Assembly (NCBI RefSeq): GCF_014208035.1
Contig: NZ_JACHMK010000001.1
Span: 744,001 to 808,000 of the forward strand
Length of the DNA stretch: 64,000 nucleotides
Source: Schaalia hyovaginalis
Lineage (GTDB): Bacteria; Actinomycetota; Actinomycetes; Actinomycetales; Actinomycetaceae
Direction: 5' to 3'
The notes below the pieces were generated by a model. That model was not told where the DNA came from, did no database searches, and saw only the letters and a list, made by a program, of their open reading frames with translations. The translations under genes were made by a program, and so were the position numbers. The number at the start of each line of letters is the position of its first letter. Position 1 is the first letter of the stretch. Shown here piece after piece: positions 1-64,000 of this stretch.

Positions 1-24
1 GTCCCTTCGACGATGATTCGTCCA

Positions 25-60
25 CTCGCCCCCGGAAGGAAGAATCCTTCCGGGGGCGAG
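25..60. terminator. Strong symmetric hairpin terminator
   Basis: A perfect 16-bp inverted repeat (25-40 against 45-60) encloses a 4-nt loop (AGAA). It has no clear T-tract. It could end a gene to the left of the window on the + strand or the small minus-strand ORF that ends at 89. Confidence 0.6.
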
Positions 61-88
61 GCGCATCCTCCGGTGCGCGGAGCCTCAC

Positions 89-301
89 TCAGTCGAAGAT
101 GCGTGCGATGAGCCTTGAGAGGGTGTAAACGATGAGGAAGATCATCATGAGCTCCCGCAACACCTTCCTCACGAGCCGCAGCGTCCGACGGAGGGCCTGC
201 AAGGCGCCTTGGAACCGTCGGTGCCATTGATGGAAATGGCTCCGCCTCCTCCTCGGGCGATGTGAGGTCTTCACCACGCCCCGGTGATTTGCGTTCAACA
301 T
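89..301 (-). CDS. Small hypothetical protein, basic with a C-terminal hydrophobic segment
   Basis: This 70-residue ORF starts at ATG 299-301; an upstream in-frame start at 346 would run into the tRNA gene, so the shorter form was chosen. The middle is rich in Arg and His, and the last 24 residues (VLRELMMIFLIVYTLSRLIARIFD) look like one membrane segment or amphipathic helix. It lies divergently next to tRNA-Asn and ends before the hairpin at 25-60. I recognise no family, and the ORF may not be expressed. Confidence 0.35.
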   Translation of the reverse strand: MLNANHRGVVKTSHRPRRRRSHFHQWHRRFQGALQALRRTLRLVRKVLRELMMIFLIVYTLSRLIARIFD

Positions 302-331
302 GGCTGCTCGTTCATACTTATCAGGTCGCGA

Positions 332-406
332 TCCCGCGTAGCTCAACGGCAGAGCATCCGACTGTTAATCGGACGGTTACTGGTTCGAATCCAGTCGCGG
401 GAGCCA
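332..406 (+). tRNA. tRNA-Asn (anticodon GTT)
   Basis: The cloverleaf can be drawn by hand. The acceptor stem is TCCCGCG with CGCGGGA, the anticodon loop is CTGTTAA (GTT), the T arm is ACTGG-TTCGAAT-CCAGT, the discriminator is G, and CCA is encoded at 404-406. A terminator follows at 411-446. An IS1249-like element sits directly downstream. Confidence 0.95.
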
Positions 407-410
407 TAAT

Positions 411-446
411 CGGCCCGGATCCATCGGATCCGGGCCGATCTCGTTT
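411..446 (+). terminator. Rho-independent terminator after tRNA-Asn
   Basis: A perfect 12-bp stem (411-422 with 426-437) with a 3-nt loop is followed by a short T-containing run (ATCTCGTTT). It starts four bases after the tRNA CCA end. Confidence 0.8.
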
Positions 447-471
447 CAGGCGCCGGCTCCGCCCTCGTGCC

Positions 472-673
472 GGGTTAAGGGTCAAAATGTGTGTCTGGCT
501 CGGCGTGTCGCGGGGGTTAGATTTGGCCTTTTTGAATGCCGATTGAGTGGGTGTAGTCGGTGTCGATAGCGTGGGTTAAGGGTCAAAATGTGTGTCTGGC
601 TCGGCGTGTCGCGGGGGTTAGATTTGGCCTTTTTGAATGCCGATTGAGTGGGTGTAGTCGGTGTCGATAGCGT
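472..673. repeat. 101-bp tandem duplication of the left end of the insertion sequence
   Basis: Bases 472-572 and 573-673 are the same 101 bp, read as identical. Each copy begins with the terminal inverted repeat GGGTTAAGGGTC and includes the last codons of the transposase read on the minus strand. The element therefore has two complete left ends in tandem, and the inner copy is the one continuous with the transposase gene. Confidence 0.9.
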
Positions 674-1796
674 TGTCGTAGAGGGCTGGGCGTCCTGTTT
701 CGTGGTCGGCTTGGTTCTCGGTTTGGGTCAGGGTGGATACTTTGGCGAGTTGGCCCTGGCCCCAGTCGGACTGCCTGGCGATTCGTACTGGATCGTCAGG
801 CAGTTCCGTTTTTAAGTAGAGCCACCAATCCAGCATGCGGCGTTGTCGTTCGCCTGATCTGCCGCGGTGGGTTCTGGCGAGCAGTTTGAGCTGGGCGTTG
901 ATGCCGCCTTCTAAGCTGTTGGTGGTGGATTTGATCCGCTCGGGCGCAAGGACTCCTGCTGGCGGGTTGAGGTAGACAAACAGCATCTCGGACCGCCAAA
1001 GATGGTTGAGGCTGTTGTAGGCCTTGCGCACGTTGTGGTGGGTCCACACGCGGGTCCATGCACCTGTTTTGGGGTCTTTGATCATGGTTTTCTCGTTCAT
1101 CCATTCCCGGTAGATCGTTGAAAACTCGTGCAGTTGCACACCCCACGCGGCGGCTTCATCCAGTGTGGTGATCCGGGTCAGTTTCAGCGCAAGTCGGTAG
1201 ATGGTGCGCCCGGCATCGGTGCGTGGGTTGGTGGTGGTGTAGCGGCGGACCACGCGTTGGGCGTGGACGAGGCAGCGTTGAATTTTCGTAGTCGGCCAGC
1301 ACTTTTTGATTGCGCTGTATGCGCCTTGGCCGCCGTCGATGACGGCGATGAGTGGGGCTTCGATGCGTTCAAGCAGCAGTTGGTAGTCGCGGGTGGTTTC
1401 GTGTTTGCACCAGTGCCAGGCGATCACGTGGTCGATGGTCGCCGCGACGATCAGGCAGCCACCGGCGGTGTAGGTGCCATCGAGAAATACCTGGTCGTAG
1501 ATCCGCTTGTGGTGGCCGGCGGTGGGGTCAGGCACATCAACGAGCCAGCACCACTTGAAGCGCCGCTTCATGGTGGCGCGGCTAACACCGTTTCGTTTGG
1601 CTAGGTCGTCGAGTGATATTGCGGTGGTGCAATGCTCGATGAACTGGGTGAACACTGCCGCGTTGGTGATGTCGTTTCGACGTTTGACGCTGGAGGCGCC
1701 GCATTGTTTGCAGCGCCATCTGGTGGTGCCTTTGCTGGTGGTGCCGTTGCGTTTCATTTCACCGCCGCAGTGGCAGCGTGGTTGGTTCTTCGACAT
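618..1796 (-). CDS. IS1249-family transposase
   Basis: This 392-residue protein starts at ATG 1794-1796 (MSKNQPRCHCGGEMKRNG). An in-frame start ten codons upstream is less likely. It opens with a zinc-ribbon-like CxC...CxxC region (about residues 8-32), then a helix-turn-helix region (LAKRNGVSRATMKRRF). The DDE catalytic residues are visible in order: Asp in FLDGTY, Asp in VIDGGQG and Glu in NSLEGG. The ORF ends about 20 bp inside the inner left inverted repeat and looks intact, so the element may still be active. The family call is confident. Confidence 0.9.
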   Translation of the reverse strand: MSKNQPRCHCGGEMKRNGTTSKGTTRWRCKQCGASSVKRRNDITNAAVFTQFIEHCTTAISLDDLAKRNGVSRATMKRRFKWCWLVDVPDPTAGHHKRIYDQVFLDGTYTAGGCLIVAATIDHVIAWHWCKHETTRDYQLLLERIEAPLIAVIDGGQGAYSAIKKCWPTTKIQRCLVHAQRVVRRYTTTNPRTDAGRTIYRLALKLTRITTLDEAAAWGVQLHEFSTIYREWMNEKTMIKDPKTGAWTRVWTHHNVRKAYNSLNHLWRSEMLFVYLNPPAGVLAPERIKSTTNSLEGGINAQLKLLARTHRGRSGERQRRMLDWWLYLKTELPDDPVRIARQSDWGQGQLAKVSTLTQTENQADHETGRPALYDNAIDTDYTHSIGIQKGQI

Positions 1797-1984
1797 TGCG
1801 ACACCACACCACGCCGCGCATAGCACATCACGGCTGCCACACCGAGGATTTCCCGTCGGGGGCTAGATATATGCTTCCGGAGCATATACTTTCCGGAAAC
1901 CTACAGGTCAATCCGTGAAAATCCGCGATTCCGGACACACTTTTTGACCCTTAACCCCTCGTCCGCTGCGCCGGGTCTGCGATC

Positions 1985-2368
1985 ATGGCGATCATGAACG
2001 ACCTCCTCGTCGAACGGGTGATGCGCCTCGTCGAAGCCGTGCCCGCGGGGCGCGCGACGACCTACGGCGCGCTGGCCTCGGCCGTCGGCGCGCTCGCCTC
2101 GGCCGTCGGCGCGGGGCCGCGCGTCGTCGCGCGGATTCTGGCCGAGTGGGGGAGCGGCGCCCCGTGGTGGCGCGTCGTCAACGCGAAGGGGGAGCTGCCC
2201 GGGCCCCTCGCCCTGCGGGCGCGCCCGATGTGGGCCCTGGAGGGCGTGCCGCTCTTCGGATCGCCCGGGGGTGCGCCGCGGGTCGATCTGCCCCGCGCGA
2301 GCTGGGCGGAGGCCGAGATTGCGGCTGCTCTCGACCGCGTCGACGCCTCGCTCGAAACCTCCTCCTGA
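1985..2368 (+). CDS. Alkyltransferase-like (ATL/MGMT family) DNA-binding protein
   Basis: This 127-residue protein belongs to the MGMT/ATL family, which binds O6-alkylguanine in DNA. The N-terminal signature VPAGRATTYGALA is present. Where true methyltransferases carry PCHRV with the acceptor Cys, this protein reads PWWRVVNAKG, so the Cys is replaced by Trp as in ATL proteins, which flag lesions for nucleotide-excision repair rather than repairing them. The recognition-helix region carries an exact 7-residue tandem repeat (GALASAV twice). A second Met at residue 4 is an alternative start. The gene lies just outside the IS right end. Confidence 0.8.
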   Translation: MAIMNDLLVERVMRLVEAVPAGRATTYGALASAVGALASAVGAGPRVVARILAEWGSGAPWWRVVNAKGELPGPLALRARPMWALEGVPLFGSPGGAPRVDLPRASWAEAEIAAALDRVDASLETSS

Positions 2369-2399
2369 GCTGCGTCCGGGCTCCTTCCGGAGCGCATGT

Positions 2400-2413
2400 C
2401 GTTAACGGTAACG
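2400..2413. promoter_or_regulatory. LacI-type operator 1
   Basis: CGTTAACGGTAACG has palindromic arms CGTTA/TAACG, typical of LacI-family operators. It lies about 30 bp upstream of the -35 box of the sugar operon. A sister site is at 2508-2521. Confidence 0.65.
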
Positions 2414-2440
2414 ATTGGATAACGAGGAGCCGTCTTCGGT

Positions 2441-2469
2441 TTGGCGCACGGCTTCAGATGTCGTACGCT
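2441..2469 (+). promoter_or_regulatory. Promoter of the sugar transport/fucose operon
   Basis: TTGGCG (2441-2446) and TACGCT (2464-2469) are separated by 17 bp. The promoter sits between the two LacI-type operators and 110 bp before the first gene. Confidence 0.55.
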
Positions 2470-2507
2470 GGTCCTGCGCCAATGAGGGCGATATCTCCAT
2501 CCGATTT

Positions 2508-2521
2508 CGTTAACGCTAACG
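2508..2521. promoter_or_regulatory. LacI-type operator 2
   Basis: CGTTAACGCTAACG has the same arms as operator 1 and falls roughly at +32 to +45 of the predicted transcript. The centres of the two operators are 108 bp apart, about ten helical turns, which would allow repression by looping. The likely ligand-binding repressor is the LacI protein encoded at 9744-10739 in the same operon. Confidence 0.65.
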
Positions 2522-2579
2522 AGTCGGAGGTAACAAACTCCGGGCACGCTGGCGTGTTTCGGTACCCAAGGGGTGAGAC

Positions 2580-4100
2580 GTGACGAACTTGCTTGAGTTG
2601 AAGGGCATCTCCAAGACCTTCCCCGGCGTGAAGGCGCTGTCCGACGTGGACCTCGACCTTCGCGCTGGAGAGATCCTGGGGCTCTGCGGAGAGAACGGCG
2701 CCGGTAAATCGACGCTCATGAAGGTTCTCACCGGTATCCACAAGGCGGATCCGGGCGGCGAGATCTGGCTCCAAGGCGAAAAGGTCGACCTCAAGGGGCC
2801 GAACCACGCCCGGGACCTCGGCCTGAGCATCATCCACCAGGAGCTCAACATCATCCCCGACCTGACGGTCGCGCAGAACCTGTACATCGGTCGCGGCGGC
2901 TCCCACAGGGGCAGCTACATCAACGATCGCAAGCTCATCAAGAACGCCGCCGCGCTCTTCGAGCGCCTCAACATGGACCTCAATCCGACCGACGTGTGCC
3001 GCGACCTCACCGTCGCGCGCCTGCAGATGCTCGAGATTGCCAGGGCCCTGTCCTACGAGTCGACGAAGATCCTCGTGATGGACGAGCCCACGGCTCCGCT
3101 CACGACGACCGAAACGGAGTCCCTCTTCACCCTGGTCCACAACTTCATCACCCCGGAGACCGGCCTCATTTTCATCACGCACCGCATGCCCGAGCTCAAG
3201 GAGCTGACGGATCGCATCTCGGTGCTGCGCGACGGCCAGTACGTCGGCACGGTCGAAACCGCGACGACGCCGCTGTCCGAGGTCATCCGCCTCATGGTCG
3301 GCCGCGAGGTGCCCGCCGACGCCCGTCCGACCACGAAGCCCCTCTCGGAGGAGGTCGTCCTCAAGGTCGAGCACCTCTCGACGAAGAAGGCCGTGCACGA
3401 CGTGTCCTTCGAAGTGAAGAAGGGTGAGATCTTCGGATTCGCGGGCCTCGTCGGCGCCGGTCGCACCGAGGTCGCCCGTGCCCTGTCTGGCGCCGACCCC
3501 CACACGAGCGGGGATGTCTACATCCACGGCAAGAAGGTGCGGATCCGCACCGCTGCGGACGGCGTGAAGAACGGCATCGGCTACCTGTCCGAGGACCGCA
3601 AGCAGTACGGCCTGCTCCTCGACAAGACGATCGCCTTCAACACCGGCCTGGCCGCGATGGAGCAATTCACGACCGCGAGCGTCATCAACGCGAAGAAGAT
3701 CGAGGCCGTCGCGAAGGAATACGTCGAGAAGCTGCGCACGCGCACGCCCAGCGTCAACGTGGATGTCCGCTCCCTCTCCGGCGGCAACCAGCAGAAGGTC
3801 GTCATCGCGAAGTGGCTCGCGAAGGACTCCGACATCCTCATCTTCGATGAGCCGACCCGAGGCATCGACGTCGGAGCGAAGGACGAGATCTACACGCTCC
3901 TCGAAGAACTCGCCAAGCAGGGCAAGGCCATCATCGTGATCTCGTCGGAACTTCCCGAGGTCCTCCGGCTCGCGAACCGCATCGCAGTCATGGCCCACGG
4001 CCGCATCATCGGCACCCTCGACAATGAGGAAGCCACCCAGGAAAACATCATGGAACTGGCCACCGTCGGTCAGGAACAAGCGAATGGAGTAGTCGCGTGA
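2580..4100 (+). CDS. Sugar ABC transporter ATP-binding protein (RbsA/XylG type)
   Basis: This 506-residue protein has two fused ATPase domains, as is usual for the ribose/xylose/fucose import family (CUT2). Domain 1 has Walker A GENGAGKS (37-44) and Walker B ILVMDEPT, with a degenerate signature (LTVARLQ). Domain 2 has an altered P-loop (GLVGAGRT) and an intact signature LSGGNQQK followed by ILIFDEPT. The start is GTG at 2580 behind an AAGGGG ribosome site. Its stop overlaps the permease start by 4 bp, so the two are translationally coupled. It powers uptake of the substrate bound by the lipoprotein at 5188. Confidence 0.92.
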   Translation: MTNLLELKGISKTFPGVKALSDVDLDLRAGEILGLCGENGAGKSTLMKVLTGIHKADPGGEIWLQGEKVDLKGPNHARDLGLSIIHQELNIIPDLTVAQNLYIGRGGSHRGSYINDRKLIKNAAALFERLNMDLNPTDVCRDLTVARLQMLEIARALSYESTKILVMDEPTAPLTTTETESLFTLVHNFITPETGLIFITHRMPELKELTDRISVLRDGQYVGTVETATTPLSEVIRLMVGREVPADARPTTKPLSEEVVLKVEHLSTKKAVHDVSFEVKKGEIFGFAGLVGAGRTEVARALSGADPHTSGDVYIHGKKVRIRTAADGVKNGIGYLSEDRKQYGLLLDKTIAFNTGLAAMEQFTTASVINAKKIEAVAKEYVEKLRTRTPSVNVDVRSLSGGNQQKVVIAKWLAKDSDILIFDEPTRGIDVGAKDEIYTLLEELAKQGKAIIVISSELPEVLRLANRIAVMAHGRIIGTLDNEEATQENIMELATVGQEQANGVVA

Positions 4101-5098
4101 GCACTGACGCCACCAAGGCGGCCAAGCCCACCAGCCCGGTGGCCGCCTTCATCAAGTCCAACATGCAGCTCGTCATGGTGATCATCGCCCTGGTCATCAT
4201 CTACGCGTACTTCATGTTCGCCGCCCCGAACTTCGCGCAACCCAAGATCTTCACCGACATCCTCCTCCAGGCCGCATACACGGGCGTCATGGCCCTCGGC
4301 GCGACTTTCGTCATCGCGACCTCCGGCATCGACCTCTCCGTCGGCACGGGCATGACCCTCGTCGCAGTCATGGCGGGCGTCTTCCTCTCCGGCGACTTCC
4401 TCAACCTGCCGCTCGGCCTCGGCCTGATCCTCGTCCTCCTCTTCGGAGCCTTCGTCGGACTCATCAACGGCGTCAACGTGTCGGTCCTCGGCCTTCCCCC
4501 CTTCATCGCGACACTCGCGATGATGATGGTGGCCCGCGGCCTCGCGCTCATCATCTCCGGCAAGTCCACGATCTCCATCGCGAACACGGACTACATCGCC
4601 CTGTCGACGGGCAACCTCATCCCCGGCATCTCCAACGCCGCGCTGATCTTCATCCTCCTCACGGTCCTGGCCGCCTTCCTCATGAACAAGACCCTCCTCG
4701 GCCGCTACGCCCTCGCGATCGGCTCGAACGAGGAGGCGACCCGCCTCTCCGGCGTCAACGTCCGCCTGTGGAAGGTCGTCATCTACGTCACCGCCGGCGT
4801 CTTCATGGCCCTCGGCGCGATCCTCTACTCGGCCCGCTTCGGCTTCGTCCAGCCCGCCGAAGGCGTCGGCTTCGAACTCAACGTCATCGCGGCGACCGTC
4901 ATCGGCGGCACCTCGCTCTCCGGCGGCCGCGCCTCCATCCCCGGCGCCCTCGTCGGCGCGCTCATCATGGAGACCCTCAAGAAGGGCCTGACGATGATGG
5001 GCGTCGCCTCCGAATGGCAGCTCGTCGTCACCGGTATCGTCGTCCTCCTCGCAGTCTTCATCGACAACGTTCGCCGCGCTCGCGAGAACGCCGCCTGA
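4097..5098 (+). CDS. Sugar ABC transporter permease (RbsC type)
   Basis: This 333-residue integral membrane protein has about eight to ten hydrophobic segments and the family motifs GATFVIATSGIDLSVG and AATVIGGTSLSGG. The start is GTG overlapping the ATPase stop. It forms the membrane channel of the importer. The gene lies between the ATPase and lipoprotein genes, the standard CUT2 order. Confidence 0.92.
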   Translation: MSTDATKAAKPTSPVAAFIKSNMQLVMVIIALVIIYAYFMFAAPNFAQPKIFTDILLQAAYTGVMALGATFVIATSGIDLSVGTGMTLVAVMAGVFLSGDFLNLPLGLGLILVLLFGAFVGLINGVNVSVLGLPPFIATLAMMMVARGLALIISGKSTISIANTDYIALSTGNLIPGISNAALIFILLTVLAAFLMNKTLLGRYALAIGSNEEATRLSGVNVRLWKVVIYVTAGVFMALGAILYSARFGFVQPAEGVGFELNVIAATVIGGTSLSGGRASIPGALVGALIMETLKKGLTMMGVASEWQLVVTGIVVLLAVFIDNVRRARENAA

Positions 5099-5187
5099 TC
5101 CCAGAGATCTTTCCCCCAACGGACATCGCCGTCCACACGAAGAATCGGGAAGACGTCCGTCGACCCGAACCCATGAAAGGAAAACAC

Positions 5188-6231
5188 ATGCGCCCCATCG
5201 GACGTATCGTCGCCGTCGCCGCCGCCGGCACCATGGCACTCGGCCTCGCCGCGTGCTCGACCTCCACCGACACGAGCAAGCCCGCTGAAGAAGCGGCCTC
5301 GGGCACCACCGCAACCACCGAGGAAGCGGCCGAAGAGTCGACCGACGTTCCCAAGGGTGATGGCACCAAGACCATCTACCTCGTCTCCAAGGGCTTCCAG
5401 CACCGCTTCTGGCAGGCCGTCAAGGAAGGCGCCGAGCAGGCGGGCGAGGAGTTCAACTACAAGGTCGAATTCGTCGGTCCCGATGACGAGACCAAGGTGA
5501 CCCAGCAGCTCGACCAGCTCACCGCCGCCCTCGACACCAAGCCCGCCGCCATCGGCCTCGCCGCCCTCGACACGGGCGCCGCCTCCTCGATCCTCGACCA
5601 GATCAAGGCCGCGGAGATCCCGCTCGTCGCCTTCGACTCCGGCGTCGACTCCGACCTCCCGCTCACCACGGTGTCGACCGACAACTACGCCGCCGCCGAA
5701 GAAGCCGCCAAGCACATGATCGAGCTGCTCAAGGACAAGACCGGCTCCGTCGGCCTCATCTGCCACGACGCCACCTCGCAGACCGGCAAGCAGCGCTGCC
5801 AGGGCTTCAAGGACTACTTCTCGAAGAACGCCCCCGAGGGCCTCAAGCTCCTCGACGAGCAGATCGCCGGTGAGGTCGGCAAGGCCGCCGACACCTCGAA
5901 GGCCATCATCCAGGCGAACTCCGACATCGTCGGCATGTACGGCTCGAACGAGGCCGCCGCGACCGGCGCCATCCAGGGCGCCAATGAGTCCGGCAAGACC
6001 CTCACGGTCGTCGGCTTCGACTCCGGCAAGACCCAGATCGCCGCGATCAAGGACGGCTCGCAGGCCGGCGCCGTCACCCAGGCCCCGAAGCTCATGGGCT
6101 ACAAGACCGTGACCGCCGCGATCCAGGCCATCAACGGCATCGCCCTCCCGAAGACGATCGACTCCGGCTTCTACTGGTACGACAAGTCCAACATCGAAGA
6201 CCCGACCATCGCCCCTAACCTCTACGAGTGA
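5188..6231 (+). CDS. Sugar-binding lipoprotein of the ABC importer
   Basis: This 347-residue protein is of the periplasmic-binding-protein type 1 (RbsB) family. The start at ATG 5188 follows a GAAAGG ribosome site; an ATG at 5173 is in frame but poorly placed. A lipoprotein signal peptide ends in the lipobox LAAC with the lipidated Cys at 23. An acidic Ala/Thr/Glu-rich linker follows (residues 24-55), then the binding domain beginning TIYLVSKGFQHRFW. The fucose isomerase downstream suggests L-fucose or a related 6-deoxyhexose as ligand; that is inferred from context only. Confidence 0.9.
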   Translation: MRPIGRIVAVAAAGTMALGLAACSTSTDTSKPAEEAASGTTATTEEAAEESTDVPKGDGTKTIYLVSKGFQHRFWQAVKEGAEQAGEEFNYKVEFVGPDDETKVTQQLDQLTAALDTKPAAIGLAALDTGAASSILDQIKAAEIPLVAFDSGVDSDLPLTTVSTDNYAAAEEAAKHMIELLKDKTGSVGLICHDATSQTGKQRCQGFKDYFSKNAPEGLKLLDEQIAGEVGKAADTSKAIIQANSDIVGMYGSNEAAATGAIQGANESGKTLTVVGFDSGKTQIAAIKDGSQAGAVTQAPKLMGYKTVTAAIQAINGIALPKTIDSGFYWYDKSNIEDPTIAPNLYE

Positions 6232-6244
6232 CGCATGACGGCCA

Positions 6245-6272
6245 GGGGCGGGTCCACGACCGGGCCCGCCCC
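6245..6272 (+). terminator. Intercistronic hairpin after the binding-protein gene
   Basis: An 11-bp GC stem (6245-6255 with 6262-6272, one G-T pair) lies 13 bp after the stop. Such hairpins often protect an abundant binding-protein mRNA or partly terminate before the metabolic genes. There is no T-tract, so partial read-through into fucI is likely. Confidence 0.5.
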
Positions 6273-6360
6273 GCCTGCGCCCTCGGCCACAACAGACGCT
6301 CATCCAGTCCCCGACTGGGCGAACACGGACGACACATCGAAACTGAAGGATTTGGGAATA

Positions 6361-8121
6361 ATGACTGATCACCCCCGTATCGGAATCCGCCCGACCATCG
6401 ACGGTCGTCGCCGCGGCGTCCGTGAGAGCCTCGAAGAGCAGACGATGGGCATGGCTGAGCGGGTCGCCAAGCTCTTCTCGGAGAACCTCCGCTACCCCGA
6501 CGGCGCCCCCGTCGAGTGCGTCATCGCCGACACGACCATCGGCCGCGTGAACGAGGCCCAGGCCTGCGCCGAGAAGTTCAAGAAGAACAACGTCGGCCTC
6601 ACCCTCACCGTCACCCCCTGCTGGTGCTACGGCACCGAAACGACCGACATGGACGCGACCATGCCGCACGCGATCTGGGGCTTCAACGGCACCGAGCGCC
6701 CGGGCGCGGTCTACCTCGCCGCCGCCCTGGCCGGCCACGCCCAGATCGGCATCCCCGCCTTCGGCATCTACGGCAAGGACGTCCAGGACAGCGACGACGA
6801 TTCGATCCCCGAGGACGTGCGCCAGCGCCTGCTCGACTACGCGACCGCGGGCCTCGCCGTCGCCCAGATGAAGGGCAAGTCCTACCTCTCCATGGGCTCG
6901 GTGTCCATGGGCATCGCGGGCTCGGTTGTCAACCCCGACTTCTTCGGCGCCTACCTCGGCATGCGCAACGAGTACATCGACATGTCCGAGTTCACCCGTC
7001 GCATCGACGAGGGCATCTACGACCACGAGGAGTACGAGAAGGCCTACGCCTGGATCCGTGAGAACCTCACCCAGGGCGAGGACTTCAACATCCCCGAGGA
7101 GCAGTTCCCCGAGAAGTACGAGGAGTGGTGGAAGTTCACCACGAAGATGACCCTCATCGGCCGCGACCTCATGAACGGCAACCCGAAGCTCGCGGAGATG
7201 GGCTTCGAAGAAGAGGCCGGCGGTCACGGCGCGATCGCGGCGGGCTTCCAGGGACAGCGCCAATGGACCGACCACTTCCCCAACGGCGACGTCATGGAGA
7301 CGCTGCTCAACACCAACTTCGACTGGAACGGCCCGCGCCAGCCCAACGTCCTCGCCACCGAGAACGACTCGCTGAACGGCACCTCGATGCTGTTCAACTA
7401 CCTCCTCACGAACACGCCGCAGATCTTCTCCGACGTGCGCACCTACTGGAGCCCCGAGTCGATCGAGCGCGTGACCGGCTGGAAGCCCGAAGGCCGTGCG
7501 GCGGTCGGCCTCCTCGACCTGCGCAACTCCGGTTCCACCACCCTCGACGGCGCGGGCCTGTCCCTGCGCGACGGCGAGAACGTCATCAAGCCCTGGTGGG
7601 AGATCACCGAGGAGGACGAGAAGGCCGCTCTCGCAGCGACCACCTTCCACCCGGCGGCCACCGGCTACTTCCGCGGCGGCGGCTTCTCGACCCACTTCCG
7701 CACGGCGGGCGAGATGCCCGTGACGATGTGCCGCGTCAACCTCGTCGCCGGCCAGCCGGTCATCCAGATCGCTGAAGGCTGGACGGTCGAGCTGCCCGAC
7801 GAGGTCGCGACCCTCATCGAGGAGCGCACCGACCGTGCGTGGCCGACCACCTGGTTCGTCCCGAACCTCACGGGCGAAGGCGCCTTCAAGTCCGTCTACG
7901 ACGTGATGAACAACTGGGGCGCCAACCACGGTGCGATCACCTACGGGCACATCGGCGCCAAGCTCATCACCCTGGCCTCGATGCTCCGCATCCCGGTGAA
8001 CATGCACAACGTCCCCGAAGAGCAGATCTTCCGCCCCAAGGCCTGGTCGCTCTTCGGCACCGAATCCCTCGAAGCCGCGGACTACCGCGCCTGCGAGAAG
8101 TTCGGACCGCTGTACCGCTGA
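6361..8121 (+). CDS. fucI: L-fucose isomerase
   Basis: This 586-residue cytoplasmic enzyme converts L-fucose to L-fuculose and usually also acts on D-arabinose. It matches the known E. coli protein (about 590 residues) almost end to end. Signatures include [20 protein letters not shown] at the N terminus, [54 protein letters not shown] and [12 protein letters not shown]; the last three cover the metal-site region. The start is ATG at 6361 behind GAAGGA. An ORF extending upstream to 6235 is unlikely because that stretch is hairpin-rich and lacks family similarity. Confidence 0.97.
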
Positions 8122-8128
8122 CACCCGA

Positions 8129-8156
8129 GGTGGGCGGGCCGCTCGGCCCGCCCACC
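8129..8156 (+). terminator. GC-rich hairpin after fucI
   Basis: A perfect 12-bp stem (8129-8140 with 8145-8156) has a 4-nt loop. It is followed by short direct repeats of CACCCTGGGCC and CAGGCCCGCC up to about 8202. There is no T-tract. It may separate expression of fucI from that of the kinase. Confidence 0.55.
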
Positions 8157-8362
8157 CTGGGCCCACCCTGGGCCCGTCCAGGCCCGCCCAGGCCCGCCCA
8201 GGGGCTGTTCAGCGCCCTCGATCCCGATCAGCTCCTCGACCGATCCTCCCGCCCGCCGCCCCGACGGCTCTCACACGAGTCGGCGCCCGAATCTTCTGGC
8301 GCGTTTCAAGGAAGAGCCGCGCCCTCGACACTGATGTCGCCCCGAATCCGGAAGGAAGATAG

Positions 8363-9769
8363 ATGACCACCGCACTCGCCGTCGACCTCGGTTCCGCTTC
8401 CGGACGCGTGCTCGCAGGCACGATCGTCGACGATCGGATCGAGGTCACCGATATCCATCGCTTCAAGCACCAGGCGATCCGCAAGAACGGCTCCCTGATC
8501 TGGGACGTCGACACGATGCTGGAGGAGACGATCATCGGCCTGCGCAAGGCCGTCGAACTCTTCCCCGATTCCGTGTCCGTCTCCGTCGACACCTGGGGCG
8601 TGGACTTCGTCCCTCTCGATGAGGATGACGAGCGCGTCGGCGAGGCGCGCGCGTACCGGGATGAACGCACGACCCGCACCCTCGAGCGCTTCCGCGAGCT
8701 CGTCGACGACCGGGTCTTCTTCGACATGTCGGGCAATCAGCCCGCGACGATCAACACGGCGAACCAGCTGGTGGCCTTCCGCCTCGAGGACCCCGAGCTG
8801 GCGGCGCGCACCAGGCGGATCCTCTTCCTGCCCGACTATTTCGCCTTCCGCCTCAGCGGAGTCAAGGGCTGGTCGCGCACCATCGCCTCCACTTCCGGCC
8901 TGTGCGAGCCGGGGGCCCGGCGATTCAACGACGAGATGTTCACCCGGCTCGGCATCGAGCGCTCGTGGGTCGGGGAGCTCGATGAGGACCTCACGGTCGT
9001 CGGCCCCTGCACCGTTCCCGGCCTCGAGCGCCTCACGGTCGTTCGCGGGGGCGCCCACGATTCGGCCTGCGCGGTCCACGGCCTGCCCATCGACGAGGGC
9101 GTGCGCGCCTACTTCCTCTCGGCCGGGAGCTGGTCGGTCCTCGGCGCGATCGAGGCCGCCCCGATCATGTCGGATGCCGCGTATGAGATCGGCTTGACGA
9201 ATGAGGGGCGGACCGATGGGGGAGTCCGTCCGCTGTTCAACATCACGGGCATGTGGATCCTCCAGGAGATCCAGCGCCAGTGGGAGCGCGAGGGCACGCC
9301 CACCGACACCGATGAGCTCGTCGCCCAGGCGCGCGCTTGCGCGCCCTGCACCCACTTCTTCGATCCTGATGATCCGCGCTTCGCCGAGCCCGGGGAGATG
9401 CAGCAGAAGATCGATGCGGCGCTCGATGAGCAGGGCGCTCCGCATCCGAGTTCGATGCCGGAGTACGTGCGCCTCATCATCGAGTCCTTCGCCAGGCGCT
9501 ACGCCCGAGCCGTCGACGACCTGGCCCGGATCTCCGGGACGCGGCCCGACCAGCTCAACATCGTCGGCGGAGGCTCGCGCAACCGCCTCCTGTGCGATCT
9601 GACGGCCCGGCTCGCCAAGGTGCGCGTGGTCGCCGGCCCGATCGAGGCCTCGACCCTGGGATCGCTCCTCGCGCAGCTCGAGATCCTCGGCCATCTCAAC
9701 CCCGCCGACCGTCCGTCGATCATCGCCGCATCCGCGAAGACCCATGTCCACACGCCGGCTCGCGACTAA
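8363..9769 (+). CDS. FGGY carbohydrate kinase, rhamnulokinase-like (probable fuculokinase role)
   Basis: This 468-residue kinase of the FGGY family (acetate kinase/Hsp70 fold) carries the N-terminal phosphate motif DLGSASGR (8-15), VSVDTWGVDFV, GGAHDSACAV, GSWSVLG and GGGSRN. Overall it resembles RhaB (L-rhamnulokinase) more than FucK. Beside fucI it most plausibly phosphorylates L-fuculose at O1. The ribosome site is GGAAGGAAG. Its 3' end overlaps the LacI gene by 26 bp. Confidence 0.88.
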   Translation: MTTALAVDLGSASGRVLAGTIVDDRIEVTDIHRFKHQAIRKNGSLIWDVDTMLEETIIGLRKAVELFPDSVSVSVDTWGVDFVPLDEDDERVGEARAYRDERTTRTLERFRELVDDRVFFDMSGNQPATINTANQLVAFRLEDPELAARTRRILFLPDYFAFRLSGVKGWSRTIASTSGLCEPGARRFNDEMFTRLGIERSWVGELDEDLTVVGPCTVPGLERLTVVRGGAHDSACAVHGLPIDEGVRAYFLSAGSWSVLGAIEAAPIMSDAAYEIGLTNEGRTDGGVRPLFNITGMWILQEIQRQWEREGTPTDTDELVAQARACAPCTHFFDPDDPRFAEPGEMQQKIDAALDEQGAPHPSSMPEYVRLIIESFARRYARAVDDLARISGTRPDQLNIVGGGSRNRLLCDLTARLAKVRVVAGPIEASTLGSLLAQLEILGHLNPADRPSIIAASAKTHVHTPARD

Positions 9770-10739
9770 GAAGGTCTCCCTCGCGGACGTCGCCGAGCTC
9801 GCCGGAGTCTCGACGAATACCGTCTCGCGCGTCGTCCGCGGGGATCCGGAGGTGGCGGACGCGACGCGCAAACGGATCACGACCCTCCTCAACGAGGTCG
9901 GGTACCGTCCGAACTACGCTGCGCGGGCGCTCGCGGCCAAGCGGACCGGCGTCCTGCACGTCCTCCTCGCGGCGCCGATGTTCCACGGCCACGGGCGGGT
10001 CCTGCTCTCGGTGCTCAACGCCGGTTCCGAGGCGGGCTATCACGTCTCACTCTCCAACGCCTACCGCGCGGACGGGAGCCTCGGATCCGATGTCGCGCCT
10101 TTCGACGTCGATGCGGTCGTCATCCTGGCCGGCCAGGATCCGACCGTCGAACTCGCCGTTGACATCGGCAAACGCGTCCCCACCGTGCTCGTCCTCACGA
10201 GCGAGAAGGGGCTCGACGGGATCTCGACCGCCGCGATCGACAATGTGAAGGGCGCGCGCCTGGCGACGCAGCACCTGCTCATGCAGGGCGTGAGCGACAT
10301 CATCCACGTCGCGGGGCCCTCGGGATGGTCCGATGCCGCGATGCGCAAGCAGGGGTTCCTCCAAGCGTGCGACGAGTACGGCGTCCAGGGGCGCGTGATC
10401 GAATCGCAGTCGTGGAACTCCCAGGACGGATACGACGTCATGGGCTCGGTTCGGCGCCTTCCCGAGGCGGTCCAGACCGCGAACGACCAGCTCGCCCTCG
10501 GCGCCATGCGCCTCATCCACGAACGCGGGGCCGGAGTGCCCGGGGATGTCAAAGTCGTCGGCTTCGACGACATCGACGGCGCGGACTGCTATTCGCCCCC
10601 GCTGACGACGATCCGCCAGCCCTTCGACCGTCTCGGCCGGACCGCGGTGAGGATCGCCCGATCCATGATCGAGGGCGGCTCGACCGAGGACGTCACCATC
10701 GACCCGGAACTCGTCATCCGCGCGAGCTCTACTTTGTGA
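9744..10739 (+). CDS. LacI-family transcriptional regulator of the fucose-type operon
   Basis: This 331-residue protein has an N-terminal helix-turn-helix and hinge (KVSLADVAELAGVSTNTVSRVVRG, from about residue 10, and YRPNYAARAL). A sugar-binding domain ends with the family's VVGFDDIDGADCYSPPLTTIRQPFD. The start codon lies inside the kinase gene, implying translational coupling. The two palindromes at 2400 and 2508 are of the type this family binds, so it probably autoregulates the whole operon. The gene is internal rather than at the promoter. Confidence 0.9.
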   Translation: MSTRRLATKKVSLADVAELAGVSTNTVSRVVRGDPEVADATRKRITTLLNEVGYRPNYAARALAAKRTGVLHVLLAAPMFHGHGRVLLSVLNAGSEAGYHVSLSNAYRADGSLGSDVAPFDVDAVVILAGQDPTVELAVDIGKRVPTVLVLTSEKGLDGISTAAIDNVKGARLATQHLLMQGVSDIIHVAGPSGWSDAAMRKQGFLQACDEYGVQGRVIESQSWNSQDGYDVMGSVRRLPEAVQTANDQLALGAMRLIHERGAGVPGDVKVVGFDDIDGADCYSPPLTTIRQPFDRLGRTAVRIARSMIEGGSTEDVTIDPELVIRASSTL

Positions 10740-10752
10740 AAGGACAGTGCAC

Positions 10753-11184
10753 ATGATCTACGGCGCTCTTACGCACCCCCAACTCCTGCGGGCTCTCGCC
10801 GCGGCCGGACACGGATCCAAGATCCTCCTCGCCGATGCGAACTACCCGCACACGACCGGTGTGAATCCGAGGTGCGAGCTCGTCTCCTTGAACTTCGCGC
10901 CGGGCATGCTCGACGTCATCCAGATCACGGAGGTCCTCAAGCAGGTCTGCCCGATCGAGAAGGCGGAGATCATGGTCCCCGCGCCCGACGCCGAGCAGGT
11001 GGAGATCCCGATCCACGACGAGTTCAAGGCGCTGCTGCCCGATACCGAGTTCGCGGAGCTGTCGCGTTTCGACTTCTACGATGCGGCGCGTTCGGAGGAT
11101 GTCGGCATCATCATCGCGACCGGTGAGCAGCGCCTCTACGGGAATCTGCTCCTCACCGTGGGCGTCCGTCAGCCGGGGGAGTGA
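10753..11184 (+). CDS. fucU: FucU/RbsD-type sugar mutarotase
   Basis: This 143-residue protein interconverts anomers of fucose (FucU) or ribose (RbsD). The motif AAAGHGSKILLADANYPHT holds the conserved His at residue 20, and the C terminus has TGEQRLYGNLLLTVGV, as in FucU. The ATG at 10753 is preceded by AAGGA, so the GTG at 10747 was not used. It is the last gene of the fucose-type operon. Confidence 0.9.
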   Translation: MIYGALTHPQLLRALAAAGHGSKILLADANYPHTTGVNPRCELVSLNFAPGMLDVIQITEVLKQVCPIEKAEIMVPAPDAEQVEIPIHDEFKALLPDTEFAELSRFDFYDAARSEDVGIIIATGEQRLYGNLLLTVGVRQPGE

Positions 11185-11237
11185 CACGCGAGGGGCGGCT
11201 GCCGATGAATCGGACAGACGCCTGAGCAGCAGCTGCA

Positions 11238-11305
11238 ACAACTCGGACATTGGTCGACTTTCGTAGCCGGATTCGGCTCGAAAAGGCGTCCGGTGTCCGA
11301 GTTGT
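11238..11305. repeat. Perfect 12-bp inverted repeat, arms 44 bp apart, between the two operons
   Basis: ACAACTCGGACA (11238-11249) and its exact complement (11294-11305) enclose a smaller stem (AGCCG...CGGCT near 11265-11278). No T-tract follows. It could be a large stem-loop terminating the fucose-type operon, or a pair of operator half-sites upstream of the DeoR promoter. Confidence 0.55.
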
Positions 11306-11382
11306 CGCCTTATGTTCATCGGAGAGTCTGCATCACCGCCCGATTCGGCCTTCGAACATGTGCGCATGGACAGATGCTCCTC

Positions 11383-11411
11383 TTGAGATTTTTCGTTTTT
11401 CTCCCTAAGCT
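11383..11411 (+). promoter_or_regulatory. Promoter of the deoR-2-oxoacid dehydrogenase operon
   Basis: TTGAGA (11383-11388) and TAAGCT (11406-11411) are separated by 17 bp, in an AT-rich stretch unusual for this genome. Downstream, 11418-11458 has GAAA- and ATTCG-containing short repeats that could be DeoR-binding sites. The first gene starts at 11469. Confidence 0.6.
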
Positions 11412-11468
11412 CACTCGAAGAGAAAGTGAATCGACAAAGATTCGAAAATCGCGGAGAGGTGATCGCAG

Positions 11469-12215
11469 GTGGGCCGAGCCGAGAGGACCAGCTTCATCCT
11501 CGATACTCTCGCCAGGGACGGCGAAGTATCGGTTTCGACCCTCGCTGAGGCCCTCGACGTCTCCCCCGTGACGATCCGCACCACGCTCAAGGAGCTCGAA
11601 GACGAGGGCTACCTCGTCCGCACGCACGGCGGCGCACGGCCCACCGCCTACCGCAACATCCGCCTGCGCCAGAACGACCGCATCGCCGAGAAGGAGCGGA
11701 TCGCCCGCGCCGCGGCCGAAATGGTCCGCGATGACGACCGGATCATGATCGAAGCGGGCACCACCTGCTCGCTCGTCGTCAAGTACCTCACCGCCCGGCG
11801 CGGCATCCAGATCGTCACGAACTCGCTCCTCGTCTTCGCCAACGCCCGTCCCAATCCGAACATCGACGTGACGCTCACGGGCGGCCGCTTCCACGCGGAG
11901 ACCGAATCCCTCATCGGCCCCGTCACCGAACGGGCTCTCAACGCCTTCAACGCGCGCCTCGTCTTCCTCGGCACCGACGGCTTCGGCGTCGATCGGGGCC
12001 TGACCACGCAGCTCGCCGAAGGAGGGCATGTGGGCACGCTCATGCGGGCCCGCGCCGAAGAGACGTGGTGCCTCGCCGACTCGTCCAAGTACGGGCGGGC
12101 CGGCTTCGTCAGCTTCATGGGGATCGAGGATGTCACCGGGATCATCACCGATGGCGGCCTCCCCGAAGAATCCATCAAGGAATTGACCGAGCGCACGCGC
12201 GTGCGCCTCGTCTAG
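11469..12215 (+). CDS. DeoR/GlpR-family transcriptional regulator
   Basis: This 248-residue protein has an N-terminal winged helix-turn-helix (RTSFILDTLARDGEVSVSTLAEALDVSPVTIRTTLKEL). The DeoRC sugar-phosphate sensor domain shows IMIEAGTTCSLVVKYL, VTNSL and FLGTDGFGVDRGLTT. Family members typically respond to phosphorylated sugars. The start is GTG at 11469. It is 10 bp upstream of the E2 gene, so it heads and probably controls the seven-gene operon that runs to 21650. Confidence 0.9.
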   Translation: MGRAERTSFILDTLARDGEVSVSTLAEALDVSPVTIRTTLKELEDEGYLVRTHGGARPTAYRNIRLRQNDRIAEKERIARAAAEMVRDDDRIMIEAGTTCSLVVKYLTARRGIQIVTNSLLVFANARPNPNIDVTLTGGRFHAETESLIGPVTERALNAFNARLVFLGTDGFGVDRGLTTQLAEGGHVGTLMRARAEETWCLADSSKYGRAGFVSFMGIEDVTGIITDGGLPEESIKELTERTRVRLV

Positions 12216-12225
12216 GAGGAAACAC

Positions 12226-13578
12226 ATGGCCGCCATCGTGGTGATGCCTCAGCTGGGCAACTCTGTGGAGTCCTGCATTATCGTCGAGTGGCTGATCAAG
12301 GAGGGCGACGAGGTCGCCGTTGACCAGACGCTGTGCTCGATCGAGACTGACAAGTCCACCATGGAGGTCCCCAGCACCGAAGCGGGCACCGTCCTCAAGC
12401 TCCTGTGGGAAGAGGGCGACGAGGTCCCGGTCAAGGACCCGCTCATCATCGTCGGCGCCCCCGGCGAGGACGTCTCCGCCCTCGTCCCCGGTTCCGAGGG
12501 CGGGGCCGAAGCGCCCGCCCAGGCCGAAGCGGAAGCCGCTCCGAGCCTCGAGGAAGCCCCCGCCCCCTCCTTCGCGACCGCCGCCGCGACCGGCGCGGTC
12601 TCGCCGCGCGCCCGGGCGCTCGCGGGCGCCAAGGGCATCGACGTCTCCGCCATCGCCGAGGGCTCCGGACCGCACGGCCGCGTCATCGAACGCGATGTTC
12701 AGGCCGCGATCGCCGCGGGCCCGGCCTACACCTCCGCCGCCCAGCACATCGGCGGAACGGCCGAGACCGGCACCGGCCTCGGCGGGCGCGTCACCACCTC
12801 CGACCTCGCCCGTCCCGCGGCCGAAGCCCCCGCGGCCGTCGCGGCCCCCGCGCTCGCGATCCCCGCGGCCGACTTCCCGGGCGCCTCCACTTCCGAGAAG
12901 CTCAAGGGCGTCCGCAAGGTCGTCGCCCAGCGGATGATGGCCTCGCTCGCTCAGAGCGCTCAGCTCACCCTCAACACCTCCGCGAAGGCCGACGGCCTGC
13001 TCGCGATGCGCAAGAAGTTCAAGAACTCGGACGAGTCCCTCGGCCTGAGCCGGATCACCCTCAACGACCTGGTCTGCTACGCGGTCGTCAAGGTCCTCCC
13101 GAAGTACCCCGTGTTCAACTCCCACCTCGAGGACGGCGTCCTGACGACCTTTGAGCAGGTCCACCTCGGCTTCGCCGCCGATACCCCCCGCGGCCTCCTC
13201 GTCCCGGTGATCCGCTCGGCCCAGTCGCTCACCCTCAAGCAGTTCTCCGCGGAGGCCAAGCGCCTCGGCGCCGCGGCGAACGAGGGCGCCCTGTCGCCCG
13301 ACCACCTCAGCGGCGGAACCTTCACCGTGTCGAACATCGGCGCTTTCGGCATCGAATCCTTCACGCCCGTCATCAACCTGCCCCAGACCGCGATCCTCGG
13401 GGTCGCGGCGATCACGCCGCGCCCCGTCGTGAACGCCGACGGCACCATCGGAGCCGAGCAGCGTATCGGGCTGTCCCTCACGATCGACCACCAGGTCATC
13501 GACGGCGCCGACGGCGCCCGATTCCTCAAGGACCTCGTCGCCGCGATCGAGAACATCGACATCACGGTCCTCGCCTGA
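12226..13578 (+). CDS. E2 acyltransferase of a 2-oxoacid/acetoin dehydrogenase-like complex
   Basis: This 450-residue protein has one lipoyl domain (residues 1-80, lipoyl Lys43 in ETDKSTMEV), an Ala/Pro linker, a peripheral-subunit-binding domain (SPRARALAGAKGIDVSAIAEGSGPHGRVIERDV written here in part: SPRARALA to GRVIERDV, about 125-160), a second linker, and a catalytic domain ending in the active-site motif DHQVIDGADGARFL. It carries acyl groups from E1 to CoA. The AGGAGG ribosome site is 8 bp upstream. The acyl specificity (acetyl or other) cannot be read from the sequence. Confidence 0.9.
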   Translation: MAAIVVMPQLGNSVESCIIVEWLIKEGDEVAVDQTLCSIETDKSTMEVPSTEAGTVLKLLWEEGDEVPVKDPLIIVGAPGEDVSALVPGSEGGAEAPAQAEAEAAPSLEEAPAPSFATAAATGAVSPRARALAGAKGIDVSAIAEGSGPHGRVIERDVQAAIAAGPAYTSAAQHIGGTAETGTGLGGRVTTSDLARPAAEAPAAVAAPALAIPAADFPGASTSEKLKGVRKVVAQRMMASLAQSAQLTLNTSAKADGLLAMRKKFKNSDESLGLSRITLNDLVCYAVVKVLPKYPVFNSHLEDGVLTTFEQVHLGFAADTPRGLLVPVIRSAQSLTLKQFSAEAKRLGAAANEGALSPDHLSGGTFTVSNIGAFGIESFTPVINLPQTAILGVAAITPRPVVNADGTIGAEQRIGLSLTIDHQVIDGADGARFLKDLVAAIENIDITVLA

Positions 13579-13600
13579 GAGCCCCTCGAAGGAGAAAACA

Positions 13601-14968
13601 ATGACTGAAACCCATTTCGACGTCATCATCCTCGGCGCGGGCCCCGGCGGATACCTCGCCGCGGAGCGCCTCGGCCACGCCGGCAAGAAGGTCCTCCTCA
13701 TCGAGGAGCAGTACCTCGGCGGCACCTGCCTCAACGTCGGCTGCATCCCGACGAAGACCCTGCTCGCCGGGGCGAAGAACTATCTCCACGCCAAGGAGGC
13801 CGGCCAATTCGGGGTCGACGTCACCGGCGTCACCCTCGACTGGGCGCGCCTGCAGGCCTGGAAGGACCAGGTCGTCAAGGGCCTCGTCTCCGGCGTCGCG
13901 GCCACTGAGAAGCGCGCCGGGGTCACCGTCGTCAACGCCCGCGGGCACTTCGACGGCCCGGGGCGCGTGAGCGCCGAGGGCGTTCAGTACACCGCCGAGC
14001 ACGTCATCATCGCGACCGGCTCGGTCCCCGCGGTCCCGCCGATCCCGGGAGCCAAGGACAACCCCGCGGTCGTCGACTCGACCGGCATCCTGTCCCTGCC
14101 CGAGGTGCCGGGGCGCCTCGCCGTCATCGGCGGCGGCGTCATCGGCGTCGAGTTCGCCTCCCTGTACGCGACTCTCGGCTCCGAAGTCACGGTCATCGAG
14201 ATGACCCCCGAGATCCTCCCCTTCATGGATGACGACATGGCCGCGAAGATGCGCAAGGCGATGAAGGACATCACCTTCGAGCTCGGCTGCCGCGTCGAAT
14301 CCCTCGACGGCGCCACGGTCCACTACTCCAAGGGCGAGGAGAAGAAGTCCATCGAGGCCGACGTGGTCCTCATGGCCGTCGGCCGGCGCTCGGCGACCTT
14401 AGGCTGGGGAGCCGAAGAAGCCGGACTCGAGATCAACCGCGGCATCGTCGTGGACGACTGCATGCGCACGAACCTGCCCAACGTCTGGGCGATCGGCGAC
14501 GTCACCGGCCGCTCGCTCCTGGCCCACGCCGCCTACCGCATGGGCGAGATCGCCGCCGCCAACATCTGCGACCCCGAAGCCGCCAAGCGTGGCGAGGTCA
14601 TGCGCTGGAGCACCGTGCCGTGGGCCGTCTACTCCAACCCCGAAGCGGCGGGCGTCGGCCTCACCGAGTCGGCGGCGAAGAAGGAGGGCCGGGAAGTCCT
14701 CGTCGGCAAGGTCCCGGCGCAGATGTCCGGCCGCTTCATCGCGGAGAACGGCTTCAAGGCCCCCGGCGAGGCGAAGATCCTCGTCGATCCGGCGACCCAC
14801 CAGATCCTCGGCATCCACGTCCTCGGCGCCTACGCCGCCGAGATGATCTGGGGCGCGCAGGCCGTCCTCGAGATGGAACTCACCGTCGAGGACCTCCGGC
14901 AGGTCGTCTTCCCCCACCCCACAGTTTCCGAAGTCATCCGCGAAGCGGCCTGGGCCGTCAAGCTCTGA
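13601..14968 (+). CDS. lpdA: E3 dihydrolipoyl dehydrogenase
   Basis: This 455-residue flavoprotein reoxidises the E2 lipoyl group. The FAD motif [10 protein letters not shown] is at 12-21, the redox disulfide in [13 protein letters not shown] (Cys43, Cys48), the NAD-binding [13 protein letters not shown] in the middle, the second FAD motif [10 protein letters not shown], and the C-terminal His-Glu motif HPTVSE. It lies 22 bp after E2 with its own GAAGGAG ribosome site. Confidence 0.95.
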
Positions 14969-14996
14969 AACCCCACCGAGAAAGAAGCAAGCCAAC

Positions 14997-17447
14997 ATGA
15001 CGAAGTCACTCATCGTCGATCCCGCCAAGGTGCGTGCGGCCGGCCGCGTCGAGTTCCCCGAGGTCCCCGTCAACCAGTACGCCTTCGACCTCGACACCGA
15101 GCTCGGGCGCTACGGCCGTGACGGCATGGTCAACATGCTCCACGATATGATCGTCGTCCGGACCTTCGAATCGATGCTCGACTCGATCAAGAAGACCGGC
15201 GAATGGCAGGGCATCGCCTACAACCACAAGGGCCCGGCCCACCTCGGCATCGGTCAGGAATCCGCCTACGTCGGCCAGGCGGCCGTCCTCACCCCCGATG
15301 ACCAGGTCTTCGGATCGCACCGCTCGCACGGCGAGATCCTCGCCAAGTGCTACTCCGCGATGCGCCAGATGCCGGCCGACCGGCTCGAGGCGATCATGAA
15401 GGACTTCCTCGGCGGCGAGACCCTCTCCTTCGCCGAGAAGATCGACTACGCGGACACCGCCGAGCTCACCGAGAACTTCATCCTCTTCGGCGCCCTCGCC
15501 GAGATCTTCGCCCGCAAGGCGGGCTTCAACCGCGGCCTCGGCGGTTCGATGCACACCTTCTTCCTGCCCTTCGGGTCCTACCCGAACAATGCGATCGTCG
15601 GCGGCTCCGCCCCGGTCGCCAACGGCGCGGCCCTCTTCAAGCGGATCAACCGCAAGCCCGGCATCGTCGTCTCCAACGTCGGCGACGCCGCGCTCGCCTG
15701 CGGCCCGGTCTGGGAGGCCATGAACTTCGCCGCCATGGACCAGTTCCGCACGCTGTGGCGCGAGGAGGACGGCGGCAACCCGCCGATCCTGTTCAACTTC
15801 TTCAACAACTTCTACGGCATGGGCGGCCAGACCTTCGGCGAGACCATGGGCTACGACATCCTCGCCCGCGTCGGCGCGGCCCTCAACCCCGAGGCCATGC
15901 ACGCCGAGCGCGTCGACGGCATCAACCCCCTCGCCGTCGCCGATGCGGTCTCCCGCAAGAAGAAGATCCTCGAGGAGGGCCGCGGCCCCGTCCTCATGGA
16001 CACCATCACCTACCGCTTCTCGGGCCACTCGCCCTCGGACGCGTCCTCGTACCGCACGAAGGAAGAGGTCGAGCTCTGGGAGAACGTCGACTGCATCAAG
16101 GAGTACTCCGAGCTCCTCATCTCCAACGGCCTGACCACGCAGTCCGACATCGACGACTACAGCGCGGCCCTCACCGAGAAGCTCGTCAAGGTCCTCAAGC
16201 TGGCGATCGATGAGGAGAACTGCCCGCGAGTCGCCGACGGCTACATCGACACCGTGATGTTCTCCAACACCCCCACGGAGAAGATGGCCGAGGGCGAGGC
16301 CGAGATCGACCTCGCCGACAACCCGCGCGTCAAGGCCCTCGAGAAGAAGGTCCGCACCGCCTTCGATGAGAACGGCAAGCCGGTCTCGAAGATGAGGATG
16401 TACCAGTTCCGCGACGGCCTTTTCGAAGCGATGCTCCACCGCTTCAAGGAGGACCCGACGATGGCGGCCTGGGGCGAGGAGAACCGCGACTGGGGCGGCG
16501 CATTCGCCGTCTACCGCGGCCTCACCGAGGCCCTGCCGTACCGCCGCCTCTTCAACTCGCCGATCGCCGAGGCCTCGATCGTCGGCGCCGGCGTGGGCTA
16601 CGCGATGGCCGGCGGCCGCGCGGTCGTCGAGCTCATGTACTGCGACTTCCTCGGCCGAAGCGGCGACGAGGTCTTCAACCAGATGGCCAAGTGGCAGTCG
16701 ATGTCCGCCGGCCTGCTCAAGATGCCGCTCGTCCTGCGCGTCTCCGTCGGCAACAAGTACGGCGCCCAGCACTCCCAGGACTGGTCGGCCCTCACCGCCC
16801 ACATCCCCGGCCTCAAGGTCTACTTCCCGACCACGCCGACCGATGCGAAGGGCATGCTCAACCTCGCCCTGCGCGGCACCGACCCGGTCGTCTTCTTCGA
16901 GTCCCAGCTCCTCTACGACAAGGGCGAGGAGTTCGAGCCCGGCGGCGTTCCCGAGGGCTACTACGAGACCCCCGAGGGCGAGCCGGCGATCCGCCGCGAA
17001 GGCACCGACATCACGATCGCGGGCTACGGCGCCACGATCTACCGGGCCCTCGAGGCCGCCGACATCCTCCAGGAGAAGTACGGCATGAGCGCCGAGGTCA
17101 TCGACCTGCGCTTCGTCGCCCCGCTCAACTACGACAAGCTCATCGCCTCGGTGAAGAAGACCGGCCGACTGCTCCTGACCTCGGATGCGGTCGAGCGCGG
17201 CAACTTCCTCCACACGGTCGCCGGCAACGTCCAGACCCTCGCCTTCGACGCCCTCGACGCGCCGATCGCGATCGTCGGCTCGCGCAACGGCATCACCCCG
17301 GGCCCCGAGTTGGAGTCCTACTTCTTCCCCCAGCCCGAGTGGATCATCGATGCGATCCACGAGCGCATCGTCCCGCTCCCGGGGCACGTGCCCTCCACCA
17401 ACCAGACCGAGGGCGAGATCGCCCGTCGTAACCGCCTCGGTCTGTGA
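14997..17447 (+). CDS. Fused E1 alpha-beta thiamine-diphosphate dehydrogenase component
   Basis: This 816-residue protein joins the two chains that are usually separate genes. The alpha part (about 30-420) contains [14 protein letters not shown] and the TPP/Mg motif beginning GDAALACG and ending FNFFNN. The beta part (about 465-800) begins [13 protein letters not shown] and includes [27 protein letters not shown] and [12 protein letters not shown]. It decarboxylates a 2-oxoacid or cleaves an acetoin-like substrate and passes the acyl unit to E2. Gene order E2-E3-E1 and the non-glycolytic neighbours argue against housekeeping pyruvate dehydrogenase. Confidence 0.88.
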
Positions 17448-17581
17448 GGCCTCCCGGCGGGCGGGCTCGACCTGCCCGCCGGGCCCCGCCCTCGTCCCAC
17501 TTCCCCGCGCGGACCCGCCCTCGTCGCCCAGGACCGGGCTCGCTCCGCGCACACGTCAACCCCCACGCTCACGAGGAACCG

Positions 17582-18883
17582 ATGGACGCCACCAATGACG
17601 CGCGCCTGACCCAGGCAGAGCGCCTCGAAGCCCTGAAGGCCGCGATCCGAGGCGAGGCCTTCCCCGATTGGGTCGCCGAATCGAACAACCACATTCACAC
17701 GTGCTACTCCTTCAGCCCCTACACGCCGACGGAGGCCGCGCTGCGCGCCCGTCGCGCAGGGCTGCGCGTCGTCGGCTCGGTGGACCACGATTCCATCGGA
17801 GCCGCGGCCGAGATGACCGCCGCCTGCCGCGCCCTCGGCATGGGGTCGGTCACCGGCTTCGAGATCCGGGCCTTCTTCGACCCGGACGGCCCCTTCGCGA
17901 CCCGCAAGCTCAACAATCCGGACTCCGAGGGCGTCGCCTACATGACCGTGCAGGGCGTTCCCGCCCCCGCGCGCGAGAAGGTCGCCGAGTGGCTCGCGCC
18001 GAAGCGCGCCGCACGCCTCGAACGGACCCTGAAGATGGCCGCCGCCGCGAACGGGATCCTCGAAGGGCTCGGCCTCGATCCCTTCGACCCGCAGGCCGAC
18101 ATGGTCGGCATCTCCCAGTACGACAACGGGGGCGGCATCACCGAGCGCCATCTGCTCGCCGCGATGGCGACCTCGCTCATCAAGGGCTTCGGCCGCGGCC
18201 CCTCCCTGATCGGGGGCCTGGAGAAGATGGGGGTTTCGATTCCCCCCACCCTGGTCGGCGCCCTCGGCGACGCCGACAACCCGCATCTCATGTTCGACCT
18301 CCTCGGCCTGCTCAAGGCCGAATACCTCGATCGGATCTACATCCAGCCCGGCGACGAGCTCCCGACGGCCGCCGAGGTCGTCGCCTTCGCCGATTCGATC
18401 GGCGCGATCGCCACTTACGCCTACCTCGGCGACGTGTCGGCCTCGCCCACGGGCGACAAGAAGGCCGAGAAGTTCGAGGACGAGTTCCTCGACGAGCTCT
18501 TCGAGAAGCTGGAGGAGCTCGGTCTGCGCGCCGTCACCTACATGCCGCCGCGCAACACTGCCGCCCAGCTCGCGCGCATCCACGAGCTCGCGCTCAAGCA
18601 CGGCATGCTCGAGATCTCCGGCGTCGACATCAACCAGCCCCGCCAGCAGTTCAACTGCCCTGAACTGCGCGCCCCCGAGTTCGCCGACCTCAACGAGGCG
18701 ACGTGGGCGATGGTCGCCCACGAGGCCCTGAGCTCCATCGACCCCGGGCTCCATCTGCTCGGCTCGGGGCGCATGAGCCCCGAACGCCTGGCCGAGCGCA
18801 TCGCGGACTACGCCCCCCTGGGCCGCGCGATCGCCGATGGCGCCGACCCCGCAGAACTCGCCGCAACGGCCCCCAGGGCCTGA
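17582..18883 (+). CDS. PHP-domain metal-dependent hydrolase
   Basis: This 433-residue protein has an N-terminal PHP metal-binding signature: His37-x-His39 in NNHIHTCYSFSPYTP and Asp68-His69-Asp70 in GSVDHDS, followed by VTGFEIRAFF. PHP enzymes hydrolyse phosphoester bonds on small molecules or nucleic acids, but this long version is not a recognised polymerase, histidinol-phosphatase or RNase AM form. It sits between the E1 and SDR genes, so it probably removes phosphate from, or otherwise processes, a pathway intermediate. The ATG at 17582 follows a GAGGAA site. The real substrate is unknown. Confidence 0.75.
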   Translation: MDATNDARLTQAERLEALKAAIRGEAFPDWVAESNNHIHTCYSFSPYTPTEAALRARRAGLRVVGSVDHDSIGAAAEMTAACRALGMGSVTGFEIRAFFDPDGPFATRKLNNPDSEGVAYMTVQGVPAPAREKVAEWLAPKRAARLERTLKMAAAANGILEGLGLDPFDPQADMVGISQYDNGGGITERHLLAAMATSLIKGFGRGPSLIGGLEKMGVSIPPTLVGALGDADNPHLMFDLLGLLKAEYLDRIYIQPGDELPTAAEVVAFADSIGAIATYAYLGDVSASPTGDKKAEKFEDEFLDELFEKLEELGLRAVTYMPPRNTAAQLARIHELALKHGMLEISGVDINQPRQQFNCPELRAPEFADLNEATWAMVAHEALSSIDPGLHLLGSGRMSPERLAERIADYAPLGRAIADGADPAELAATAPRA

Positions 18884-18943
18884 GCGGTCACGCACAGTAC
18901 TCCGGCCGATCATCGCTGTCGGCCCGCCACGGAAGGACACATC

Positions 18944-19960
18944 ATGACTCATGCGCCCCTCGTCAGGGGACTCTTCCTGGGTGCGCTTGCCCGCCCGGTG
19001 ATCGTCCGCGCCACGCAGGCTCCCGCGGCCCTCGACCTCGGCGACGATCCGCGCGCCATCGACCCCGCCTCCCTGGCCGGGACCGATCTGCCCGTCGTCG
19101 TCTCCGTCGGAGGCGAGACCTATGAGGTCACCGGCCAGGCCGTTTCCGACCGGGCCATCACCGGCCGTGTCGCCCTCGTCACCGGCGGGGCGCAGGGCTT
19201 CGGCGCAGAGATCGCCAAGGGCCTGGTCGACCAGGGCTGCTTCGTCTACATCGCCGACCTCAACGCCGAGGGCGCGAGCGCGAAGGCCGCCGAACTCGGT
19301 GAACTCGCCCACCCGATCGCCGTCAACGTGGCCGACGAGGACTCGGTTTCGGCGATGGTCGAAGAGATCGAGCGCGTGACGGGCGGTCTCGACCTCGTCG
19401 TCTCGAACGCGGGCATCGTCCGCGCCGGCTCCGTCCTCGAGCAGGACACCGCCGCCTTCCGCCTGTCGACCGACATCAACTACGTCGCCTTCTTCCTCGT
19501 GACGAAACACCTCGGCGGCCTCCTGGCCCGTCAGTACGAGACTTCGGGCGGATGGCTCACCGACATCATCCAGATCAACTCGAAGTCCGGACTCGTCGGC
19601 TCGAACAAGAACGCCGCCTACGCGGGCTCGAAGTTCGGGGGCATCGGCCTCGTCCAGTCCTTCGCCCTCGAGCTCGTCGAGCACGGCGTGAAGGTGAACG
19701 CGATCTGCCCGGGCAACTTCTACGACGGGCCGCTGTGGTCCGACCCGGTCAAGGGCCTCTTCGTCCAGTACCTCGAGTCGGGCAAGGTCCCCGGCGCGAC
19801 GACCGTCGAAGAGGTGAAGGAGGCCTATGTCTCGAAGGTCCCGATGCGCCGCGGTGCGAACGGACTCGACGTGCTCCGCGCGATCTTCTACCTCGTCGAA
19901 CAGGCCTATGAGACCGGCCAGGCCCTGCCGGTGACCGGCGGCCAGGTCATGCTCAACTGA
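18944..19960 (+). CDS. Short-chain dehydrogenase, sorbitol-6-phosphate-dehydrogenase-like, with N-terminal extension
   Basis: This protein has 338 residues; the SDR core begins near residue 74 (GRVALVTGGAQGFGAEIAKGL). The core carries the NAD-binding TGGAQGFG, VSNAGI, the catalytic Ser region INSKSG and YAGSKFGG with the catalytic Tyr-Lys. The C-terminal half (GNFYDGPLW, SKVPMRRG, GQALPVTGGQVML) is that of the SrlD branch, which oxidises sorbitol 6-phosphate-like polyol phosphates. The first 73 residues have no counterpart in ordinary SDRs and are not a signal peptide. Substrate assignment is by family only. Confidence 0.82.
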   Translation: MTHAPLVRGLFLGALARPVIVRATQAPAALDLGDDPRAIDPASLAGTDLPVVVSVGGETYEVTGQAVSDRAITGRVALVTGGAQGFGAEIAKGLVDQGCFVYIADLNAEGASAKAAELGELAHPIAVNVADEDSVSAMVEEIERVTGGLDLVVSNAGIVRAGSVLEQDTAAFRLSTDINYVAFFLVTKHLGGLLARQYETSGGWLTDIIQINSKSGLVGSNKNAAYAGSKFGGIGLVQSFALELVEHGVKVNAICPGNFYDGPLWSDPVKGLFVQYLESGKVPGATTVEEVKEAYVSKVPMRRGANGLDVLRAIFYLVEQAYETGQALPVTGGQVMLN

Positions 19961-20039
19961 CGCTCGAGCGCCGACCGGCCATCGGGCGGCGCGCACCCCA
20001 CAGGCGATACCGCCCCCACCTCCAAGCGAAGGACGCGAC

Positions 20040-21650
20040 ATGCCCACCTATCCCGAATCGCAGTACGCAATCCAGATCGTCGGCAAGGACGAGTTCATCG
20101 TCAACGATCGCAAGCCGATCGATCCGGTCGGCCCGCATCAGATGATGCTCGAGGTCGAGGCCTGCGGCATCTGCTTCTCCGATACGAAGCTCCTCCACCA
20201 GTTCGATTCGCACCCGCGCAAGTCGGAGGTGATCGCGGGCATCGATCTCGAGGCCCTCGCTGAGATCCCCGGCTATCGCCCCGGAACCCAGCCGACGACC
20301 CCCGGGCACGAGCCGGTCGCCCGCGTCGTCGAGGTCGGTGAGAAGGTCACGCACTTCAAGGTCGGCGACCGCGTCCTCGTCCAGGCGGACTGGAAGCACC
20401 TGCGGACCGCGAAGTCGAACGGGGCCTTCGGGTACAACTTCGACGGCGCCCTCGAGGAGTTCGTCGTCGTCGACGAGCGCTGCGTCGTATCGCCCGAGGG
20501 CGAGGAGTTCCTCATCCACGTCAGCGATGGCCCCTCGGCGGCGGCCGTCGGCCTCATCGAGCCCTGGGCGACGGTCGAGGGCTCCTACGCGTGGGCCGAA
20601 CGCGATCACATCGCCGACGGGGGCGCGCTCCTGGTCGTGGGCGAGGGCTCCGTCGATTCGCTGACGGCCGAGCGCGCCCCCGCCTCGGTGGAGCGCGTCG
20701 AGGCCTCCGTGGCGGCGCTCGACGCCCTCGAGGGCCGGACCTTCGACGACATCGTCGCCTTCACCGCCGATCCCGAGGTCATCGAGAAGGCGTCGCTGCT
20801 GCTCGGGACCCGCTCGGTGATGTGCGTCGTCCTGAACGGTGGGACGATCTCCCGGAAGGTGTCCTTGGACATCGGCCGCGTCCACTACGACTTCATCCGC
20901 TTCTGCGGCACGACCGGGTCGGACCCGGCGGAGGGCTACGCGTGGATCCCCGCCAACGGCGATCTGCGCGAGAACGACAAGTGCGCCTTCATCGGCGCCG
21001 CGGGCCCGATGGGCGTCATGCACACGATGCGCGCCGTCACCTCGGGCGTGCCCGGGCTCAGCGTGGTCGGCACGGACCTGTCGGATGAGCGCCTCGAGAA
21101 CCTCAAGAAGGTCGTCGGCCCGACCGCTGAGAAGAACGGCGTTCCGCTGGAGATCCTCAACACCTCGACGAGCCCCCTCGAGTACGGCTACACCTACGTC
21201 ACCTGCCTGGTGCCCGTGCCGCCGCTCGTGTCCCAGGCGGTCGACATGTGCGCCGAGGGCGCGATCCTCAACGCCTTCGCCGGCATCCCGGCGGGGACCT
21301 TCGGCGATTTCGACCTCCAGGGCATCATCGAACGCAGGATCTTCATGCTCGGCACCTCCGGCTCGGATGTGTCCGATATGCGCACGGTCCTGCGCAAGAT
21401 CGAGGCGGGGATCATCGACACGACGATCTCGCTGTGGGCGGTCACCGGCATGGCCGGGTTCGGCGATGCGATCAACGCGGTGATGGATCGGACCTCGGGC
21501 GGCAAGATCATGGTCTTCCCGAAGCTCCACGATCTCGGTCTGACGCCGGTGTCCGAGCTCGCCGAGAAGTTCCCCGAGGTCGCGGCGAAGCTGGAGAACG
21601 GCTTGTGGACCAAGGCGAGCGAGGAGGCGCTGCTCGCGACGGCGAAGTGA
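20040..21650 (+). CDS. Large zinc-type (MDR) dehydrogenase with two Rossmann-like segments
   Basis: This protein has 536 residues, against about 350 for ordinary medium-chain dehydrogenases. The N-terminal GroES-like domain shows the catalytic zinc region EACGICFSD (Cys42, Asp48) and PGHEPVARVVEVGEKVTHFKVGD. Residues 190-300 look like a worn Rossmann domain (ALLVVGEGSVD, then FDDIVAFTADPEVI and SVMCVVLNGGT). An intact nucleotide motif follows at about 322 (CAFIGAAGPMGVMHTM), with a second full C-terminal half. It resembles SorE/L-sorbose-1-phosphate-reductase-like enzymes. It is the last gene of the deoR operon. Confidence 0.75.
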   Translation: MPTYPESQYAIQIVGKDEFIVNDRKPIDPVGPHQMMLEVEACGICFSDTKLLHQFDSHPRKSEVIAGIDLEALAEIPGYRPGTQPTTPGHEPVARVVEVGEKVTHFKVGDRVLVQADWKHLRTAKSNGAFGYNFDGALEEFVVVDERCVVSPEGEEFLIHVSDGPSAAAVGLIEPWATVEGSYAWAERDHIADGGALLVVGEGSVDSLTAERAPASVERVEASVAALDALEGRTFDDIVAFTADPEVIEKASLLLGTRSVMCVVLNGGTISRKVSLDIGRVHYDFIRFCGTTGSDPAEGYAWIPANGDLRENDKCAFIGAAGPMGVMHTMRAVTSGVPGLSVVGTDLSDERLENLKKVVGPTAEKNGVPLEILNTSTSPLEYGYTYVTCLVPVPPLVSQAVDMCAEGAILNAFAGIPAGTFGDFDLQGIIERRIFMLGTSGSDVSDMRTVLRKIEAGIIDTTISLWAVTGMAGFGDAINAVMDRTSGGKIMVFPKLHDLGLTPVSELAEKFPEVAAKLENGLWTKASEEALLATAK

Positions 21651-21693
21651 GCGTCATCGTCTGAGCCTTCAGTCTGAGCCTTCGGGCGCTTGC

Positions 21694-21724
21694 GGCCCCG
21701 TCCTCGTCGAGCGAGGGCGGGGCC
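21694..21724 (+). terminator. Hairpin terminator of the deoR operon
   Basis: A 13-bp stem (21694-21706 with 21712-21724, one G-T pair) follows the last dehydrogenase gene and precedes the convergent gene ending at 21756. It can serve both strands. Confidence 0.7.
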
Positions 21725-21755
21725 GAGGGCTTCGCCGGGCGGGCGGGAAAGCGCG

Positions 21756-23603
21756 CTATCTCAAGAAGAAGGCTTCGGCGAGGAGTTCGAGTTCGGAGGA
21801 GAGGGCCCGTTCGGCGAGGACCCTCGACATCTGGACCGGGTGGTCGGTGATGACCCCGTCGGCGGATGAGGCGGCGAAGCGGCGCATCGAGTCCTCGGAG
21901 TTGACGGTCCAGACGAAGACCTTCTTGCCGGCGGCGTGCGCCGAGTCGACGAGGGATTCGGAGAAGACCCCTTCTTCCATCACGAGGTGGTCGGAGGGGA
22001 TGCCCGCGGGGTCGCCGAAGGAGAAGAAGTAGAGGTAGCCGGTCGCGAGTTCGGGCAGGGCCGCCTCGATGACGCGGATGAGGTCGAGGTCGAGCGAGAG
22101 GAGGACGACCTGATCCTTCATCCCGCGAACCCGGATCATCTCGGCGACGTCCTCGGCCATGCGGCGATCCGCGGTGGAGCCCTTGAGCTCGATGAACAGC
22201 CCGATGCGGTCCTTCGCGGCGTCGAGCATCTCCTCCAGGGAGGCGACGGGGCGCGAGGGGGAGCCGGGGGTGAAGGCGTTGGCGATCGAGAGCGACCGGA
22301 TCTCCTCCAGGCTTATCTCCTGCGCCGAAGAGGGGCGTCCCGCGACGCGCGAGAAGGTGTTGTCATGGTTGATGACGTAGTGGCCGTCGCGGGTGCGCTG
22401 GACGTCGATCTCCGCCCAGGCCACGCCTTCGCGAATCGCTCCTTCGAGGCCGGCGAGAGAGTTCTCCGCGTCGAGGTCGCCGCCCGCGCGGTGTGCGACG
22501 ATCTGCATCTCCTCGCTGCCGCTCGCGCCCTTCGCCTCGGCGCTGAGCGCCCCGGATGCGAGGAGCGCGCAGGAGGCGATGAGGAGGACGAGGGCGGAGA
22601 AGCCGAGTGCGAGGAGGCGCCTCAGAGCGCGGCCCCCGTCCGGATGCGGCGTCGTCGTGGCGCGAGGGGCGAGCTCAGGGGCTTCGCGGCGGGCGAAGCG
22701 CCGGACGACCACGCGGAGCTGCAGGGGGACTGCGATGAGGAGCAGGAGGAGCGGCAGGCCCGTGAAGAGGCCGCCGAGGAAGAGCAGGGAGAAGCGCTCG
22801 AAGGAGGCGGAAGCGGGGAAGAGGGAGGCGAGCATGCTCGTCCCTCCCGTTGCCAGGCCGATGAGGAGCAGGGAGCCGAGAAGGAAGGGGGCGCCGAGGA
22901 GGAGGGCGTCGAGGAGGAGTCCTTTCCAGTCGGCGCTGACGAAGCGGATCGAGGCGAGCATCGCGCGGCCGGGGGTGAGGTTCTTCATGAGCATCGCGGG
23001 GATCGTCGCGATGAGGAGGAAGGCGAGAAGGCCGATCGTGATGAGGGCGGCTCCGTAGAGGGCGGAATGGAGGCGGTTGCCGGCGATCGCCTCGGTGACG
23101 AAGGCGGGGACTTCGAGCCAGTCGAGTGCTTCGATTCGCGGTCCGATCCGCACGAGCGGCGCGATGACGAGGATGTAGGGGATGAGGAGCAGGGCGCTCG
23201 GGTGGAGGAGGCGGGGGAAGGCCCTGAGGGCCGCGAGCAGGAGGGTCCGCGCGTTCGGAACGGGTCTTCCTTCGAGGCGGGCCTGAGCGGCGACGACGTA
23301 GGCGACGACGTCGAGAACGAGGAGGAGGGCCGCCAGGAGGAGGGACAGGAGGATCGCCGCGAAGCCCTGGGCGCTCAGCAGGAAGCCGCGCGCATCCCCG
23401 GAGGTGAATGCGGCCCGTCCGCTCCTCGCGAGCAGGAAGGTGAGGGCGATCCGGTACGCGGGGAGGAGGATGAGCAGCGCGATCGATTTGGAGAGCGCGA
23501 TGTAGCGCAGGTAGAGCCACAGATCGAGGCTGAGACCGCCGAAGAGGAGCGGCAGCCGGCCGAGGTATCGACGCGGTTTCGAGGAGGGGGACGTGTGCGG
23601 CAC
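21756..23603 (-). CDS. Membrane-anchored glycerophosphodiester phosphodiesterase
   Basis: This 615-residue protein has an N-terminal half of about seven to nine hydrophobic segments, of the GDPD membrane-domain type (LLFGGLSLDLWLYLRYIALSKS...), and a C-terminal GDPD catalytic domain from about residue 365. Catalytic motifs are VAHRAGG, ENSLAGLEGAI, AEIDVQRTRDG and HDNTFSRVAG. It should hydrolyse glycerophosphodiesters, or teichoic-acid-like polymers, at the outer membrane face to give glycerol 3-phosphate. It is transcribed alone, convergent to the deoR operon. Confidence 0.88.
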   Translation of the reverse strand: MPHTSPSSKPRRYLGRLPLLFGGLSLDLWLYLRYIALSKSIALLILLPAYRIALTFLLARSGRAAFTSGDARGFLLSAQGFAAILLSLLLAALLLVLDVVAYVVAAQARLEGRPVPNARTLLLAALRAFPRLLHPSALLLIPYILVIAPLVRIGPRIEALDWLEVPAFVTEAIAGNRLHSALYGAALITIGLLAFLLIATIPAMLMKNLTPGRAMLASIRFVSADWKGLLLDALLLGAPFLLGSLLLIGLATGGTSMLASLFPASASFERFSLLFLGGLFTGLPLLLLLIAVPLQLRVVVRRFARREAPELAPRATTTPHPDGGRALRRLLALGFSALVLLIASCALLASGALSAEAKGASGSEEMQIVAHRAGGDLDAENSLAGLEGAIREGVAWAEIDVQRTRDGHYVINHDNTFSRVAGRPSSAQEISLEEIRSLSIANAFTPGSPSRPVASLEEMLDAAKDRIGLFIELKGSTADRRMAEDVAEMIRVRGMKDQVVLLSLDLDLIRVIEAALPELATGYLYFFSFGDPAGIPSDHLVMEEGVFSESLVDSAHAAGKKVFVWTVNSEDSMRRFAASSADGVITDHPVQMSRVLAERALSSELELLAEAFFLR

Positions 23604-23713
23604 GGGCGTTTGTCTCCGGGTGGGCGGCGTGAGGGCGGGTTTCGATGCTACTCGAGGAGGGTGTTTCGTCGCGATCGTCTTCGACGAGGGCGATCGTATT
23701 GCTCCTCGTGAAA

Positions 23714-23747
23714 CGGCCCCGTCCTCGTCATCGACGAGGAGGGGGCC
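23714..23747 (-). terminator. Hairpin terminator after the AGCS symporter gene
   Basis: The stem pairs CGGCCCCGTCCTCGT with ACGAGGAGGGGGCCG with one mismatch around a 4-nt loop. It lies downstream of the minus-strand symporter gene ending at 23796. Confidence 0.6.
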
Positions 23748-23795
23748 GTTGAGGGCTTCAGGGCGAATGCCCTTGTCATCGCCCGCAGTGGGGGC

Positions 23796-25238
23796 TCACT
23801 GCCAGTAGTCGAGCTTCTCGGCGATGCCGATGTCCGCCGAGTGGAAGACCGGGTCCTTGCCTTCGCGACGCTGCTTGGCGTAGTCGTTGGCGGCGTCGAA
23901 GGCCTTCTTGCCGAGGATGAGGATGACGGGCAGGTTGATGAACGCCATGAGGCCCATGAGGATGTCGCCGATGTTCCAGGCGAGGGCGAACTCGAGGAGG
24001 GCGCCCGCGAAGACGAGGAGCGAGGCGACGGTTCGGAAGATCTGGAGCGCCCAGATCGGGATCTGGCGGTCGCCGGCGAGGAATCGGAGGTTGACCTCCG
24101 CGTAGTAGAAGTTGCCGATGATCGTCGTGAATCCGAAGAGGAGCAGGGCGAAGGAGGTGAAGGGCACGGCGAATCCGCCGAGGGCCGTCGCCATCGACTG
24201 CGCGACGAGGGGAGCGCCCTTGAGCTCCTCACTGCCCTGGACGCCGGAGGAGAGGATGACGAAGGCGGTGATCGTGCAGATGACCATCGTGTCGATGAAC
24301 ACGGAGAGCATCTGGACGAGGCCCTGCTTGACCGGGTGCGAGACGGAGGCGGTGGCTGCGGCGTTCGGCGCGGAACCGACACCGGCTTCGTTGGAGTAGA
24401 GGCCGCGCTTGATGCCGTGCATCATCGCAGAGCCCGCGAAGCCGCCGAAGATCGCCTGGAAGTCGAAGGCGGACTTGAAGATCTGGCTGAACATCGCCGG
24501 GATGTTCTGGTAGTTGAAGATGATGACGATGATGCCCGCGATCAGGTAGATGACGGCCATGATCGGAACGAGGACGCCCGCGACGTTGGTGAGGCGGCGC
24601 GTTCCGCCGAAGATGGAGATCGCCATCGCGATGGCGAGAACAGCGCCGAGGGCGTAGGGGGTCCACGAGGCGTGGAACCAGGAGTACTGGGTGAAGGCGT
24701 CGACGACGTTGAAGGAGGCGAGCATGTTGAAGCCGCCCATGTAGGTGAGGATGAGGGCGATGGCGAATACGACTGCGAGCCAGCGCTGTTTGAGGGCGAT
24801 CTGGATGTAGTAGGCCGGGCCGCCGATGGAGTGGTCGTCCTTGCCGTGCCCGCGCTTCTTGTAGATCTGGGCGAGGGTCGATTCGACGAAGGCGGAGGCG
24901 CCGCCGAGGGTGGCGATGACCCACATCCAGAAGACCGCTCCTGCGCCGCCCAGTGCGATGGCGGTTCCGACGCCCGCGATGTTGCCGATGCCGACGCGCG
25001 AGGCGGTCGAGACCATGAGGGCGCGGAAGGAGGAGACCTCGTCCTTCTCGTGGGGCGGTTCGGTGACGACGCGGACGGCTTCGCTAAACATCCGCAGCGG
25101 CAGGGCGCGTGAACGGATGAAGAAGTAGAGTCCTGCGCCGATGAGCAGGATCACGAGGATGTAGGTGTAGAGCGCGTCGGAGACGAGCGTGAGGTAGCCG
25201 TTGATGATGTCGCTCAACGTTTTCGGTTCAGAAGACAT
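23796..25238 (-). CDS. AGCS-family alanine/glycine:cation symporter
   Basis: This 480-residue integral membrane protein has about ten to twelve hydrophobic segments. Family marks are FRALMVSTASRVGIGNIAGVGTAI, FWMWVIATLGGASAFVESTLAQIYK, GGPAYYIQIAL and KRGLYSNEAGVGSAPNAAATA. It couples Na+ or H+ flow to uptake of alanine or glycine. It is monocistronic and carries a short charged C-terminal tail. Confidence 0.92.
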   Translation of the reverse strand: MSSEPKTLSDIINGYLTLVSDALYTYILVILLIGAGLYFFIRSRALPLRMFSEAVRVVTEPPHEKDEVSSFRALMVSTASRVGIGNIAGVGTAIALGGAGAVFWMWVIATLGGASAFVESTLAQIYKKRGHGKDDHSIGGPAYYIQIALKQRWLAVVFAIALILTYMGGFNMLASFNVVDAFTQYSWFHASWTPYALGAVLAIAMAISIFGGTRRLTNVAGVLVPIMAVIYLIAGIIVIIFNYQNIPAMFSQIFKSAFDFQAIFGGFAGSAMMHGIKRGLYSNEAGVGSAPNAAATASVSHPVKQGLVQMLSVFIDTMVICTITAFVILSSGVQGSEELKGAPLVAQSMATALGGFAVPFTSFALLLFGFTTIIGNFYYAEVNLRFLAGDRQIPIWALQIFRTVASLLVFAGALLEFALAWNIGDILMGLMAFINLPVILILGKKAFDAANDYAKQRREGKDPVFHSADIGIAEKLDYWQ

Positions 25239-25340
25239 GATCGATCTCTTGACTGAAGATGGGGGTCGCCGGAAGTGTGGCGACGATGACCCGCTTACTG
25301 TACCGGAATGGTCAAGGGTGGGTCACGTTTTTCCATTTCG

Positions 25341-25370
25341 ATGACCATAGGCGCTCTTGCCTTTGGTCAT
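25341..25370. terminator. Hairpin between symporter and CstR-like genes
   Basis: A 12-bp stem with one mismatch (25341-25352 with 25359-25370) has a 6-nt loop. It lies downstream of the regulator gene (which ends at 25409, minus strand) and upstream of the symporter start. The T-richer side is on the + strand. Confidence 0.4.
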
Positions 25371-25408
25371 TTCTTCATTGACGAGGGCGATGCCATCCGG
25401 GACCGGGG

Positions 25409-25699
25409 TCAGGCGAGTGAGAGGAAGAGCCTTTCGAGCTCGCCCACCTTCTCGCGGGTGCCGTCGTCGTTGAGGCAGTCGCGCATGGCGCCGGAGATGA
25501 TGGAGAAGCCCGCGCGTTGGAGGGCGGAGTTGACGGCCGCGAGCTGGGTGACGATGTCGCGGCACTCCTTCTCCTCTTCGATGGCGCGGATGACCGCGTC
25601 GAGTTGGCCGCGTGCGCGCTTGAGCCGGTTGAGGACTTTGCGCCTCGCGGCTTCGCGTTCGGCCTCGTCGTCCTGGGGGAGGGGGGACTCGGTGTTCAC
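25409..25699 (-). CDS. CstR-like persulfide-sensing repressor (CsoR/DUF156 family)
   Basis: This 96-residue all-helical regulator matches the CsoR/RcnR/FrmR family (LNRLKRARGQLDAVIRAIEEEKECRDIVTQL). Cys46 and Cys75 are present with the CstR spacing of 29. The His that copper-sensing CsoR needs between them is absent (IISGAMRDC), which fits CstR, a sensor of reactive sulfur species through Cys-Cys polysulfide bridges. The divergent neighbour is a CoA-disulfide reductase-rhodanese, the classic CstR target type, and a CsoR-type palindrome lies between them. Confidence 0.85.
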   Translation of the reverse strand: MNTESPLPQDDEAEREAARRKVLNRLKRARGQLDAVIRAIEEEKECRDIVTQLAAVNSALQRAGFSIISGAMRDCLNDDGTREKVGELERLFLSLA

Positions 25700-25765
25700 T
25701 GCTGATGCTCCTTCGCGGTGTGGTCGTCTCCTGGTGGCGGTGCGTGGGATCCTCTGCGCGAGCCC

Positions 25766-25795
25766 TTGCTGGAAGAATACCCCCGGGGGTATGGT
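25766..25795 (+). promoter_or_regulatory. Promoter of the CoA-disulfide reductase gene
   Basis: TTGCTG (25766-25771) and TATGGT (25790-25795) are separated by 18 bp. The 16-bp palindrome at 25777-25792 fills the spacer and overlaps the -10 box, so bound repressor would block RNA polymerase. Confidence 0.55.
25777..25792. promoter_or_regulatory. CstR/CsoR-type operator
   Basis: ATACCCCCGGGGGTAT is a perfect 16-bp palindrome, with the ATACCC/GGGTAT arms found in operators of the CsoR family. Confidence 0.75.
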
Positions 25796-25836
25796 CTTCT
25801 CAAGATTGTCACCGACTTGAAGGAGTCGAAGGACTC

Positions 25837-27537
25837 ATGAACACCATCGTCGTCATCGGCGGCGTCGCAGCGGGGATGAGTTGCGCCGCCAGGCTGCGCC
25901 GCCTCGATGAGAAGGCGCGCATCATCGTCCTGGAGAAGGGCGACGACATCTCCATCGCCTCCTGCGGCCTCCCCTACTTCGTCTCCGGGGAGATCGAGCA
26001 AGAGCGCTCGCTCCGGGTCCAGACCCCCGCCTCGATCGGGGCTTCCCTCAACCTCGATATCCGGGTCGGCCATGAGGCGCTGTCCATCGACCGGGAGCGC
26101 AGGACCGTGCGAGTCCGATCCTCGGCGGGGGAGGAGGAGCTCTCATACGACGCCCTCCTCCTCGCGCCCGGCGCGCGGGGCGTCGAGCTGCCCATTCCCG
26201 GAATCGGCCTTCCTCAGGTGCGGACGCTGCGGTCGATCCCCGATGCCGTCGAAGTGGCGGGAATCGCGAAGAACGGCGGGCGGGCCGTCGTCATCGGCGC
26301 GGGCTTCATCGGACTCGAAGCGGCTGAAGCCCTCGCGCTCGCCGGAATGGAGGTCGCCCTCGTCGAGGGGACGGACCACGTCCTTCCCCCCGTCGAAGAA
26401 GAGCTCTCCGCCCTCGTCCTCGACGAACTCGAAGGGCTCGGGCTCAGAGTGATCGAATCCGCCCGAGTCACCGGAATCGAAGAAGTCGGGCAGGGCGCGC
26501 GCGTCCTCATCGAGGGACTCGAGCCCCTCGAAGCCGATCTCGTCCTCGTCGCAGTCGGCACCCGCCCCCGCTCCGAACTGGCTGAAGCGGCCGGACTCGA
26601 ACTCCAGCGAGGGGCGATCGTCGTCGACGAGCACGGGCGCACCTGCGATCCGAGGATCTGGGCCGCCGGCGATGCGGTCCTCTCCCGCAGCGCGACGACC
26701 GGGGCCCTGCGTCCGATCCCTCTCGCAGGGCCCGCCAGCCGTGCGGGCAGGCGGATCGCCGACGACATCGTCTCGGTCATCGGCGCCGAGGGCGCAGCGT
26801 CTCCCCGTGATGCGGGGACCAAGGCGATCGCCGCGCCTCTCGGCACCGCGATCGTCCGGGTCGGACGCCTCCAAGTCGCCATGACGGGGGCGAATTCCCG
26901 TGAACTCTCGCAAGCGGGGGTGCCCTTCCGGACGATCCACGCCCACCACAATCAGCACGTCGCCTACTTCCCGGGTGCGCAGATGATGGCACTCATCGTC
27001 CACGTCGGTGAAGACGGGGCGATCCTCGGCGCGCAGGGTGTGGGCAGGGACGGCGTCGACCGTCGGATCGACGTCCTCGCCACCGCGATCCGAGCCGGCC
27101 TCAAGGCGGAGGACCTCGTCGACATCGACCTCGCCTATTCGCCTCCCTTCGGAGCGCCGAAGGATCCCGTCAACATGGTCGGCATGGTCGCGGAGAATCT
27201 GAACTCCGGTCTGCTCGAGCTCTGCTACCCGTGGCAGCTCGAGGAGATGCGGCGGACTCATCTCGTCCTCGACGTCCGCCGACCCGATGAGATCGAGCGC
27301 GGACCTCGGGTTCCGGGGGCCCTCGGAATCGCCCACACCGAACTGCGCGACCGCCTGGACGAAGTGCGAGAAGCCGCAGGCGGAAGGCCCGTCCTGGTCC
27401 ACTGCGCCGCCGGAGTGCGCTCCTACCTCGCGCACCGGGTGCTCGCCGAGGCCGGGTTCGTCTCGACCTCGCTCTCGGGCGGGATGAACACGCTCAAAGC
27501 CTGGGCGAAGCGCCACCCCGGAACGCTCGAGTACTGA
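25837..27537 (+). CDS. CoA-disulfide reductase/persulfide reductase with C-terminal rhodanese domain
   Basis: This 566-residue flavoprotein begins at ATG 25837 after GAAGGA; an upstream in-frame start at 25705 would span the operator and was rejected. The FAD motif is VIGGVAAGMSCAARL, the single redox Cys43 is in SIASCGLPYF as in CoA-disulfide reductase, and the NAD(P)H motif is VIGAGFIGLEAAEAL. The dimerisation domain is followed by a rhodanese domain (about 480-566) with active-site loop HCAAGVRS. Such fusions reduce CoA persulfide/disulfide and handle sulfane sulfur. Control by the divergent CstR-like protein is expected. Confidence 0.9.
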   Translation: MNTIVVIGGVAAGMSCAARLRRLDEKARIIVLEKGDDISIASCGLPYFVSGEIEQERSLRVQTPASIGASLNLDIRVGHEALSIDRERRTVRVRSSAGEEELSYDALLLAPGARGVELPIPGIGLPQVRTLRSIPDAVEVAGIAKNGGRAVVIGAGFIGLEAAEALALAGMEVALVEGTDHVLPPVEEELSALVLDELEGLGLRVIESARVTGIEEVGQGARVLIEGLEPLEADLVLVAVGTRPRSELAEAAGLELQRGAIVVDEHGRTCDPRIWAAGDAVLSRSATTGALRPIPLAGPASRAGRRIADDIVSVIGAEGAASPRDAGTKAIAAPLGTAIVRVGRLQVAMTGANSRELSQAGVPFRTIHAHHNQHVAYFPGAQMMALIVHVGEDGAILGAQGVGRDGVDRRIDVLATAIRAGLKAEDLVDIDLAYSPPFGAPKDPVNMVGMVAENLNSGLLELCYPWQLEEMRRTHLVLDVRRPDEIERGPRVPGALGIAHTELRDRLDEVREAAGGRPVLVHCAAGVRSYLAHRVLAEAGFVSTSLSGGMNTLKAWAKRHPGTLEY

Positions 27538-27627
27538 CGGCTCCCGCCGCCCCCGTCTTCCCGTACCGTCCCCTCACCTCTCCCGTCCGCTCCCTTCCGC
27601 GTTCTCGGACGCTCCGTTCCGCCCGGG

Positions 27628-27659
27628 GTTCAGGCCTTGAGCGGACAAGGGCTCTGAAC
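27628..27659 (+). terminator. Hairpin after the CoA-disulfide reductase gene
   Basis: GTTCAGGCCTTG pairs with CAAGGGCTCTGAAC around a 6-nt loop with one bulge. It has no T-tract. It separates the reductase gene from the small Cys-rich gene. Confidence 0.45.
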
Positions 27660-27783
27660 GGGAATCGGCCTCGGACGAGCGCGGATGAGGCGCGGTCCGA
27701 TCGCTTCGCATGTGAAACCCGTAAATCGAAGGTCATCGATTCCGATCCGCAGGGGCGGACCGGAAGAACAAGGAGGAAATGCA

Positions 27784-27969
27784 ATGTGCCGACCAGTGAG
27801 CTGCAAGGTCTGCGGAAAGACCACCTGGGCCGGATGCGGCCAGCACATCGACTCGGTCAAGGCCGGCGTGCCCGCCGGGCAATGGTGTCCGGGGCACACG
27901 GAGGAGGAGAAGAGCGCTGCATCAGCGGGGTCCGGATTCTTCTCCTGGCTGACCGGAGGGAGGAAGTAG
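27784..27969 (+). CDS. Small conserved Cys-rich protein, zinc-ribbon-like
   Basis: This 61-residue protein has a very good ribosome site (AAGGAGG, 7-9 bp before ATG 27784). The first 40 residues carry five Cys and two His (MCRPVSCKVCGKTTWAG..., then CGQH and CPGH), suggesting a bound metal. The tail ends in a short hydrophobic FFSWL. To my recollection similar short proteins occur widely in actinobacteria without an assigned function. It may act in protein or RNA binding; no role is claimed. Confidence 0.75.
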   Translation: MCRPVSCKVCGKTTWAGCGQHIDSVKAGVPAGQWCPGHTEEEKSAASAGSGFFSWLTGGRK

Positions 27970-27980
27970 GGGGCTCTCGC

Positions 27981-28012
27981 GGGGGGCGCGGCGTGTGAAC
28001 GCCGCGCCCCCC
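27981..28012 (+). terminator. Terminator of the small Cys-rich gene
   Basis: A perfect 13-bp GC stem (27981-27993 with 28000-28012) with a 6-nt loop lies 12 bp after the stop codon. Confidence 0.7.
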
Positions 28013-28014
28013 CC

Positions 28015-28118
28015 GCTTCGGTTGACGCTCCTCGGGCTTCGGTTGACGCTCCTCGGGCTTCGGTTGACGCTCCTCGGGCTTCGGTTGGCGCTCCTTGCGG
28101 TTCGGCTAGGCTCCTTGC
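28015..28118. repeat. 21-bp tandem repeat, about five copies
   Basis: The unit GCTTCGGTTGACGCTCCTCGG occurs three times exactly (28015-28077), then twice with changes up to 28118. It follows the terminator directly and codes for nothing recognisable. There are no spacers, so it is not CRISPR. Confidence 0.85.
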
Positions 28119-28583
28119 GCTTCGGGGTGATGGGGCCCGCATTCTGAAGGCCCGGCGCCATGCCGTGAGTGATGCCCCAGCTGCCGTGAGTGATGACCCC
28201 CAGTGCGCTCGTCCCCGTCTGGCTGCGCGTTCAGGCAAGCCGAGGGGCCGGCGCTGACCCCCAGTGTGCTCGTCCCCGTCGCGCGCTTCTTCATCGCAGC
28301 GAGATGCCCGCACGGTCACCACGGCGCTCAGGGACGCGCTCGTCTCCGTCGTGCGCATTCTTCATCGCAGCAGGCCCCATCCCCTCGGGTGCTGCGCCAC
28401 TGCCTGAAGGCGGGCGTCGTCCCTCAAAGCCGTGCACCGCTCCACCGGGAGCGGCTGATTCTGTGCACTGCGAAACACGAATAGATCACAAGCGCCTCGA
28501 ATAAGGCCTGAGCTGCGTCGGTGTTCCGCGTAATTCCAAGGAAAACCTCGTCGTCGCGCGCTCGGGAGGGGAGGCGGGGGCGA
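28119..28583. other. Non-coding region with degenerate direct repeats, upstream of the first rrn promoter
   Basis: I see no credible gene here. Between 28155 and 28372 there are imperfect direct repeats: GCCGTGAGTGATG twice (28162, 28182), TGACCCCCAGTG(C/T)GCTCGTC twice (about 28194 and 28256), and CTTCATCGCAGC twice (about 28290 and 28361). The rest is ordinary high-GC sequence leading to the rrn promoter. Confidence 0.6.
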
Positions 28584-28584
28584 T

Positions 28585-28613
28585 TTGACGGTTTGTGTGG
28601 GGGTGGGTAGTGT
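28585..28613 (+). promoter_or_regulatory. rrn promoter, copy 1
   Basis: TTGACG (28585-28590) and TAGTGT (28608-28613) are separated by 17 bp, about 250 bp before the 16S gene. The transcribed leader is G/T-rich and nearly free of A. A motif TTTGTGAACTCGATAGTG at 28714-28731 is echoed in the 16S-23S spacer and resembles processing/antitermination leader elements of other actinobacterial rrn operons. Confidence 0.65.
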
Positions 28614-28863
28614 TTTCTCTTGTCGCTGCGGCTTTGTGGTTGTGGTGGTGGCCTCTTCCTTTGGGTGGTTCTGGGTGTGTGCTTGGGGTTGCCTTGGGGG
28701 TGTGTGGGTGTTGTTTGTGAACTCGATAGTGTGTTTGTTGTTTATGCCTGTTTTTTGTTTTTGAGTTGTTTTTTGGTTGGGATTGCTTGCCGTGTGGCTG
28801 CTGCTGCTGTTGTTGTTGTTTGTTGTGGTGGTGGTTGTGTGGTGGGTTTTTCTGGACTTTGTT

Positions 28864-33843
<4,980 letters not shown>

Positions 33844-33892
33844 ACCCAACCCCCTAACCAAAACAAAAGGGGGGGCGGGGCAAGAAAGACAC

Positions 33893-33929
33893 TGCTTGCA
33901 ACCACTATACGAATCACACTCAACCCACA
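33893..33929 (+). promoter_or_regulatory. 3' half of the pre-23S processing stem, copy 1
   Basis: This A/C-rich stretch is complementary to the G/T-rich spacer at 30662-30698. It lies between 23S and 5S. Confidence 0.7.
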
Positions 33930-33972
33930 ACCCCCCAACAAGACCGGGGGGTAGGGGAGAGGTTTTGAAGAC

Positions 33973-34092
33973 TTTGCGGTGGTCATAGCGTGGGGGAAAC
34001 GCCCAGAACCCATTCCGAACCTGGAAGCTAAGCCCCACAGCGCCGATGGTACTGCACCTGGGAGGGTGTGGGAGAGTAGGACACCGCCGCAA
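33973..34092 (+). rRNA. rrf: 5S ribosomal RNA, copy 1
   Basis: The terminal helix is TTGCGGTGGT with ACCGCCGCAA. The conserved CCATTCCGAACCTGGAAG and GCGCCGATGGTACTGC are present. Length is about 120 nt. Confidence 0.93.
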
Positions 34093-34109
34093 CCACACCC
34101 AACAAGAGT

Positions 34110-34150
34110 GGGGGGAGGCGAGCACCAACACCCGGTGCACGCCTCCCCCC
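34110..34150 (+). terminator. Terminator of rrn operon 1
   Basis: An 11-bp G/C stem (34110-34120 with 34140-34150) encloses an inner GCACC/GGTGC stem. It lies 17 bp after the 5S gene. Confidence 0.75.
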
Positions 34151-34343
34151 CTCCCCATTTCACACACACGCGAACACGAGCGAACACACACGCACACGAA
34201 CACGAGCGCGACGGCACGCCAACACGCACACGCACACGAGCGCGACGGCACGCCAACACGCATACGGGCGAACACAAGCGGGCGAACGCATAGAAACACG
34301 CACATGCGCGGCGAACGTGGACCACGAAACACGCACACGGGCG
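34151..34343. repeat. T-poor ACGCACACG-type repetitive trailer, copy 1
   Basis: About 190 bp is built from variants of ACACGCACACGAGCGCGACGGCACGCCA and has almost no T on the + strand. It belongs to the 5,760-bp repeat. It does not code for a recognisable protein. Confidence 0.8.
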
Positions 34344-35326
34344 CAAGCGCACAGAAGCGCGAACACACGCGCGACGGCGCGCGCCCGGGCCGCGTCCGCC
34401 GAAGGGTGCGGGCTCGATCAATTCGGCGCACGCCCTCGGCGACCCGGCACGATGGCGGCCACCTGCTCGCGGCTTTCAACAGTCGTCCCGCTGCGAACCG
34501 GACGAGATGACTGGTCCGCTGCTCTACGGCGGCTCCGAGGCGATTCGTCATGCCGCGCATCTTTCGGGTCTCGTCGTCTCGAAGCTCCGCGGCTCCCATC
34601 CGGACCCTTTTTCAGGCGGGTCTCCAGCACTCGCCGGGCCCCTTCTCGGCCGTGCCGCCGCAGATCTGGGCGTCCGGAGAACAGGCGAGGTGGTCTGAGT
34701 GCCGGCGGATTCCAATAGGTCATGGACCGCTACGTCCGAGGCCTGTCGGAGGCCCGCTGACGAACTCTGCGGCGTCTTCGAATGGCGGCCCGCCCGTGCC
34801 CGGATGACACGGGCGTTGCGCGCAGGGGCGCTCCTTCGCCGGCGAAGATCGCGATCCTCAGCCTTGAGGTCCTTGATCCCCTGGGGCGACTGATCGCTCC
34901 TGATCCCGACCCGGCGTTCCCAGGGCGCTTGGAACGTGCGCTCGTAGTTCCCGGATCCGTCTCGGCGCCTCGGGGAACGGCCTTCGCCCTCACCGGAGCC
35001 CGTGCGTTCATATGGCTCCATCCGCTGCGGAGCGCGGGAGCTCGCGGTGATCGCCCCGAAGGCTCGCGGCTCGAGGGGTCTTCGTCCCGTCGGGGTCGCG
35101 CGCTCATGCATTAGCGGGTCGAGGTCGAGACGGCCGCCCGGAGCGATCGCGGCAAGGCCTCTCCTCAGCCCGCTGCCTTCATCGGAACCGGGGTTCTGGG
35201 TGGGCTGCGGCTCCGGGATGCGCACGCGCCCTGCCGCGCCGAGGGATCCGCGTGGGCGAGATCCGCGTCCGATGGGCTTCTCGAGGGGACGCGGGTCCTT
35301 ATGTGTGTGGGGTCACGGTGTGTGGG
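34344..35326. other. Unique 983-bp spacer between the two rrn operons, no credible gene
   Basis: Several ORFs up to 225 codons exist on both strands, but all are Arg/Pro/Ser-rich shadows without ribosome sites or family motifs. I see no tRNA or small RNA. The last about 40 bp before the second promoter is G/T-rich. Confidence 0.6.
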
Positions 35327-35327
35327 T

Positions 35328-35356
35328 TTGACGGTTTGTGTGGGGGTGGGTAGTGT
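35328..35356 (+). promoter_or_regulatory. rrn promoter, copy 2
   Basis: The boxes are TTGACG (35328-35333) and TAGTGT (35351-35356), as in copy 1. The sequence immediately upstream differs (GTGTGTGGG here, GGGGGCGAT in copy 1), so any upstream activating element is not shared. Confidence 0.65.
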
Positions 35357-35606
35357 TTTCTCTTGTCGCTGCGGCTTTGTGGTTGTGGTGGTGGCCTCTT
35401 CCTTTGGGTGGTTCTGGGTGTGTGCTTGGGGTTGCCTTGGGGGTGTGTGGGTGTTGTTTGTGAACTCGATAGTGTGTTTGTTGTTTATGCCTGTTTTTTG
35501 TTTTTGAGTTGTTTTTTGGTTGGGATTGCTTGCCGTGTGGCTGCTGCTGCTGTTGTTGTTGTTTGTTGTGGTGGTGGTTGTGTGGTGGGTTTTTCTGGAC
35601 TTTGTT

Positions 35607-40586
<4,980 letters not shown>

Positions 40587-40715
40587 ACCCAACCCCCTAA
40601 CCAAAACAAAAGGGGGGGCGGGGCAAGAAAGACACTGCTTGCAACCACTATACGAATCACACTCAACCCACAACCCCCCAACAAGACCGGGGGGTAGGGG
40701 AGAGGTTTTGAAGAC

Positions 40716-40835
40716 TTTGCGGTGGTCATAGCGTGGGGGAAACGCCCAGAACCCATTCCGAACCTGGAAGCTAAGCCCCACAGCGCCGATGGTACTGCAC
40801 CTGGGAGGGTGTGGGAGAGTAGGACACCGCCGCAA
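40716..40835 (+). rRNA. rrf: 5S ribosomal RNA, copy 2
   Basis: Reads identical to copy 1, with the same terminal helix. Confidence 0.93.
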
Positions 40836-40852
40836 CCACACCCAACAAGAGT

Positions 40853-40893
40853 GGGGGGAGGCGAGCACCAACACCCGGTGCACGCCTCCCCCC
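40853..40893 (+). terminator. Terminator of rrn operon 2
   Basis: The same 11-bp stem plus inner stem as after rrn operon 1. Confidence 0.75.
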
Positions 40894-41149
40894 CTCCCCA
40901 TTTCACACACACGCGAACACGAGCGAACACACACGCACACGAACACGAGCGCGACGGCACGCCAACACGCACACGCACACGAGCGCGACGGCACGCCAAC
41001 ACGCATACGGGCGAACACAAGCGGGCGAACGCATAGAAACACGCACATGCGCGGCGAACGTGGACCACGAAACACGCACACGGGCGAGCGCGAACACACG
41101 CACACGGGCGAGCGCGAACACACGCACACGAGCGCGAGCCAACACGAGC
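40894..41149. repeat. T-poor repetitive trailer, copy 2, with extra tandem units
   Basis: It is shared with copy 1 to 41086. After that it carries extra copies of a unit of about 24 bp around ACACGCACACGGGCGAGCGCGA (about 41068-41130) that are absent from copy 1. Confidence 0.75.
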
Positions 41150-41415
41150 GAGGGACTGCTGCAAGCGCCGGCAACACCAGCACCTCACCTCCCCTGAAAG
41201 CAACAAGCCTCAAAGATACCGACAACCCCAAACACCAGCCCGCCTCTCAGGCGCTCAACCCCCCCAAAGAATTCCAGAAGCAGCGAATCACCCCTGATCG
41301 GCCACCCCCACCACAACCAACAACACAACGATCGCGTTGCCGATCGTGCGACGAGCGACAAAGTGCGCCCTCTGGCCTATGCTTACTCTGAATGGAACGA
41401 ACGAAAGGCGCACTG
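41150..41415. other. Non-coding stretch before the MT0933-type gene
   Basis: No gene is seen. The first part is A/C-rich, like the rrn trailer. A possible -10 box TATGCT lies near 41381, about 35 bp before the next start codon; no clear -35 box was found. Confidence 0.45.
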
Positions 41416-41598
41416 ATGAATTTCGATGATCTCAAGGGCAAAGTGACCGATGCCGTCAAGGACGTCATCTCCGATGAGGCGAAGAGCGATTCGGTTCTCG
41501 ACAAGGTTGAGGATGCAGCGAAGAAGGTGACGGGCGGCAAGTTCGATGAGCAGATCGACGCCGCGCGCGACGCCGTCGACGACAAGATCGGCGAATGA
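41416..41598 (+). CDS. MT0933/Rv0909-type antitoxin-like small protein
   Basis: This 60-residue, highly charged, mostly helical protein (MNFDDLKGKVTDAVKDVISD..., GGKFDEQIDAARDAVDDKIGE) fits the actinobacterial MT0933-like antitoxin family. The start is ATG at 41416 behind GAAAGG. A partner toxin of the polyketide-cyclase/START type is not found next to it, so here it may have another role, such as a stress-related helical protein. It is monocistronic with its own terminator. Confidence 0.7.
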   Translation: MNFDDLKGKVTDAVKDVISDEAKSDSVLDKVEDAAKKVTGGKFDEQIDAARDAVDDKIGE

Positions 41599-41612
41599 TC
41601 GATTGAGCTTCC

Positions 41613-41642
41613 AGCGGGGCCGCCCTTCAGGGCGGCCCCGCT
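41613..41642 (+). terminator. Terminator of the antitoxin-like gene
   Basis: A perfect 13-bp stem (41613-41625 with 41630-41642) has a TTCA loop, 15 bp after the stop. Confidence 0.8.
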
Positions 41643-41730
41643 GCTGTTACAGGCCCGAGGCCCTTCCTGCTCCTTCGCAGGCGCCCCGTTTGAATGCGTG
41701 CGCGTGCGCCCCTGCGCATCGGGTTTTATC

Positions 41731-41750
41731 CTGTTTGAGTATTCAAACAG
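41731..41750. promoter_or_regulatory. Palindromic operator before the FMN reductase gene
   Basis: CTGTTTGA and TCAAACAG flank a 4-bp GTAT centre. This AT-rich perfect palindrome in a GC-rich region lies 16 bp before the start codon. It is typical of a MarR/HxlR- or TetR-type redox or drug regulator, which is not encoded nearby. Confidence 0.6.
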
Positions 41751-41766
41751 AAAGGTGCTTCCATTC

Positions 41767-42321
41767 ATGACTCGTCTTGCTGTCCTCCTCGGCTCCGTTC
41801 GCCCCAATGCTGCGGGAGGGCCGATTGCGCGTTGGGTCGTCGAGAAGGCGCGACTGATCGACGGTGTCGAGGCGGAGCTCATCGATCTCGCGTCCTTCGA
41901 TCTTCCCCTTTTCGCCGAAGCGCTTCCGCCGGCGAGCGCCCTGCCTCGGGATCCGAAGGGGGCGGCGTTCAATGCCAGGCTCTGCGAGTTCGACGCCCTC
42001 ATCATCGTAACCCCCGAGTACAACCATTCGATTCCGGGGGCCTTGAAGAACGCCTTGGACTTCTTGGTGCCCGCGACGCTGGCGCATAAGGGCATCGGCT
42101 TCGTTGGATACTCCTACACCGGCGGTGTCCGCCCGGTCGAGCACCTGCGTCAGATCCTCGCGAACTTCGACGCCGGCACGGTGCGGCAGCAGGTGACGGT
42201 CTCATTGATCAGCGACTTCAACGGCGAGGGGTTCGCTCCCGCCGCCCATCAGGACGGCGAACTCGAAGCCCTCATCAAGGCGATCGTCGAGCGCTCCGCG
42301 GTTCTGGCGCCTCTGCGCTGA
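41767..42321 (+). CDS. NADPH-dependent FMN reductase/quinone reductase family protein
   Basis: This 184-residue flavodoxin-like protein has the FMN phosphate loop LGSVRPNAAGGPIARWV and the family motif TPEYNHSIPGALKNALDFL. It reduces FMN, quinones or azo compounds with NAD(P)H. The start is ATG at 41767 after AAAGGTG; in-frame upstream codons run through the palindrome and were excluded. Confidence 0.88.
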   Translation: MTRLAVLLGSVRPNAAGGPIARWVVEKARLIDGVEAELIDLASFDLPLFAEALPPASALPRDPKGAAFNARLCEFDALIIVTPEYNHSIPGALKNALDFLVPATLAHKGIGFVGYSYTGGVRPVEHLRQILANFDAGTVRQQVTVSLISDFNGEGFAPAAHQDGELEALIKAIVERSAVLAPLR

Positions 42322-42388
42322 ACGCGCCCGCACCCTCGCCCGCGCCCTCGAGCTTTCCGAAAGGGCCCAGTGGTGAGACGATGAACGC

Positions 42389-43258
42389 GTGGTGAACGAC
42401 GACTCCCCAGTTCAGCGGCCCGGTTCGATCCTTCTGGCGGCAACGCCGATCGGTGATGCGGGCGACGCCTCCGCGCGCTTCATCCGCGCTCTCGGCGAAG
42501 CCGAAGTGATCGCCGCTGAGGACACGCGGCGGCTGCTGGCCCTGGCATCGCGGCTCGATGTGCGCATCAACGGCAAGCTGATGAGTCTGCACGACCACAA
42601 TGAAGCCGAACGCGCGAACAGGGTCGTCTCCCTCGCGGAGGACGGGGCGCGGGTGCTCCTCGTATCGGATGCGGGAATGCCGACTGTTTCGGATCCCGGA
42701 TTCCGTGTCGTGCGCGCGGCGGTTGAAAGGGGTGTGCGCGTCTCAGCCCTTCCGGGCCCCTCGGCGCCGGTCACTGCTCTGGCGGTATCGGGTCTCCCCT
42801 CGGATCGTTTCGCCTTCGAGGGGTTCCTGCCCCGGAAGGAAGGAGAGGCGCGCAGTTCTTTGCGGAGCCTGTCAGACGACCCGAGGACCCTCATCTTCTT
42901 CGAGTCCCCCAAGCGCCTCAATGAGACCCTCGTGAGGATGGCGGAGGCCTTCGGGGGCTCGCGTGAAGCGGTTGTCTGCCGTGAATTGACGAAGTCCCAC
43001 GAAGAGGTGCTGCGCGGCGATCTCAATGCGCTCATCGCTGTGACGGCGGGCGAGGTGCTCGGTGAGATCACGATCGTCGTCGCCGGATATCGGGGCGGAG
43101 GCAATGCCGAGGATCATGTCATGGCGGTGCTGGCGCTCGCCGAGGAGGGGATGCGCCTCAAGGAGGCCGCCGCGGAAGTCGCCGAAGCGACTGGTTTGAG
43201 GAAGAACGACCTCTACAAGGCGGCTCTGCGGCGCAGGGATGCGGCGCGGGAGGGCTGA
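42389..43258 (+). CDS. rsmI: 16S rRNA (cytidine1402-2'-O)-methyltransferase
   Basis: This 289-residue tetrapyrrole-methylase-fold enzyme methylates C1402 of 16S rRNA in the decoding centre using S-adenosylmethionine. Motifs are LLAATPIGDAGDAS (usually TPIGN), AEDTRR, SDAGMPTVSDPG, LPGPSAPVTALAVSGLPSDRFAFEGFLPRK and ESPKRL. The start is GTG at 42389; a GTG at 42392 is equally possible. Confidence 0.93.
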   Translation: MVNDDSPVQRPGSILLAATPIGDAGDASARFIRALGEAEVIAAEDTRRLLALASRLDVRINGKLMSLHDHNEAERANRVVSLAEDGARVLLVSDAGMPTVSDPGFRVVRAAVERGVRVSALPGPSAPVTALAVSGLPSDRFAFEGFLPRKEGEARSSLRSLSDDPRTLIFFESPKRLNETLVRMAEAFGGSREAVVCRELTKSHEEVLRGDLNALIAVTAGEVLGEITIVVAGYRGGGNAEDHVMAVLALAEEGMRLKEAAAEVAEATGLRKNDLYKAALRRRDAAREG

Positions 43259-43420
43259 GAACGCGCACGTAGGGCCTGGGGCGCCTCGCGGAATGCGTGA
43301 ATGCGGGTTGACGGGGGAGGCGCCCTTCGCGCCGCCCTGAGGCGTCTGCGTTTCCGGGCTGCAGGAGGGGCTGCGCCCCGTTAGCGATTCGGATTCGGCT
43401 GAGAGTTTCGTCTCAAAAGA

Positions 43421-43436
43421 TTTCGGTATGCCGAAA
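43421..43436. promoter_or_regulatory. Metalloregulator-like operator 1 before the metal ABC operon
   Basis: TTTCGGTATGCCGAAA is a palindrome with 6-bp arms. A second imperfect copy lies at 43465-43478. The spacing and the metal-transport genes suggest a DtxR/MntR- or Zur-type repressor, not encoded in the window. Confidence 0.55.
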
Positions 43437-43464
43437 ACTCTGTGAAAATCATTCTCGTCAAGAT

Positions 43465-43478
43465 TTCGCTTAGCCGAA
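43465..43478. promoter_or_regulatory. Metalloregulator-like operator 2
   Basis: TTCGCTTAGCCGAA matches the arms of operator 1 with one change. It lies 36 bp before the binding-protein start. Confidence 0.45.
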
Positions 43479-43514
43479 CTATTGTCGGATTTGAATCAAG
43501 AGAAGGGTGCATCC

Positions 43515-44711
43515 ATGCAGATCTCCGCAACCCCCGCACTACCGCGGCGCCTCCCCGTGATCGGCGCGCTCGTCCTCGGCCTGACTCCCCTTCTCGGGGC
43601 GTGCGCTGCGGGCTCCCCGGCGCTCGGCGGGGCGGCGGACTCGCAAGCCCCCACCGTCTCAGTCGTCGCGACGACCACTCAGATCTGCGATTACATCACC
43701 CAGATCGCCACCGACTCCTCAGAGGAAGCGAGCCTCGCCCTCGTCAAAACCGCCGCTGACGGAACCCAGAGCCGCTCCGGAGCCGAAGAGGGGAAGGCGG
43801 CCACGACGCTTCGACTCACCTGCCTGCTCGCCCCCAACGCGAGCGCGCACGAGCATGAAATGACCCCGGCTCAGACGAAAGCGCTCGCCGAGGCGGACAT
43901 CATGTTCGTCAACGGCATCGACCTCGAGCACTTCCTCGATGACGCAGTCGAGGCCTCCGGCTTCACGGGAAGCATGGCCGTCACCACCGGCGTCCTCTCG
44001 GCCGCGGATGTCGACGACCTGAACGCCCAGCTCACCAAGGAGAAGGACCTGCGCTACTCGGTGGACCGCGGGACCCGCAAGGTCGAGGTGGCCCCCTGGC
44101 CCTTCCCGCCGGAGGAGGGCGAAAGCGAAGCGGAATTCCGATTCGACCCCCACGTGTGGACCAGCCCCAAGAACGCCGCGATCCAGGTCGCGAACATCGG
44201 GGACGCCCTCGCCAAGGCATCCCCGGACAACGCCGGACTCTTCAAGGACAGGGTCGAGGACTACCTCAAGCGCCTGGAAGAGCTCGACCAGTGGGTGACC
44301 CAATCGATCGCCTCCATCCCTCCCGAGCACCGCGTCCTCTTCACCTCGCACGACGCCTTCGGGTACTTCTCGGCGAGCTACGGCCTCGACTTCATCGGCG
44401 CCGCGCTCTCGGACTTCAGCGAACAGCAGGACGCGACCGCCGCCCACATCGCCGAAGCCGCCCAGAAGGTCAAGGAATCCGGGGCGACCGCCCTTTTCGC
44501 GGAGAACTCCAACAACTCCAAGTCCATCGAGGCCATCGCCAAGGCCGCGGGCGTCACCGCCGTGATCGGTGATGACGCGCTCTACGGCGATTCTCTCGGC
44601 CCCGAAGGATCCGAGGGCGCGACCTACGTCGGATCCATCATTCACAACGTCACGACCCTGGTCACCGCATGGGGCGGCCAGCTCGCCCCGCTCCCCGTCT
44701 CCGTCGGCTGA
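43515..44711 (+). CDS. Metal (Mn/Zn-type) ABC transporter substrate-binding lipoprotein
   Basis: This 398-residue cluster A-I binding protein has a signal peptide ending in lipobox LGAC (Cys30). Likely metal ligands are His in NASAHEHEMTP, His in FDPHVWTSP, His/Asp in FTSHDAFGYF, and a C-terminal Asp region GDDALYGDSLG. It lacks the His-rich loop of many zinc binders, so manganese is at least as likely as zinc. The start is ATG at 43515 after AGAAGGG. It is the first gene of a four-gene transport operon. Confidence 0.88.
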   Translation: MQISATPALPRRLPVIGALVLGLTPLLGACAAGSPALGGAADSQAPTVSVVATTTQICDYITQIATDSSEEASLALVKTAADGTQSRSGAEEGKAATTLRLTCLLAPNASAHEHEMTPAQTKALAEADIMFVNGIDLEHFLDDAVEASGFTGSMAVTTGVLSAADVDDLNAQLTKEKDLRYSVDRGTRKVEVAPWPFPPEEGESEAEFRFDPHVWTSPKNAAIQVANIGDALAKASPDNAGLFKDRVEDYLKRLEELDQWVTQSIASIPPEHRVLFTSHDAFGYFSASYGLDFIGAALSDFSEQQDATAAHIAEAAQKVKESGATALFAENSNNSKSIEAIAKAAGVTAVIGDDALYGDSLGPEGSEGATYVGSIIHNVTTLVTAWGGQLAPLPVSVG

Positions 44712-44731
44712 AAGGAGGCGAGCGAAGGGAA

Positions 44732-45487
44732 ATGCCGACCGCCATGCCACCGGTTCTCCGATTCGACGCAGCAGATCTGGGCTATGCGCGAAGACCCGTC
44801 GTCACCGGCCTTTCAGGGATCCTTCACGAGGGCGAGGCCCTCGCCCTCATCGGCCCGAACGGCTCCGGCAAAACCACCTTCCTCCGCTCGATCCTCTCAG
44901 AGGCTGAAATCCTGGCCGGCAGCGTCGAGGTGATGGCCGGGGCGATCGGGCACGTGCCCCAATCGGCGGATCTCGACCTCGAATTCCCGGTCACCGCCGA
45001 GGAAGTCGTCACGATGGGCCTCTACGGCGAACTCGGATGGTTCCGCCGCCCGGCGCGCGAGCATCGCCTCCGCGTGCGGGCGGCCCTCGAGCGCGTGGGG
45101 ATGGGCGAGCGGGCGGGCATGCGATTCGGCCGCCTCTCGGGCGGCCAGCGCCAGAGGATCCTCCTGGCCCGGGCCCTCGTCGCCCGTCCGCGCCTCATCC
45201 TCCTCGACGAACCCTTCAACGGCCTCGATCAGCCGAACAGGGACGCCCTCATCGGCATCATCCGCTCGGTCAAGGCCGAGGGCGTGGGCGTCGTCGTCTC
45301 GACGCACGACCTCTCCCTCGCCAGACTCACCTGTGAGCGGGCCCTGCTCCTCGCGGGCCGCCAAATCGCTTTCGGCCCCCTCCAGGAAGTGCTGACGCCC
45401 GAACACCTCGCGCAGGCCTACGGCATCGGCTCCGACGTCCTCATCGAAGCCGATGCCGAGGCGGCGATCGAAGTGAGACTCACGTGA
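44732..45487 (+). CDS. Metal ABC transporter ATP-binding protein
   Basis: This 251-residue ATPase has Walker A GPNGSGKT (41-48), Q-loop PQSADLDLEFPVTAEEVV, signature LSGGQRQRILLARAL and Walker B LILLDEPFNGLD. A strong AAAGGAGG lies 14-20 bp upstream, with a weaker GAAGGGA nearer the ATG at 44732. Its stop overlaps the permease start. Confidence 0.9.
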   Translation: MPTAMPPVLRFDAADLGYARRPVVTGLSGILHEGEALALIGPNGSGKTTFLRSILSEAEILAGSVEVMAGAIGHVPQSADLDLEFPVTAEEVVTMGLYGELGWFRRPAREHRLRVRAALERVGMGERAGMRFGRLSGGQRQRILLARALVARPRLILLDEPFNGLDQPNRDALIGIIRSVKAEGVGVVVSTHDLSLARLTCERALLLAGRQIAFGPLQEVLTPEHLAQAYGIGSDVLIEADAEAAIEVRLT

Positions 45488-46422
45488 TGACGCAGTACTT
45501 CAGCGACACCATCGAGGGCTTGAGACTGCTCCTCTCGCAGGTCCCCGGCCTCGCGACGCCCACGAGCGCCCCCTATCTCTTCCGCCCGTTCCTCCTCCTC
45601 ATCGTCCTCGCCCTCGTCATCGGCCCCGTTGCGACGATCGTGAATCTGAGGAGACTGGAATTCAACGCAGAGGCGATGGTCCATTCCGTCTTCCCCGGGA
45701 TCGTCGCCGGCGCCATCTGGGGCGGGAGCGACAGGATCATCCCCGGAGCCGCCCTCACGGCGGTCGTCGTGGCCCTCGCACTGACCTGGGCCTCCCGCCG
45801 TCCATCCCTCGCCGAAGGCGGGGCTGCGGTCATCCTCACCGGGTTCTTCTCGATCGGCATCATCATCTCCCTGAAGAAGGGGGACATGTCCGGACAGCTC
45901 GAGGCGCTGATGTTCGGGCGCCTCCTGGAGGTCACCGATTCCCGTCTCCTTCAAGCCCTCCTCGTCTGCCTCCTCGCCCTCATCCTCATGGCCGCGACCT
46001 GGAAGGAACAGCTCTTCGTCGCCCACGACAGGCACGGGGCCGGAGCCGCCGGGATCAATACGCTCCTCGTCGACATCGTCATCAATGCCGCCGTGGGCGC
46101 CGTCGTCGTGTCCGCCTCCACCGCCGTCGGAGTCCTCCTCGTCATCGGCTACCTCGTCGTCCCGGGCGCCGCCGCGCGCCTCCTCGGAACGACGAACCGG
46201 GCGATGGTGGTGATCTCGACACTCGTCGCCCTCGCCGGAGGATGGATCGGCATCGAATGGATGAACGCCCCCGCTGCGCGGCCGGTCTCCCCGCAGGCGG
46301 CGGTCTCCCTCTCCCTCCTCGCCGTATTCGCCCTGTGCCTCGCCCTGTCGAGGATCTTCGCGCGCTTCCCGCTGATCGCACCCGGAGCGCCCTCGGCCCC
46401 CAGGACGGTCGATGCGGCATGA
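45487..46422 (+). CDS. Metal ABC transporter permease 1
   Basis: This 311-residue ABC-3 family membrane protein has about eight hydrophobic segments, with FNAEAMVHSVFPGIVAG and TAVGVLLVIGYLVVPGAAARLL. It starts at ATG 45487, sharing one base with the ATPase stop; a GTG at 45484 is an alternative. It overlaps the next permease by 4 bp, and the two probably form a heterodimer. Confidence 0.9.
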   Translation: MTQYFSDTIEGLRLLLSQVPGLATPTSAPYLFRPFLLLIVLALVIGPVATIVNLRRLEFNAEAMVHSVFPGIVAGAIWGGSDRIIPGAALTAVVVALALTWASRRPSLAEGGAAVILTGFFSIGIIISLKKGDMSGQLEALMFGRLLEVTDSRLLQALLVCLLALILMAATWKEQLFVAHDRHGAGAAGINTLLVDIVINAAVGAVVVSASTAVGVLLVIGYLVVPGAAARLLGTTNRAMVVISTLVALAGGWIGIEWMNAPAARPVSPQAAVSLSLLAVFALCLALSRIFARFPLIAPGAPSAPRTVDAA

Positions 46423-47324
46423 ATCTCTGGCACATCCTCCTCCTCCCGATACTGGAAGTCCTCCTCGTCGGCGCCCTCTCAGGCCTCGCCGGCGTGCTCG
46501 CCGTCCTCAACAGGCGCGTCTTCTTCGCCGAATCCGTGACTCACGGAGTCTTCCCCGGAGCGGTGCTCGGAGTCGTGATCGCCGCCGGATTCGGAGCGGG
46601 GCACTCAGGACTGTCGGCGGCCCTCTTCGCGGGGGCCCTCCTCATGTGCCTGCCCCTCGCGGGCCTCATGGGGCTGCTGGTCCGCCTTCCCGGAATCTCC
46701 TCGCAGGCGGCCGCGGGCATCGTCCTCACCCTGGGCTTCGCCCTCGGATACTTCCTCGCCACCTGGTTCCAACCCCTCCCCCTGCAAGTCGCCAGCTTCC
46801 TCACCGGGAGCGTTCTCACCGTCTCCGAAGTCGACGTCGCAACGGCGGGAGCCGCATTGACCGCCCTGCTCCTGCTCATGCGGGGGCGAGGCGGCCTGCT
46901 GCTCTCGCACTGCTTCGACGCCTCCTCAACCCCGGCGCGCATGCGGCGCCGGCTCGACGGGCTCATGCACGCCGCGATCATCCTCGCCGTGGTCGTCGTG
47001 ATCCCCGCAGTCGGGACCGTGCTCTCCATCGCGCTCATCGCGGCTCCGGCGGCGGGCCTCAAAGGGATCGCCCCCTCGCTGCGGGCCTATACGATCGCAG
47101 CGCCCCTGGCCGGCGCCGTCATCGGCCTGACGGGACTGGGGATCGCCGTCGCGGCGGATCTGTCAGTCGGGGGGACGATCGCCGCAGTCGCAGGGGTCTT
47201 CTTCCTCATCTGCGTGAGCCTCGGCGAAGGGGCGCGGTTCATCGGGAGGGGACCTCGTCCACTCCCGCGGCGGCAAGGCGCTCGGAGGCGGCCGCTCCGG
47301 TTTCCGGCGACACGGGCTCGGTGA
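46419..47324 (+). CDS. Metal ABC transporter permease 2
   Basis: This 301-residue ABC-3 permease has about eight hydrophobic segments and the motifs FFAESVTHGVFPGAVLG and IPAVGTVLSIALIAAPAAG. The start is ATG at 46419, inside the end of permease 1. The last about 25 residues are an Arg/Pro-rich tail whose DNA is the complement of the 3' end of pncA, an 86-bp convergent overlap; the tail may be a recent run-on past a lost stop. Confidence 0.88.
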   Translation: MNLWHILLLPILEVLLVGALSGLAGVLAVLNRRVFFAESVTHGVFPGAVLGVVIAAGFGAGHSGLSAALFAGALLMCLPLAGLMGLLVRLPGISSQAAAGIVLTLGFALGYFLATWFQPLPLQVASFLTGSVLTVSEVDVATAGAALTALLLLMRGRGGLLLSHCFDASSTPARMRRRLDGLMHAAIILAVVVVIPAVGTVLSIALIAAPAAGLKGIAPSLRAYTIAAPLAGAVIGLTGLGIAVAADLSVGGTIAAVAGVFFLICVSLGEGARFIGRGPRPLPRRQGARRRPLRFPATRAR

Positions 47325-47805
47325 GGTCGGACAGCACGCGGACCGCGTATCCGAGCGATGCCGCATCGAGGGCGGTTTCGCATACGCAGTGGGACTGCGC
47401 GAGACCCACGACGTCGACCTCGTCGATGCCCGCAGACTCCAGAATCGACGCCAGCGTGCGACCGTCCTCGGTGCGCCCCTCGAATCCCGAGTAGGCGGCC
47501 GCGTACTGGCCCTTCTTGAAGGAGGCGTCGGCGCCGATGCCCGCCAACGCGGGGTGGAGCTCGGCCTCCGCCGTGCCGGCGAGGCCGTGCGGGGGCCAAG
47601 TGTCGATGAAGTCGGGCTCCGACGAGAAGTGCTCGCCCGGCGCGATGTGCCAGTCCTGCGTCGTGGCGATCAAGGCGTAGTCGCCATGACGCTCGGCGAT
47701 GAAATCGGCGATCCGTTGAGCGCAGGCGTTGCCGCCCTCGACGGGCAGGGCGCCGCCCTCGCAGAAAGTGGGTTGCACGTCGACGACGAGCAGTGCGCGG
47801 GACAT
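47239..47805 (-). CDS. pncA: Nicotinamidase
   Basis: This 188-residue isochorismatase-fold enzyme hydrolyses nicotinamide to nicotinate in NAD salvage and would activate pyrazinamide. The catalytic triad is Asp9 (LLVVDVQ), a Lys in DASFKKGQY and the Cys in [11 protein letters not shown]. The metal site is TTQDWH (Asp51, His53). It is convergent with and overlaps the metal permease gene. The ribosome site is GAAGGAGG. Confidence 0.9.
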
Positions 47806-48055
47806 GGGGCTCCTCCTTCATCCTCGCCTCTTGCCTTCGCCTTTACGCTACCGCTTCGCCGCCCGCTCGGAGCCGGGCGCGAGGGCGGGGCGCGCATCCC
47901 CGCGATGCGGGAAGGGCGAACTCTTGGCGGGGGAGGGCAGGGGTCGCCTTTTCCGCGGGCGGGGCGCGCGGGGCGGGCGACGAGGCGGAAGAAACAGGGG
48001 GAGACGAGGGCATCGTTTTCGACGGAAGCGGGCCCTGCGACTAGTCTTGGAGGCT

Positions 48056-49897
48056 ATGAGTCGCATTCTCTCCGCCGTCGCATGGCCCTACGCGAACGGC
48101 CCTCGCCACATCGGGCACGTCGCCGGATTCGGGGTCCCCTCGGATGTCTTCTCGCGCTACATGCGCATGGCCGGCCACGACGTCCTCATGGTGTCGGGCA
48201 CCGATGAGCACGGGACTCCGATCCTCGTCGCAGCCGATTCCGAGGGCATCAGCGCGCGCGAGCTCGCCGACCGGAACAACCGGCTCATCGTCGAGGACCT
48301 CGTGGCGCTCGGCCTGTCCTACGACCTCTTCACGAGGACGACGGCGGGCAACCACTACCGCATCGTCCAGGAGATGTTCCGGACCGTGCGGGACAACGGC
48401 TACATGATCGAGCAGGTCACCCGGGCTGCGATCTCCCCCTCGACGGGGCGCACGCTGCCCGACCGCTATATCGAGGGCACCTGCCCGATCTGCTCGACTC
48501 CGGGGGCCCGCGGCGACCAGTGCGATGCCTGCGGCAACCAGCTCGACCCGACCGACCTCATCGATCCGCGTTCGCGGATCAACGGCGAGACCCCCGAGTT
48601 CGTCGAGTCGACCCACTACTTCCTCGACCTCCCCGCGCTCGCTCAGGCCCTGTCCGCCTGGCTCGACGACCGTGAGCAGTCAGGCACCTGGCGCCCCAAC
48701 GTCATCAAGTTCTCGAAGAACTTCCTCGGGGACATCCGCCCGCGCGCGATGACCCGCGACATCGACTGGGGCATCCCGGTCCCCGGCTGGGAGGACCAGC
48801 CGGGCAAGCGCCTCTACGTATGGTTCGACGCGGTCATCGGCTACCTCTCGGCGTCGATCGAGTGGGCGCGCCGCACGGGCAACCCCGAGGCATGGCGCCA
48901 GTGGTGGAACGACCCGGAGTCCCTGTCCTACTACTTCATGGGCAAGGACAACATCGTCTTCCACTCGCAGATCTGGCCGGCCGAGATGATCGGCTACAAC
49001 GGCGGGGGCGCGCGCGGCGGAACGCCCGGCGAGCTCGGCGTCCTCAATCTCCCGACCGAAGTCGTCTCCAGCGAGTTCCTCACGATGGAGGGCAAGAAGT
49101 TCTCCTCCTCGCACGGGATCGTCATCTACGTCCGCGACTTCCTCGAGCGCTACCAGGCGGATGCGCTGCGCTACTTCATCTCCGCGGCCGGCCCGGAGAC
49201 CTCCGACTCCGACTTCACCTGGGCCGAATTCGTCCGCCGCACGAACGGCGAGCTCGTCGCCGGATGGGGCAACCTCGTCAATCGGACGGCCTCGATGATC
49301 GCGAAGAAATTCGGCGAGATCCCCGCTCCGGGCGGACTCGAAGAGATCGACCGCGAGCTCCTCGACGCGATCAATGCGGGCTTCGACACCGTCGGCGGCC
49401 TCATCCGCCACCATCGGCAGAAGGCCGCCCTCGCCGAAGCGATGCGACTGGTCGGCGAGGCGAACAAGTACGTCGCCGACACCGAGCCCTTCAAACTCAA
49501 GGCCCCCGAGCAGCAAGAGCGCCTCGCGACCGTGCTCCACACGCTCGCCCAGGCGGTCGCAGACCTCAATCTCATGCTCTCCCCCTTCCTCCCGCACGCG
49601 GCCAACGACGTCGACCGCGTCATGGGCGGTACCGGCCGGATCGCGCCGATGCCGCGCATCGAGGAAGTCGAAGAGCTCGATCCCGAGGTCCTGCCCGAAG
49701 CCTTCGACGGCCGGTCCGGCTACCCGATCATCACCGGCGACTATACGAGCGCGCCCGCATGGGGCCGCCACGAGATCACCGTCGGCACTCCGATCGCCAA
49801 GCCGACCCCGGTGTTCACCAAGCTCGACGATGCGATCGTGGAAGAAGAGCTCGCGCGCTACGCGGATTCGATTCCCGACGACGTGACCGGAGCCTGA
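48056..49897 (+). CDS. metG: Methionyl-tRNA synthetase
   Basis: This 613-residue class I synthetase has the HIGH motif at 18-21 (GPRHIGH). A zinc-knuckle domain has four Cys ([17 protein letters not shown]). The KMSKS-equivalent is KFSSSHG at about 347-352, a variant seen in this MetRS subgroup, and an anticodon-binding helical domain follows. It lacks the C-terminal tRNA-binding OB domain of longer forms. The ATG at 48056 follows TTGGAGG, and a TAGTCT box only about 10 bp upstream hints at a very short leader. Confidence 0.95.
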
Positions 49898-49938
49898 GAA
49901 CGGGGTTTTCGCACCGGCGCGCCTGAATGCGTGTCATG

Positions 49939-49977
49939 AAGGGAGGGTCCGAACCGTCACGGTTCGGACCCTCCCTT
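49939..49977. terminator. Bidirectional terminator between metG and the PspC-linked gene
   Basis: A perfect 18-bp inverted repeat (49939-49956 with 49960-49977) has a 3-nt loop, 41 bp after metG. It ends with TTGT on the + strand and serves both convergent genes. Confidence 0.9.
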
Positions 49978-50001
49978 GTCCTCCCGGGTGAGAGTTCCTG
50001 A

Positions 50002-50616
50002 CTAGCGCGAGCCGCGGTTCGGTGCGGGGTCCTTACCCACCACGAGGGCCGCGACGATCAAGGACAGGCCCAGCAGGCCGACGAGGCCGATGAAGAGTGC
50101 GGGGAGATCGACGTTGGAGATGAAGGGGAGGGCGATGAAGAAGACGCCCAGGAGGGCGACGATGCATCCCCAGATGAGCTGGCCGACGCGGACGTGCGTC
50201 GGGCGACCCGAGGAGCCCTGCGCGGGGGCGTCCGCAGCGGTCCAGACCTTCGGCGCTACAGGAGCAGCGGGCTGATCGGCCGTAAGCGCCTCGGGCCCCG
50301 CCTCCGAGGCGAGGGACGCAGTCGTGTCAAGGGGAAACGTGGCCTCCTCGGTCTGGTCGCCCGGAGCGGCCTCGGCATGCTCGGACAGGATCGGCTCGCC
50401 CGGCTCGGCGGGGAGGGCCTCGGTCTGCTCGGCGGGGAGGGCCTCGGTCTGCTCGGCGGGGAGGGCCTCGGTCTGCGCGGCGGGATCGACGGCCGCGGCC
50501 TCGCCCGGCTCGGGATCGCCCGGCCGGTCGGCGGCCAGGGCCGGCAGCGGAGCCGTTTCATCGGCCTGATTCGGAAGGATCCGAGTGTCTTCGGTATGAG
50601 GATCGGTGGTCATCAC
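50002..50616 (-). CDS. Hypothetical membrane protein with acidic repeat region
   Basis: This 204-residue protein has an N-terminal Pro/Glu/Ala-rich, presumably unfolded region holding a tandem 8-residue repeat (TEALPAEQ, two exact units and a third partial; 24-bp DNA repeat at about 50395-50470). Two membrane segments follow (LIWGCIVALLGVFFIALPF and LFIGLVGLLGLSLIVAALVV). Its ATG overlaps the stop of the PspC protein gene by 4 bp, so the two are co-translated and probably share an envelope role. Confidence 0.75.
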   Translation of the reverse strand: MMTTDPHTEDTRILPNQADETAPLPALAADRPGDPEPGEAAAVDPAAQTEALPAEQTEALPAEQTEALPAEPGEPILSEHAEAAPGDQTEEATFPLDTTASLASEAGPEALTADQPAAPVAPKVWTAADAPAQGSSGRPTHVRVGQLIWGCIVALLGVFFIALPFISNVDLPALFIGLVGLLGLSLIVAALVVGKDPAPNRGSR

Positions 50617-52358
50617 AGGCTCCTGTTCTCATCGTGAGCCGGATCGCTCAGGGGCTGGAGGGCGTGCGCGGGGGCGGCGGATTGGGCGGATTCAGCCGAC
50701 TGCTTCGAATCGGGCGCCGCGTCCTCGTGCGAATCGACGGCGGCATCGGACTCGAGGGCCGGGGCGTCCTCGGAGTAGACGAAGCTCGTGAGCCAGGTGT
50801 CCACGTGAATCGTGATCCCGCGCTCGGAGCTCCATGTGGGCGACTGGGTCGACACGCTCGGCGCCGCGCTCGCGGTCACGTCGCTGCAGCTGCGGAGCCG
50901 GGCGATCCAATCCGACGGCGAGGGGGCGTTCTCGTCCTGCGTTGCCGGTCCGCTCCAGTACGCGGCGACGACGTCGTCGATCTCCCGCGTGCAGACGATC
51001 CTCAGGGGCTGATCCGCCCGGGCCGAGATCGACAGGTCGTACACCGAAGCGTCGACGTAGATGTCCTTGACCGCGTCCGAGGGGGCGGTGCTGAGGTCGA
51101 GATGGGCCTGACCGAGGATCGAGCCGGAGACGGAGTCGCTCGTCCAGTCGTAGTCGTGGGGGGGCTCATCGACGAAGAAGTGATCGGAAGAGCTCGAATC
51201 GTAGGTGGCGGACAGGCCGACCAGAGCGGTCGGCAGCGCCAGGAAGCAGCCGATGAGGGACAAGGCGATGAACCAGCCCGCGCCCTTGCCGCGGACCGAG
51301 GCGATGACGAGGGCGAGGCCGACGGTGAGAAGGCAGACTCCCGCGCCGATGAGGCCCGCCTTCACCACATCGGTGGGCATGTAATCGGTGAAGAAGAACC
51401 CCCGGCCGATGAGGTACATCGCGAGGAAGGTGCCCGCCATGATGATGACGATGAGACCGGTGACGAGGAGGTTGGAACGGCGCGAAACATGATTGACGGG
51501 CACGGGCAGAGGCGGCGTCCAGACGGCCGAAGGCGTGTAAGGAACCCTTCCCTGCGCGGGCATCGGCGGCATCGGCGAAGGAGCCGTGCGGGGCGTCGAA
51601 TGCGCAGCCGGGCCCGTCGGCGGATAGGGGACGCGCGCAGCCTGAACGGGCGGCTGGGTCGGGCCGGCCTGCGGTCCTCCCATGCTGCGCCAGTCAGTGC
51701 TCAGGGGCGCGGACGAGGGCGCCGAGGGCGGGACCGGCATGCTGAACGGGGCGGAAGGCCCGCCCGCGGGCTGTGCGGGAGGCGCGAAGCCCGCTCCGGC
51801 TGCGCCTGCCTGGGGCACCGGGCGCTGCGGCGCGGCTCCGACGAAGGGCCGGGCGGAGGGCGTTCGGATCGAAGAACCCACCAGGACCGCGATGACGACG
51901 ATGACGATGAGCGTGAGGACCCCGAAGGTTCCGAGCGAAGCGAGGAACGCGAGAGGAGAGCCCGCCGAGAAGTTGAGCGAGACCGGCACGAATGAAGTCA
52001 GGCCCACGAACATCAGGAGACCCGCGCCGAGCTGGGCCGCATCGAGTCGTCCCGCGACGAGCTCCTCGGCGTGAATGCGGCCATCGCGCTGCTCCGGCAA
52101 CAGGGCCCAGGCGAAGCCGTAGACCGCGAGCAGGGGCGGAGCGAAGATGCAGGCGATGACGCTCAGACCGCGCACCAGGGCGAGATCCCACCCGGTCTTC
52201 GCGGCGATGCCCGAGCAGACTCCTCCGACCGTTCGGGTCTCGGCGCGGTACCAGCCCGAGCGGCGCAGGGAGTGGAAGAAGCCCGAGTGGGATGGCCCGG
52301 AAGGCCCGTCACCCGGGTGCGACGACGCGTAGTGACCGGAAGGATATGTCTCGTCCAT
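50613..52358 (-). CDS. PspC-domain membrane protein
   Basis: This 581-residue protein has an N-terminal PspC domain (about 35-95: GGVCSGIAAKTGWDLALVRGLSVIACIFAPPLLAVYGFAWALLPE, quoted here only as its ends GGVCSGIAAK and FAWALLPE). Further membrane segments, a Pro-rich cytoplasmic linker, more membrane segments near 330-410 and an extracytoplasmic C-terminal region with two Cys follow. It is divergent from a histidine kinase that also starts with a PspC domain, the arrangement of actinobacterial envelope-stress signalling loci. It probably senses membrane or cell-wall stress. Confidence 0.8.
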   Translation of the reverse strand: MDETYPSGHYASSHPGDGPSGPSHSGFFHSLRRSGWYRAETRTVGGVCSGIAAKTGWDLALVRGLSVIACIFAPPLLAVYGFAWALLPEQRDGRIHAEELVAGRLDAAQLGAGLLMFVGLTSFVPVSLNFSAGSPLAFLASLGTFGVLTLIVIVVIAVLVGSSIRTPSARPFVGAAPQRPVPQAGAAGAGFAPPAQPAGGPSAPFSMPVPPSAPSSAPLSTDWRSMGGPQAGPTQPPVQAARVPYPPTGPAAHSTPRTAPSPMPPMPAQGRVPYTPSAVWTPPLPVPVNHVSRRSNLLVTGLIVIIMAGTFLAMYLIGRGFFFTDYMPTDVVKAGLIGAGVCLLTVGLALVIASVRGKGAGWFIALSLIGCFLALPTALVGLSATYDSSSSDHFFVDEPPHDYDWTSDSVSGSILGQAHLDLSTAPSDAVKDIYVDASVYDLSISARADQPLRIVCTREIDDVVAAYWSGPATQDENAPSPSDWIARLRSCSDVTASAAPSVSTQSPTWSSERGITIHVDTWLTSFVYSEDAPALESDAAVDSHEDAAPDSKQSAESAQSAAPAHALQPLSDPAHDENRSL

Positions 52359-52471
52359 GCCACTACTCTTCCGTGAAATGCGCCTCGGCGAAATGGGGAA
52401 CAGCCCTGATACCTCCCTGAAAGATCAAGATCGTGGACCGCGGGGCGCTTCGAGGGTGTGATGATAGGGGC

Positions 52472-53806
52472 GTGGCAGTCCCCTCTGATCCTGAGAACCG
52501 GTTCTGGGCCCCGCCCTCGCCGACTGGTGCAGGACGGGACTGGAATCCCCCCACCCCGAATGCTTCGCGCCCGGCGCTGAGGCGCGCGACGCCCGACTCG
52601 GTCGACATGCCGACCCCCTGGATGGCGGGAGTCGCATCGGGCTTGGCCGTGCATGCGCGCGTACCCGTGCACGTGGTCCGCTGGGCCTTCGCCGCGCTCA
52701 CACTCTTCGGCGGCACGGGGCTCCTGCTCTACCTGTGGCTGTGGATGATGACGCCGAAGGACACGGGCCGATTCGGTCCGAGCGGCGTCAGCGACTCGAG
52801 GGCGACGGCCCCGCTAACGGTACCGGGGCAGGACCGGTCGAGAATCACCGCCCGGAACCAGCTGCTCCTCGCGGGCTTCATCATCATCGTCGGGGGCCTC
52901 ATCGCCATGGGCCTTTCCGCCTTCGGCGTCGTCGACCTCAGGGACATCGTCTCCGCCTCGACGGTCATCATCGGGATCGGCCTCGCGTGGAGCCAGGGCG
53001 CGAACCTCGACAACTGGCGCTCCGGCCGCTTCCTCGTCATCGTGGCGATCGGCATCATCATGGTGTCGATCGGCACGATCGTCCTCGTGGGCCGCGGCGA
53101 CCCGCCGCTGATCCTCCTGCGCGGCGGCCTCATCGGAGCGGTCGTCGTCGCAGGCGTCCTCTTCGCCCTCGCCCCGCTGTGGCTGCGCACCTCCTCGGAT
53201 CTGTCCGACACCCAGGCCCAGCAGGTGCGCGACGCCGAGCGCGCCGACATCGCCGCGCACCTGCACGACTCCGTCCTGCAAACCCTGACCCTCATCCGCT
53301 CGGCCGCGCACGACCCCGCCCGAGTGCGCGCTCTCGCCCTGTCCGAGGAGCGCGAACTCCGATCCTGGCTCTACACGGGACGCTCGCAGGCCGCGGACTC
53401 CCTCGCCGAAGCGGTCCGTGAAACCGTCGGGGCCCTCGAATCGAAGTACGGCGTGCCCGTGGAGGTCGTCGCCGTCGGGGACTGCGTCCCGGGGCCCGGC
53501 GAACTCGCCCTGGTCGCCGCCCTCGGCGAGGCCTCTGCGAACGCCGTCCGCCACGGCCGCCCTCCCGTCTCCGTCTACGTCGAAACCCGCCCCGAATCGG
53601 TCGAAGCCTTCATCAAGGACTCCGGATCCGGATTCGACCCGGCTTCGATCCCCTCGGATCGGCACGGTGTGAAAGACTCGATCATCGGACGCATGGAACG
53701 AGCGGGCGGGACCGCGCGCATCCGATGCCTCACCACGGGCACCGAGGTCGCCCTGGCCCTCCCCAGGATTCCCAGCACAGCACCATTCCAGCCGAAGAGG
53801 GGTTGA
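52472..53806 (+). CDS. PspC-domain sensor histidine kinase (NarL-type partner)
   Basis: This 444-residue protein starts at GTG 52472 behind ATAGGGG. It has an N-terminal PspC domain (PWMAGVASGLAVHARVPVHVVRWAF), about five membrane segments and a HisKA_3 domain with the phospho-His in AHLHDSVLQTL (near residue 265). A degenerate HATPase follows (ASANAVRHG, IKDSGSGFDP, HGVKDSIIGRMERAGG). It pairs with the response regulator 4 bp downstream. Confidence 0.9.
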   Translation: MAVPSDPENRFWAPPSPTGAGRDWNPPTPNASRPALRRATPDSVDMPTPWMAGVASGLAVHARVPVHVVRWAFAALTLFGGTGLLLYLWLWMMTPKDTGRFGPSGVSDSRATAPLTVPGQDRSRITARNQLLLAGFIIIVGGLIAMGLSAFGVVDLRDIVSASTVIIGIGLAWSQGANLDNWRSGRFLVIVAIGIIMVSIGTIVLVGRGDPPLILLRGGLIGAVVVAGVLFALAPLWLRTSSDLSDTQAQQVRDAERADIAAHLHDSVLQTLTLIRSAAHDPARVRALALSEERELRSWLYTGRSQAADSLAEAVRETVGALESKYGVPVEVVAVGDCVPGPGELALVAALGEASANAVRHGRPPVSVYVETRPESVEAFIKDSGSGFDPASIPSDRHGVKDSIIGRMERAGGTARIRCLTTGTEVALALPRIPSTAPFQPKRG

Positions 53807-53810
53807 CAAC

Positions 53811-54461
53811 ATGCCGATCAGACTCGTCGTCATCGACGATCACGCGATGGTCCGCGCAGGTGTGCGCGCCGAACTCGAGAATTCCGGTGCGGATCTCGAA
53901 ATCCTCGGCGAAGCGGCCGACGTCGAGGGCGCCATCGCGGCGTGCCGTGAACTCAAGCCCGATGTCGCGCTGCTCGACGTGCACCTTCCCGGCGGGCACG
54001 GCGGCGGAGGCGCGGAAGTCGCGGCATCCTGCCAGGACGTCGACGGCCTGCGCTTCCTCGCCCTGTCCGTCTCCGATTCACCCGAGGACGTCGTCCAGGT
54101 CATTCGTGCCGGCGCCCGCGGCTATGTGACGAAATCGATCACGACCCCCGAGCTCGTCGAAGCGATCCGTCGCGTGGCGGCCGGAGACGCGGCCTTCTCG
54201 CCCAGGCTCGCCGGATTCGTCCTCGACGCCTTCGGAACCGGGCAGGTCGCGATCGGCGACGATGAACTCGACCTCCTGTCCGCCAGGGAGCAGGAGGTCA
54301 TGCGCCTCATCGCCCGCGGCTACACCTACAAGGAGGTCGGCAACGAGCTCTTCATCTCCGTGAAGACCGTCGAGACCCACGTCTCGGCAGTGCTGCGCAA
54401 GCTCCAGCTGTCGAACCGCAACGAGCTCACCCGCTGGGCGATGCAGCGCCACATCGTGTGA
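53811..54461 (+). CDS. LuxR/NarL-family response regulator
   Basis: This 216-residue regulator has a receiver domain with acidic pocket Asp9-Asp10 and phospho-acceptor Asp56 (VALLDVHLPGG). The C-terminal helix-turn-helix is LSAREQEVMRLIARGYTYKEVG...SVKTVETHVSAVLRKL. It lies 4 bp after the kinase and probably controls the divergent PspC operon. Confidence 0.93.
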   Translation: MPIRLVVIDDHAMVRAGVRAELENSGADLEILGEAADVEGAIAACRELKPDVALLDVHLPGGHGGGGAEVAASCQDVDGLRFLALSVSDSPEDVVQVIRAGARGYVTKSITTPELVEAIRRVAAGDAAFSPRLAGFVLDAFGTGQVAIGDDELDLLSAREQEVMRLIARGYTYKEVGNELFISVKTVETHVSAVLRKLQLSNRNELTRWAMQRHIV

Positions 54462-54551
54462 GGACCGAGACTGCCCGGGGATTCTCCCCGCGCGGCCTTT
54501 GGCCCTAGGATTTCCCCGGGCGGTCGGACGATCGCCGGGACGGAGAACAGG

Positions 54552-56042
54552 GTGCGCACCATCGGATTCGACCGCGAGAAGTACGTGCGACTGCAGTCGC
54601 AGCACATCGCCGAACGCAGGGCCCAGTTCGGCGGGAAGCTCTACCTCGAATTCGGCGGGAAGCTCATCGACGACATGCACGCCTCCCGCGTGCTCCCCGG
54701 CTTCACGCCCGACAACAAGGTCGCGATGCTCTCCGAGCTCGCCGACGACGTCGAGATCATCGTCGCCGTCAACGCCAAGGACTTCCAGCGGCGCAAGGTC
54801 CGCGCCGACCTCGGGACCACCTACGAGGACGAGGTCCTGCGTCACATCGACGAGTTCCGCGAGCACGGGCTCTTCGTCGGCTCCGTCGTGATCACGCAAT
54901 GGGCGGACGACAACCGCGAGGCCAAGGCCGTCAAGCGCAAGTTCGAACGGCTCGGCATCACCGTCTACCGGCACTTCCCGATCGCGGGCTACCCGAACGA
55001 TGTCGCCAGGATCGTCTCCGAGCAGGGGTACGGCCGCAACGAGTACATCGAGACGAGTCACGACCTCATCGTCGTCACCGCGCCCGGCCCCGGTTCGGGC
55101 AAGATGGCGACCTGCCTGTCCCAGCTCTACCACGATCACAAGCGCGGGCTCTCGTCCGGATACGCCAAGTGGGAGACCTTCCCGATCTGGAATCTTCCCC
55201 TCGACCACCCGGTGAACATCGCATACGAAGCGGCGACCGCCGACCTCGACGACGTCAACATGATCGATCCCTTCCACCTCGCGGCCCACGGGGTCCAGAC
55301 GGTGAACTACAACCGCGATGTCGAGATCTTCCCCGTCCTGGGCCGCCTCTTCACCGAGATCCTCGGCGAATCCCCCTACCGGTCGCCGACCGACATGGGC
55401 GTGAACATGGCGGGGCTGTCGATCAGCGACGACGAGGCCTGCTCCGAGGCGTCGAAGCAGGAAGTGATCCGCAGGTACTTCAAGGCCCTCGTCACCGAGA
55501 AGAAGGAACTGGCCGAGCCCATCCAGTCCGAACGGATCGCCCTGCTCATGGCGAAACTCGGAATCGCCGAGACCGACCGGCCCGTCGTCGCGCCCGTCCG
55601 GAGGATCGCGAAGGCGACGAAGGCCCCGGCGGCCGCGATCGAACTCGCCGACGGCCGGATCGTCACCGGGAAGACCTCTGAACTGCTCGGCTGCTCTTCC
55701 GCGATGCTCCTCAACGCCCTCAAGGCCCTCGCGGAGATCGATGACGCGGTCGAGCTCCTCTCACCGGAAGCCATCGAACCGATCCAGACCCTCAAGACCG
55801 TCCACCTTGGATCGCGCAACCCGCGCCTGCACACCGACGAGGTGCTCATCGCGCTCGCGGTCTCGGCCTCGACCGACGAACGGGCGCGCCGCGCCCTCGA
55901 CCGCCTCGGCGACCTGCGCGGATGCGACGTCCACACCTCGACGATCCTCGGCCCCGTCGACGAGGGGATCTTCCGTTCGCTCGGCATCCAGGTCACGAAC
56001 GAGCCGGTCTACGCGACGAAGTCCCTGTACCGCAAGAAGTAG
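54552..56042 (+). CDS. DUF1846 family protein
   Basis: This 496-residue protein matches the DUF1846 family over its whole length ([84 protein letters not shown]). The P-loop-like GPGSGK suggests nucleotide or phosphate binding, but the biochemical role is not established. The start is GTG at 54552. It is monocistronic. Confidence 0.88.
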
Positions 56043-56172
56043 CGAGGGCGGGGCTCCCCGCCCGCTCTCGCCGAAAGCACGGCCGCGGGGCCGATGGGGG
56101 CATCGCCGCGGGGCGCCGAAGCAGCGTCCGGCGGCCCCAGATGCCCACGGCCTCAACTAGAGTGGTGACGCC

Positions 56173-59079
56173 ATGACCGACTTCACCGCGCTCCCCGACC
56201 TCGGACCGATCGACCCGCCCCTGTGGGACCCCGCCCCGGAGGACCTCCCCGTCTGGGATCCGACGGCCGCGACTCCCGAGCCCCCGACCGATGGGGCCCC
56301 GTGGGCGTCGGCGCCATCCCCCTATGAGGGCATCCCGCCGATCGAGGACGAGTCCGAGTACGGGAGCTTCTCGCCGACCGCAAGCGGCGCGAATGCGGGC
56401 GCGATCCACGGGCTCGATCCGGAAGAGCTCGTCCGCGGGCTCAACGAACGCCAGTCCCAGGCCGTCGTCCACGAGGGGGCCCCGCTCCTCATCATGGCGG
56501 GCGCGGGTTCGGGCAAGACGCGCGTGCTGACCCATCGGATCGCTCATCTGCTCGCGACCGGACGGGCGAGCGCCGGTCAGATCCTCGCCATCACCTTCAC
56601 GAACAAGGCCGCCGCCGAGATGCGCGAGCGCGTCGGAGCTCTCGTCGGGCGCGCCGCCTCGCGGATGTGGGTCTCGACCTTCCACTCGGCCTGCGTGCGG
56701 ATCCTCCGCGCCGAGCACGAGGCCGCGGGCCTGCGCTCCTCCTTCACGATCTACGACGCTCAGGACTCCCAGCGGCTCATCCAGATCATCCTCAAAGCCG
56801 CGAACGTCGATATCAAGCGCTTCACCCCCAAGCTCGTCGCCGCGCGCATCTCCGACCTCAAGAACGAGCTCATCTCGGCGAAGAAGTACGCCGAGACCGC
56901 GCAGAACGACCCGATCTCGAAAGTCGTCGCCGAGACCTACCTCGAGTACGCGAAGCGGATGCGCGAGTCGAATGCCCTCGACTTCGACGACCTCATCATG
57001 CGCACGGTGGAGCTCCTCGCGGGCAACCGACTCCTCGCCGAGCACTACCACCGGCGCTTCCGCCACGTCCTCGTCGATGAGTACCAGGACACGAACCACG
57101 CCCAATACGTCCTCGTCCGCCTCCTCGTCGGGGACGGCGAGGACGGGATCGAACCCGCCGAGCTCACGGTCGTCGGCGATTCCGACCAGTCGATCTACGC
57201 CTTCCGCGGCGCGACGATCCGCAACATCGAGGAGTTCGAGCGCGACTTCCCCGGTGCGCGCACGATCCTGCTCGAGCAGAACTACCGCTCGACCCAGAAC
57301 ATCCTCTCCGCGGCGAATGCGGTCATCGCGAGGAACGAGGGGCGCCGCCCGAAGCGCCTGTGGACCGACTCGGGCGACGGCGCGCTCATCACTCTCGACG
57401 CCGCCGACTCCGAGCACGACGAGGCGCGCTTCGTCGTCGCCGAGATCGACCGCCTCCACGATGCCGGCGGCGAATGGGGCGATGTCGCCGTCTTCTACCG
57501 GACCAACGCGCAGTCCCGTGCCATCGAAGAGCTCCTCGTCCGCCAGGGCATCCCGTACCGGGTCGTCGGCGGCACGCGCTTCTACGAGCGCAAGGAGATC
57601 AAGGACGCCCTGGCCTACCTCCAGGCCGTGTCCAACCCGGATGACACGGTGGCGCTGCGCCGCATCCTCAACGTGCCCCGGCGCGGCATCGGGGCGAAGG
57701 CCGAACAGGCCCTGGTCGCGCACGCCGACCGCTACGGGATCTCATTCGGAGAAGCCATCGCGGACGTGTGGGAGGCCCAGGGCCGTCCCCTCGGCGAGGG
57801 CGAGGGCATCGAATGGCCCGACACGAAGCAGGAGCGCGCAGCGGATTCGAATGCCGCGCCCGGGGACGAGGGCGGGGCTGCGGCTCCGTCCGGGGGCTCG
57901 CCGGAGGACGCCGTTCCCGCCTCGCCCGCGGATGACCGACCCGCGGCCGAGCCCGAAGCGGGTGGATGGCCCGAGGTGGCCGTACCCGGGGCGGCTCGGC
58001 CCTCGGCGGGCGGATCCCGTGGGCCCGGCGGGGAAGGGGTAATGCTTTCGACGGGGGAAGGTAATGCTCTCGGCGGGGGAGAGCCTGCTGCGCTTCGGCC
58101 CGTGCTCGGGCTCGCTCCCCGGGCGGCGTCGGCGATCGCCGACTTCTGGGGGCTCCTCCACGTGGCGCGAGCAGGGGACTTAGGCGCCGCAGCCCCAGCG
58201 GACATCCTCGAGGAGATCCTCGATCGTACCGGCTACCTGGCCGAGCTGCGCAAGTCCGAGGACCCGCAGGACGCCTCGCGGGTGGAGAACCTCGCCGAGC
58301 TCCACTCCGTCGCGAAGGATTTCTCGCAGGTCGATCCTGGAGGCGATCTCGCCGCCTTCCTCGAGCGCGTCGCCCTCGTCGCCGATTCCGATCAAGTTCC
58401 CTCCGAAGACCAGCGCTCCGGGCAAGTCACCCTCATGACGGTCCACACGGCGAAGGGATTGGAGTTCCCGACGGTCTTCGTCACGGGGATGGAGGACGGA
58501 ACCTTCCCCCACCAGCGCTCCCTATCCGATCCCGGTGAACTCGAAGAGGAGCGCCGACTCGCCTATGTGGCGATCACCAGGGCGCGCGAGAGGCTCTATC
58601 TCACGCGGGCGGCCGTGCGCTCGGCCTGGGGCGCGCCCCAGGAGATGCCGCCCTCGCGTTTCTTGGACGACATTCCGCCCGAGCTCCTCGAAATCCGTCG
58701 TTCCGTCACCGCTCAGGACCGGGCGCGGGGTTCACTGACGGGCTGGGCGGCTTCGTGGTCCTCCTCGCATCGGGGGCGCGGCCGCGATCCCTGGGGCGAG
58801 GAAGACGCTCCGGTCTTCGGGAGCGGACGCTCGGGCGGCGCGAAGCCGGTGAGCGGTATTCGAGCCGGAGCGGTGCGGATGGGGGCGAAGACCCCGCGCG
58901 TTCCGGCCGATCGGCCGCCTCTGGACCTTTCCGTCGGAGACCGCGTCAAGCACGAGACCCTGGGCGTGGGCACCGTCCTCGGAGTCGAGGGCTCGGGTCC
59001 GAAGACGATCGCCCGTGTTCAATTCGGGCGCGCCGAGAAGCGCCTTCTCGTGCGCATGGCTCCGATGGAGAAGATCTGA
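56173..59079 (+). CDS. pcrA: ATP-dependent DNA helicase PcrA/UvrD
   Basis: This 968-residue superfamily 1 helicase unwinds DNA 3'-5' in repair and clears RNA polymerase. A Pro/Asp-rich N-terminal extension of about 85 residues precedes LNERQSQAV and Walker A AGAGSGKTR (near 110). Other motifs are LAITFTNKAA, VDEYQDTNHAQY, VGDSDQSIYAFRGA, NYRSTQNI, VTLMTVHTAKGLEFP and VAITRARERLYL. Residues about 535-645 are a low-complexity Gly/Pro/Ala/Glu insertion absent from ordinary PcrA. The C-terminal Tudor-like tail (GDRVKHETLGVGTVLGVEG) is present. Confidence 0.93.
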   Translation: MTDFTALPDLGPIDPPLWDPAPEDLPVWDPTAATPEPPTDGAPWASAPSPYEGIPPIEDESEYGSFSPTASGANAGAIHGLDPEELVRGLNERQSQAVVHEGAPLLIMAGAGSGKTRVLTHRIAHLLATGRASAGQILAITFTNKAAAEMRERVGALVGRAASRMWVSTFHSACVRILRAEHEAAGLRSSFTIYDAQDSQRLIQIILKAANVDIKRFTPKLVAARISDLKNELISAKKYAETAQNDPISKVVAETYLEYAKRMRESNALDFDDLIMRTVELLAGNRLLAEHYHRRFRHVLVDEYQDTNHAQYVLVRLLVGDGEDGIEPAELTVVGDSDQSIYAFRGATIRNIEEFERDFPGARTILLEQNYRSTQNILSAANAVIARNEGRRPKRLWTDSGDGALITLDAADSEHDEARFVVAEIDRLHDAGGEWGDVAVFYRTNAQSRAIEELLVRQGIPYRVVGGTRFYERKEIKDALAYLQAVSNPDDTVALRRILNVPRRGIGAKAEQALVAHADRYGISFGEAIADVWEAQGRPLGEGEGIEWPDTKQERAADSNAAPGDEGGAAAPSGGSPEDAVPASPADDRPAAEPEAGGWPEVAVPGAARPSAGGSRGPGGEGVMLSTGEGNALGGGEPAALRPVLGLAPRAASAIADFWGLLHVARAGDLGAAAPADILEEILDRTGYLAELRKSEDPQDASRVENLAELHSVAKDFSQVDPGGDLAAFLERVALVADSDQVPSEDQRSGQVTLMTVHTAKGLEFPTVFVTGMEDGTFPHQRSLSDPGELEEERRLAYVAITRARERLYLTRAAVRSAWGAPQEMPPSRFLDDIPPELLEIRRSVTAQDRARGSLTGWAASWSSSHRGRGRDPWGEEDAPVFGSGRSGGAKPVSGIRAGAVRMGAKTPRVPADRPPLDLSVGDRVKHETLGVGTVLGVEGSGPKTIARVQFGRAEKRLLVRMAPMEKI

Positions 59080-59191
59080 GGGAAGAGGGCGAATCGCGGG
59101 GCGCTCGCTGCCCTCCTCGTTCTCCATGCTTTTCTTCCTCCATCATCTCTAGGACGAAATGCCTAGGCGGATGTAGTCTTGCCGTGGATAT

Positions 59192-59203
59192 CTCGACGTC
59201 GAG
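59192..59203. promoter_or_regulatory. 12-bp palindrome in the sucCD leader
   Basis: CTCGACGTCGAG is self-complementary. Further upstream CTAGG...CCTAG (59151-59168) forms another short dyad, and a TAGTCT box (59174-59179) is a possible -10. Their function is not known. Confidence 0.3.
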
Positions 59204-59248
59204 CAAGCCGATCGGCGTTCGCATGTCAATCCCTGGAAGGAACTCGAG

Positions 59249-60433
59249 GTGGATCTGTACGAATACCAGGCACGTGATGTGTTCCGCGCTCACGGCGTTC
59301 CCGTCCTCCCCGGCATCACCGCGGTGACGGTTGACGAAGCCCGCATCGCCGCGACGACCCTCCTCGGCGAAGGGGCCGAGCTGCTGGTCGTCAAGGCGCA
59401 GGTGAAGACGGGCGGGCGCGGCAAGGCGGGGGGCGTCAAACTCGCGCGCACCCCCGATGAGGCCGCTGAGAAGGCCGAGGCGATCCTCGGCCTCGATATC
59501 AAGGGCCACGTCGTCCGCACGCTTCTCATCGCCTCGGGCGCCGACATCGCCGAGGAGTACTACTTCTCGATCCTCCTCGACCGCTCACACCGCCGCTACC
59601 TCGCGATGTGCTCCAAAGAAGGCGGAATGGACATCGAGACGCTCGCGAAGGAACGCCCCGAGGCCCTCGCCCGCGTCCCCCTGGATCCGGTGCGCGGCAT
59701 CAACGACGAGGTCGCCCGCGAGATTCTCGCCGCTGCGGGATTCGACCCGGAACGATTCGACGCCCTCGCTCCCGTCCTCATCGCCCTGTGGGAGACCTTC
59801 CGCGACGAGGACGCGACCCTCGTCGAGGTCAACCCCCTGGTCACTGCGACCGATGGGACCGTCTGGGCGGTCGACGGCAAGGTGAGCCTCGACGACAACG
59901 CCCGTTTCCGCCATCCGGAGCACGAGGCCCTCGTTGATCGCGTTACCCAGGATCCGCGTGAGGCGCTCGCCAAGGAGGCCGGGCTCAACTACGTCCGCCT
60001 CGAGGGCGAGGTCGGAATCATCGGCAACGGCGCCGGACTCGTCATGTCGACCCTCGACGTCGTCGCCATGGCAGGCGAGGACCTCGGAGTGAAACCCGCC
60101 AACTTCCTCGACATCGGCGGCGGCGCGAGCGCGGAAGTCATGGCGAAGGGACTCGACATCATTCTCGGGGACGAGCAGGTCCGATCCGTCTTCGTCAATG
60201 TCTTCGGCGGCATCACGGCCTGCGACGAGGTGGCCGAAGGCGTCCTCGGCGCGCTCGAGGTGCTGGGCGAGACCGCGACGAAGCCGATCGTCGTGCGCCT
60301 CGACGGCAACAAGGTCGAAGAGGGGCGCGACATCCTCGTCAAGGCCTCGCACCCCCTCGTTCACATGGTGGAGACGATGGACGACGCGGCCCGCCGCGCG
60401 GCCGAACTCGCCGCCGCAGCACAGGCCGACTGA
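59249..60433 (+). CDS. sucC: Succinate-CoA ligase (ADP-forming) beta subunit
   Basis: This 394-residue protein has an ATP-grasp domain ([26 protein letters not shown]) and a CoA-ligase domain ([39 protein letters not shown]). With SucD it interconverts succinyl-CoA and succinate with substrate-level phosphorylation in the TCA cycle. The start is GTG at 59249. SucD follows 18 bp later. Confidence 0.95.
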
Positions 60434-60451
60434 CACGGAAGGACAGGCACC

Positions 60452-61372
60452 ATGTCGATTTTCCTCAACTCCGACTCCCGCGTCATCGTCCAGGGCATGA
60501 CGGGCGCCGAGGGCCGCAAGCACACCCAGCGGATGCTCAACGCCGGGACGACGATCGTCGGCGGCACCAACCCCCGCAAGGCCGGGTCGAGCGTCGCTTT
60601 CGAGGTTCGCGGATACGGTCCGGCGGCCGAGCGCATCGTCGACGGCCCCGTCAAGATCCCCGTCTTCGGCACCGTCGCCGAAGCCCGGGAGACGACCGGG
60701 GCGAACACCTCCGTGATCTTCGTGCCCCCCGCCTTCGCGAAGGGTGCCGCCCTTGAAGCGATCGACGCGGGCATCGAAACGGTCGTCGTCATCACCGAGG
60801 GCATCCCGGTCGCCGATTCAACGGTCATCGTGGACCGGGCGCTCGCGGCCGGGACGCGCCTCATCGGCCCGAACTGCCCCGGCATCATCAGCCCCGGGCA
60901 ATCGAACGCGGGCATCACCCCGGCGGACATCACCGGCCCCGGAAGGATCGGCCTCGTGTCGAAGTCCGGAACTCTCACGTATCAGCTCATGTACGAGCTC
61001 CGCGACATCGGCTTCACGACATGCCTCGGCATCGGCGGCGACCCGGTGGTGGGGACCACCCACATCGATGCCCTGGCCGCCTTCGAGGCCGATCCCGACA
61101 CCGATCTCGTCGTGATGATCGGCGAGATCGGAGGCGATGCGGAAGAGCGTGCGGCGGAGTGGATCGCGGCGAATATGACGAAGCCCGTCGTCGCCTACAT
61201 CGCCGGATTCACCGCCCCGGAGGGCAAGACGATGGGCCACGCCGGGGCGATCGTGTCGGGCTCGTCGGGCACCGCCGCCGCGAAAGCGGAGGCGCTTGAG
61301 GCCGTCGGCGTCAAGGTCGGGCGCACGCCCTCGCAAACCGCGGCCCTCGCACGCTCGCTCCTCGAAGGCTGA
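60452..61372 (+). CDS. sucD: Succinate-CoA ligase alpha subunit
   Basis: This 306-residue protein has a CoA-binding Rossmann domain ([28 protein letters not shown]), [30 protein letters not shown], and the phosphohistidine loop [18 protein letters not shown]. The ribosome site is GGAAGGA. It forms the active enzyme with SucC. Confidence 0.96.
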
Positions 61373-61388
61373 TCCCTCCTCCGTTTCC

Positions 61389-61420
61389 GGCGGGTCCTGC
61401 GCGACGGCGTGGGGCCCGCC
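61389..61420 (+). terminator. Hairpin after sucCD
   Basis: GGCGGGTCC (61389-61397) pairs with GGGCCCGCC (61412-61420) with one G-T pair and a 14-nt loop, 17 bp after the stop. There is no T-tract. Confidence 0.5.
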
Positions 61421-61605
61421 AGAGCGTTCTCCGGGGGAATCCTTAGGGGTGAGATCCTCGGGTGCCCCGCGCGGATGCCGATGGGCGAGGAGGTCCTCAG
61501 CGTGGGGCGAGTGGATCCCCTGCTCGGCGTGGTCTTGGACGCGCGCCTGGCAGCTTCGATGCCGAGGCGGGAGCGACTCGTCGAGTCTCGAGACACACTC
61601 CTTCA

Positions 61606-61619
61606 TTTGTAAGAACAAA
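61606..61619. promoter_or_regulatory. Operator-like palindrome before iolC
   Basis: TTTGTAAGAACAAA has TTTGT/ACAAA arms around AAGA and lies 3 bp upstream of the -35 box. TTTGT/ACAAA arms are common in GntR-family sites; the regulator is not in the window. Confidence 0.5.
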
Positions 61620-61622
61620 CTC

Positions 61623-61651
61623 TTGACGTGGACCGGAGTTGGGGGCATCAT
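61623..61651 (+). promoter_or_regulatory. Promoter of the inositol catabolic operon
   Basis: TTGACG (61623-61628) and CATCAT (61646-61651) are separated by 17 bp; the first codon is 68 bp further on. Confidence 0.5.
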
Positions 61652-61718
61652 TGTGACATCGGGAACCTCACGGGACCCTGAATCACCACCCACCCCCGAC
61701 GACGTGGAAGGGAAACCA

Positions 61719-62714
61719 ATGTCCGCGAATCCGAGCACCCCGCCCCTCGATGTCCTCACCATCGGCCGCTGCGGAATCGACATCTACCCGCTCCAAATCG
61801 GAGTCGGCCTGGAGGACGTCGAATCCTTCGGGAAATTCCTCGGAGGCAGCCCGACGAACGTCGCCGTCGCAGCCGCCCGATACCACCACCGCTCCGCCGT
61901 CATCACCGGCGTCGGGAACGACCCCTTCGGGCGCTTCGTCCGTCGCGAAATGCGCCGCCTGGGAGTGTGGGACGACTTCGTCGTCACCAAGCCCGAATTC
62001 CTCACCCCGCTCACCTTCTGCGAGATCTTCCCGCCGAACAACTTCCCTCTCTACTTCTACCGCGAGCCCTCCGCCCCGGACCTCGAACTCACCGTCGACG
62101 ACATCCCGATGGACGCCGTGCGCGAATCCCGCATCTTCTGGGTCTCCGCAACCGGCCTGAGCAAGGAGCCCTCTCGCGAAGCCCACCACGCCGCCCTCGA
62201 CGTCCGCGACCGCAGGCAATACACGATCGCCGACCTCGACTACCGAGCGAACTTCTGGAAGAGCGAGGAAGAAGCGCATGAGCGGATCTCTGCGATCCTC
62301 CCCAAGGTGAACGTCGCCATCGGCAACCGGGAGGAGTGCCGCATCGCCGTCGGCGAGTCCGAGCCCGACAGGGCTGCCGACGCCCTCCTCGAGGCCGGCG
62401 TCGAACTCGCGATCGTCAAGCAGGGCCTCCAGGGCACCCTCGTCAAGACCCGCGACACGCGTCTTGTCATGCCGATCACCCCGACGGGCGATCCCCTCAA
62501 CGGGCTCGGCGCAGGCGACGCCTTCGGCGGCGCCGTCTGCCACGGACTCCTCTCCGGATGGTCCCTCGAGAAGACGATCTTCGCGGCCTCGACGGCTGGC
62601 GGTATCGTCGCCACCCGCCTCGAGTGCTCGACCGCGATGCCGACCGAGCCCGAGCTCCTCGAAACGATGCGCACCTTCCGCGACGAGGTCGCGCCGAACG
62701 TGAAGGACCTCTGA
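61719..62714 (+). CDS. iolC: 5-dehydro-2-deoxygluconokinase
   Basis: This 331-residue PfkB-family kinase phosphorylates 5-dehydro-2-deoxygluconate (DKG) in myo-inositol breakdown. Motifs are LTIGRCGIDIYP, GGSPTNVAVAAAR, the IolC-typical FYREPSAPDLEL, and the catalytic GLGAGDAFGGAV. The start is ATG at 61719 after GGAAGGGA. The next gene follows after one base, so they are co-translated. Confidence 0.92.
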   Translation: MSANPSTPPLDVLTIGRCGIDIYPLQIGVGLEDVESFGKFLGGSPTNVAVAAARYHHRSAVITGVGNDPFGRFVRREMRRLGVWDDFVVTKPEFLTPLTFCEIFPPNNFPLYFYREPSAPDLELTVDDIPMDAVRESRIFWVSATGLSKEPSREAHHAALDVRDRRQYTIADLDYRANFWKSEEEAHERISAILPKVNVAIGNREECRIAVGESEPDRAADALLEAGVELAIVKQGLQGTLVKTRDTRLVMPITPTGDPLNGLGAGDAFGGAVCHGLLSGWSLEKTIFAASTAGGIVATRLECSTAMPTEPELLETMRTFRDEVAPNVKDL

Positions 62715-62715
62715 C

Positions 62716-63582
62716 ATGTCACTCATTGAAGAAATCGTCGAAATCCGCGCCTACGAGCCCGGGCGCATTGCGACGACCCTCGCCGAGCGTCCCAAGGGCG
62801 AGATGCCGAAGGAGGGCAAGCTCCTCATCATCGCCTGCGACCACCCTGCGCGCGGCGCGATGGGAGCGGGCGACGATCCCATGGCGATGGCCTCCCGAGA
62901 GGATCTTCTCGCCCGATGCGTCGAAGCGCTCTCGCGCCCCGGCGTCCATGGCTTCCTCGGGACCTCCGACCTCATCGAAGACCTCGCCCTTCTCGGCGCC
63001 CTCGACGGGAAGCTCGTCTACGGCTCGATGAACCGCGGCGGCCTCCAGGGCGCGACCTTCGAGATGAACGACCGGATGACCGGCTACGACGTCCGCGGCG
63101 TCGTCGACGCCGGGCTCGACGGCGGCAAGATGCTCCTGCGCATCAACTACGAGGACCCCAAGACCGTCGACACGATCTCGACCTGCGCTACGGCCGTCAA
63201 CGGCCTTGCCGACGAGCGGGTCATGGCGATGGTCGAGCCCTTCATCTCCCGGTGGATCAAGGGACTCATCGTCAACGATCTCAGCCCCGACGCCGTCATC
63301 GAGTCGATGGCGATCGCCTCCGGCCTCGGCAAGACGAGCGCCTACACCTGGCTCAAGCTCCCCGCCGTCGCCGACATGGAGCGCGTCATGGCCGCCTCAA
63401 CCCTCCCCGCCCTCATCCTCGGGGGCGCCGTCTCAAAGGACGCCGACGCCGCCCGTGATTCCTGGCGGCGCGCCCTCGAGCTGCCGAATGTCAAGGGGCT
63501 CGTCATCGGCCGCTCTCTCCTCTACCCGCCGACCGGCAGCGTCGCCGACGCCGTCGACACGACCCTCGGGATGCTCTCATGA
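62716..63582 (+). CDS. Cgl0159-family aldolase-like protein of the inositol operon
   Basis: This 288-residue TIM-barrel protein (LLIIACDHPARGAMGAG, GFLGTSDLIEDLALLG, DGGKMLLRINYEDPKT, KLPAVADMERVM, ALILGGAVS, GLVIGRSLLYP) is of the class I/LacD-like aldolase group found in actinobacterial iol clusters. By position it should cleave DKG 6-phosphate to dihydroxyacetone phosphate and malonic semialdehyde, the IolJ step. Function is inferred from context. Confidence 0.82.
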   Translation: MSLIEEIVEIRAYEPGRIATTLAERPKGEMPKEGKLLIIACDHPARGAMGAGDDPMAMASREDLLARCVEALSRPGVHGFLGTSDLIEDLALLGALDGKLVYGSMNRGGLQGATFEMNDRMTGYDVRGVVDAGLDGGKMLLRINYEDPKTVDTISTCATAVNGLADERVMAMVEPFISRWIKGLIVNDLSPDAVIESMAIASGLGKTSAYTWLKLPAVADMERVMAASTLPALILGGAVSKDADAARDSWRRALELPNVKGLVIGRSLLYPPTGSVADAVDTTLGMLS

Positions 63583-64000
63583 CCCTCGATATCCACGTGC
63601 GCTCCGGACAGACCGCCCACGACGAGTTCTCCGTCGACATCTCCGCGGAGGACGCCGGCTGGACCTATTCCGGCCTCCGCATCCTCACCCTCGCACCGGG
63701 GGGCTCCATCACGCTCGAGTCGGCCGAATACGAACTCCTCGTCCTCCCGCTCGAGGGCGCGGCGACGGTCGCCCTCGGGGACGAGACCTTCGAACTCGCC
63801 GGAAGAACGGGAGTCTTCACGGAAATCTCCGACTCGCTCTATGTGCCCCGCACCACCGCGTTCACCATCGCCTCGGACAAGGGCGGGCGCTTCGCCCTCC
63901 CCGCAGCCGTCGCCTCGAGCGACCTCCCCGTGCGCTACCTGCCGCGCGAGATGGCGACGACGGGGATCCGGGGTGCGGGCGACTGCTCGCGCCAGGTGAC
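63579..64000 (+). CDS. iolB: 5-deoxy-glucuronate isomerase, N-terminal part (cut by window end)
   Basis: The first 140 or so residues of a cupin-fold protein (MTLDIHVRSGQTAHDEF..., GLRILTLAPGGSITLES, EYELLVLPLEGAATV, DSLYVPRTTAFTI) match IolB, which isomerises 5-deoxyglucuronate to DKG. The ATG overlaps the aldolase stop by 4 bp. The 3' end lies outside the window. Confidence 0.88.
   Translation, partial: MTLDIHVRSGQTAHDEFSVDISAEDAGWTYSGLRILTLAPGGSITLESAEYELLVLPLEGAATVALGDETFELAGRTGVFTEISDSLYVPRTTAFTIASDKGGRFALPAAVASSDLPVRYLPREMATTGIRGAGDCSRQV

Follow-up and report, generated by a model that had tools for sequence, protein, structure and literature searches.

How does Schaalia hyovaginalis degrade L-fuculose-1-phosphate when its L-fucose operon has no L-fuculose-1-phosphate aldolase, an absence listed as unsolved in a published survey? 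The question is raised by a 64,000-nt stretch of its genome (the window), which carries on the + strand RbsA- and RbsC-type sugar ABC transporter genes (ORFs 2580–4100 and 4097–5098) and a gene call for an RbsB-type solute-binding protein (5188–6231), the family names being read from the sequence. Homologues of these genes adjoin fucI in six other loci (L031, L035, L146, L149, L151 and L153). They are followed by FucI, the L-fucose isomerase (6361–8121), which exceeds the cut-offs of TIGR01089 (957 bits, cut-off 850) and PRK10991 (1019.6 bits, cut-off 775), and by an FGGY sugar kinase (8363–9769; PF00370/PF02782). The kinase is rhamnulokinase-like (TIGR02627, 349.6 bits, under the cut-off of 527.95; fuculokinase model just 73.3 bits) and presumably acts on L-fuculose. 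An ORF for a LacI-type regulator (9744–10739; family read from the sequence, homologues in relatives) and a FucU/RbsD-type mutarotase (10753–11184; PRK15420, 42.6 bits, under the cut-off of 141) complete the operon, and a seven-gene module lies immediately 3′ of it.

All seven genes named in a preliminary description of this DNA are present on the + strand, in the order DeoR, E2, E3, E1, PHP, SDR and MDR, with intergenic gaps of 10, 22, 28, 134, 60 and 79 nt, and Pfam and NCBIfam assign families to all except the PHP protein, which is treated below. Exactly this order, with gaps of ≤450 nt, is kept in 23/80 fetched loci of relatives, so that chance grouping is unlikely; the proposal that the genes form one unit is borne out, and the last three are conserved together with the first four, contrary to what would have counted against the preliminary description. 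The DeoR-family regulator (11469–12215; PF00455, 157.7 bits, and PF08220) may control the whole set. A promoter-like block 5′ of deoR (TTGAGA, 17 nt, TAAGCT; 11383–11411, + strand), with a CTTTCGTTTT-type box, is conserved in an alignment of 14 upstream regions and is not a scan match: the sigma-70 scan gave no matches (0.4 in shuffles) and three terminator-like sites were found (4.1 in shuffles), which is compatible with a single promoter but no demonstration of one. Departures from the arrangement include relative G005, where the operon from rbsACB through fucI, kinase, lacI, fucU, deoR, E2, E3, E1 and PHP to SDR is whole and the MDR slot is differently filled, six Tessaracoccus loci (L020, L021, L023, L026, L028 and L029) with the MDR alone within the fetched stretch, and 4/26 FucI genomes in which E1 is 322 kb off or on another contig.

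FucI was found in all 26 searched genomes carrying the close form of the MDR (G544–G569) and in 2/19 with a distant form. Sixteen of these 19 have L-rhamnose isomerase (RhaI) over its cut-off, and the rhamnose-linked sister modules occur together with RhaI, RhaM, a kinase resembling RhaB and a fusion of aldolase and SDR. None of the 26 close-form genomes has a class II aldolase (PF00596) at a distance of up to 20 kb from FucI on its contig, and four of these assemblies contain none anywhere; the searches covered PF00596, leaving room for other aldolase types, and many genomes are drafts in which an aldolase could lie past a contig end. In a family sample (n = 151 genomes), an aldolase is within 10 kb of FucI in 0/10 genomes with the MDR and in 12/14 without it, always at ≤1.6 kb in those 12 (Fisher p = 6.7e-5, uncorrected for kinship, all 10 MDR genomes belonging to one genus). 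G095 has FucI, no MDR and no aldolase on the FucI contig. The sole PF00596 protein of the window genome is of the AraD epimerase type (381 bits, cut-off 251), fuculose aldolase models reaching at best 111.6 bits (cut-off 264). G005 also encodes, convergently and ~125 nt from the module, a class II aldolase that shares 45% identity with one adjoining FucI in a module-free relative, so aldolase and module do not strictly exclude each other. That the module substitutes for fuculose-1-phosphate aldolase is well supported and, in our judgement, likely; it is a concrete candidate answer to the missing aldolase in actinobacteria of this kind, and the earlier suggestion that the neighbouring fucose operon supplies its substrate gains support.

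The MDR (20040–21650, 536 aa, PF08240), proposed to be a ketose-1-phosphate 2-reductase, appears distantly related to SorE and YggP, matching YggP with 26% identity along 238 residues, in addition to a weaker N-terminal segment, and both with 23–25% overall identity in alignment A4, where it has ~100 extra residues. Residues C45, H90-E91 and E174-P175, which we take to be zinc ligands, are invariant in 9/9 rows of A4, SorE and YggP included. In G005 the place of the MDR is taken by a protein of 427 aa that shares 48% identity with an annotated SorE (L-sorbose-1-phosphate reductase) and 50% with YggP of E. coli. For the SDR (18944–19960), which has ~70 additional N-terminal residues, the best of 211 matching models is PRK12384 (sorbitol-6-phosphate dehydrogenase; 211.8 bits), 77 bits ahead of the next (135.1) and under the curated equivalog cut-off of 307 bits. 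The pair thus looks like a SorE-like reduction and an SrlD-like oxidation, and not like the two oxidations proposed in the preliminary description. In a rival scheme along the latter's lines, MDR and SDR would each oxidise a sugar phosphate and the PHP protein would strip the phosphate, giving a 2-oxoacid or diketone from which the complex would yield an acyl-CoA other than acetyl-CoA. Gene content and the phosphoesterase fold of the PHP protein are compatible with such a scheme; against it, the characterised relative SorE is described, in the portion of the source available to us, as reducing its ketose phosphate (PMC12817954), and the metal site of the PHP protein seems altered in part. We consider two oxidations quite unlikely.

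The PHP-fold protein (17582–18883, 433 aa) has ATG 17582 as its most probable start, the overlapping frame at 17444 being the less likely choice. It has no Pfam match at E 0.001, and its placement comes from a weak NCBIfam match (29.3 bits) and its predicted fold, that of PHP phosphoesterases (Cv1693, RNase AM type). Of the residues that we take to bind metal in 2yb1 and 3e0f, H-x-H, DHD and E are retained, but an Asp and His positions further on are not; the alignment of the C-terminal portion reaches just 0.3 bits. The site thus appears partly altered, more so in the rhamnose form, which makes the dephosphorylation earlier ascribed to this protein uncertain, even though the fold agrees with it. 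In Bowdeniella, where neither FucI nor RhaI scores over its cut-off, PHP is fused to an SDR without an aldolase domain.

The remaining genes encode an E2 acyltransferase with lipoyl, E3-binding and catalytic domains (12226–13578; PF00364, PF02817 and PF00198, 238 bits for the last), an E3 dihydrolipoyl dehydrogenase (13601–14968; TIGR01350, 468.9 bits, cut-off 408.8) and a fused E1 alpha/beta of 816 aa (14997–17447; PF00676, PF02779, PF02780), proposed to be an acyloin-cleaving ThDP enzyme. In the E1 tree the last clusters with fused E1s from Rhizobium, Agrobacterium and Pleomorphomonas, whose genes occur within sugar clusters, next to those for a lipoyl protein and for a hydrolase that is AcoC-like or of the alpha/beta type. 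It is far from PDH-labelled and Aco sequences and separate from AcoAB (100/100 support, 29–31% identity), in a tree that carries a long-branch warning. The window E2 is of the PF00198 type, not the lipoyl plus alpha/beta-hydrolase AcoC type. An AceE-type E1 elsewhere in the genome (PF17831, 255 bits, at G000:C1:1578481) rules out this complex as the cell's sole pyruvate dehydrogenase, an outcome that would have told against the earlier reading. The complex probably does not serve pyruvate, and may, as had been suggested, work like acetoin dehydrogenase.

A concealed aldolase, either outside PF00596 or the PHP protein itself, could instead split L-fuculose-1-phosphate into DHAP and L-lactaldehyde, with the SDR making lactate like RhaW and the complex acting as an extra pyruvate dehydrogenase for lactate-derived pyruvate. 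The SDR does resemble the dehydrogenase half of fused TIGR02632 proteins, of which the RhaEW enzymes studied, according to the part of PMC3870299 at hand, yield DHAP and L-lactate. Cleavage in the rhamnose loci may indeed be by aldolase, the SDR fusions there retaining a class II aldolase domain (scanned in L042, read in six) with H-x-H and NHG motifs intact, and the top model for E2 is pyruvate dehydrogenase acetyltransferase, under its cut-off. This scheme nevertheless sits poorly with the lack of class II aldolases around FucI, with the AceE-type E1 already in the genome and with the position of the module E1 in the tree, and gives the MDR no role, above all the SorE-type protein of G005; we regard it as unlikely.

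We propose that the seven genes carry out the later steps of an L-fucose pathway that needs no aldolase, giving the exact chemistry, predicted from sequence and by analogy, about an even chance. Imported L-fucose would become L-fuculose-1-phosphate through FucI and the kinase, as their families support. L-Fucitol-1-phosphate would then arise through reduction of the ketone at C2 by the MDR, a counterpart of the SorE reaction on L-sorbose-1-phosphate, and the SDR would oxidise C5 (C2 in sorbitol-6-phosphate dehydrogenase numbering) to give 1-deoxy-D-tagatose-6-phosphate, CH3-CO-CHOH-R. By analogy with acetoin dehydrogenase, E1/E2/E3 would split this acyloin between C2 and C3 into acetyl-CoA, NADH and D-threose-4-phosphate. 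Candidate roles for the PHP protein are those of a phosphatase or an isomerase/epimerase, with the tetrose phosphate or a phosphorylated intermediate as its substrate. L-rhamnulose-1-phosphate, the C4 epimer, would likewise lead to acetyl-CoA and D-threose-4-phosphate, since its C4 ends up as the carbon of the aldehyde, which would account for the rhamnose-linked sister modules. Module, conservation, FucI/RhaI link, absent class II aldolase and SorE-type replacement support the scheme at the sequence level; the reactions themselves are predicted.

A variant keeps this fucose pathway and assigns to the aldolase-like domain in the SDR fusions of rhamnose loci the role of an AraD-kind C4 epimerase, converting L-rhamnulose-1-phosphate to L-fuculose-1-phosphate, the fucose form having lost an unneeded domain. 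AraD epimerases share its Pfam family, C4 is the sole difference between the two ketose phosphates, and the domain is missing from the window SDR (Pfam scan), whose short length the fucose-linked SDRs share. The RhaEW relatives studied are nevertheless true aldolases in what was available of PMC3870299, and the Bowdeniella fusion lacks the domain, with the proviso on FucI and RhaI given above; the variant seems very improbable.

The aldolase-free route, for which a literature search found no described counterpart, would be new if confirmed. In its boldest and doubtful form it would be a third bacterial L-fucose route, with an L-rhamnose sister form: redox rearrangement of 6-deoxyketose-1-phosphate to 1-deoxyketose-6-phosphate, oxidative cleavage that releases the methyl-ketone end as acetyl-CoA, catalysed by a 2-oxoacid-dehydrogenase-type complex dedicated to sugars, and PHP as a repurposed isomerase/epimerase turning D-threose-4-phosphate into D-erythrose-4-phosphate. 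6-Deoxyhexoses would then be channelled into acetyl-CoA and the pentose phosphate pathway without lactaldehyde, propanediol or lactate. Should the proposed chemistry hold, acetyl-CoA would take the place of propanediol or lactate as the product of fucose in Schaalia, Actinomyces, Arachnia and Tessaracoccus, altering predictions of what these genera feed their neighbours, and sugar-specific acetoin-dehydrogenase-like complexes would become recognisable among those that current annotation labels as general alpha-ketoacid or pyruvate dehydrogenases.

The locus shares FucI, kinase, FucU mutarotase and transporter with the FucI-FucK-FucA pathway, but has the module in place of FucA. With the RhaI-RhaB-RhaEW pathway (Rodionova et al. 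2013, PMC3870299) it shares a RhaW-like SDR and, in the sister modules, RhaI, RhaM, a RhaB-like kinase and the aldolase-SDR fusion; PHP, MDR and E1/E2/E3 are not among the parts described in what was available of that source, whose main text lacks the word PHP, and the fucose form has no aldolase domain. The L-sorbose pathway (SorE, then sorbitol-6-phosphate dehydrogenase) has the same MDR and SDR pair on an L-ketose-1-phosphate, as the G005 slot and the best SDR model indicate. Unlike it, the module operons have no PTS, their usual MDR is larger and distant (23–26% identity), the 6-deoxyketose start would give a 1-deoxyketose phosphate, and the module is tied to a 2-oxoacid dehydrogenase-type complex. 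Compared with acetoin dehydrogenase (AcoABC and E3), the module E1 is fused and in its own clade and the E2 is not of the AcoC type, but both systems combine a ThDP E1 alpha/beta, a lipoyl E2 and E3, the nearest fused E1s among plasmid sequences adjoin an AcoC-like hydrolase, and both would cleave an alpha-hydroxy methyl ketone to acetyl-CoA and an aldehyde.

The seven plus-strand genes that the preliminary description placed at 11469-21650 of the window are all present and belong to the families named there: a DeoR regulator, E2, E3, a fused E1 alpha/beta (816 aa), a PHP-fold protein (gene start best placed at ATG 17582), an SDR and an MDR (536 aa). Directly upstream is a fucose operon for an ABC transporter, L-fucose isomerase (FucI, scoring 957 bits against a cut-off of 850), an FGGY kinase resembling rhamnulokinase, a LacI regulator and FucU; it includes no aldolase gene. 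Named best matches of the PHP protein and MDR are from Schaalia and Actinomyces. When 14 deoR upstream regions were aligned, they shared a promoter-like block (TTG-17-TAnnnT) and boxes of the CTTTCGTTTT type. Two 16-bp TCGTTAACGnTAACGA palindromes (2399-2414 and 2507-2522), likely operators of the LacI regulator (9744-10739), lie upstream of the fucose operon, before the RbsA gene. As these motifs differ, we infer that fucose operon and module are probably under separate control; a promoter/terminator scan of the window module gave nothing informative. Elsewhere in the window, 28001-40000 has a G+C content of 0.565-0.60 (flanks 0.66-0.69) and positive GC skew, and is possibly an acquired region.

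Relatives were found from 23 aligned MDRs, and the best 80 of 183 confirmed matches were fetched with up to 10 kb per side; at low-G+C loci (e.g. L145, L152), where the gene caller failed, and at L012 and L051, where it returned zero genes, tblastn was used. The last three genes, whose conservation with the first four had been put to the test, do travel with them, the full window order with gaps of ≤450 nt being found in 23/80 loci, while E2-E3-E1 are contiguous in 43/80 and SDR-MDR in 61/80. These 23 loci are not independent, as L005, L006 and L078 match L007 (Schaalia odontolytica) at 94-97% identity across the module. The records of L005 and L006, titled Sanguibacter keddieii and Xylanimonas cellulosilytica and 95-97% identical to L007 over the module, are probably mislabelled assemblies. 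In a class-level sample, an MDR at E ≤1e-40 was identified in 2/394 genomes, the window's own and one with 34% identity over 305 residues.

Two main forms are seen among the 80 loci. The close form, from Actinomycetaceae, Arachnia and Tessaracoccus, combines a short SDR with a PHP protein of the window's family (26 loci). The distant form comes mainly from other Propionibacteriaceae, Bowdeniella, Scrofimicrobium and Chloroflexota. Its PHP protein is a paralogue (25 loci; 20-22% identity to that of the window in the PHP alignment), and its SDR often bears a fused class II aldolase domain (L042 scanned; six loci read). Rhamnose genes often accompany this form, with L-rhamnose isomerase (RhaI; 628 bits in L042, cut-off 531) in 13 loci and RhaM in six within the fetched stretch. 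In the 12 Chloroflexota loci, E1 is present in seven, at only 32-38% identity, and none gave an E3 match. Bowdeniella nasicola carries PHP and SDR as a single 747-aa protein with no aldolase domain (L037:7746-9989) beside a full complex, and neither FucI nor RhaI was matched over cut-off in its genome. In Propioniciclava tarda, the MDR is kept (L044:11684-12951), with adjoining DeoR and E1 only as fragments, and the genome lacks FucI and RhaI scoring over cut-off as well as any E1 at E 1e-60; the module may decay once sugar isomerases are lost.

Of 46 selected loci, all but L027 were followed to their genomes, giving 45 genomes searched. FucI is found in 26/26 close-form genomes, compared with 2/19 of the distant form, which supports the earlier suggestion that the substrate comes from the neighbouring fucose-type operon; in one close-form genome (G560) FucI is split in two pieces, each below cut-off. 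RhaI is over cut-off in 16/19 distant-form and also in 17/26 close-form genomes. E1 lies ≤34 kb from FucI in 22 of the 26, 322 kb away in one and on a separate contig in three. In two Tessaracoccus genomes (G561, G564) the MDR stands apart, with DeoR-E2-E3-E1-PHP-SDR together 22-33 kb from FucI. D-arabinose is also a substrate of FucI, but is disfavoured as the main one here, since sister modules accompany RhaI and fucose and rhamnose are both 6-deoxy sugars. Three Tessaracoccus genomes have a fructose-6-phosphate aldolase gene close to either the fucose operon or the module (L035:15710-16408, L036:7340-8050, L151:166-837; PRK12656 over cut-off in both scanned, L035 and L151), and its product might handle tetrose phosphate.

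The distribution of class II aldolase genes argues strongly, at the level of genome content, that the fucose module takes the place of the usual L-fuculose-1-phosphate aldolase (FucA). The window genome (2.65 Mb) has one member of the class II aldolase family (PF00596), an AraD-type L-ribulose-5-phosphate 4-epimerase. Among 151 genomes of the family there were 25 FucI matches, of which 24 are real after dropping a 17.7-bit fragment (G032). No class II aldolase was found within 10 kb of FucI in any of the ten that carry the MDR, four of which have no PF00596 protein whatever, whereas one lies within 1.6 kb of FucI in 12 of the 14 without the MDR (Fisher p 6.7e-5, with kinship ignored and all ten MDR genomes in one genus). 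In the 26 close-form genomes, an overlapping set (identical FucI coordinates in G102/G548, G114/G555 and G139/G553), no PF00596 gene lies on the FucI contig at a distance of 20 kb or less, and four of the assemblies contain no member of the family; most of the 26 are drafts, so an aldolase may be hidden past a contig end. Two of the 14 depart from this pattern: in G095 the FucI contig bears no aldolase, and G005 was tallied there although it has the remainder of the module (RbsACB-FucI-kinase-LacI-FucU-DeoR-E2-E3-E1-PHP-SDR, followed by a different MDR). G005 also has a class II aldolase ~125 nt past the MDR on the opposite strand, as part of a convergent cluster that further encodes a GntR regulator and a bifunctional aldolase/SDR, so module and aldolase are able to coexist. 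Some of the 12 FucI-adjacent aldolases were scanned (ten proteins). None scored over cut-off: the top model was a fuculose-phosphate or ribulose-1-phosphate aldolase for three and a 3-oxo-tetronate-4-phosphate decarboxylase for six, while one was unmatched at E 1e-30; the FucA label therefore rests on position.

An AceE-type E1 is encoded elsewhere in the window genome, and the genome has three E2 domains, the module's own included, so the complex is not the sole 2-oxoacid dehydrogenase, nor, as had been considered, the cell's only pyruvate dehydrogenase. That it is an ordinary second pyruvate dehydrogenase was rejected on the same AceE-type E1 and on a tree of 22 E1 sequences. In that tree, actinobacterial E1s of both forms group in a single clade (100/99), whose neighbours are fused E1s from Rhizobium, Agrobacterium and Pleomorphomonas (52-54% identity; joint clade 100/100); E1s of Chloroflexota and of acetoin dehydrogenase (AcoAB), and those labelled PDH or linked to polyols, are placed outside, with warnings of long branches. 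The neighbouring fused E1s are encoded in sugar clusters, among genes for ABC transporters, sugar kinases and sugar-binding regulators. On these Rhizobium (pRL8), Pleomorphomonas and Agrobacterium plasmids (L155:14001-18484, L156:14001-18534 and L157:14001-18494), fused E1 is accompanied by a small lipoyl protein and an AcoC-like alpha/beta hydrolase, probably another sugar-cleaving complex. The Rhizobium hydrolase, the one scanned, had its highest score (152.9 bits; cut-off 307) against the model for the acetoin dehydrogenase E2 subunit, and its Pleomorphomonas counterpart carries the annotation acoC. Among the plasmid matches listed (25 best plus 60 spread of 714 records), none covering 80% of E1 has 51%-36% identity. 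A Priestia plasmid (L161:306-7943) carries a glucitol/sorbitol-type PTS and GutM beside E1alpha-E1beta-E2-E3, with E1 alpha annotated as pyruvate dehydrogenase, and a sugar-binding regulator, which makes it a polyol-linked complex.

The 427-aa protein that fills the MDR slot in G005 shares 48% identity with an annotated SorE encoded in a sorbose PTS operon, and 50% with E. coli YggP. The window MDR is larger and distantly related to them, with C45, H90-E91 and E174-P175 in common. Its structure model (mean pLDDT 79.3), for which a fold search listed general MDR oxidoreductases, appears to contain an extra alpha/beta segment near residues 196-301; weak or missing structural matches were given no evidential weight. 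Simple internal duplication was rejected as the source of the MDR's size, as its two parts, compared with each other, scored only 15.8 bits (E 0.29). The best model for the SDR is sorbitol-6-phosphate dehydrogenase, 77 bits above the next but below cut-off; RhaEW as such was ruled out, as the window SDR has no aldolase domain.

A chemically coherent mechanism can be proposed from these assignments. Reduction of L-fuculose-1-phosphate at C2, on SorE's face, would give L-fucitol-1-phosphate (in Fischer projection), and oxidation at C5, whose configuration is that of the C2 oxidised by sorbitol-6-phosphate dehydrogenase, would give 1-deoxy-D-tagatose-6-phosphate. ThDP-dependent cleavage of the C2-C3 bond, coupled to transfer to lipoate and CoA, would yield acetyl-CoA and D-threose-4-phosphate. 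L-rhamnulose-1-phosphate would give the same two products via 1-deoxy-D-sorbose-6-phosphate, since the carbon distinguishing the sugars becomes the aldehyde, which would account for MDR, SDR and complex being common to fucose and rhamnose loci. No description of this pathway, its genes or its intermediates was found in the open-access literature searched. Among known systems, SorE catalyses the reduction of L-sorbose-1-phosphate to D-sorbitol-6-phosphate (PMC12817954), and RhaEW has been described for rhamnose (PMC3870299). The proposed 1-deoxy-D-tagatose-6-phosphate would itself be an acyloin, CH3-CO-CHOH-R, as is acetoin.
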